NCBI GenBank assembly: GCA_024640785.1
Contig: JAHEEI010000009.1
Span: 1 to 34,116, forward strand
Reading direction: 5' to 3'
DNA: 34,116 nucleotides
DNA from: Pseudomonadota bacterium
GTDB lineage: Bacteria > Desulfobacterota > WTBG01 > CAIYCZ01 > CAIRTM01
Both the position numbers and the translations under genes were made by a program. Positions within the stretch are counted from its first letter, which is position 1. Each line of letters opens with the position of its first letter. The notes below the pieces were generated by a model. It saw nothing but the letters and a program-made list of their open reading frames with translations. It was not told the DNA's origin and made no database searches. This document shows positions 1-34,116 of this stretch, piece by piece.

Positions 1-483
1 ATAACCATTGGTCACCATGATGTTCTTAAGACCCTGCGCTTTTGATAATTTTGCTATGTCATGTGCGAACTCATAAAATATGGTGGGTTCTGAATATGTG
101 AAAGAAATAGAATCGCATGACTTGTTTTTAGCTAACCGAACAAGTTCTTCCGGCGAGGTGTGTCTGCCGCTTATCATCTTGCGGTCTCGGGGCATTTGAG
201 ATATTTCATAATTTTGACAGTGTCTGCATTTTAAGTTACACCCTACGGTTGACAGAGAAAAAGATTTTGTGCCAGGCATGAAGTGATAAAGCGGTTTTTT
301 TTCTATTGGATCTGTATTCTCAGCGATTGTCTTTCCATAGACTAATGAAAAGAGGGTTCCGCCCTGGTTTTTTCTTACCGAACAAACTCCAGTGTCATTA
401 TTGTTTATTAGGCATTCATGGGGACACAAGAAACATTTGACCGCCAGATTATCCAGTTTCTCATAAAAAAAAGCTTCTTTCAT
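1..483 (-). CDS. amrS: AmmeMemoRadiSam system radical SAM enzyme, N-terminal part
   Basis: The reading frame is open from an ATG at 483 to the window edge, so 161 residues are seen and the C-terminus is missing. An early cysteine cluster (C17, C20, C24, C34) precedes the radical SAM motif C82-x3-C86-x2-C89 in TVGCNLKCRHCQN, which ligates the [4Fe-4S] cluster that cleaves SAM. This order of elements, with YHFMPGT just before the motif and SFTYSEPTIFYEF after it, is what I know of the AmrS family, which is related to pyruvate formate-lyase activating enzymes. The substrate of the family is unclear. Its usual partners (MEMO and AMMECR1 proteins) are not in the window and could lie beyond position 1. 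The start overlaps the stop of the upstream rlmD by four bases (ATGA), so the two are probably translationally coupled. Confidence 0.88.
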   Translation of the reverse strand, partial: MKEAFFYEKLDNLAVKCFLCPHECLINNNDTGVCSVRKNQGGTLFSLVYGKTIAENTDPIEKKPLYHFMPGTKSFSLSTVGCNLKCRHCQNYEISQMPRDRKMISGRHTSPEELVRLAKNKSCDSISFTYSEPTIFYEFAHDIAKLSKAQGLKNIMVTNGY

Positions 484-1766
484 GTTTTCTCCATGCTATT
501 TTTTGTAAGTTTGACTATAGTTTCAATATGGTAGGTTTGAGGGAACATGTCAAACGGTTGAATTTCAGAAATACTGTAATTTTTATCTAATAATATTTTT
601 AAGTCCCTAGAAAGTGTTGCAGGGTTGCAGGAAACATAAACAATTACTTCAGGATTTATGGATAGGATATGCGCTAGAACATTTTGGGGCGCCCCGGTTC
701 TTGGAGGATTCAGTAATACACCGTTATGCCTTGACTTATAAATATTTGCATTATGTTTATTTAAATCATAAGCTTTAAAGTGGCAGTTTTCTATATCGTT
801 TGCCATTGTGTTTTTAACCGCTTCCTGTATAACTTTTTCGTCAAAATCAATGCCTGATATTTTTGCTCCATTTTTTGCCAGAAAAAGACTGAAATTTCCG
901 CATCCGCAGTATAGTTCAAGAATGTCCGGATTATGCAGTTCTGAGAAAAAATGAATAACAAATTTTATCATATTAATGTTCTGTAGATAATTTATCTGAT
1001 AGAACCTTCGTTGATTTCTGATGAACGTTAAACCATTTATTTTTTCTATTAAATCAGCCTTATCTATAATATTCTTTTTGTCGCAGGCGTAGATAATCGG
1101 CTTTATTCTTTTTCTATATGAGCTGCTATTAAAAGAAATAATTACCTTGTGTGCATGTTTTAAATAAAGGAATTCAACATCGTTAACCTTCTGTGATGCT
1201 GAAATATTTTGAATTCTGTCTGACAGATCATGTATAGCAGTATTGATAGGTTTTTCAAGCAGTAGACAGGATTTAATCGGAATAATTTTATGGCTGTTTC
1301 TCATAAAATAGCCAGTAAGCTTTTTCTTATTATCAAGCTGCATGATGGTCCTGGTTCTATAGTTAAATTTATTTAAAGAAGGGATGATTTTATTTATTTT
1401 AATATCAGATAAATTACCAATTCTTTCTAAAGATTCATTAAGAATTTTCTGTTTCCAGTAGAGCTGGTATTCATAGTCGATGTGCTGCCATTGGCAGCCC
1501 CCGCAGTTCATATGGTAAGGGCAGGGGGGGGATATTCTTTTCTTTGATGGCCGAAGTATTTCTTTAATGGATGCGATCAAATATTGTTTTTTTACTTTTT
1601 TTATTTCAGCTATTATTTCATCTCCTGGAACTGCATTTGTTACAAAACAGGCTCTTGAGTTGATGTGTGTAAAACCGTCTCCGCCATAAACCATTTTTTC
1701 AATGGTTGTTTTAACTTCTGTACCCTTTTTGATTTCTATGTCATATTGCATACCACTACCATTCAT
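480..1766 (-). CDS. rlmD: 23S rRNA (uracil-C5)-methyltransferase, RlmD/TrmA family
   Basis: This is a SAM-dependent enzyme that methylates C5 of a uracil in 23S rRNA (U1939 in E. coli). Residues 14-72 form a TRAM-like RNA-binding domain. Cysteines C82, C88, C91 and C167 match the four [4Fe-4S] ligands of RlmD. The SAM-binding motif LELYCGCGNFSLFLA is near 284-297. LLNPPRTGAP (351-360) and VSCNPATLSRDL carry the family signature, with C380 as the expected nucleophile. At 428 aa it is close to the usual length. The start could be M1 or M6 (1751); no clear ribosome-binding site decides it. The cluster cysteines favour RlmD over cluster-free TrmA, but site specificity (U1939 or U747) is not proven. 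The gene overlaps amrS downstream and is divergent from the moaD-like gene. Confidence 0.9.
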   Translation of the reverse strand: MNGSGMQYDIEIKKGTEVKTTIEKMVYGGDGFTHINSRACFVTNAVPGDEIIAEIKKVKKQYLIASIKEILRPSKKRISPPCPYHMNCGGCQWQHIDYEYQLYWKQKILNESLERIGNLSDIKINKIIPSLNKFNYRTRTIMQLDNKKKLTGYFMRNSHKIIPIKSCLLLEKPINTAIHDLSDRIQNISASQKVNDVEFLYLKHAHKVIISFNSSSYRKRIKPIIYACDKKNIIDKADLIEKINGLTFIRNQRRFYQINYLQNINMIKFVIHFFSELHNPDILELYCGCGNFSLFLAKNGAKISGIDFDEKVIQEAVKNTMANDIENCHFKAYDLNKHNANIYKSRHNGVLLNPPRTGAPQNVLAHILSINPEVIVYVSCNPATLSRDLKILLDKNYSISEIQPFDMFPQTYHIETIVKLTKNSMEKT

Positions 1767-1921
1767 GATTGGTGTTTAATTTTATTTTACTAGCTATATT
1801 ATATATAGTATCAGAAAAAAATTATTTGTAAGTTTAATAGAAATATAATTTAATTGAAAAAACAACAATAATTTGAGATTATTAGAAACTACAAAATAAC
1901 CATGATTTTTGATCTGACAAT

Positions 1922-2155
1922 ATGAATATTACACTGAAATTATATACAGTCTTAAGAGAATATTTGCCTGCGGATATAAAAGAGAACACCCTGTCTATAC
2001 CGGACAACTCAAAAGTTGTTGATTTAATAAAAATACTTAAAATACCGGATGAACTTCCTAAAATAATTCTTATAAATGGTGTTCAAAAAAACCCTGAATC
2101 CGAACTTTCTGATGGGGACGAGCTAAGTATATTTCCTCCTATTTCAGGAGGATAA
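1922..2155 (+). CDS. MoaD/ThiS-family ubiquitin-like sulfur-carrier protein
   Basis: The protein has 77 residues with a beta-grasp pattern, starting NITLKLYTVLREYLP and ending FPPISGG. The C-terminal Gly-Gly is the residue pair that E1-like enzymes adenylate and convert to thiocarboxylate in the MoaD/ThiS family. It may supply sulfur for molybdopterin, thiamine or another pathway; no E1-like, MoaE or ThiG gene is in the window to settle which. It is the first gene of a tight plus-strand set with the LpdD-like and ubiX genes (gap of 4 nt to the next gene). The two Gly codons, GGA GGA, also form the AGGAGG ribosome-binding site of the next gene. No strong Shine-Dalgarno precedes this gene itself. 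Confidence 0.82.
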   Translation: MNITLKLYTVLREYLPADIKENTLSIPDNSKVVDLIKILKIPDELPKIILINGVQKNPESELSDGDELSIFPPISGG

Positions 2156-2159
2156 TATT

Positions 2160-2561
2160 ATGAAACAAAATGACGCTAACCGGGAAGTCAGATCTTCTGT
2201 TGGAGACGATATCTATAAGGTAACCGCTGAAGTTAAAATCATTGGGGATGACCTGATTATTTCTGTATGGGGTGGGTCAAAGCCCCATATCGGCTCAATT
2301 TCGGTTTCTGTTCCAAGACCCGGACTTAAAGATCGTACAAGGATGAGTTCAACTTCGTCTGTAATTAATCTAACCGGACATAAAGATGAGGTTGTAGCTA
2401 GAAAGTTTTCAGAGCAGTTGTCGGCAAAGTTCAAAAGAAATGCTATAGCAACTGCAGGGATACATATTGATGATATAACAGATAGTCAGATTGAGATTAT
2501 AATGCATAATATTTCAGAACTTTGCCTGGATGTTATAAACAAGCTGGAGGAAATAATTTAA
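2160..2561 (+). CDS. LpdD-like prenylated-flavin chaperone domain protein
   Basis: This 133-residue protein has the pattern I associate with the LpdD-like domain: GGSKPHIGSISVSVPRP (39-55), then SVINLTGHKDEVVARKFSEQ. LpdD proteins accompany UbiD-type (de)carboxylases and UbiX and are thought to help install or handle prenylated FMN. The gene directly precedes ubiX and shares one base with it (TAATG), which supports the assignment. The start at 2160 is fixed by AGGAGG at 2148-2153, 6 nt upstream. No UbiD decarboxylase is in the window, so the client enzyme must be elsewhere or outside. Family recognition is from memory of motifs; the biochemical role here is inference. Confidence 0.72.
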   Translation: MKQNDANREVRSSVGDDIYKVTAEVKIIGDDLIISVWGGSKPHIGSISVSVPRPGLKDRTRMSSTSSVINLTGHKDEVVARKFSEQLSAKFKRNAIATAGIHIDDITDSQIEIIMHNISELCLDVINKLEEII

Positions 2562-3127
2562 TGAGAAAGATAATTGTTGGCATAACGGGCGCCAGTGGAA
2601 TTATCTATGGGTATAATCTTTTAAAAGCTTTAAACACCATTGATGAAGTAGAAACGCACTTAATAATAAGCGGTTCTTCAATGTGTGTAATAAAAGAAGA
2701 GCTTTTGAATGTGAATGCGGAAGATCTTGTTTCTCTTGCAGATTATAATTATGATATTAATAATCTTTCTGCGCCAATTTCCAGTGGATCATTTAAAACT
2801 GATGGAATGATCGTAGCTCCATGTACTGTTAAAACCCTTTCATCAATTGCTAATTCATATACGGATAATCTGATCACCAGAGCTGCTGATGTCTCGCTTA
2901 AGGAAAGGCGCAGGCTTGTGCTTTTATTCAGGGAGACACCTCTAAACCTTACACATATTAATAACATGTCTCAGATTACAATGATGGGTGGAATTATTCT
3001 GCCCCCTGTTCCTGCTTTTTATCATAAACCAGAGTGTATCGAAGATATTGTAGATCAGACTGTTGGTAAAACGCTTGATCTTTTTCAGATTGATAATAGT
3101 CTGTTTAAAAGGTGGGGTGAAAATTGA
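2561..3127 (+). CDS. ubiX: Flavin prenyltransferase UbiX
   Basis: UbiX attaches a dimethylallyl group to FMN to give prenyl-FMN, the cofactor of UbiD-family decarboxylases. The 188-residue protein starts MRKIIVGITGASGIIYGYNL, the FMN-binding Rossmann-like start of the family. It continues with SSGSFKTDGMIVAPCTVKTL, IANSYTDNLITRAADV and a C-terminal MMGGIILPPVPAFYHKP motif, all typical. The start at 2561 is chosen because GGAGG lies about nine bases upstream and the ATG overlaps the previous stop; a TTG farther upstream would lie inside the preceding gene. It is the last gene of the MoaD-LpdD-UbiX set and converges on yibQ. Confidence 0.93.
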   Translation: MRKIIVGITGASGIIYGYNLLKALNTIDEVETHLIISGSSMCVIKEELLNVNAEDLVSLADYNYDINNLSAPISSGSFKTDGMIVAPCTVKTLSSIANSYTDNLITRAADVSLKERRRLVLLFRETPLNLTHINNMSQITMMGGIILPPVPAFYHKPECIEDIVDQTVGKTLDLFQIDNSLFKRWGEN

Positions 3128-3156
3128 AACCCTGAAAAATAATAGGTGAATAGCAT

Positions 3157-3930
3157 TCAATTCAGTATTTCTGAAAGCGGCACGATCTCAATTTTATTTT
3201 TTTTAAACTGTGGAAGCATATCAGTTAAGGCTTTAATTGTGGATGGATAGGGATGACCTATTCCCACTGCGGTATCCTCAGCCTCACTAATTTCCATAAG
3301 CTTTTTAAGCTGTTTAACAGTATGCTTATAGGACTGTTCATTATCCAGAAATAGCCCTCTACCAACTGATGGGACACCGAATTTTCTTGCAATAAAAAGA
3401 CCTTTTGAATTATTTGATGTCCGGCTGTCAACAAAACAGAGATTTTTATCCTTCAGCAACTTAATAAATACCGCCATTTTAGTGCTGTTTTCAGTAAATT
3501 TTGATCCCATGTGGTTGCTGATACCGATGATATTCGGAACTTCATTTATCATAGACTCAAGCATGTTAATAAGTGCTTGGTTATCCATTGATGTAGCAAG
3601 GAACAACTTATCAGGTTTTGATGCTCTTAGGTTAGACGCATTATCCCATGCCTCCATCGGGGCATGAAGTATTATCTCGTGACCGTATTCATGGCCTTCC
3701 TGACCAATTCTACTGCTGAATGGACAGTTGGGCAGAACTGAAAAAGTAATTGGATATTTTGATTTTATGAGCGAAAGACATGGCTTGTACTGATTACCCA
3801 TATCATCAATTATAATTACAGCGCTGCTGTTATAAGTTGTGCTATCGTCGGTTTTTATTATATTGATATCAGGTTTAATTGATAATGAGTATAATATTAG
3901 ACAGAGAAATATTGGTATATTACTTATCAT
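3157..3930 (-). CDS. yibQ: Divergent polysaccharide deacetylase family protein (YibQ)
   Basis: The 257-residue protein starts with a hydrophobic segment (about 3-17) that should act as a signal peptide or anchor. A divergent polysaccharide-deacetylase domain follows from about residue 35. Key stretches are AVIIIDDMGNQYKP with the paired Asp, GHEIILHAPMEAWDN, GISNHMGSKFTEN, FVDSRTSN and AVGIGHPYPSTI, which keep the Asp/His pattern of the NodB-like fold. In E. coli yibQ follows envC; here it is the last gene of ftsE-ftsX-envC-ctpA-yibQ, eight bases after the protease gene. A role in septal peptidoglycan processing is inferred from this context. The catalytic activity of the family is not well established. 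Confidence 0.87.
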   Translation of the reverse strand: MISNIPIFLCLILYSLSIKPDINIIKTDDSTTYNSSAVIIIDDMGNQYKPCLSLIKSKYPITFSVLPNCPFSSRIGQEGHEYGHEIILHAPMEAWDNASNLRASKPDKLFLATSMDNQALINMLESMINEVPNIIGISNHMGSKFTENSTKMAVFIKLLKDKNLCFVDSRTSNNSKGLFIARKFGVPSVGRGLFLDNEQSYKHTVKQLKKLMEISEAEDTAVGIGHPYPSTIKALTDMLPQFKKNKIEIVPLSEILN

Positions 3931-3938
3931 TTTGTTGT

Positions 3939-5189
3939 TTAATGCGGCTTGTAATTTTTGGTTAATTTATTTTTTGAGAGGATCTTGTCGTACTGCTCCC
4001 AGTTTTCAAGGACCTCCATGGCTTTGACCATCATTGGATCACTTAAAGGATCATCGGATTTTATTTTGAGAATATCTTCAGTTTGAGAGGTTTCATTATC
4101 AATAGTTATATCAGGTTCTATTCCCGTTCCATGTATTGTTCTGTGGCTGGGCAGATAATATTTTGCAGTTGTAAGTCGCAGTCCTGAACCGTCAATTAGT
4201 GGAAATATTGTCTGTACAGTTCCCTTGCCAAAGGTTTTTCTTCCTATCACGATTGCACGTTTATGATCCTGTAAAGATCCTGCTACTATCTCAGATGCAC
4301 TGGCACTTCCTTCGTTCACCAGTATTACAATATTGAAACTATATTTTCTTAAATCGTTCTTTGCATGATATTCAAGATTCTGGCTCTCTATCCTGCCGTC
4401 TGTATATACAATCAAGCCTTCATCAAGAAATTGGTCAATTATGCTAACGGCCTGGGTTAAAAGGCCTCCAGGGTTTGATCTAAGATCAATTATCAACCCA
4501 GTTATTTTATATTCATTCAAAAGTAATGAATTTAATGCGTTTTTAAATTCATTAGTAGTGCTTTCCTGAAACTGTGTGATCCTTATATATCCATAATTAT
4601 TGTCAATTACTTTTAGCTTAACACTTTTAATATTTATTATAGCTCTTGTTATGTTAAAGCTCTTTGGTTTTTTGAGTCCTTTTCTTTCTATAGTTATATT
4701 GATCTTTGTTCCCGGCTCTCCTCTCATTAATTTTATGGCAGACATTATGTCCATGTCTTTTGAGGAGTTGTCCTCAATCTTGATAATTTTGTCTCCAGGT
4801 TTCAGTCCTGCTCGAAAAGCAGGGGTGTCTTCAATTGGCGAGACAATTGTTAAATATCTGTCTTTAATGCTTATTTCAATTCCAAGGCCCCCAAATTCCC
4901 CTTTTGTTTCTACCTGTAGCTCATTGTAAATTCTGGGGGGCATAAAGGATGAATTCGGGTCCAGATTTTTTACCATACCTTTGATGGACTCATAAATAAT
5001 TTCAGAGTTCTTTTTTTCATTAACATAGTTTGTTTCTATAATTGAGAGAACATCAGAGTAAACGCGCAACTTGTCATATTCTTCATTTGATAAAGCGTAT
5101 AAATCACTGTAGGACAATATTATAGCTAATAAAAAACAAGCGGTAGGTAAAAGTAAAGTTTGAAAAAATCTAACCGGGTTAATATGCAT
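3939..5189 (-). CDS. ctpA: C-terminal processing peptidase, S41 family (CtpA/Prc)
   Basis: This is a periplasmic serine protease. Numbering from an alternative ATG two codons upstream, a signal peptide or anchor spans about 7-35. A PDZ domain starts at GEFGGLGIEISI (99-110) and includes PAFRAGLKPGDKI. The S41 catalytic core carries NEGSASASEIVAG with nucleophile S299 and GRKTFGKGTVQT with general base K324, 25 residues apart as in known CtpA proteins. The second ATG (5189) is preferred because AGGAG lies six bases before it; the first ATG directly abuts the AGGAG. The gene sits between envC and yibQ. Such proteases often trim murein hydrolases or their adaptors, so it may control the envC-linked septation machinery. 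Confidence 0.93.
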   Translation of the reverse strand: MHINPVRFFQTLLLPTACFLLAIILSYSDLYALSNEEYDKLRVYSDVLSIIETNYVNEKKNSEIIYESIKGMVKNLDPNSSFMPPRIYNELQVETKGEFGGLGIEISIKDRYLTIVSPIEDTPAFRAGLKPGDKIIKIEDNSSKDMDIMSAIKLMRGEPGTKINITIERKGLKKPKSFNITRAIINIKSVKLKVIDNNYGYIRITQFQESTTNEFKNALNSLLLNEYKITGLIIDLRSNPGGLLTQAVSIIDQFLDEGLIVYTDGRIESQNLEYHAKNDLRKYSFNIVILVNEGSASASEIVAGSLQDHKRAIVIGRKTFGKGTVQTIFPLIDGSGLRLTTAKYYLPSHRTIHGTGIEPDITIDNETSQTEDILKIKSDDPLSDPMMVKAMEVLENWEQYDKILSKNKLTKNYKPH

Positions 5190-5223
5190 TTTCATCTCCT
5201 GTAAAATCGGGTTATTTATTCCC

Positions 5224-6372
5224 TTATTTTTCGAGCCATCTTAAAGGGTCCAGAGGTTCTCCCTTATGCCTTATCTCAAAATATAGACAGCTACCATTTA
5301 GGGAATTGGTGTCGCCTACCAAAGCAACTGTTTCATTCTTTCTAACAATATCTCCAGTTTGTTTGAATAATTTATCAGCATGCGCATAGATAGAATAGTA
5401 ATGATCTCCATGATTGATTATAATCATTTTCCCATATCCCTTGAACCAATCCGCATAAATGACCTTGCCATTAAAGATTGACTTTATTTCCATGCCGGAT
5501 GGAGCCTTGATTTCAATGCCTTTTTGAAAAGTGAACGTATGAAGATCAGGATGTTCAGTCCTGCCGAATCCTGAAATTATTTTACCTTTTACCGGAAATG
5601 AAAGTTTGCCTTTCATTAATGAAAAATTACCCTCGAGTTGTTTGAAATCGGATTGATCTGAAGGAAGATCGTCTATAAAAGTCTGTAGTTTTTCAGCATA
5701 TTTTTTTAGCTCATTTATCGCTGAAATTTGAAGTTCTTTTTTCTTTCTCGTATCTGCTAATAATGCTAATTTATCTTTTTTTGTAGACTTAATTTCGCTT
5801 GTTTTCCTGAAATATGAATCCTTTTTGATTTCAAGCGAAGTTTTTTGTTTTCCGAGCTTTTCCTCATGTTTGATCTTGTCCTCAATTTTATTGAGAGATT
5901 TTTTAATCATCTCATAATCTTTAGATACAATTTCATTAAGTAGTTTGTCCTGTCTTAAGAAATCATTATATGTTTCAGATGATAAGAGAATTCTTACACC
6001 GTTTCGCCTATGATATTTGTATAGCGCTACCAGGCGTTTTTCCAGGACAGTCGTTATTTCATTTATTTCACTGTTTAATTTATTAATTGTCTCTCTTGAC
6101 TTTTTAATATCACTTTTAATTTCAGAGATCTTCCAGTTTATTTCTTTTACTTTGATATTTTCTTTAATAAGCTGCTGTTCAAGACGGTTAAGCCTTTCTA
6201 TAACTTGACCTTCTTTTTTTTTGTATTCCTTAAGTTTTTTTTCTTTTTGAATTATCTTATTTTTTATGTTGTCTAGTTTAATTTGTTCAGATTCTGTCTT
6301 AGCTGAAATTTTGTTCGGACAACATACAGTTATAATGATGATAATTAATGAAATAAAAGTTATAAATTTCAT
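5224..6372 (-). CDS. envC: Murein hydrolase activator EnvC (degenerate LytM)
   Basis: EnvC is a periplasmic adaptor that, under FtsEX control, activates septal amidases. The 382-residue protein has a signal peptide (about 1-25), a long Lys/Glu-rich coiled coil (28-235) and a C-terminal LytM/M23 domain (258-380). The zinc ligands of active LytM enzymes are mostly replaced: Q283 and E287 stand at the HxxxD motif and Y364 at the third His, while H331 remains. This is the pattern of EnvC-type, non-catalytic activators. The position directly after ftsEX (two bases) and before ctpA fits. It is an unlikely peptidase by itself; the amidase it would activate is not in the window. Confidence 0.93.
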   Translation of the reverse strand: MKFITFISLIIIIITVCCPNKISAKTESEQIKLDNIKNKIIQKEKKLKEYKKKEGQVIERLNRLEQQLIKENIKVKEINWKISEIKSDIKKSRETINKLNSEINEITTVLEKRLVALYKYHRRNGVRILLSSETYNDFLRQDKLLNEIVSKDYEMIKKSLNKIEDKIKHEEKLGKQKTSLEIKKDSYFRKTSEIKSTKKDKLALLADTRKKKELQISAINELKKYAEKLQTFIDDLPSDQSDFKQLEGNFSLMKGKLSFPVKGKIISGFGRTEHPDLHTFTFQKGIEIKAPSGMEIKSIFNGKVIYADWFKGYGKMIIINHGDHYYSIYAHADKLFKQTGDIVRKNETVALVGDTNSLNGSCLYFEIRHKGEPLDPLRWLEK

Positions 6373-6374
6373 AA

Positions 6375-7280
6375 TTATATCTTAAATTCCTTTAAGCTTT
6401 TTAAGGAGATAAAAGTTCCGGTAAGGCCGAGGATTAAACCGCATAGAATTATGATTGAGGATTGGTAGGTGTTTAAAAAAATGAGAGTATTATTACCAAA
6501 ATAAAAATTGAATCCTAAAGCGATATTAAATGTTATGATTTCATGAATTATATAAACAATTAACAGGGCAACTGCTGAACCGGTTATGCCCTGAAGAAGT
6601 CCTTCGATGTAAAATGGTATTTTAATGAATCTGCCAGTTGAACCTACAAGTTTCATTATCTCGATTTCATCACGTCTACTGTATACCATGAGCTTAATAG
6701 TATTAGATATAATAAAAAGAGATGAAATGAACAGAAAAGCACCAATGGTCATTCCAGTTATTTTAAGGAAATAAAAGAATCCGTTAAATCTTTCCAGCCA
6801 TTTTTGACCATATTCAATATCAGTAATACCTTTAATTTTATCTATTTTATCAATTAAATTTTCTATTGATTCAATGTCCAGAAATTCTGGGTTAATGTTA
6901 ATTTCAAAAGAATTAGGAAGGGGATTGTTATTTAAATGTTCAAGGATACCATCCTGTCCCTTGAGTGAATCTTTTAAAGACTCCAAGGCTTCCTTTTTTG
7001 AGACAAACCTCACATTTGAAATTTCTGGGTGTTCTTCAAGAGAATTTTTTATTATATTTATTGAGCCAATGTTAAGTTTATCCTCCAGATAAACCAGGAC
7101 ATGTACCCTTTCAATCCAGTTTTTTTTAAATTCTGAAAGATTAATTACAAGTAATAGGAAAGTTGTAAAGATAACAAAAGTAAAGGTTATTGTGGTTAAT
7201 GCCGTTATATTGATTAATATATTGCTTTTGATATTACTTATTACAGAGCGTAAACAATATCTGGTTTTATTAATAATCAT
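6375..7280 (-). CDS. ftsX: Cell division ABC transporter permease FtsX
   Basis: FtsX is the membrane partner of FtsE and passes ATP-driven conformational change to EnvC in the periplasm. The 301-residue protein has the FtsX topology: a first membrane helix at about 18-45, a periplasmic loop of roughly 120 residues (HVLVYLEDKL onward), then three helices near 170-195, 215-240 and 270-295. SRRDEIEIMKLVGSTGRFIKIPFY is the family's conserved cytoplasmic stretch before the third helix. The start is two bases after the ftsE stop, and the AAGG in the last ftsE codons can serve as the ribosome-binding site, so expression of the two is coupled. Confidence 0.93.
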   Translation of the reverse strand: MIINKTRYCLRSVISNIKSNILINITALTTITFTFVIFTTFLLLVINLSEFKKNWIERVHVLVYLEDKLNIGSINIIKNSLEEHPEISNVRFVSKKEALESLKDSLKGQDGILEHLNNNPLPNSFEININPEFLDIESIENLIDKIDKIKGITDIEYGQKWLERFNGFFYFLKITGMTIGAFLFISSLFIISNTIKLMVYSRRDEIEIMKLVGSTGRFIKIPFYIEGLLQGITGSAVALLIVYIIHEIITFNIALGFNFYFGNNTLIFLNTYQSSIIILCGLILGLTGTFISLKSLKEFKI

Positions 7281-7282
7281 TT

Positions 7283-7936
7283 TTAGCCTTCTAATTTTCC
7301 ACGTTCTAAGGTGATTATATTTTCTGAGAAATTAAGTGCGGTATTCTTGTCGTGTGTGGCAATCACTACAGTTGTTCCTCGAGCATTGATTGCCTTAAAG
7401 AGCTTCATAATTTCAAAAGACAGTTTCGGATCAAGATTTCCAGAAGGTTCATCAGCCAGTAAAAGTATGGGGTTGTTAATTATGGCTCTTGCAATTGCAA
7501 CACGCTGCTGTTCACCTCCAGATAGCTGTAAAGGAAGGGAATCTTTTTTTTGTAAAAGTCCAACCCATTTCAATACCTGCCAGACCTTTTTTTTAACTAA
7601 TTTTATTCTTGTACCAATTATATCAAGTGGGAAGGCAACATTATCATAAACAGATCTATTCTGTATAAGCCTGAAATCCTGAAAAACTACTCCTACACTA
7701 CGTCTAAAATAGGGGATTTCTTTTGGAAGCATGCGGGTAATATTTTTACCGTTTACAACTATTTCTCCAGAGTTTGGTTTTTCTGAAGAGAATATAAGTT
7801 TAATAAGCGTAGATTTGCCTGCTCCGCTGGGCCCAGTTATAAAGACAAAGTCACCTTTGCTGATATTCAGATTAATATCATTTATCGCAGGGATTTTATT
7901 TTCGTAATATTTAGTGACACGGTGAAGTTTTATCAT
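7283..7936 (-). CDS. ftsE: Cell division ATP-binding protein FtsE
   Basis: FtsE is the cytoplasmic ABC ATPase of the FtsEX divisome complex. The 217-residue protein has Walker A GPSGAGKSTLIKL, a Q-loop in VGVVFQDFRL, the ABC signature LSGGEQQRVAIARAI, Walker B ILLLADEPSGNLD and the H-loop VVIATHD. Length and motif spacing are standard. It begins the ftsE-ftsX-envC-ctpA-yibQ run, 67 bases downstream of the tsaC-type gene on the same strand, so it may share that transcript or have a promoter in the AT-rich gap. No strong Shine-Dalgarno is visible before the ATG. Confidence 0.95.
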   Translation of the reverse strand: MIKLHRVTKYYENKIPAINDINLNISKGDFVFITGPSGAGKSTLIKLIFSSEKPNSGEIVVNGKNITRMLPKEIPYFRRSVGVVFQDFRLIQNRSVYDNVAFPLDIIGTRIKLVKKKVWQVLKWVGLLQKKDSLPLQLSGGEQQRVAIARAIINNPILLLADEPSGNLDPKLSFEIMKLFKAINARGTTVVIATHDKNTALNFSENIITLERGKLEG

Positions 7937-8003
7937 CTTGATTTGTTTTCTTTATTCATAACAATTAAATTATAAGCTAAAAAAGATACTTAGGAGATTA
8001 ATA

Positions 8004-8645
8004 TTAAGTAATACATGAACAGTAGTCAACTAGTAAAGAAGAGTCAATAGCGCCTTTTCTTAAAATTTTAAAAGGTTCTCTGGAAACATCAATAATGGTG
8101 GAAGGCAGACCTCCATTAGTATTACCCGCGTCAATAATAAAATCAACAGAATCTAATATTTTTTTGTCGATTTTACTAATGTTTGAAGCGTTTTTTCTCC
8201 CGGAAATGTTTGCGCTAGTACTTGTTATTGAGGAGTTTATTCTTTTAAGTATTATGTTTATAACATTTAACCCGGAATGTCTGCAGGCTACAGTCCCAGT
8301 ACCTGCTGTTATTGTGTGGCTTAAATTATCATCAGCTTTAAACACCAGAGTTAAAGGTCCCGGCCAGAATTGGGCTGCTAATTTTAGAGCATTAGTGCTG
8401 ATATCAGCGCTTATTTTCTGTAGGAAAGAAATTTCAGGAATAATTAGAGGTAAAGGATTTATTAAATCTCTTCCTTTGATATCAAATATTTTAACAACTG
8501 AAGTTTCATCGTTATAAAGCGCCCCGATTCCGTAAAAAGTTTCAGTCGGGTAAATAAAAGTTTTACCTTTCGATATGAGTTTTGAAATTATGTCTAGTGT
8601 ATCTTTATCAGGATTTTGCTGGTCAATCTTTATTATATGAGGCAT
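8004..8645 (-). CDS. L-threonylcarbamoyladenylate synthase (Sua5/YrdC/YwlC)
   Basis: The enzyme makes threonylcarbamoyl-AMP from threonine, bicarbonate and ATP for the t6A modification of ANN-decoding tRNAs. The 213-residue protein covers the YrdC domain: GKTFIYPTETFYGIGAL near the start, KIFDIKGRDLINPLPLII containing the KxR motif, QFWPGPLTLVF, VACRHSG, and SSITSTSANISG with the SxS motif. It lacks the C-terminal Sua5 domain, so it is the short YrdC/TsaC form with a modest C-terminal extension (GLPSTIIDVSREPFKILRKGAI). It lies between purE and ftsE on the same strand. Confidence 0.92.
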   Translation of the reverse strand: MPHIIKIDQQNPDKDTLDIISKLISKGKTFIYPTETFYGIGALYNDETSVVKIFDIKGRDLINPLPLIIPEISFLQKISADISTNALKLAAQFWPGPLTLVFKADDNLSHTITAGTGTVACRHSGLNVINIILKRINSSITSTSANISGRKNASNISKIDKKILDSVDFIIDAGNTNGGLPSTIIDVSREPFKILRKGAIDSSLLVDYCSCIT

Positions 8646-8780
8646 ATTAATTGTCAGTCACAAACTTATTTTTAATTATTCAGGGCTAACCGGTGTACAG
8701 TACAGGCAGTTGAGTTATGAAGATTCTTAAGTAAATGTGTTCTGCCAGCTAACACTTTATAATTTAAATAATCATTGTTT

Positions 8781-9290
8781 TTATCTGTTCTTTAATTTTA
8801 AGTTTAATTTACTGTTTTTATCTTCAACTGCTTTAACCATATCTTCTCTATATTTTACCAGTCTTTCTTTTATTTTCGGATATTTTAGCGATAATATTTG
8901 TGCTGCAAAGATCCCTGCATTTTTAGCCCCGCCTTTACCGATAGACATTGTTGCTACGGGTATTCCACTAGGCATCTGCACTGTTGAAAGTAATGCATCA
9001 AGCCCATTTAAGGAAGATGAATCAATAGGCACACCAATAATAGGTAAAGTTGTTTCAGAGGCTATAACACCGGCAAGATGAGCTGCCCACCCAGCACCGG
9101 CGATTATTACTTCTATGCCCCGGTTAGAGGCTGTTTTGGAATATTCATGTGTTTTTACAGGAGTCCTGTGTGCTGAAGTAACTGTTACTTCATAATTAAT
9201 CTTAAACTCATCAAGTATTTCTGTCGCGCCTTTCATTATTTCAAAATCTGAATCGCTTCCCATTACAATTCCAACTAGTGGATTATCCAT
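8781..9290 (-). CDS. purE: N5-carboxyaminoimidazole ribonucleotide mutase
   Basis: PurE (class I) moves the carboxylate of N5-CAIR to give CAIR in purine synthesis. The 169-residue protein has the signature stretches [11 protein letters not shown] (phosphate binding), VTSAHRTP with the conserved His, [15 protein letters not shown] and [20 protein letters not shown]. The expected PurK partner, which makes N5-CAIR, is not in the window. GGAG about eight bases upstream supports the start. It lies 104 bases after purD and 135 bases before the tsaC-type gene. The C-terminus ([14 protein letters not shown]) is a Lys/Asn-rich tail. Confidence 0.96.
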
Positions 9291-9394
9291 TTTTTACTCC
9301 TAAATAATTATTAGACAATATAAATTTAATTGTTAAGTCAAACTATTCAATAGTAATCTTATTTCTTTTATAATAAGTTTTGACTTCCTTAGAC

Positions 9395-10678
9395 TTATAT
9401 TCTGCTGTAATTTTTACAGGCTTTTATACCAATATCAGTTCTATAATGCATATCAGTCCAGCATATTTTGTTTACTCCTTTATAAGCAATATCAATCGCT
9501 TCTTTAATTGAGTTACCAAGCGAAGTAACTCCGAGCACACGTCCTCCGTTATTAACTAAGGAGCCATGTTTTTCTGCCGTGCCGGCATGAAAAACAATTA
9601 GGTCTCCTGTTTCTTCAGCTTCTTTAATTCCATTGATTTCAAAACCTTTATTATAGTCAGCCGGATAACCCCCTGAAGCCATTACTACACATACAGAGGC
9701 TTTTTCATCAATCTCTAGACAGTATCTATCGAGTTCTTCAATTGTTGCTAAATAGAAAAGATCAAAAAGATCACTTTTAAGCCTTGATAATATTGGCTGT
9801 GCTTCAGGATCTCCAAGCCTTACATTAAATTCAAGGATTCTTGGGATGTTGTTTTCTATCATTAGACCAGCATAGATAATCCCTTTGTATTTAATTCCTT
9901 TTTTTGCCATCATATTTATTAACGGTTCAATTACTTTTTCGATTGTGAAAGTATAAACTTCATCCGTCAGGACAGGAGCTGGGGAATATGCTCCCATTCC
10001 ACCGGTATTTGGCCCTTCGTCATTGTCGTAGACAGGTTTATGATCCTGGGATGAAGGAAGTACGGATATTGTCTTACCGTCAGTCAGGCATATAAAAGAC
10101 GCTTCTTCTCCAGTAAGGAAATCTTCAATAATGATATTGTCACCAGCATCACCAAATTCTTTTTTAACCAGGATTCTATCAATAGCTTCAATTGCCTGCT
10201 CTAGGGTTTTACATGGGATTACTCCTTTGCCGGCAGCCAGTCCATCAGCTTTTATTACTACAGGTTTATTTCTATTTTTTACATAGGAAACTGCCTTCTC
10301 GGGATCTGAAAAAACTTCAAAATCAGCAGTAGGGATTCCAGCTTCTCTCATAATGTTTTTTGAAAAAACTTTGCTTCCCTCAAGCATTGCGCCATCTTTT
10401 GTCGGACCAAAAATTTTAAGGCCTGCTTTTTGGAAAAGATCAACAATACCGAGTGTTAGGGGTAGTTCAGGTCCAACTACAGTTAAATCAATTGTATTTT
10501 TTAAAGCAAAAGCCTTTAAAGAGTTTAAGTCTGTTGGTGAAATATTTATACATTCCGCAACATTTTTAATGCCGGGATTTCCGGGGGCACAGTAGACTTT
10601 TTCTACTTTAGAACTTTTTGATATCTTCCAGCATATTGCGTGTTCTCTTCCACCGCTACCGACAACCAGAACTTTCAT
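9395..10678 (-). CDS. purD: Phosphoribosylamine-glycine ligase
   Basis: PurD joins glycine to phosphoribosylamine with ATP to give GAR, the second step of purine synthesis. The 427-residue protein shows the N-terminal MKVLVVGSGGREHAICWK and CAPGNPGI motifs, the ATP-grasp part with KADGLAAGKGVIPCKT and IIIEDFLTGEEASFICL, then NTGGMGAYSPAPVLTDE and EFNVRLGDPEAQPIL, which carries metal and ATP ligands. GGAGG eight bases before the ATG fixes the start. It is the first gene of the long minus-strand run and is divergent from rsmE, so the 227-base gap should contain promoters for both. Confidence 0.97.
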   Translation of the reverse strand: MKVLVVGSGGREHAICWKISKSSKVEKVYCAPGNPGIKNVAECINISPTDLNSLKAFALKNTIDLTVVGPELPLTLGIVDLFQKAGLKIFGPTKDGAMLEGSKVFSKNIMREAGIPTADFEVFSDPEKAVSYVKNRNKPVVIKADGLAAGKGVIPCKTLEQAIEAIDRILVKKEFGDAGDNIIIEDFLTGEEASFICLTDGKTISVLPSSQDHKPVYDNDEGPNTGGMGAYSPAPVLTDEVYTFTIEKVIEPLINMMAKKGIKYKGIIYAGLMIENNIPRILEFNVRLGDPEAQPILSRLKSDLFDLFYLATIEELDRYCLEIDEKASVCVVMASGGYPADYNKGFEINGIKEAEETGDLIVFHAGTAEKHGSLVNNGGRVLGVTSLGNSIKEAIDIAYKGVNKICWTDMHYRTDIGIKACKNYSRI

Positions 10679-10905
10679 TGGTAATCCTCCGCTTCTTAAT
10701 TAGAATGCTTTTAAAATTTTAGATTTTAAGCTTGAATACAACATGAAATTTATTTTTATTATTGTTTGAGTTGCTTATTTCTGCTGAGTTTATTATTATT
10801 AACTATACATAATAGGTTGTTTTAGGTGAAGTTTTTTTTATCATCAAAAATACCTTAAGTAAAGCGAAAGAATATTAATATTCTTTAACAGTTCACCTTT
10901 CGATT

Positions 10906-11661
10906 ATGTCTAAATTTTATATAGATAAAAATAATATTTCTAATAATAAAGTTCTTATATGCCGTGATGAATCAAAGCATATAATGAAGGTTCTCAGGTA
11001 TAAAATAGAAGACTTAATAACGCTTTTTGATTCAGATGGAATGACTTATGAGTGTGTAATAAAAGCATATGAAAATGAGGAGATTATAGCTGAATTAATT
11101 AATAAAATTGAAAATAAAAATTTAGAATCATCTAAAATTTTACTAGCACAAGCTGTTTTAAAATCTAAAAAGATGGATTCTGTTATACAAAAAAGTACTG
11201 AGCTTGGCATATCAAGAATAATCCCTTTTTTTTCATCAAGGACAATTCCGAGGTGGAACACTGCTAGATGTTTTAAAAAGGCAGAACACTGGAGAAACAT
11301 TGTAAAAGCTTCCGTTAAGCAGTCTGGTATTAGAAAAATACCCTGTGTTGATAATATCGTTCCTTTTGATGAGGTTGTATCATCAGATTTGAATATGAAT
11401 AAGTTATTATTGTATGAAAAAGAGAGAAATGTATCCTTAAAAAATATAATGAATACAATAGTATTTCCGTCAGATATTCTTATCATGGTTGGAGCGGAGG
11501 GTGGTTTTACAAGTGAAGAAGTTTCTAAAGCAAAACAGAGTGGTTTTTTAACAATCGGTATTGGTAACCTTATATTAAGAGCTGAAACTGTTCCAATTTC
11601 TGTTCTTTCAATATTACAGTACGAGTCCGGAAATCTTGGTTTTAATGGTTGCAGATTATGA
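10906..11661 (+). CDS. rsmE: 16S rRNA (uracil-N3)-methyltransferase RsmE
   Basis: RsmE methylates N3 of U1498 in 16S rRNA. The 251-residue protein has the N-terminal PUA-like part (HIMKVLRYKIEDLITLFDSDG) and the C-terminal SPOUT knot: QKSTELGISRIIPFFSSRT, WRNIVKASVKQSGI, ILIMVGAEGGFTSEEV and LGIGNLILRAETVPISV-like residues at 219-237, the knot that binds SAM. Upstream there is only a weak ribosome-binding site. The stop overlaps the start of the next gene by four bases (ATGA), suggesting coupling to the RDD membrane protein. Confidence 0.93.
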   Translation: MSKFYIDKNNISNNKVLICRDESKHIMKVLRYKIEDLITLFDSDGMTYECVIKAYENEEIIAELINKIENKNLESSKILLAQAVLKSKKMDSVIQKSTELGISRIIPFFSSRTIPRWNTARCFKKAEHWRNIVKASVKQSGIRKIPCVDNIVPFDEVVSSDLNMNKLLLYEKERNVSLKNIMNTIVFPSDILIMVGAEGGFTSEEVSKAKQSGFLTIGIGNLILRAETVPISVLSILQYESGNLGFNGCRL

Positions 11662-12305
11662 AATGTCCCGACTGCGGTTCAATTTGTTATGACTATATCT
11701 GCAAAACGTGTGATAAAGAACTCGAAAAAAATATACTGGATGAGGATTCAAACCTTATGTCAGTAAAAAATCTGGAGATGGTGGCTGATCTGCCGCGTCC
11801 TAGAAATCTGGACTTTACATTACATTTAGCCAAGAAAGATCTTGAACAGATTGGTGGTAATAAAATTAAAACGGAAAAAGCAGGGTTTTTTATTAGACTA
11901 GTTGCCTATGTTATAGACTCTATTATTCTGACAGTATGTGCATTATTCTTATTGTTAAACCTGTTTATACTGATAAAGTTCTTTTCAAATTATAACGGTA
12001 ATATTTCAGAGGTTGTAAATAGTGTACTTATTCCGTTTTATTTTTTTTCATATTTGCTTAAATGTTTTTATTTTACTTTTTTTCACTCATATAACGGTCA
12101 AACTGTCGGTAAATTAATGTGCGGCATTAGAGTCGTTGATCAAAAAGGTAAAAACCTTTCAACCTTTAAATCTTTTATAAGGTTTTTGGGATATTATCTT
12201 AGCTTATATTGTCTTGGATTTGGTTTTTTTTGGGTGCTCATTGATAAGAAAAACCAGGGCTGGCATGATAAGCTGGCAGGGTCTATTGTTGTTTTAAAGC
12301 AATAA
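11658..12305 (+). CDS. Zinc-ribbon RDD family membrane protein
   Basis: The 215-residue protein begins MKCPDCGSICYDYICKTC, a probable zinc ribbon (C3, C6, C15, C18, with an extra C10), then a polar linker and an RDD domain. The RDD part starts AGFFIRLVAYVIDSIIL with the family Arg and Asp in the first helix. It continues through a second helix, GQTVGKLMCGIRVVDQKG, and ends with WVLIDKKNQGWHDKLAGSIVV. Three membrane segments are visible. The function of RDD proteins is poorly defined; some are proposed ion/proton exchangers. The ATG at 11658 (ATGA overlap with rsmE) is preferred over a TTG at 11649. It is the last gene before the accessory segment. Confidence 0.8.
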   Translation: MKCPDCGSICYDYICKTCDKELEKNILDEDSNLMSVKNLEMVADLPRPRNLDFTLHLAKKDLEQIGGNKIKTEKAGFFIRLVAYVIDSIILTVCALFLLLNLFILIKFFSNYNGNISEVVNSVLIPFYFFSYLLKCFYFTFFHSYNGQTVGKLMCGIRVVDQKGKNLSTFKSFIRFLGYYLSLYCLGFGFFWVLIDKKNQGWHDKLAGSIVVLKQ

Positions 12306-12445
12306 TTTATTGTTAATAAGATAGGGACCATGTAATTAATATAAATTTACCTATGATTATGTTAACAATTTAGGAAGATAATTATTCCAGGTTATTATCG
12401 CTACTATTGACTTTTGAATACCTTTGAATTGTTAAGGATATCTGA

Positions 12446-12469
12446 AGTAATCTTGACAAAAACTAAAGT
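12446..12469 (+). repeat. Partial copy of the intergenic repeat, before the pqiA pair
   Basis: The 24-base stretch AGTAATCTTGACAAAAACTAAAGT can be matched to AGTACCCTTAACAAAATCTAAAGT in the copy at 18973-19062, with four differences by eye. It contains a perfect TTGACA hexamer (12453-12458), so it may also or instead act as a -35 element; the hexamer 17 bases downstream (TAAACA) is a poor -10. Assignment to the repeat family is the weakest of the copies. Confidence 0.35.
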
Positions 12470-12559
12470 TCATATTAAACAAAATATGAGGTGACGAAAC
12501 ATAAAGTTGGCAAAAAAACTCAAATACGATTGTAAGAATTGCGCAATCAATAATATTTA

Positions 12560-13189
12560 ATGAAAAATAATCTATCAGCCTTGACCGCATGTCACGCATG
12601 CGACCTGCTTGTTGCAGAAGAAGATATACCGCTGAACAGCAAAGCACACTGCCCTCGCTGCGGTTTTCCACTGTATGAGCCTAAAGTAAATACCGTTAAT
12701 AATACGCTGGCGCTTGTGATTACTGGTCTTTTACTTCTGTGGCCGGCAATCACAATGCCCATTCTGGAAATGTCGATATTAGGAGACACGTCTTTTAACA
12801 CTCTCCTGAGTGCAGTTGTCAAAATTTTCCAGGCTGGCTACTACTGGGTTGCCTTTGTGGTCTTTTTTACCAGTATCTTCGCTCCGCTTGCCAAGTTCTC
12901 AGTTCTGTGCACGGTTCTTCTCCACATCAAAGCCAAACGCTACACGCCCGTATTGCCCGTCCTGTTTAGGTATTATGTCAAGCTTGATGCCTGGGAAATG
13001 CTCGATGTATATTTGATCTCGATGATGGTTGCCGTCATCAAGCTGTTCGATATTGCCGCGATCCATACCGGATTGGGACTGTTCTGTTTATTAGGGCTAT
13101 TGGCAACAAGTATCCTGGTGACTATAACCTTGGATAAAAAACAAATTTGGGACCACATCGAAGACTTATGCCGCAAACAAAGCAGTTAA
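12560..13189 (+). CDS. pqiA: Paraquat-inducible protein A family membrane protein, first copy
   Basis: The 209-residue protein begins with a zinc ribbon (C11, C14, C31, C34, in CHACDLL and CPRCGFP) followed by about four membrane helices: LALVITGLLLLWPAIT, a helix near 90-120, one around LDVYLISMMVAVI and LFCLLGLLATSILVTITL. E. coli PqiA and LetA carry two such halves in one chain; here each half is a separate gene. The partner MCE gene follows after the second pqiA. These proteins are the inner-membrane part of lipid-transport systems that work with periplasm-spanning MCE proteins. Codon use is visibly more GC-rich than in rsmE or ftsY. No clear Shine-Dalgarno is seen; a 17-codon TTG-started frame ends in TAATG at this start. 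Confidence 0.87.
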   Translation: MKNNLSALTACHACDLLVAEEDIPLNSKAHCPRCGFPLYEPKVNTVNNTLALVITGLLLLWPAITMPILEMSILGDTSFNTLLSAVVKIFQAGYYWVAFVVFFTSIFAPLAKFSVLCTVLLHIKAKRYTPVLPVLFRYYVKLDAWEMLDVYLISMMVAVIKLFDIAAIHTGLGLFCLLGLLATSILVTITLDKKQIWDHIEDLCRKQSS

Positions 13190-13800
13190 CCGCAAAAAAA
13201 GCGAACCTGGTTCTTTGTCACGATTGCCAAAAGCTGCTCAGATATCCTGACGTGCCGAACAGGAAGAGTTTGCAGTGCCCTCGTTGCAGGTCGACCGTAC
13301 ACCAGCGTAAACCGGAAAGTCTTTCCCGGACATGGGCGCTGGTTATCTCGGGTTTTATCTTCCTTATTCCAGCAAATCTGCTGCCGATCATGACCTTTAC
13401 CATGAAGGGAAGCGGGGAGCCTTCAACCATCATTGACGGCGTTCTTATGATGGTGCATCACCACATGGTACCTATTGCACTAATTGTTTTTATCGCCAGT
13501 ATTGCCGTGCCTTTTCTGAAACTAACCGGACTGGCCATTCTTTTGCTCTCAGTGCAGTTTAACTGGAATACGAGCAAGAGGCAGCGGACAGTGATGTACC
13601 GTCTTATCGAGACGATCGGACGATGGTCCATGCTGGATGTATTTGTTATAGCTGTGCTTGGCGCTTTGGTAGAGCTGGGGATTCTTGCGGAAATAAAGGC
13701 GGGTCCGGCCGCAACATTTTTTTGTTTGTCAGTAGTTGTCACCATGTTTGCAGCCGAGTCTTTTGATACGCGTCTTATATGGGATAAATCAGAGGAGTAA
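13168..13800 (+). CDS. pqiA: Paraquat-inducible protein A family membrane protein, second copy
   Basis: From the ATG at 13168 this 210-residue protein has its own zinc ribbon (C17, C20, C37, C40, in LCHDCQKLL and CPRCRST). The PqiA membrane part follows: RTWALVISGFIFLIPANLLP, a helix at about 98-122, RWSMLDVFVIAVLGALVELG and a last helix. It overlaps the first copy by 22 bases in another frame, so the pair is translationally coupled and presumably acts as a two-chain version of PqiA/LetA. The ATG at 13168 is preferred to a TTG at 13147, which would deepen the overlap. The ending LIWDKSEE resembles the IWDHIEDL end of the first copy, consistent with duplication. Confidence 0.87.
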   Translation: MPQTKQLTAKKANLVLCHDCQKLLRYPDVPNRKSLQCPRCRSTVHQRKPESLSRTWALVISGFIFLIPANLLPIMTFTMKGSGEPSTIIDGVLMMVHHHMVPIALIVFIASIAVPFLKLTGLAILLLSVQFNWNTSKRQRTVMYRLIETIGRWSMLDVFVIAVLGALVELGILAEIKAGPAATFFCLSVVVTMFAAESFDTRLIWDKSEE

Positions 13801-13891
13801 AAAACAGCACGGCCTTTTGCAAGTTGCATTGCACTATATCTATAAAAGCAGGACAATTAATGGCCTGTATAAATTTTAGGAGGAAATACAT

Positions 13892-16222
13892 ATGACAGAT
13901 CAACAATCTTATTCGGAATCCCCGGCAGGTCAGAAAGCTGTTGTCAAACACAAGCGTGGTATCTCCTTCATATGGTTTCTTCCGGTTATTGCTGCGCTGA
14001 TTGGGGCTTGGTTGATATACAAGGGTATTGCTGAGGCTCCTCTGGAGGTTGTTATTAATTTTGAATCGGCCGAAGGCATATCCGCTGAAAAGACAAAAGT
14101 GATGTACAAAGGTATTGAGGTGGGAACAGTGAGTGCGGTTAATTTAAGTCCGGACCAGCAGACAGTCAATGTGACTGTTAAGTTTGACCAGGAAGATAAA
14201 CGGTTGCTTTTGGATACTACTCAATTCTGGCTGGTTAAACCCCGCCTGACACTTCAGGGGGTTTCGGGTCTGAGCACCGTATTGGGGGGGGCTTATATCT
14301 CTATGCGCCTGGGAGCAGGTGAAGGCAAACCGGCAAGAGAATATAAAGCGCTCCCGGAACCACCGGCTATTTCGGAAGATGCGCCAGGGCTCCATCTCGT
14401 CCTAATTTCTAAGGACTTGGCTACCTTTGTGACTGGTAGCTTGGTGTACTATAAAGGAATAGAAGTAGGTGAAGTTGAAAAATGGGAGCTTTCTGAAGAT
14501 AATCAGCAAACAGAAATTAAGGTTTATATATATCCGGAATTTAGTGATCTCGTACATCAAAACACTCATTTCTTCAACGATACTGGGGTAAAGGTAGAGG
14601 GCGGGCTCACCGGATTTACAGTGCGCACCAAATCTCTCTCCTCAATCATGCTGGGAGGTATTTCCTTTAATACTCCCAGGAATGTCTCCAAGGGTGCAAA
14701 GGCTCAAAATGGTGATCAATTCGAGCTTTTTGAGGACTTTAAGGAAGCGGAGGCCGGTATTCCCATTACCATTCGTTTTCCCAGTGCTGTCGGGCTTGAA
14801 GAGAGCCAAACAAAAGTCCTTTTCGAAGGAGTACAAGCAGGGTATCTTAAAAAAATCCACTTTCAGCCTGATCTGTCTTTTGTTATTGCAGAGGTAATAA
14901 TGGACACCCGGTCTGAACCCTACTTATTGAGCGATACAGAGTTCTGGCTGACTAAAACAGAAGTCTCGTTGACAGGTATCAGCGGGCTTGAAAACCTGAT
15001 TGGAGCAAACCAGATTCAAGTCGTAGTGGGTGGTAAAGGAGAACCCCAGCGAAAATTTATTGCCCTTGATGAACCGCCCGTCTTAAGGGCCCGGGAACCG
15101 GGATTGCACATTAAACTCGTTGCCGACGAACTGGGCTCGATAGACAGGGAAACACCGGTTTACTATAAAAAGATAGATGTGGGTGTTGTAGAGAGCTACG
15201 AGTTAAACAAAAAAACCGGCAAGATCGAAGCACAAATCTTTATTGAAAAAGAGTTTCAGCATCTCGTCATGACGACGTCACGGTTCTGGAATGCCAGCGG
15301 CATCAGTGTCACGGGCGGACTATCCGGTCTTGAGATCCGTACAGAGTCACTAGAATCGATACTGTCTTCCGGCATTTCCTTCTATACTCCGGAGGATCAT
15401 CCGAATTCCCGCAGGGCCAAAACTGGCGATACGTTTACCCTGCATAAGGATTACAAGAGTGCCCATGTGACTGGAGTTCCCATAACCATCACCTTTGACA
15501 GCGCCGAGGGTCTAGAAGAAGGAACCAAAATCAAATATCATGGCATAAACGTGGGTATGGTCAACACGATATCCTTTGATCCGTCAATGGAAAAGGTTAT
15601 TTTTTCTGCTCATCTAAACCTCACCGCGGGTATGTTGGCAAAAGAAGGCACCCGATTCTGGATCGTTAAACCCGAATTCGGTCTTGCAGCCATTTCCAAC
15701 CTGGGCACCCTAATCGCCGGTGATTATATTGCTATCGAACCATCGGCACAGGGCGGCAAGCCTGCCAACGATTTTATCGGCCTTAAAGAGCCTCCTGTCA
15801 AGGAGCCTGCTTCTTGGGGCTTACCCATTGTTCTGGTCAGTGACCGGCTCGGTTCAATCTGCGTTGGAAATAATGTTTTTTACCGCAACATTGTTGTTGG
15901 GGAAGTCACAAGCTATGAACTGGCCGCCACCGGCGACCATGTACGGATATATCTCAACATTCAAAAACGCTATGTTCCTCTGGTCAGGGAAAATTCAGTT
16001 TTCTGGAATGCAAGCGGGGCTGATGTTGATTTCGGCCTTTTTAAAGGACTGGAAATAAAGACAGAATCCTTTGAAGCCATTCTTGCCGGCGGCATTGCCT
16101 TTGCAACGCCTGACACTGACAAAATGGGGGAAGTGGCCCAAAAGGATGCTGTCTTTAAGCTGAACCCGAAAGCGCAGGATTCGTGGCTGCAATGGAAGCC
16201 TAGAATTGAGTTACCGGAATAA
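13892..16222 (+). CDS. pqiB: PqiB/LetB-like protein with six MCE domains
   Basis: The 776-residue protein has one N-terminal membrane helix (24-43) and then six MCE domains at about 50-145, 166-260, 290-380, 404-500, 528-615 and 643-740. Odd domains share the pattern I.F.SA.GL...TK..Y.GI.VG; even ones share GL...L....L......VYYK.I.VG followed by FWNASG and a TESLESIL-like end. The protein is therefore three tandem copies of a two-MCE unit of about 238 residues. MCE rings stack into tubes that carry lipids across the periplasm; E. coli PqiB has three and LetB seven, so this is an intermediate length. AGGAGG ten bases before the ATG (13880-13885) supports the start. No PqiC-like lipoprotein follows. 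Confidence 0.9.
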   Translation: MTDQQSYSESPAGQKAVVKHKRGISFIWFLPVIAALIGAWLIYKGIAEAPLEVVINFESAEGISAEKTKVMYKGIEVGTVSAVNLSPDQQTVNVTVKFDQEDKRLLLDTTQFWLVKPRLTLQGVSGLSTVLGGAYISMRLGAGEGKPAREYKALPEPPAISEDAPGLHLVLISKDLATFVTGSLVYYKGIEVGEVEKWELSEDNQQTEIKVYIYPEFSDLVHQNTHFFNDTGVKVEGGLTGFTVRTKSLSSIMLGGISFNTPRNVSKGAKAQNGDQFELFEDFKEAEAGIPITIRFPSAVGLEESQTKVLFEGVQAGYLKKIHFQPDLSFVIAEVIMDTRSEPYLLSDTEFWLTKTEVSLTGISGLENLIGANQIQVVVGGKGEPQRKFIALDEPPVLRAREPGLHIKLVADELGSIDRETPVYYKKIDVGVVESYELNKKTGKIEAQIFIEKEFQHLVMTTSRFWNASGISVTGGLSGLEIRTESLESILSSGISFYTPEDHPNSRRAKTGDTFTLHKDYKSAHVTGVPITITFDSAEGLEEGTKIKYHGINVGMVNTISFDPSMEKVIFSAHLNLTAGMLAKEGTRFWIVKPEFGLAAISNLGTLIAGDYIAIEPSAQGGKPANDFIGLKEPPVKEPASWGLPIVLVSDRLGSICVGNNVFYRNIVVGEVTSYELAATGDHVRIYLNIQKRYVPLVRENSVFWNASGADVDFGLFKGLEIKTESFEAILAGGIAFATPDTDKMGEVAQKDAVFKLNPKAQDSWLQWKPRIELPE

Positions 16223-16550
16223 GGGACCCTGCTTTATTTTGATGAAGATGTTTTTGTCGAATGGGCTGAAAAATTAAAAAATGACTACAAATTGTCGGGA
16301 CCATGAGTCTGGTGCTGGAGCTAGACAATAACGAAGGGTTTATGTATTTCAGTAATAAGTTTTAATTTAAAAGTGGTGTATTTAATGTTTTTCCTTTTAA
16401 AAACCACCCTTACCCTCCAGCATAGGTTTTTATAGATATAGAACCCTTGAAAAAGTCGGTTACCCTATTGAAAAGGTTAGTTTGTTAACTATATATTGAT
16501 TATGTATGATATATTTGAATAAACTAAGTATTGTTTGAAGAGGTGGAAGG
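16223..16550. other. Gap between the MCE gene and the channel gene
   Basis: The first 84 bases continue the MCE gene frame after its TAA for 27 codons (reads LYFDEDVFVEWAEKLKND in part) up to a TGA at 16304, which looks protein-like. The rest is AT-rich without a gene. AAACCACCCTTACCCT at 16401-16416 resembles AACCACGAGTACCCT of the intergenic repeat but only over a short core. GAGGTGGAAGG at 16540-16550 holds the ribosome-binding site of the channel gene, close to its ATG. No convincing rho-independent terminator is seen. Confidence 0.5.
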
Positions 16551-17681
16551 ATGAAAAAAACGGCATTTCTGTCAGTTACAGTATTTGTAATCTTTTTTAT
16601 TGCAAATAATCTTTATGCGCAGGATGTCACCATTTCTCCGGCTCAACCGGATCCCCGTCTTAATGCGAATATTTCCCACATCAAAAAAATCAAATCCGAT
16701 CTATTACTCACTCCACCAATTGAGGGCGGCCCGGTGATAGTTCGTGCTTCGTTTCATTTGCAAGATATTAACGAGATCGATGAGTCTGCAGAGACATTTG
16801 AATTTACAGGTATCCTTACACTCACATGGCAAGACAAGAGACAGGCTTTTAATCCCAAAGAAGCCCAAACCGAAGAGAAGATATATCAGGGCAGTTATCA
16901 GTTTAACGAATTATCGCCGGCCTGGTATCCTCAGGTAATACTAGCTAATGAGTCTGGCCTATATGAAAAACACTCTGTTCTTCTTCGTGTAAAACCAGAC
17001 GGTACCTGCACATTGGTTGAGACCGTCAACGCAATAGCTGAAGTGGATCTGAATCTGAAGAGATGTCCGTTTGATAGGCAAAGGTTAGTGGCTAAATTCA
17101 AAGTCCTTGGTTTTGACACGAGTGAGGTCGTGTTTGAAACAGTATCCCTTCACCCACTCACAGACAGTCAAAAAATCAAAATACCACAATGGGTTCTGAC
17201 AAACCTCAGTTCCCCAGTACATAATCGTACTCTCTCTCACGCCGGAGATCAAGATGCTTCCTCTTTGTTTGTTTTTACCATTGATGTACAGAGAAAATCC
17301 TTTTTCCTGCTGCGGCTTGTTGTACTTCCGCTTCTATTAATCGTCATGCTCTCATGGTCGGTGTTTTGGATGGATCGATCATCTCTGGGAGATCGTATCA
17401 GTGTTTCTTTCATAGGAATTCTTACTGCTGTGGCCTACCAGTTGGTGGTGAGTGAGAATCTCCCCCAAATCTCTTATGTAACCTTAATTCATGCTTTTAT
17501 AAATATATCTTTCATTTTCATGTGTTTAACCACCATAATTAACTTGGTTGTTGGCTGTTTAGACAAACAGGGGAAATTTAAAGCAGGAGATCTGATCGAT
17601 TACCGTTGTCGCATGATTATACCCCTTGTGTACTTTGGTACACTGTTGGTTGTTGTGACCATAGTGTTCATTTTTTTCTGA
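16551..17681 (+). CDS. Prokaryotic pentameric ligand-gated ion channel (Cys-loop receptor homologue)
   Basis: The 376-residue protein has a signal peptide (about 1-23), an extracellular ligand-binding domain (about 50-245) and four membrane helices: M1 252-274, M2 280-305, M3 306-336, M4 353-376. Family marks are LTWQDKR (91-97), WYPQ..LAN (125-133), RCPFDRQ (171-177, the PFD of the Cys-loop position) and VLPLLLIVM in M1. M2 starts G280-D281-R282 and ends ENLP305, which lines up with GEK...ELIP of nicotinic receptors and SER...NILP of ELIC. The acidic residue at the -1' position suggests a cation channel. C153 and C172 are 18 residues apart, so there is no canonical 13-residue Cys loop. The ligand is unknown. 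It follows the MCE gene by 328 bases; base composition is between that of the pqi genes and the flanks. Confidence 0.87.
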   Translation: MKKTAFLSVTVFVIFFIANNLYAQDVTISPAQPDPRLNANISHIKKIKSDLLLTPPIEGGPVIVRASFHLQDINEIDESAETFEFTGILTLTWQDKRQAFNPKEAQTEEKIYQGSYQFNELSPAWYPQVILANESGLYEKHSVLLRVKPDGTCTLVETVNAIAEVDLNLKRCPFDRQRLVAKFKVLGFDTSEVVFETVSLHPLTDSQKIKIPQWVLTNLSSPVHNRTLSHAGDQDASSLFVFTIDVQRKSFFLLRLVVLPLLLIVMLSWSVFWMDRSSLGDRISVSFIGILTAVAYQLVVSENLPQISYVTLIHAFINISFIFMCLTTIINLVVGCLDKQGKFKAGDLIDYRCRMIIPLVYFGTLLVVVTIVFIFF

Positions 17682-17693
17682 TAATATTTTAAC

Positions 17694-17782
17694 ATAACCA
17701 CGAGAAACCTTAACAAACCTCAAATTCAACATAACGTGCCAAACCTTTAATTCCGGAAAGAGTTAATAGTACTACTGGTAAC
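17694..17782 (+). repeat. Intergenic repeat copy downstream of the channel gene
   Basis: This 89-base copy starts ATAACCACGAGAAACCTTAA and ends ACTACTGGTAAC. It aligns along its whole length with 18973-19062, where the order ATAACCACGAG, CCTTAACAAA, TCAACA, ACGTGCC, AGAGTT and CTGGTAA is kept with substitutions and small indels (roughly three quarters identical by eye). No strong inverted repeat or poly-T end is seen. The minus strand carries a 46-codon frame across it. Confidence 0.65.
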
Positions 17783-17996
17783 TTTAATTTTTTGAGTCCT
17801 TTCACCGATCCAAACTTTTCCTGTGTTTGAGCAAGTCGTCTCATCACCATCACCTGTCCAGTTCAACCATCATGTAAAACAAATTCTGTTCTATTCTTAA
17901 ATAACTTAAGATAAACTCTGGTAATCCGAAATACATTTATACAAGGATAAATGCTTTTAACTATTCAGTATATTCTTAGCAATAAGGAGATGATCT
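17783..17996. other. Rest of the gap between the channel and the DUF6868-like gene
   Basis: With the repeat just before it, the gap is 315 bases. On the minus strand an ORF from ATG 17850 to TAA 17710 (46 codons, includes KGLKKLKLPVVLLTLSGIK) crosses this stretch and the repeat; it has no recognisable family and no clear ribosome-binding site, so it is not called as a gene. AAGGAG at 17985-17990 is the ribosome-binding site of the next gene. No other feature is visible. Confidence 0.45.
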
Positions 17997-18239
17997 ATGG
18001 ATATCGAAAAACTTCAGGAATTCTTTTTTTGGTGCATGTTGATCAACCTCGGAATATACATATTTACTGCAATCATGATAATGGTCTTTCATGATACCGT
18101 TTTGAAAATACAAAGAAAAATGTTTCGGTTAGACGAAGAAACAGTCAGCAAAGCTGTATATAGATATTTAGCTAACTATAAGCTACTGATAACTGTATTT
18201 AACTTTGTGCCTTGGATTGCAATATTAATTATCAAATAA
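17997..18239 (+). CDS. Small two-helix membrane protein, DUF6868-like
   Basis: The 80-residue protein has two hydrophobic segments (about 10-31 and 62-79) around a charged middle (VLKIQRKMFRLDEETVSKAVYRYLANYK). The pattern FFFWCMLINLGIY near the N-terminus and YRYLANYKLLITVFNFVPW near the C-terminus matches what I recall of the DUF6868 family, which has no known function. AAGGAG seven bases before the ATG supports translation. It stands alone between two copies of the intergenic repeat, downstream of the channel gene. Confidence 0.7.
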   Translation: MDIEKLQEFFFWCMLINLGIYIFTAIMIMVFHDTVLKIQRKMFRLDEETVSKAVYRYLANYKLLITVFNFVPWIAILIIK

Positions 18240-18290
18240 GCATTTTCTTTAGGGTGCTTAAAGGATTCAGTATAACTAAGTAAATATTGC

Positions 18291-18328
18291 ATAATCATTC
18301 GGAACCTTAAAAAAACGTAGAGTCCACC
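18291..18328 (+). repeat. Partial intergenic repeat copy before the NlpC/P60 gene
   Basis: ATAATCATTCGGAACCTTAA followed by AAAAACGTAGAGTCCACC corresponds to the first 38 bases of the copy at 17694. About 18 of the first 24 positions agree by eye, including the block AACCTTAA. The right half of the repeat is not recognisable. It lies between the DUF6868-like gene and the NlpC/P60 gene in the same orientation as the other copies. Confidence 0.45.
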
Positions 18329-18370
18329 TAATATATAAGTTATGTCTTAGGCAGTTAAAGGAATGAAATT

Positions 18371-18916
18371 ATGAAAAAGATTTTGTCTTTCGCCACAATT
18401 CTCTTTCTAACTTTCGAAGCAACTGGTTGTAGCCTTTTGACCGTAAGACATGAACCTAAAGATATTATTATCTCAAATGAGAAAAGAGAGGATTTAGATG
18501 GTTCTAAAACTATAAAGGAAAAAATGTATTTGCAGTATCAGCAATGGAAAGATACAAAATATGCAAGAGGAGGCCTTAGCAAAAAAGGTATTGACTGTTC
18601 AGGCTTAGTTTATGTTACGTATCTTGAAAAACTAGGTATAGAGCTTCCCCGCTCAACTAAGCTTCAGTCTCAAGTTGGAAAAGAAATAAAACGTAGTGAA
18701 CTTCGTTCAGGTGATTTGGTGTTTTTTAAAATAAGCGTTAAAGTCAGACATGTAGGCATTTATATAGAAAATGGTAAATTCCTTCATGCTTCAACAAAAG
18801 AGGGTGTAACAATTTCAAGCTTGAGTGATTATTATTGGAAAAACAAATATTGGCATTCAAGAAGAGTTGACATTGAATCTAGCCTTTCTTTTAATGTGTT
18901 TTGGCAAAGCACATAA
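18371..18916 (+). CDS. NlpC/P60 family lipoprotein (cell-wall endopeptidase)
   Basis: The 181-residue protein has a lipoprotein-type signal ending EATGC20, so it is probably anchored in a membrane. An NlpC/P60 domain follows from about residue 52. The domain shows YARGGLSKKGIDCSGLV with the catalytic Cys (about C76), ELPRSTKLQ, LRSGDLVFF, VRHVGIYIENGKFLHAST with the catalytic His, and a C-terminal WHSRRV. These enzymes hydrolyse peptide bonds in murein stems, typically gamma-D-Glu to diamino acid. All core residues seem intact. The gene is alone between two repeat copies; its stop TAA lies in CATAACAAATCGTTCAAATGG, a sequence like the left end of integron attC sites. Confidence 0.88.
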   Translation: MKKILSFATILFLTFEATGCSLLTVRHEPKDIIISNEKREDLDGSKTIKEKMYLQYQQWKDTKYARGGLSKKGIDCSGLVYVTYLEKLGIELPRSTKLQSQVGKEIKRSELRSGDLVFFKISVKVRHVGIYIENGKFLHASTKEGVTISSLSDYYWKNKYWHSRRVDIESSLSFNVFWQST

Positions 18917-18972
18917 CAAATCGTTCAAATGGATAAATTATGAAGCGTTTTAACACTTAATTTAGATTACAA

Positions 18973-19062
18973 ATAACCACGAGTACCCTTAACAAAATCT
19001 AAAGTCAACAGTACGTGCCATAAGGTTAAAAATTGCCAGAGTTCATATTACTTTCTGGTAAT
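18973..19062 (+). repeat. Intergenic repeat copy between the NlpC/P60 gene and ftsY
   Basis: This 90-base copy starts ATAACCACGAGTACCCTTAA and ends ACTTTCTGGTAAT and pairs with 17694-17782 along the full length. It is in the same orientation and is the last repeat before the conserved ftsY-smc genes. The remaining bases of the 287-base gap (18917-18972 and 19063-19203) show no gene; GTTAGGT occurs at 19116-19122. Confidence 0.65.
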
Positions 19063-19203
19063 AGGGAGTATTTATTTTTTATTTTCAGTGTTGCTGAATA
19101 GAATAACAGATTGATGTTAGGTTTGAGCTATAAGGCGAGGTCTATCAGATCAAGTATAACTTAAAAAAAGTTATTATATTGCAACTAAGGTGGCTACAAC
19201 ATT

Positions 19204-20142
19204 TTAGTCTTCAAACATTGCATCTACAAAATCTTCAGCACTAAATTCACGCAGATCATCCATTTGTTCACCAATTCCAATGTACCTGACAGGAATATCA
19301 ATGATTTCAGATACTGCGACGATCACTCCACCTTTTGCGGTACCGTCAAGTTTTGTAAGTACGATTCCTGAAATATCAATGGTTTCTTTAAATATCTTAG
19401 CTTGTGACACCGCATTTTGACCTGTTGTTGCATCAAGGACTATCAGAGTCTCATGTGGTGCATCAGGATGTTCTTTTTTAATTACCTTATATATTTTTTT
19501 TAGTTCATCCATCAAAGGTGCTTTTGTATGCAGTCTCCCGGCAGTGTCAATTATTAAAATATCAATATTATTGGCTTTCGCTGACTTTATAGCATCAAAT
19601 GCTACGGCAGAAGGGTCAGCGCCAGGCTTATGTTTTATAACTCTGCATCCTACTCGGCTACCCCAGATTTCAAGCTGATCAATTGCAGCGGCTCTGAAAG
19701 TGTCAGCAGCAGCCAGCATTACAGAATGGCCTTCATTTTTAAATTTGTTTGCAAGTTTTGCTATTGTGGTTGTTTTTCCAGTACCATTTACGCCTACAGT
19801 TAGAATGATAAATGGTTTATTGTCTATATTAACATCTAATTTCTTATCATGTTTCTGGAGTATCTGCAGAATATTTTCTTTTAAAACTTCTTTAAGTTTT
19901 TCAGGATTTTTCAATTCATTTCTTTTAACCCTGAAACGTATCTCGTCCATCAGTTTTATTACTGTGTTAATGCCGAGATCTGAGGTAATCATGATTTCCT
20001 CAAAGTTGTCTAGAATTTCGTCGTTAATTTCCCTTTTCCCAAGGGTGGCTTCGTCTAAACGGCGTACAACAGCTAGGTGAGTTTTGGAGAGTCCGTTTTT
20101 TAATTTTCTGAAGAAACCGGGCTTCTTTTCAGAGCTAGTCAT
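19204..20142 (-). CDS. ftsY: Signal recognition particle receptor FtsY
   Basis: FtsY is the SRP-receptor GTPase that brings ribosome-SRP complexes to the inner membrane. The 312-residue protein holds the NG domains only: an N-domain four-helix part (about 12-105), then the GTPase with GVNGTGKTTTIAKLA (G1), DTFRAAAIDQLEIWG (insertion box), LIIDTAGRLHT (G3), VLDATTGQNAV and LTKLDGTAKGG (G4). It lacks the long acidic A domain of E. coli FtsY, as is common outside Gammaproteobacteria. It follows smc by 21 bases on the same strand, a frequent pairing. Confidence 0.96.
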   Translation of the reverse strand: MTSSEKKPGFFRKLKNGLSKTHLAVVRRLDEATLGKREINDEILDNFEEIMITSDLGINTVIKLMDEIRFRVKRNELKNPEKLKEVLKENILQILQKHDKKLDVNIDNKPFIILTVGVNGTGKTTTIAKLANKFKNEGHSVMLAAADTFRAAAIDQLEIWGSRVGCRVIKHKPGADPSAVAFDAIKSAKANNIDILIIDTAGRLHTKAPLMDELKKIYKVIKKEHPDAPHETLIVLDATTGQNAVSQAKIFKETIDISGIVLTKLDGTAKGGVIVAVSEIIDIPVRYIGIGEQMDDLREFSAEDFVDAMFED

Positions 20143-20163
20143 AATCGGATCGAAGTGTAAAGG

Positions 20164-23100
20164 TTAATTAAGGTCTACAGAGACTATCTTTGAAACCCCT
20201 TTTTCTTCCATGGTTACGCCATAAAGTGAGTCTGCAGCCTGCATGGAAAGCTTATTATGGGTAACAATTAGAAATTGTGATCTTTTTGCCATTTTATGGA
20301 GATGAGAAATAAACCTTCCGATGTTTGAATCATCAAGTGGAGCGTCAATCTCATCCATTAGGCAGAAAGGGCTTGGTTTTGTTAGGAAAATTGCAAACAT
20401 GAGAGAGATTACTGTCAAGGCTCTTTCCCCGCCGGAAAGGAGATCAAGGCTCTGAAGTTTTTTGCCCGGAGGCTGAGCAAAAATGTCAATACCGGTTTCA
20501 AGGATGTTTGCTTCTTCTGTAAGCTGCATGTATGCCTTTCCACCGTTAAAGAGCAGTGGGAACAGTTCTTTGAAATGGTTATTTATTTCATTGAAAGTAT
20601 CAGCAAATTTCTGACGAGTTATTTTGTTTATTTTCAATATTACCTTTTGTAATGAATCGATTGACTGATGAAGGTCGTCTGCCTGTTCATTTAGAAAATT
20701 GTACCTGTTTTCAAGTTCTTCGAACTCCTTAGCGGCACCAAGGTTAACATCACCGATATTCTCAAGACGGTTTTTTAGTTTATCAAGGCGTTCTTTTGAT
20801 TCATCAATCTTAAACGAATCCTCTTCAGGAGGAGAGGGCAGGTGGGTAATGGATACTGCATATTTTTCCGCAAGAGCCTCCTCAAGATGTTTAGTGTTAA
20901 GGGAGGCTTCGTTTAGCTTAAGTTCGATTTCACGAACTTTTGGTTCTATCTCATCCCACCGGGTTCTTAAAGATTTTAATAGTTCATTGTCTGTATCGAC
21001 CAGTTCTTTGAGTGAATGATAGCTGACTCTTTCTTCTTCAATGAGCTTACTAAGTTCCTGGCTCTTTAATATTTTTGACTGTTGATGATTCTTTATAGTT
21101 TCTATATTATTCGAAAGGGTCCCAGTGCTTGATTCGAGATTATATTTATCAATCTTTAGGTTGTCTATTTTCGTTCTTGATACAGTCAGATCATTGTTAA
21201 GCCTGGCAATATCATTAGTCAGGCTTTCTTTTTTTTGTTTTATAGATGCCAGCAATATCCTCAATTCAGTATGCTCAGTTTCAATTTTTAATAGAGATTC
21301 TCTTTGATCAATTTCAGAAGCTGTTAACTCAGAGAGATAGGCTTGTTTTTTTTGATCTTCTTTTTCAAGCAGATCGCTGTCAAGTTTCAACAGCTTAATA
21401 TCATTTTGATGTTTAGCAAGGAGCTCTGAATTTTCATTTGCTTCATTTTTAAGCAGGGTCAACTTTTCTTCTTCCAGCAGGTTCTCACGTTTAAGTTGTT
21501 CATGAATTGTTGTTTCCTGTACAAGGAGGATGTTTAGTTCGTTTTGATCTTTTGTGAGCTGCTCTAAAAGTATGTTTGATTCGTTAAGCTCTCTTTCAAT
21601 ATTTTCTTTTGCTTCTTTAATTGTTGAGAATGCTACTTCAAGCTGATTGATTGATTCAGTATACTCTCTAATTTCTCTGTTTCTTTTCAGTATGCCAGAT
21701 CCAGAGTTTACATTTGAACCGCCGGATACAGTTCCTCTTGAATCGATTAGATCGCCTGACGGGGTTACAAAGGTGTATTTTTCTTCGCTATTTTGCCAAA
21801 TCTTTATTGCGCTGGATAAATTATCAACAAGGTATACGTCAGATAATAGTGAGTTAATGATTTCGTCATTATTGCTTTTTGACTTTATGAGTTGAAGGAG
21901 AGGGATGCAGTTTGAAATATTTTGACTGCTCTGGTTCTGTTTAACCGTTGAAGCGGTTTGAAATGAAATTTTACCATTATTCTGATTTTTTAAATATTCT
22001 ATTGCTTTCAGACCATCTTCTGTTGAATTAAAAATGACAGTCTGAAGCTTTCTTCCGAGGGCTGACTCGAGAGCTGTTTCGTTTTCTTTTTCAGTTACAA
22101 TAAAATCTGCAAGAAGACCGACTAAACCCGTTATTTCACTCTGGTCGTCATTGTTGATACTCATTAAATTTCTTACGCCTTCATCAAAACCTTCAAGGTT
22201 ATTCTGAAGTTCCTGAAGGGAATTTAAGTGTGCTTTCTTGTTCCCCAATTCATCTTTTATAGCATTATAGGTGTTTGTTTTTTCTGTTAGATTGGTTTTT
22301 AAATCAATGATTTTAACGGATTGTGAATTAATGGATATATTTTTATTTTTAAGTTTAGATGAAATATCATTTATTGAATTGTTCTGCTTTTTGATCTTGT
22401 CATTAAGCTCATTGTTAGTTGTTAAACTAAATTTTGTTTCTTGTTCGATCTTCTGGTTTTTTTGACTGATCTCTTCCTGAATTCTGGTATTAAGTTTTAT
22501 TGAGTTAACAATTTCAGTTCTTTTAATCATTATCTGCATTAATTCTTTTTTTTCATTTTCAATTTTATCATGTGTGGATGACAGAATACTTCTCGATTCA
22601 GAGAGAGCTTCCGATGATTTATTGAAATCGTCTTCAAGCAAGCTTATCTTTTGTGAAAGAGTTTCAAGTTCATTGTTTTTTTCTATTATCTCATGGTTAA
22701 TATTTTCAAGATCTTCAGTAAGTTCTTTGATAATTAGGTTGCTTTTTTCAATTAAAGAATGGGTGTTCTGCAGTTCACTTTCATTTAGCTGAATGGTGCT
22801 TTCATTGTTTTGAATTGCTTCTTTATATGTGAAATACTCCTGGCTCGTCTCCTCTATCTTTTTTTGAAGCTCTTCTAGTTCAAAGCGGTTTTTTTCAAGA
22901 TTCGCCTCAGTTGTATTCCTTTTGGCGGTTAAATTAATTTCTTCATCATTGAATTTGGTTAACTGTTCTTTAAGTTCAAGAGTGGATTTGTTAAACTCCT
23001 TAAGCCTTACGGCAGCTAGTAAAAGATCAATATTTCTTATTTCTTCAGTTAGTGTACGGTGTCTTTTAAGCCTCTTAACCTGGAGACCAAGTGTATGCAT

Positions 23101-23751
23101 CTGAATTTTGATCTCGTTTAAAAGGTCATTTAAACGATGTAGATTATTTTTTGTGGAATTCATTTTGTTGACAGCTTCTTTTTTTCTTGAGCGGTATTTA
23201 GATATGCCGGCAGCTTCCTCAATTAGGATTCTTCTTTCATCAGGTTTAAGACTCAGGATATAATCGACTTTACCCTGTTCCATAATTGAATATGATTTAG
23301 TACCAACCCCTGAGTCGAGAAAAAGTTCAACTATATCTTTTAAACGGCAGGCGACTTTATTTATAAAGTATTCGCTTTCACCTGACCTGAAGAGCTTTCT
23401 CGTAACCATCAGCTGGTTGCTTAATGATGAACTTTCACATGTACCGGTTTCATGGCCATTACCGTTTCCATTGCCGTTACCATTACTATTTATGTTGGAC
23501 AGTGTCATGGATACCTCAGCCATTCCGTTTGATTTACGGGTCTGGCTCCCGTTAAAAATAAGGTCCTCCATTTTTGACCCGCGAAGGTGACGAGCATTAT
23601 GTTCGCCCATTATCCATCTAACCGCATCAATTATATTGCTTTTTCCGCATCCGTTTGGTCCGACAAGTGCTGTTATTCCCGGCTCAAAACTTAATTTGAC
23701 TGGGTCTACAAATGATTTAAAACCTGAAATTTCCAATGATTTTATTCTCAT
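20164..23751 (-). CDS. smc: Chromosome segregation protein SMC
   Basis: SMC is the coiled-coil ATPase of the bacterial condensin, working with ScpA and ScpB, which are not in this window. The 1195-residue protein has the Walker A GPNGCGKSNIIDAVRW (31-46), a first coiled coil (about 170-500), a hinge (about 520-680, with ITGLVGLLADFIVTEKEN and SGDLIDSRGTVSGGSNVNSG), a second coiled coil, and the C-terminal ABC signature LLSGGERALTVISLMFAIF with Walker B FCLMDEIDAPLDDSN. A run of Asn-Gly pairs at 90-99 interrupts the N-lobe. GAGG eight bases before the ATG supports the start. It is followed by ftsY and is divergent from the glcD-type gene. Confidence 0.96.
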   Translation of the reverse strand: MRIKSLEISGFKSFVDPVKLSFEPGITALVGPNGCGKSNIIDAVRWIMGEHNARHLRGSKMEDLIFNGSQTRKSNGMAEVSMTLSNINSNGNGNGNGNGHETGTCESSSLSNQLMVTRKLFRSGESEYFINKVACRLKDIVELFLDSGVGTKSYSIMEQGKVDYILSLKPDERRILIEEAAGISKYRSRKKEAVNKMNSTKNNLHRLNDLLNEIKIQMHTLGLQVKRLKRHRTLTEEIRNIDLLLAAVRLKEFNKSTLELKEQLTKFNDEEINLTAKRNTTEANLEKNRFELEELQKKIEETSQEYFTYKEAIQNNESTIQLNESELQNTHSLIEKSNLIIKELTEDLENINHEIIEKNNELETLSQKISLLEDDFNKSSEALSESRSILSSTHDKIENEKKELMQIMIKRTEIVNSIKLNTRIQEEISQKNQKIEQETKFSLTTNNELNDKIKKQNNSINDISSKLKNKNISINSQSVKIIDLKTNLTEKTNTYNAIKDELGNKKAHLNSLQELQNNLEGFDEGVRNLMSINNDDQSEITGLVGLLADFIVTEKENETALESALGRKLQTVIFNSTEDGLKAIEYLKNQNNGKISFQTASTVKQNQSSQNISNCIPLLQLIKSKSNNDEIINSLLSDVYLVDNLSSAIKIWQNSEEKYTFVTPSGDLIDSRGTVSGGSNVNSGSGILKRNREIREYTESINQLEVAFSTIKEAKENIERELNESNILLEQLTKDQNELNILLVQETTIHEQLKRENLLEEEKLTLLKNEANENSELLAKHQNDIKLLKLDSDLLEKEDQKKQAYLSELTASEIDQRESLLKIETEHTELRILLASIKQKKESLTNDIARLNNDLTVSRTKIDNLKIDKYNLESSTGTLSNNIETIKNHQQSKILKSQELSKLIEEERVSYHSLKELVDTDNELLKSLRTRWDEIEPKVREIELKLNEASLNTKHLEEALAEKYAVSITHLPSPPEEDSFKIDESKERLDKLKNRLENIGDVNLGAAKEFEELENRYNFLNEQADDLHQSIDSLQKVILKINKITRQKFADTFNEINNHFKELFPLLFNGGKAYMQLTEEANILETGIDIFAQPPGKKLQSLDLLSGGERALTVISLMFAIFLTKPSPFCLMDEIDAPLDDSNIGRFISHLHKMAKRSQFLIVTHNKLSMQAADSLYGVTMEEKGVSKIVSVDLN

Positions 23752-24067
23752 TTACAAAACCTCATGTATTATATTTATTTTGTTTGTGTAACTATCTGAT
23801 TAAACAGATAATATTTAATTAATTTTTTTTTATCGATAATAATCTTATCAGAGAAAATTAGTAGTGTAAAGAAAAAAACACAATATATTGTTATTATTAT
23901 TAAAGATATTACTATCTGTTGTATAATTTTTTCGAACAGTTTATAAAAAAGTTTAAAATTTTTTTGTTTTTACTATGTATACCTAATTTTAATAGTAACA
24001 TTCTTATATATATGATAACTTTTTAATATTAAAATATACTAATCCTTAAACCTGTGACATATTTAAA
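23752..24067. other. Divergent AT-rich gap between smc and the glcD-type gene
   Basis: These 316 bases separate two divergent genes and must hold promoters for both. The stretch is extremely AT-rich with runs of T and A. A TATAAT hexamer on the minus strand (23768-23773) lies too close to the smc ribosome-binding site to be a convincing -10. No gene, RNA or repeat of the 17694 type is seen. Confidence 0.5.
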
Positions 24068-25480
24068 ATGTACAATACTGAGATAATTAATAATTTAAAA
24101 TACAGACTTCAAGATATCCTTACTGATAAAAAGGTGGAAACTGATGTTGATATCCTTGATAAATATTCATGTGATGAAACCTCTGATTTGCGCTTTATGC
24201 CAGACCTGCTTGTCCGTGCGGAAAGTGTTGAGGATGTGAGAAATACCTTGAAAATATGTAATGAATTAAACGTTTCTGTAACGCCAAGAGGGGCCGGCAC
24301 TGGAGTTACAGGTGGTTCTGTCCCTGTCAGCGGCGGAGTTATTTTATCAACAGAGAAAATGAACCGCATATTAGAAATTGATAGAGATAATATGATAGCA
24401 GTGGTTGAACCTGGTGTAATTACTTTTGACCTTCAGCAAAAGGCATTACACGAAGGTCTAATGTATCCACCTGATCCCGCTAGTCTTGAGACATGTTCCA
24501 TTGGGGGAAATGTTGCTGAAAATGCAGGTGGGCCAAAAGCTGTAAAGTACGGGATTACAAAGGATTATATCTTAGGCCTTGAAATAGTTCTTGCTGACGG
24601 TACTGTAGTTAACACTGGTGGTAGAACAGTTAAAAATGTTACCGGATATAATCTGACAGGAATAATCCTTGGTTCCGAAGGTACGCTAGCAGTTATTACA
24701 AAAATTTATTTACGACTTATACCGTCCCCCGCAGCATCCCGAGATATTTTAATACCTTTTAATTCTATTGAACGGGCTGTTGAGGCTGTAACTTCAATTC
24801 TTAAACATAGAATTATTCCAGCCACTATTGAGTTTATGGAAAAAGATGCAATTGATCTGGTTTCTAAACATATGGATGGGACTATTCCGTATGCTGATGC
24901 CGGGGCACATTTGCTTATTCAGGTTGATGGACAATCAGATGATGAGGTGTATTCGTTAATTAATAGAATTTCAGTTGCTGTTGATATTGTGCAAGAAAAG
25001 ATACTGGTTGCTGATTCAATTAGTCAAAGCAACAGAATTTGGAAAGCCAGAAGATCTATCAGGGAGGCTATTGTTAAAACCAGTCCGATTTTTTTAGCTG
25101 AGGACTGTGTAGTTCCAAGAGCTGTAATACATTTTTTTTTAAAGTCATTAAAAGAATTTTTTATTTTAAAGGGGCTTTACTCTGTTATGTTCGGTCATGC
25201 GGGTGACGGAAATGTCCATATAGATGTATTGAAGAAAGATATGGAATATTCAGAATGGAAAAAACTTCTGCCTGATCTAAAAAAACAGATATATAGAAGA
25301 GCAATTGATCTTGGAGGAACGATAACAGGGGAACATGGTGTGGGGTATTTAAGAAAAGATTATTTAACTATGGCTCTTTCAGCTGAGGAAATTGCCCTGC
25401 AACAGAGAATAAAAAAAGCTTTTGATCCAAAGTCTATTCTGAATCCTGGAAAGATATTCCCCTTTTCATCTGAAGCTTAA
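24068..25480 (+). CDS. glcD: FAD-binding oxidoreductase, GlcD/D-lactate dehydrogenase type
   Basis: This 470-residue flavoprotein oxidises a 2-hydroxy acid such as glycolate or D-lactate. The N-terminal FAD-binding part (about 35-220) shows TPRGAGTGVTGGSVPVSGG, MYPPDPASLETCSIGGNVAENAGG and NVTGYNLTGIILGSEGTLAVI. The C-terminal FAD-oxidase part has FGHAGDGNVHIDVLKK and GGTITGEHGVGYLRKDYL, ending FDPKSILNPGKIFPF. No GlcE or iron-sulfur GlcF subunit is next to it, so the electron acceptor is unknown. Substrate cannot be told from sequence alone. A hairpin-forming inverted repeat follows the stop. Confidence 0.92.
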   Translation: MYNTEIINNLKYRLQDILTDKKVETDVDILDKYSCDETSDLRFMPDLLVRAESVEDVRNTLKICNELNVSVTPRGAGTGVTGGSVPVSGGVILSTEKMNRILEIDRDNMIAVVEPGVITFDLQQKALHEGLMYPPDPASLETCSIGGNVAENAGGPKAVKYGITKDYILGLEIVLADGTVVNTGGRTVKNVTGYNLTGIILGSEGTLAVITKIYLRLIPSPAASRDILIPFNSIERAVEAVTSILKHRIIPATIEFMEKDAIDLVSKHMDGTIPYADAGAHLLIQVDGQSDDEVYSLINRISVAVDIVQEKILVADSISQSNRIWKARRSIREAIVKTSPIFLAEDCVVPRAVIHFFLKSLKEFFILKGLYSVMFGHAGDGNVHIDVLKKDMEYSEWKKLLPDLKKQIYRRAIDLGGTITGEHGVGYLRKDYLTMALSAEEIALQQRIKKAFDPKSILNPGKIFPFSSEA

Positions 25481-25481
25481 T

Positions 25482-25500
25482 ATGCTAATTAAATTAGTAT
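25482..25500 (+). terminator. AT-rich hairpin after the glcD-type gene
   Basis: ATGCTAAT and ATTAGTAT form an 8-bp stem (one G-U pair) around a TAA loop directly after the stop codon at 25480. The stem is weak and no T-run follows, so it may be a decayed or factor-assisted terminator, or chance in AT-rich DNA. Confidence 0.25.
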
Positions 25501-25685
25501 GTAGCACAAAGTTCATTTCTTTATATATTGTTCTTCTATGAATGAATTAAAAATAGTGTTTAAGTTTGGTTTGTAAAGAATTAATTAAAGTCTACATCGG
25601 CGTTAAATTTTAATTTTTATTTTATGATATTAAGGTAGCAGTCTGTAATTTAAATTTTTCATTAATTTTTTTAGACACACTTATA

Positions 25686-26357
25686 ATGGCTTTTAAAAAC
25701 GATAAAAATTCGGGTAATTTTTTTGAAGTAAAAGACTGCGCAATTATCACAAGAATGGGTGGAGTTGAGTCTGCTATAAATCTTAGAGAACTAAAGGAAA
25801 GACTGATTACATGTTCAATTGATTGCCTGTATTTTCATTTCTGTGAGACCTTAATCAGACCATCCTTTGATAATCCTGAATATAGAAATGATTTTGCACT
25901 CTGGGCTGCTTATAATTTAAGAGATAGGGCTCTGGCTGAACGGCTGGGTATCATTAACCCCTACAGTTTTAATAATTTGGAAGAACTGCGTGAAAAAATA
26001 ATTGAGATAGTAGAAGACCGGTTAAGCCATCTTGATTATATGCCTTCCGTACCAAAGGGTGATGAGTTTATTTTTATGCGTGCGGCAACTGTTGTTTTTG
26101 ATACGGGCATTGTTCTCAAAAAACCTTCAGACCTGCTTTTAAAACTGCCCTCAATGAGTAGAAGTACCCTTTATTATCATTTTATGGAGGCAAGGAGACG
26201 GACTCAGGACAGAGTAGACGATTTTACCTTCTGGCTGCAGTTTCATTCTGATAAAAATCAGAAAATAATTGATGCGTTGTCTCAAATAGATTTCTATTTC
26301 ATAAATTTAAATGAGCTTAAATCCGTTTTAATTGAAACCTTAAAAAAGGTTATTTAA
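25686..26357 (+). CDS. DUF5752-like protein of the trehalose cluster
   Basis: The 223-residue protein is soluble, without membrane segments. Stretches such as FEVKDCAIITRMGGVESAIN, YFHFCETLIRPSFDNPEY, NDFALWAAYNLRDRALAERL and STLYYHFMEARRR...DDFTFWL are what I recall of the DUF5752 family, which has no assigned biochemical role and is often beside trehalose synthase genes. Two similar motifs (YFHFCE...DFALWA and YYHFMEA...DFTFWL) suggest an internal duplication. It precedes the TreT-like gene by five bases, so a role in trehalose synthesis or its control is inferred from context. Confidence 0.72.
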   Translation: MAFKNDKNSGNFFEVKDCAIITRMGGVESAINLRELKERLITCSIDCLYFHFCETLIRPSFDNPEYRNDFALWAAYNLRDRALAERLGIINPYSFNNLEELREKIIEIVEDRLSHLDYMPSVPKGDEFIFMRAATVVFDTGIVLKKPSDLLLKLPSMSRSTLYYHFMEARRRTQDRVDDFTFWLQFHSDKNQKIIDALSQIDFYFINLNELKSVLIETLKKVI

Positions 26358-26362
26358 AAATT

Positions 26363-27619
26363 ATGACTGAAACAAGAACCTTAGCAAGTTATGAAGAAAT
26401 TGCCGGTAAAATTGCAATCTCTCAGCTGGAACAGCTTAGCAAAAACCTTAAAGGGGCTAAGGTTGTTCACGTCAATTCAACAAGGGAAGGTGGCGGTGTA
26501 GCTGAAATACTTAACTGGATGGTTCCTTTAATGAACGAGCTTGGTCTTGATACAAGTTGGGAAGTCGTTGAAGGGAATGAAGGGTTCTTTGATGTAACTA
26601 AGGCTTTTCATAATGGCATGCAGGGTAGTCCTGTTAAATTGACTGATGAGATGATTAAATGTTATGAGGATACCTTAAAGTCGAATTTTATCCGCTTACA
26701 AAAGAAGCTTGAAAAAGCAGATTTTGTGTTTATTCATGATCCTCAGCCTGCTGCTTTTCTTGATATGTGTCCTAATAGAAAAGGTAAATGGGTCTGGAGG
26801 TGTCATATAGATTCTAGCAACCCATCAAGGGATGTCTGGAAATACATAAAAAGTAAGGTTGAAAATTATGACGCAAGCATATTTTCGATGCCTAATTTTG
26901 CACAGCCCTTGCCGCATCCTCAGTTTGTAATTGCGCCGAGTATTGACCCGTTAAGTGAAAAAAATTGTGATTTATCCAGTGGGGAGATTTCTGAGACATT
27001 AAGTAAGTATAACATACCAGATAAGTTCCCGATCCTTACCCAGGTTTCAAGGTTTGATAAATTTAAGGATCCTTTAGGTGTTATAGACGCATTTAATGAA
27101 TTAATAAAAACAATTCCGGCGGAGCTTGTTTTAGCGGGCGGAGGCGCTACTGATGATCCAGAAGGCAAGGTAGTTCTTGAGGATGTTTATAAGGCTGCTA
27201 AAGATAATGAGCATATTCATGTGCTTATGCTGCCAAGTGATTCTCACAAAACCATAAATGCATTGCAGCGCGCATCAACAATTGTAATCCAGAAATCAAT
27301 CCAGGAAGGTTTTGGGCTGACCGTAACTGAAGCCCTGCTGAAAGAAAAACCTGTAATTGGCGGAAATGTTGGAGGAATAAGGCTACAGCTGCATAACCAT
27401 TATACCGGTTTCTTGGTCGAAACACCTGAAGGCGCTGCGTTAAGAATTAGAGAACTGCTTCATGATGAAGAAAAATTAAATAGAATGGGTAAAATAGCAA
27501 AACAGTTTGTAATTGAAAATTTTCTACTTACACGTCACTTAAGAGAATACCTCACTCTTCTAGTCGGGCTAAAATGTGAACTTACAAATTATGTACTGAC
27601 TGAATCCAGCAACTGTTAA
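26363..27619 (+). CDS. treT: Trehalose synthase, TreT-type GT4 glycosyltransferase
   Basis: TreT-like enzymes join NDP-glucose to glucose, giving trehalose in one reversible step. The 418-residue protein has VVHVNSTREGGGVAEILNWM at its N-terminus, the family glycine-rich start, followed by ELGLDTSWEVVEGNEGFF, FIHDPQPAAF and HIDSSNPSRDVW. The C-terminal GT-B half has PILTQVSRFDKFKDPLGVIDAF, LVLAGGGATDDPEG and VIQKSIQEGFGLTVTEALLK..PVIGGNVGG, which holds the EGFGLTVTE donor-binding motif of GT4 enzymes. It lies between the DUF5752-like gene and the GT20 gene with short gaps, so an operon is likely. Related trehalose phosphorylases cannot be excluded. Confidence 0.85.
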   Translation: MTETRTLASYEEIAGKIAISQLEQLSKNLKGAKVVHVNSTREGGGVAEILNWMVPLMNELGLDTSWEVVEGNEGFFDVTKAFHNGMQGSPVKLTDEMIKCYEDTLKSNFIRLQKKLEKADFVFIHDPQPAAFLDMCPNRKGKWVWRCHIDSSNPSRDVWKYIKSKVENYDASIFSMPNFAQPLPHPQFVIAPSIDPLSEKNCDLSSGEISETLSKYNIPDKFPILTQVSRFDKFKDPLGVIDAFNELIKTIPAELVLAGGGATDDPEGKVVLEDVYKAAKDNEHIHVLMLPSDSHKTINALQRASTIVIQKSIQEGFGLTVTEALLKEKPVIGGNVGGIRLQLHNHYTGFLVETPEGAALRIRELLHDEEKLNRMGKIAKQFVIENFLLTRHLREYLTLLVGLKCELTNYVLTESSNC

Positions 27620-27631
27620 TATTCATATTTT

Positions 27632-29116
27632 ATGGACACGAATAAAAAAAAAATAGTCATTGTCTCAAACCGGCTGCCGGTTATTATTGAAGAAAAAAAC
27701 GGTAAGGTTGAAATAAAAGAAGGCACCGGTGGTTTGGTGACTGCTCTTGCCCCTGTATTGAGAAATAGGGGCGGGGTTTGGATTGGCTGGCCTGGCTCAC
27801 TTTTTAATAAAGAAGTTGAGTCATTAATTTCTTCTTCAGCAGGAAATACCGGTTATCAGTTGAAACCTGTAAGTCTAAATAGTTATGAAATCGAAAAATA
27901 TTATCATGGCTTTTCAAATGAAATAATCTGGCCGCTTTTCCATGATCTTCAGTCGAGGTGCCATTTTGATCCAGAATTTTGGCAGGTTTACAAGGATGTT
28001 AATAAGAAGTTTGCAGAGACTATTATTAAAAACATTACTACTGATGATTATGTCTGGGTTCATGATTATCACCTGATGAATGTTTCAAAAGAACTGCGTT
28101 TTAAAATTCCAGAAATAAAAATTGGGTTTTTTCTTCATATCCCTTTCCCGCCCCTTGATATTTTTCTTAAACTGCCGTGGAGACAGGAGCTTTTAATTTC
28201 TCTACTTGAATATGACTTGATTGGTTTCCAGACGATCAGAGACAGAAGAAATTTTATTCAATGTGTCAGAACGCTTATTAAGAATGTTGATGTACAGGGG
28301 AAAGGGCAGGTGGTATCAGTTCAGTCCGGAGATAGAAAAATTAAAGTGGGCCATTTCCCTATCAGTATTGACTATAAATTCTTTACTGATAAAACAGCAA
28401 CACGAGAGGTATCTGACTGCGCCTGGTTTATTCATGAGAATATAAGTGAACGTCAGATTCTCCTTGGGATCGACAGGCTTGATTATACAAAAGGAATTGT
28501 TGAAAGGTTAAAAGCTTTTGAGATCTCTTTAATAAAATACCCGGAGTTAATAGGGAAGGCTTCATTTATTCAAATTGTTGTTCCAAGCAGGACCAGGATA
28601 AATGAATACATATCTTTAAGATCTCAAATTGAGGAGACTGTAGGAAATATAAATGGTAGATTTACAAAATATGGATGGGTTCCAGTATATTATATTTTTG
28701 GCTATCTTGATTTCTATGAGCTTCTTGCCTACTATAAATCTGCTGAAATCGCGGTTATTACACCGCTGAAGGATGGAATGAATCTGGTCGCAAAGGAATA
28801 CTGCGCCTGTAATCTTGATGATATCGGTGTACTTATTCTAAGTGAGTTTGCCGGTGCATCTGCCCAATTACAACGTGGGGCTATTATGGTAAATCCTTAT
28901 GATGTTGTTCAGGTTTCTGATGCAATTTATAAAGCTTTCAAGATGTCTGATGATGAAAAAAGATCAAGAATGAGAAAGATGAGACAGGGAATCAAGAAAC
29001 AGGATATTTTTTGGTGGGTAGATACATTTTTGCAGGCAGCTTTTACTGAAAATCTTGATAATTTCCCTGTTCTTGAACCCTATGATTATATATCTCAAAT
29101 AGAAATATCTAATTAG
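27632..29116 (+). CDS. otsA: Alpha,alpha-trehalose-phosphate synthase, GT20 family
   Basis: The 494-residue protein is a GT20 glycosyltransferase, expected to make trehalose-6-phosphate from UDP-glucose and glucose-6-phosphate. Motifs are IVIVSNRLPVIIEE and GTGGLVTALAPVL at the N-terminus, YVWVHDYHLMNV, FFLHIPFPPLDIFLKLPWR, LGIDRLDYTKGIVERLKAFE, VPSRTRINEYISLRSQIEE, ITPLKDGMNLVAKEY and LSEFAGASAQLQ. No OtsB phosphatase domain is fused and none is in the window. Glucosylglycerol-phosphate synthase is the main alternative within GT20 and cannot be excluded. It follows treT by 12 bases. Confidence 0.88.
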   Translation: MDTNKKKIVIVSNRLPVIIEEKNGKVEIKEGTGGLVTALAPVLRNRGGVWIGWPGSLFNKEVESLISSSAGNTGYQLKPVSLNSYEIEKYYHGFSNEIIWPLFHDLQSRCHFDPEFWQVYKDVNKKFAETIIKNITTDDYVWVHDYHLMNVSKELRFKIPEIKIGFFLHIPFPPLDIFLKLPWRQELLISLLEYDLIGFQTIRDRRNFIQCVRTLIKNVDVQGKGQVVSVQSGDRKIKVGHFPISIDYKFFTDKTATREVSDCAWFIHENISERQILLGIDRLDYTKGIVERLKAFEISLIKYPELIGKASFIQIVVPSRTRINEYISLRSQIEETVGNINGRFTKYGWVPVYYIFGYLDFYELLAYYKSAEIAVITPLKDGMNLVAKEYCACNLDDIGVLILSEFAGASAQLQRGAIMVNPYDVVQVSDAIYKAFKMSDDEKRSRMRKMRQGIKKQDIFWWVDTFLQAAFTENLDNFPVLEPYDYISQIEISN

Positions 29117-29129
29117 AAAGGCTTCTGAA

Positions 29130-29966
29130 ATGATTAAAAGCATTTTAGTTCCAGTAGACGGGTCAAATAACAGCAGGGTAGCTGTTGAACAGGCTATTTA
29201 TTTTGCGCAGCTTTTTAATGCTGAACTTTGCGGCCTTAATGTTGTTGATATCAGGTCTCTTGAAGGTCCTTTTTTAAGTGATATAAGTGCTTCTCTTGGT
29301 TTTGCGCCTTTTCAGAATTATCTTCCCAAATTTCAGGAGATTCTGGAAGAAAGAAGCGATCTGATACTTAATACTATTGAAGAGATGATTGTAAACTGTA
29401 ATATAAAATTTAGAAAAAAAAGGCTTACCGGTGTAGTATCCACATTAATTTCTGATGAAGCAAAGAAGTTTGATATGGTTGTGATTGCCCAAAGAGGAGA
29501 ACATGCTCAGTGGTCTTCTGGTCTTCTTGGTTCTACTACTGAATCTGTTGTCAGAAAAACACCGAGACCTGTACTGGTTACTGCCAAGACTTTTAGAAAA
29601 ATTAAAAATGTAACGGTTGCTTATGATGGAGCAATCGAATCAAGTAATTCGCTTAAAACAGCATTTGAGATGTTTCTGGACGATTCTTTTAAGATTAATG
29701 TTGTAATCGTTTCAGACAATACAGAGGAAAAAGAAAAGCTTACTGCTGAAGTTAATGAGTTTTCATCTCCGTATAATAAAAAGGTTGATATTGCTGTATT
29801 GTCCGGGGACTCCGGTAAAGCAATTATTGATTATGCAGAAGCCAATTTGTCAGATATTATTTTTATGGGTGCTTTTAGTCACAGTAGGCTGCATGATATT
29901 ATTCTAGGAAGTACTGCAGCATATATATTAAGGAAGTCAGAAATACCTGTTCTTCTAAATAGATAG
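29130..29966 (+). CDS. Tandem universal stress protein (UspA domains)
   Basis: The 278-residue protein has two UspA domains. The first (1-152) has MIKSILVPVDGSNNSRVAVE and MVVIAQRGEHAQWSSGLLGSTTESVVRKTPRPVLV, with the G-x(n)-G-x9-GS/T pattern of ATP-binding Usp proteins. The second (156-278) has NVTVAYDGAIESSNSL and IIFMGAFSHSRLHDIILGSTAAYILRKSEIPVL, also close to the pattern. AAGG nine bases before the ATG and a 13-base gap to otsA place it in the trehalose operon, which suggests a general stress (osmotic or desiccation) module. It converges on the ttcA-type gene. Confidence 0.9.
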   Translation: MIKSILVPVDGSNNSRVAVEQAIYFAQLFNAELCGLNVVDIRSLEGPFLSDISASLGFAPFQNYLPKFQEILEERSDLILNTIEEMIVNCNIKFRKKRLTGVVSTLISDEAKKFDMVVIAQRGEHAQWSSGLLGSTTESVVRKTPRPVLVTAKTFRKIKNVTVAYDGAIESSNSLKTAFEMFLDDSFKINVVIVSDNTEEKEKLTAEVNEFSSPYNKKVDIAVLSGDSGKAIIDYAEANLSDIIFMGAFSHSRLHDIILGSTAAYILRKSEIPVLLNR

Positions 29967-29988
29967 TTTAAATATTCATACCGTTTAG

Positions 29989-30750
29989 TCATTTAGATTC
30001 TTTGTTGTCCCAGTATCGGCTATCCATAAGATGACGGGTATCCAGACTGGAAATAGAACTTAATATAGATGACTTGATTCCTGGAAATGCATGCGAAAGT
30101 TCAGCTAATAAATTCTTTATTTTAACCCTGTTTCTGTCTTCCTCCCTTGCCGGACATTTACTCTCAGTTATTGGAAAATCAGTAGTCTTGATGAAATCAA
30201 TTATTTTTTCTTCGTTAACATAGCATAATGGACGGATGACAGTGTTTTTGCCGTTATCTGAATATAGTAAGGGCGTCATTGCCTTGATTCGGCCATTGAA
30301 AAACTGGTTTAAAAGCAGGGTTTCAATAAAGTCATCAGCATGGTGGCCCAGTGCAATCTTATTAAAGTTATTTTCAATTGCTATTCTATAAAGTACACCT
30401 CGTCTTAGACGGGAGCAGAACGAACAAATGCTCTTGCCAGGTGTGATGTGTTTATCTATTATTTCTGAAATATTTGTACTCTCTGTAGTAAAGTTTAAGT
30501 CAGGCAGGTTTTTTTTAATATATTCAGAGATCTGTGCTGTTATAAATCCCGGGAAACCTGGGTTTACGGTTACAGGATAAAGATCAAAATTGACAGGTGC
30601 TTTTTTTTTCAAATGATAAAGAACATGCAGTAGAGTCCAACTGTCTTTTCCACCTGAAAGTCCTACTAGAATTTTATCTCCCTCATCTATCAGTTTAAAT
30701 TCACCAATGGCTTTACCTGTTTTTGATGCGAGGTGTTTAATGGAGTTCAT
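29989..30750 (-). CDS. ttcA: TtcA-family tRNA 2-thiolation protein
   Basis: The 253-residue protein is a PP-loop ATPase of the TtcA/TtuA type, which thiolates tRNA bases using an iron-sulfur cluster. It has the PP-loop VGLSGGKDSWTLLHVLYHL (29-47), CSFCSRLRRGVLYRIA with C109 and C112, ALGHHADDFIETLLLNQFF and a third conserved cysteine C199 in ITESKCPAREEDRN. The CxxC plus one distal Cys matches TtcA, which thiolates C32. TtuA is less likely because its extra zinc ribbons are absent. The gene follows the HPr-domain gene by 48 bases on the same strand. Confidence 0.9.
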   Translation of the reverse strand: MNSIKHLASKTGKAIGEFKLIDEGDKILVGLSGGKDSWTLLHVLYHLKKKAPVNFDLYPVTVNPGFPGFITAQISEYIKKNLPDLNFTTESTNISEIIDKHITPGKSICSFCSRLRRGVLYRIAIENNFNKIALGHHADDFIETLLLNQFFNGRIKAMTPLLYSDNGKNTVIRPLCYVNEEKIIDFIKTTDFPITESKCPAREEDRNRVKIKNLLAELSHAFPGIKSSILSSISSLDTRHLMDSRYWDNKESK

Positions 30751-30798
30751 TTCTGATAATATAAGAGTTTATTAAAAATCTTAGGAATAATCTATTTA

Positions 30799-32109
30799 TT
30801 AATTTTTTCTTAGATAAGACAGTTCATCCGGAAGGGGGGTGCTATTTCCCATAGGGTCTTCACCGTAATTTGATTTTGCGAGATATTTAATATCTCGTAC
30901 TGCATGTTTGTTACCACGGAATTGAATTTCTGTGATATTCTCTTTTTTTATCATACCGCCTGCCCACATTAGGTCTATTACACTTCCTGCATCAAATTCT
31001 TTACCATTGACTATCATCAAAAGATTTGAACTATAATGATTTGAAATTTTTGCTACTAATGTCGATGGCCTGAGATGAAATCCGAGTCCTTTAGGAACAT
31101 TTACAGTCGCAGAACATACTACCGTGAATTCACTTAATATACGGTCAGCAATGGTATTCCCCTGTTTTATAAAAAAAGTATAATAGTATAAAGAAAAATT
31201 TATTAATGTTTCAATGACTTTGTTTCTTTTTATAATTTTTGATATTTTAAGTTGTGGTGACTCTTTACGGCTTGTCGTTTCATGGCGCTCTATAAAATGG
31301 CAGAGTTCTTTTGAAATACCCATTAAATGAAGAGTAATGGATATGTGCCCGCGAAGTGAGCGTAAGCTGTTGTTTTGCGATTCTAAAATTGTTTTATGAA
31401 TATAAGTATCGTACATTGACTGGGCATTATGCGTTGTGGCTTCGATTTGACGGAGAGTCTCTTCGTTGATTTTGTGCGGAATGTATTTTGAAGCTAGGTT
31501 TTTGGCGGGTAGTTTCTTTGCAAATAAGATCTTAGCGGAAGCATTAAATGATTTTTTATATTCAGTTGCAACCCTGTTGATTTTTTCCTTAACGTCTGTT
31601 GTTTCAGACTCATCTATATTTTGAGGCAATGTTTTTACTGCTATGGAATCAATAAAGTATTCTTCTGAGACTATACCTTTTGGAACTTTTAAATTTAATG
31701 CTTTAGCTTCTTCAATCAGATTTATAAACAGAAGTACTATGGATTCATTTAGAAATGCTAATCTTTTACTTGCTTCGCTCGTAAATGATTTTACATGTTT
31801 TCCTTCAAGTTTATAATGGTTGATTCTGCGGATTATATGACTTATTGTGTATGCGGTTTTTGAGAAGTTTCTGATGGATGCTACCAGTTCGCCAAAAAAA
31901 ACCCATTTTTTATTATTTCTCGCACCATGGTCATCTAAAAAGTCCTCTAGCTCCATTGATTCTTTTACAAGAGACACATAGTGTTTAATATTTAGTTTAT
32001 TATTGTTCTTCCCTGTGAAGTATGCTGCATAATTGAGAATATTATAAGCTGGTTTTTGTGTCAGCTTTGCAAAGTCTTCTTCTGTGATTATTTCAGAAAA
32101 GAATTTCAT
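30799..32109 (-). CDS. Large protein with C-terminal HPr-like phosphocarrier domain
   Basis: The last quarter of this 436-residue protein (about 331-415) is an HPr-like domain: ATVNVPKGLGFHLRPSTLVA with H345 at the phosphorylated His15 position and R347-P348 after it, then GKEFDAGSVIDLMWAGG with S376 at the place of regulatory Ser46. The first 330 residues are mostly helical and polar, rich in Lys/Glu/Ser/Asn, with no membrane segment and no family I recognise. HPr carries phosphate from PEP via enzyme I to PTS components or regulators; the kinase and targets are not in the window. A regulatory role for the N-terminal part is inference. It precedes ttcA; upstream is a 136-base gap with no visible gene. 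Confidence 0.75.
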   Translation of the reverse strand: MKFFSEIITEEDFAKLTQKPAYNILNYAAYFTGKNNNKLNIKHYVSLVKESMELEDFLDDHGARNNKKWVFFGELVASIRNFSKTAYTISHIIRRINHYKLEGKHVKSFTSEASKRLAFLNESIVLLFINLIEEAKALNLKVPKGIVSEEYFIDSIAVKTLPQNIDESETTDVKEKINRVATEYKKSFNASAKILFAKKLPAKNLASKYIPHKINEETLRQIEATTHNAQSMYDTYIHKTILESQNNSLRSLRGHISITLHLMGISKELCHFIERHETTSRKESPQLKISKIIKRNKVIETLINFSLYYYTFFIKQGNTIADRILSEFTVVCSATVNVPKGLGFHLRPSTLVAKISNHYSSNLLMIVNGKEFDAGSVIDLMWAGGMIKKENITEIQFRGNKHAVRDIKYLAKSNYGEDPMGNSTPLPDELSYLRKN

Positions 32110-32245
32110 GATCGTTTTATGTTATGGTTAGATTGTATGATTGACGGTGACTCATGTGGGGGTAATCTATGCAATTGTATGACCGGATGGGTCACGTTTT
32201 GTATGTGTAGCGTTTCTTAGACGCGCTGTACGGGTTGGGACAATT

Positions 32246-32449
32246 CTAATCGACTTTACTTCCATCTCCCTTTTGACGCATAGCTTTTTTTGCATTTATT
32301 CTTTCCAGAAGTCCAACTTTTTCAAAGTCTATATCGATTTTCTCTGCTTTATCTGATGAATCCGGCAGACTTTCTATTCCTTTTAGACGTATCTCAAGTT
32401 CTTCTTCAGTTAGGTGATTGCTTCGCAGTCTTTTATCTGTTTTATACAT
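32246..32449 (-). CDS. Small hypothetical protein downstream of merR
   Basis: The 67-residue protein is strongly charged, with alternating Lys/Arg and Glu/Asp (EEELEIRLKGIESLPDSSDK, then LLERINAKKAMRQKG), and is probably helical and soluble. I do not recognise a family. It lies 21 bases after the MerR-type gene on the same strand and likely shares the pheT-ihfA-merR transcript. It could be a short conserved protein of this lineage; the assignment rests on position and an uninterrupted frame only. Confidence 0.55.
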   Translation of the reverse strand: MYKTDKRLRSNHLTEEELEIRLKGIESLPDSSDKAEKIDIDFEKVGLLERINAKKAMRQKGDGSKVD

Positions 32450-32470
32450 GCTTTGTTATCCTATTATAAA

Positions 32471-32827
32471 TTAGTTGTTGCACAATGAATTGTATAAATT
32501 TTTTATTTCAACTAGAACATCTTCCAAGGCCTGTTTATATTTTCCCTGTGAAAAACCAAGTGGTAGCTGTTTCTCGGGAGTTTCGTATGATTTTATTTTT
32601 TTCTTTGCACCTGCGATTGTAAATTTTTCTTCATAAAGCATTTTTTTAATCTTTAGGACGGATTCTACGTCTTTCTTACGATATAGTCTTTGGTTGGATT
32701 TTGTTCTGTATGGTTTTACAAGTTTAAATTCTGATTCCCAATACCTTAGAATATAAGGTTCAACACCTGTTATACTGCTGACTTCTCCGATTTTAAAGTA
32801 GAGTTTGTCCGGTATTGTTTCAGCCAT
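32471..32827 (-). CDS. MerR family transcriptional regulator
   Basis: The 118-residue protein has the MerR helix-turn-helix (about 9-79): LYFKIGEVSSITGVEPYILR, then RYWESEFKLVKPYR and QRLYRKKDVESVLKIKKMLY. A short helical tail follows, without the metal-binding cysteines of classical MerR sensors. It is the type that commonly follows ihfA and pheT in Desulfobacterota and relatives; the signal and targets are unknown. It starts 28 bases after ihfA, so it probably belongs to that operon. Confidence 0.88.
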   Translation of the reverse strand: MAETIPDKLYFKIGEVSSITGVEPYILRYWESEFKLVKPYRTKSNQRLYRKKDVESVLKIKKMLYEEKFTIAGAKKKIKSYETPEKQLPLGFSQGKYKQALEDVLVEIKNLYNSLCNN

Positions 32828-32855
32828 CTGAAATTACCCTAATTAATGAATGTAT

Positions 32856-33131
32856 TTATTCGTTTAAAGCTTTTTTTAAAACAGGGCTTGCTTTAAAATT
32901 CAATACGCTTCGGGCAGATATCTCAATCGCATCACCAGTTTGAGGATTTCTCCCTCGACGTATATTTTTATCTCTAACATTGAAATTTCCAAAACCGGAA
33001 ATCTTAACTTTATTACCTTTTTCAAGTTCAGCTCTCATTATCTCAAAAACCAGCTCTACGATCTGTATGGATTCTTTTTTTGAGAGTCCTATTTTCTCAT
33101 ATATTGAATCTACTAAATCAGCTTTTGTCAT
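32856..33131 (-). CDS. ihfA: Integration host factor subunit alpha
   Basis: The 91-residue protein is a DNA-bending HU/IHF-family protein. MTKADLVDSIYEKIGLSK opens the helical body, and GNKVKISGFGNFNVRDK followed by RRGRNPQTGDAIEISAR forms the beta arm that inserts its Pro into the minor groove. The position directly after pheT is the classic ihfA location and distinguishes it from HU and ihfB. A GGAGCTC near the start can serve as the ribosome-binding site. IHF assists recombination, sigma-54 promoters and nucleoid structure. Confidence 0.95.
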   Translation of the reverse strand: MTKADLVDSIYEKIGLSKKESIQIVELVFEIMRAELEKGNKVKISGFGNFNVRDKNIRRGRNPQTGDAIEISARSVLNFKASPVLKKALNE

Positions 33132-33158
33132 AGATGAGCTCCTTTATTAGTTTGGTTT

Positions 33159-34116
33159 TTAAATCCTCAGCTCGATTCCTAAAACAGTATAAAGGTAAGA
33201 TACTAATTTGTCACGTATTTTATTAACCTCTTTATCTGTTAGGGACCTGCTTTCTGAGTGGAACTTTATTCTGAACGCTAGACTTTTTTTATCTTTATTT
33301 ATGTTTTTTCCTTGATAAAAGTCAAATATTTTTATCTCACAGATTAAGTTATTTTTAAAGTCAGAAATTGTTTTTAATACCTTTTCAGCGGGTATGTTTT
33401 TATCAACTATTAATGCTAAATCACGGTATATTGATGGAGTTCTTGAAAATGAAATAAACTTTGGACTTTTTGAAGAATATTTCAATAATTTTTCAAAGTC
33501 CAGCTCAAACATGTATACATTGTTTTCAATTTCATAATTATCTAATATATCCGGGTGCGCTTCACCCAGAGAACCAATATTTTCATTGTTTAAGCAAACG
33601 TTTAGGGTTTTTAAGGGATGATAACAAGGTTCTTTATTATCACTTGTAAAGATATACTCTTTAATATTGAGTCTGTCTAATATTGTTTCTACAGTACTCT
33701 TTATATCGTAAAAATCACAATTTTCGTTTTTTACGCTCCAGTTTTCGCTATTCCTTATGCCTGAGATTATGCCGGATATCTTTTTTGATTCTATATGATT
33801 CGTTTCTTTTTTCCCTTTCAGAAAGACATTACTGATCTCAAAAAATTTAATGTTAGTGATGTTATTATTCTGATTATGCTTTAGATTTAACAGCAGGCTA
33901 GGCAGTATTGTGGTTCTCATTACTGACTGGTCAGACGAAATCGGATTTAAAATCTTAAGCGGATCATTCCTAGGGTCGGTATTTTTAAAATTAATCGCAG
34001 CCATGTTTTCAGGTGAAATAAAGCTATAATTTATTACTTCTGAATATCCGATTGATATGGCTATTTCTCGGAGTTTTCCGGCAAAGCTTACATTTTGATT
34101 CAGCTGTTTTGTGGTT
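33159..34116 (-). CDS. pheT: Phenylalanine-tRNA ligase beta subunit, C-terminal part
   Basis: The frame is open to the window edge, so the 5' part of the gene is missing; 318 codons before the stop are seen, starting near TTKQLNQNVSFAGKLRE. The stretch covers the catalytic-like core of the beta chain (AISIGYSEVINYSFIS, NPISSDQSVMRTTILPSLL, FEISNVF) and the C-terminal anticodon-binding FDX-ACB domain (RTPSIYRDLALIVDKNIPAE, then FRIKFHSESRSLTDKEVNKI). An internal ATG at 34004 is not the start. With PheS it charges tRNA-Phe. ihfA follows after 27 bases. Confidence 0.95.
   Translation of the reverse strand, partial: TTKQLNQNVSFAGKLREIAISIGYSEVINYSFISPENMAAINFKNTDPRNDPLKILNPISSDQSVMRTTILPSLLLNLKHNQNNNITNIKFFEISNVFLKGKKETNHIESKKISGIISGIRNSENWSVKNENCDFYDIKSTVETILDRLNIKEYIFTSDNKEPCYHPLKTLNVCLNNENIGSLGEAHPDILDNYEIENNVYMFELDFEKLLKYSSKSPKFISFSRTPSIYRDLALIVDKNIPAEKVLKTISDFKNNLICEIKIFDFYQGKNINKDKKSLAFRIKFHSESRSLTDKEVNKIRDKLVSYLYTVLGIELRI

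Follow-up and report, generated by a model that had tools for sequence, protein, structure and literature searches.

A bacterial relative of nerve-receptor ion channels in a compositionally foreign, pqi-containing block of a Desulfobacterota genome

Introduction

Bacterial pentameric ligand-gated ion channels (pLGICs) serve as structural models for nerve receptors, and according to Jaiteh et al. 2016 (PMC4795631) a biological role was known for no pLGIC of a unicellular organism. The stretch of DNA analysed here (hereafter the window; 34,116 nt, contig JAHEEI010000009.1) contains a candidate gene of this kind. Does it encode a genuine member of this family, how was it acquired, and do its neighbours hint at what it does? 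A first-pass annotation, made from the letters alone, had read the gene as a bacterial Cys-loop-receptor homologue in an accessory segment. It proposed an HMM search and a phylogeny against GLIC, ELIC and DeCLIC as checks, and regarded a fold without a beta sandwich plus four helices as grounds for rejection.

Results

The gene (hereafter LGIC) runs on the forward strand from an ATG at 16551 to a TGA at 17681 and encodes 376 amino acids in an intact frame. The motifs previously read from it are all in place, namely LTWQDKR (91–97), WYPQ (125–128), RCPFDRQ (171–177) and, in M2, G280-D281-R282...E302-N303-L304-P305. Its parts are as follows.

16540..16549 (+): likely ribosome-binding stretch, purine-rich, GAGGTGGAAG, directly 5' of the ATG (sequence)
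16551..17681 (+): pLGIC subunit gene (ORF, Pfam/NCBIfam, PDB matches, fold)
16551..16619 (+): predicted signal peptide, residues 1–23, MKKTAFLSVTVFVIFFIANNLYA (sequence; putative cleavage site)
16719..17297 (+): extracellular ligand-binding beta sandwich, residues 57–249, PF02931 (Pfam; model strands)
17007..17009 (+): Cys153, at the start of strand 152–164 (alignment of 34 relatives; model)
17064..17075 (+): Cys172 followed by P173-F174-D175 of the Pro-loop (alignment of 34 relatives)
17298..17369 (+): M1 helix, residues 250–273 (AlphaFold model)
17388..17465 (+): M2 pore helix, residues 280–305, GDR...ENLP (alignments; AlphaFold model)
17484..17567 (+): M3 helix, residues 312–339 (AlphaFold model)
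17577..17675 (+): M4 helix, residues 343–375 (AlphaFold model)

To place the protein, we compared it with curated families and solved structures. Both Pfam domains of the superfamily are recognized above their curated cut-offs: PF02931 at residues 57–249 (65.8 bits versus a cut-off of 26, E = 4.7e-18) and PF02932 at residues 258–334 (38.5 bits versus 28.1, E = 2e-9). The NCBIfam model TIGR00860 matches with 119 bits (E = 1.7e-34), under that model's own cut-off. NF033918 (LGIC_1) is covered over its whole length with 216.4 bits (E = 5.7e-64), far under its cut-off of 500 bits, so the protein is not a member of LGIC_1 as curated. When solved structures were searched with the single sequence, GLIC chains were the best matches (E = 1.3e-29). 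A profile of 35 subfamily sequences reached a best E value of 4.7e-54 against the PDB, and its top two matches were GLIC-GABA-A and GLIC-GlyR chimeras (186.7 and 180.8 bits, compared to ≤174.0 bits for GLIC). That the chimeras outscore GLIC suggests, at the level of sequence, a membrane domain more like that of metazoan receptors than GLIC's is.

The AlphaFold model, calculated from a 35-row alignment (pLDDT 85.7, pTM 0.75), shows a single chain in which four long helices follow a beta sandwich. Its N-terminus forms a helix (2–21) followed by disorder (23–46), and the second of the four helices spans residues 276–301. Foldseek matched the model to DeCLIC, GLIC, GABA-A beta3 and sTeLIC with E values of 1e-26 to 1e-25, the likeness to sTeLIC being by fold comparison only. 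The superfamily marks P173 and D175 of the Pro-loop and R248 before M1 are present. Family profiles, PDB matches, model and fold search all agree with the first-pass identification: the window gene is a genuine bacterial relative of nerve-receptor ion channels.

The pore helix was examined next. M2 aligns to ELIC without gaps, as the annotation had claimed for the nicotinic pattern, with D281 at −1', R282 at 0' and L291 at 9', in register with the SER frame of ELIC. The same frame matches the nicotinic GEK motif. Six residues (R282, L291, P173, D175, R248 and P260) do not vary among the 34 closest relatives, of which 32 have Asp and 2 have Glu at −1'. W93, D95, R97, D281 and P305 join these six as strongly conserved across phyla, which argues for a working channel. 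The 20' position, E302 in the window LGIC, is acidic in most clade members. An acidic ring at −1' or −2' marks cation-selective pLGICs, and D281 supplies one; together with the Arg at 0', it suggests a cation-selective pore. The earlier reading of D281 as a sign of cation selectivity is thus consistent with an acid in 34/34 relatives and is still short of proof, since the −1' motif is in general insufficient for predicting selectivity in prokaryotes (Jaiteh et al. 2016, PMC4795631).

The cysteines were another point of interest, C153 and C172, with 18 residues between them, having been taken for a form intermediate between the canonical Cys loop and the Cys-free bacterial one. The protein has five cysteines (153, 172, 325, 336 and 353), of which 172 directly precedes PFD. 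The canonical Cys-loop positions, placed relative to PFD, are V165 and L179; in most relatives the first is Ser, Thr or Val and the second Leu. The disulphide pair with 13 residues between its cysteines, around the Pro-loop, is therefore missing, and the loop reads as an ordinary Cys-less Pro-loop, the usual bacterial replacement. C153 occurs in 9/34 relatives and C172 in one (L021), which has both; the other eight have C153 without C172. Only in the window LGIC and L021 is the usual Tyr or Phe before PFD replaced by Cys. More conserved are C325 in M3 (24/34) and C353 before M4 (26/34). In the AlphaFold model, C153 starts strand 152–164 and C172 lies beyond its opposite end, about a full strand length away, and going by this predicted secondary structure an intrasubunit bond is unlikely. 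These data argue against the pair as an intermediate or diagnostic new form, as it is sporadic among the relatives and sits at opposite strand ends.

We then considered what might open such a channel, beginning with the characterized bacterial members. GLIC of Gloeobacter violaceus, which is proton-gated, shares the fold, the hydrophobic gate at 9' and counterparts of D32 (as Glu), E35, D122 and R192. The window LGIC differs from it in having the acid at −1' rather than −2', an Arg at 0', a longer beta2-beta3 loop (YQGxYQFNE) and two more residues in the M1-M2 linker. Mapping of the GLIC pH residues E26, D32, E35, D122, E222, H235 and E243 gives acids at D72, E78, E81 and D175, whereas G280, A293 and S301 carry none (residue set: PMC5760087). 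With E222, H235 and E243 not conserved, proton gating cannot be predicted with confidence.

ELIC (Dickeya/Erwinia), which is amine-gated, has in common with the window LGIC an SWSVFW stretch at the end of M1, the Leu at 9' and an acid-Arg pair at −1'/0' (S-E-R in ELIC, G-D-R here). Its agonist-site residues Y38, F133, Y175 and F188 are replaced by I88, L186, H224 and S237. Metazoan Cys-loop receptors (nicotinic, GABA-A, glycine) show the same domain order and the same M1-M2 linker length; unlike them, the window LGIC lacks the Cys-loop disulphide positions, the aromatic box and the long M3-M4 loop. The positions that matter in the ELIC and nicotinic cages are in part a matter of general background. 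Mapped onto the window LGIC, the agonist cage consists of I88, A132, L186, H224 and S237, and loops D, A, B and C of the orthosteric site (I88, A132, L186, S237) are without aromatic residues. With these positions replaced, a ligand, if any, would be bound differently, and an amine or other ligand in an aromatic cage appears unlikely.

DeCLIC is the top Foldseek match (6.4e-27) and differs in pore sequence and in its N-terminal accessory domains, which the window LGIC, at 376 residues with a ligand-binding domain from near residue 57, does not have. E81 aligns with both DeCLIC E347, a calcium ligand (PMC9897478), and GLIC E35, which is central to proton sensing (PMC5760087). The loop-F half of the DeCLIC calcium site is missing, its glutamates being replaced by P212-Q213 in a loop F that reads P212-Q213-W214 (PMC9897478). 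As E81 is the counterpart of both residues, an effect of protons, divalent ions or small solutes at the coupling interface would be possible.

We consider it highly probable that the product is a homopentameric inner-membrane pLGIC, probably cation-selective, with its beta sandwich facing the periplasm, and that its gene was probably gained horizontally; that it assembles as a pentamer, conducts and selects for cations is what we infer. In such a channel, a periplasmic stimulus would act on the extracellular domain, and the signal would pass to a conserved coupling layer made up of the beta1-beta2 loop (E78 and E81), the Pro-loop (D175), the pre-M1 residue R248 and the M2-M3 loop. This layer would tilt M2 so that the leucine gate at 9' opens, and cations could then cross a pore that has D281 (−1') and E302 (20') at its mouths.

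To see how the subfamily is distributed, we scanned a genome collection and found relatives at 49 loci, most of them 40–58% identical. They are spread patchily over at least seven phyla (Desulfobacterota, Myxococcota, Verrucomicrobiota, Planctomycetota, Pseudomonadota, Acidobacteriota and Gemmatimonadota). The phylogeny places the window LGIC in a clade (bootstrap/SH-aLRT 100/99) separate from GLIC, ELIC and DeCLIC, in which phyla are mixed; its position inside the clade is not resolved, and the deeper order is uncertain because of long branches (ELIC, GLIC). GLIC, the best single-sequence match, is thus outside the clade, and no structurally solved channel among those placed in the tree or among the PDB matches falls inside it. 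Members are rare in the window's phylum: at a threshold of E ≤ 1e-10, 13/395 sampled genomes have a relative of any kind, and a close one occurs in just one of the 395 besides the window's. A phage or plasmid origin was considered and rejected, as a search for relatives on viral contigs found none and the single plasmid match is distant (Legionella adelaidensis, 25% identity).

Other pLGICs were noticed as well. The window's own assembly has a second, very different one (contig C58, 1794–2753, minus strand; L005/L002), 26% identical to the window LGIC. Chimeras aside, it matches glycine and GABA-A receptors best in the PDB (GlyR 3.9e-31 versus GLIC 1.7e-27), and the start of its M2 is without the charged −1'/0' motif. 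A 636-residue relative in the same phylum (L012) has the N-terminal domains of DeCLIC (E = 5.4e-132 to DeCLIC). One family of organisms in the class of G363 (f63) has a GLIC-like pLGIC in many of its sampled genomes, unlike the patchy occurrence elsewhere.

The genes upstream of LGIC stand out by composition.

12560..13189 (+): PqiA half, PF04403 (Pfam; foreign-composition block)
13168..13800 (+): second PqiA half, PF04403 (Pfam, block; TTG 13147 in the ORF list, ATG 13168)
13892..16222 (+): PqiB/LetB-type MCE protein with six MlaD domains (Pfam; foreign-composition block)
12560..17681 (+): compositionally foreign block pqiA-pqiA-pqiB-LGIC (GC3 0.40–0.52 versus 0.21–0.37)

GC3 is 0.52 for both pqiA genes, 0.47 for pqiB and 0.40 for LGIC, compared to 0.21–0.37 for the other genes measured. 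Codon-adaptation indices are 0.56–0.61 in the block and 0.68–0.79 for the other genes measured. Neither LGIC nor the window PqiB turned up in a search of 16 further genomes of the class. The accessory segment of the first-pass annotation is therefore supported, and LGIC was probably gained horizontally. Composition makes it plausible, short of proof, that LGIC arrived together with pqiA-pqiA-pqiB in a single event: pqiB and LGIC are separated by 329 bp of low GC, no flanking repeats or tRNA marking an insertion were found, and a promoter scan gave 7 matches where 6.9 were expected by chance. No riboswitch or known RNA was found within the window. Nor was a clean empty site seen by synteny among family relatives, because gene order near ftsY varies among them.

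The envelope-stress setting suggested by the first-pass annotation is weak. The NlpC/P60 gene on which it drew is of native composition, and NlpC/P60 and DUF6868, being native or low in GC and outside the block, were rejected as parts of the unit; in favour of such a setting are PqiAB inside the block and pqiABC at the channel locus of a single further genome. Otherwise the window is mostly housekeeping (PheT, HU, TtcA, SMC, FtsY, PurD, PurE, FtsEX and others). Contamination of the assembly is given as 5.7%; the window FtsY shares 73% identity with the FtsY of a family relative, indicating that the contig belongs to its assigned family. Elsewhere in the window, a run of genes for DUF5752, a TreT-like glycosyltransferase, trehalose-6-phosphate synthase and a universal stress protein (25686–29966) is likely a trehalose/osmotic-stress set. 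A 436-residue protein (30799–32109, minus strand) has no Pfam match in its N-terminal part and, close to the C-terminus, a weak HPr-like domain.

Discussion

The one other genome with Pqi genes at the channel is that of Deltaproteobacteria bacterium OFTM125 (locus L054), whose LGIC is 53–54% identical to the window's. There, a K-channel-like gene (Ion_trans_2), pqiA, pqiB, pqiC, corA and, last, LGIC lie on one strand (4786–10981). The genes from pqiA to corA overlap by 8, 4 and 4 bp; the corA stop lies 4 bp before the LGIC ATG. The remaining ∼48 loci are without the linkage. By chance, ∼0.07 such neighbours would be expected (a rough estimate from ∼28 operons, ten gene positions and ∼4000 genes). 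We found no mention of a pLGIC-Pqi link in the literature. The link is suggestive.

How should this be read? The channel might be part of a Pqi (MCE) module in which PqiAB moves phospholipids and the channel senses or sets ionic conditions at the inner membrane. Such a reading would agree with a conducting channel and give it an added role. The window's pqiA-pqiA-pqiB, directly upstream and of common foreign composition, and the tight packing at L054 both speak for it, as does the architecture of the two sets: six MlaD domains and two PqiA halves in the window, three MlaD domains and one PqiA gene at L054, a difference suggesting that the linkage may be independent. However, PqiA is encoded in 20/41 subfamily genomes and lies beside the channel only at L054. 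Nor is it near the channel at seven more subfamily loci, from the class of G363; several of these loci have short flanks. Moreover, PF03886 was not found in the window genome, which thus has PqiA and PqiB without PqiC, and there is the gap before LGIC. We regard this role as unlikely for the channel. The broader proposal, that some clade members work with the Pqi/MCE lipid-transport apparatus and help control envelope lipid traffic or membrane stress, seems to us unlikely.

Two other readings would deny the window LGIC a channel's role. It could be decaying or unexpressed acquired DNA, roleless in its host, as its absence from relatives, foreign codon use and chance-level promoter signal might suggest; yet the open frame, the good ribosome-binding stretch and the retention of every invariant residue make this quite improbable. 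Alternatively, the protein could keep the pLGIC fold as a non-conducting receptor or scaffold acting as a periplasmic sensor. The 6' position of M2 is a bulky Ile/Val versus Ser in GLIC, which could narrow the pore. On the other hand, conservation across phyla is among the highest at M2, the Pro-loop, the M2-M3 proline and the arginine before M1, as expected for gating and conduction, and a non-conducting sensor is in our view very improbable. A conducting, probably cation-selective channel is the reading we prefer.

Well supported, spread over at least seven phyla, without a member among the PDB matches and with a transmembrane domain that appears nearer to metazoan receptors than GLIC's, the clade deserves the attention of structural biologists. 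The L054 operon provides one concrete functional hypothesis for it; if true, a Pqi/MCE partnership would give a bacterial pLGIC an in-vivo role open to testing. Named strains carry clade members (Methyloceanibacter methanicus R-67174, M. superfactus R-67175 and Rhodopirellula solitaria CA85), so structure and knockout work look feasible.

Other genes recur near the channel. DUF3604 proteins, cation transporters and a D-aminoacylase-like amidohydrolase were rejected as partners, being absent from the window and with an excess over chance not shown. Cation-transport genes (ZnuA, Na/Ca exchanger, CorA, VIT1, cation efflux) lie beside the channel at L044, the L047 group, L054, L058, L063 and L067, which may be chance. 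In several lineages, a DUF3604 protein (PF12228) is encoded within three genes of the channel, at L029, L036, L047, L049, L052, L053 and L059.
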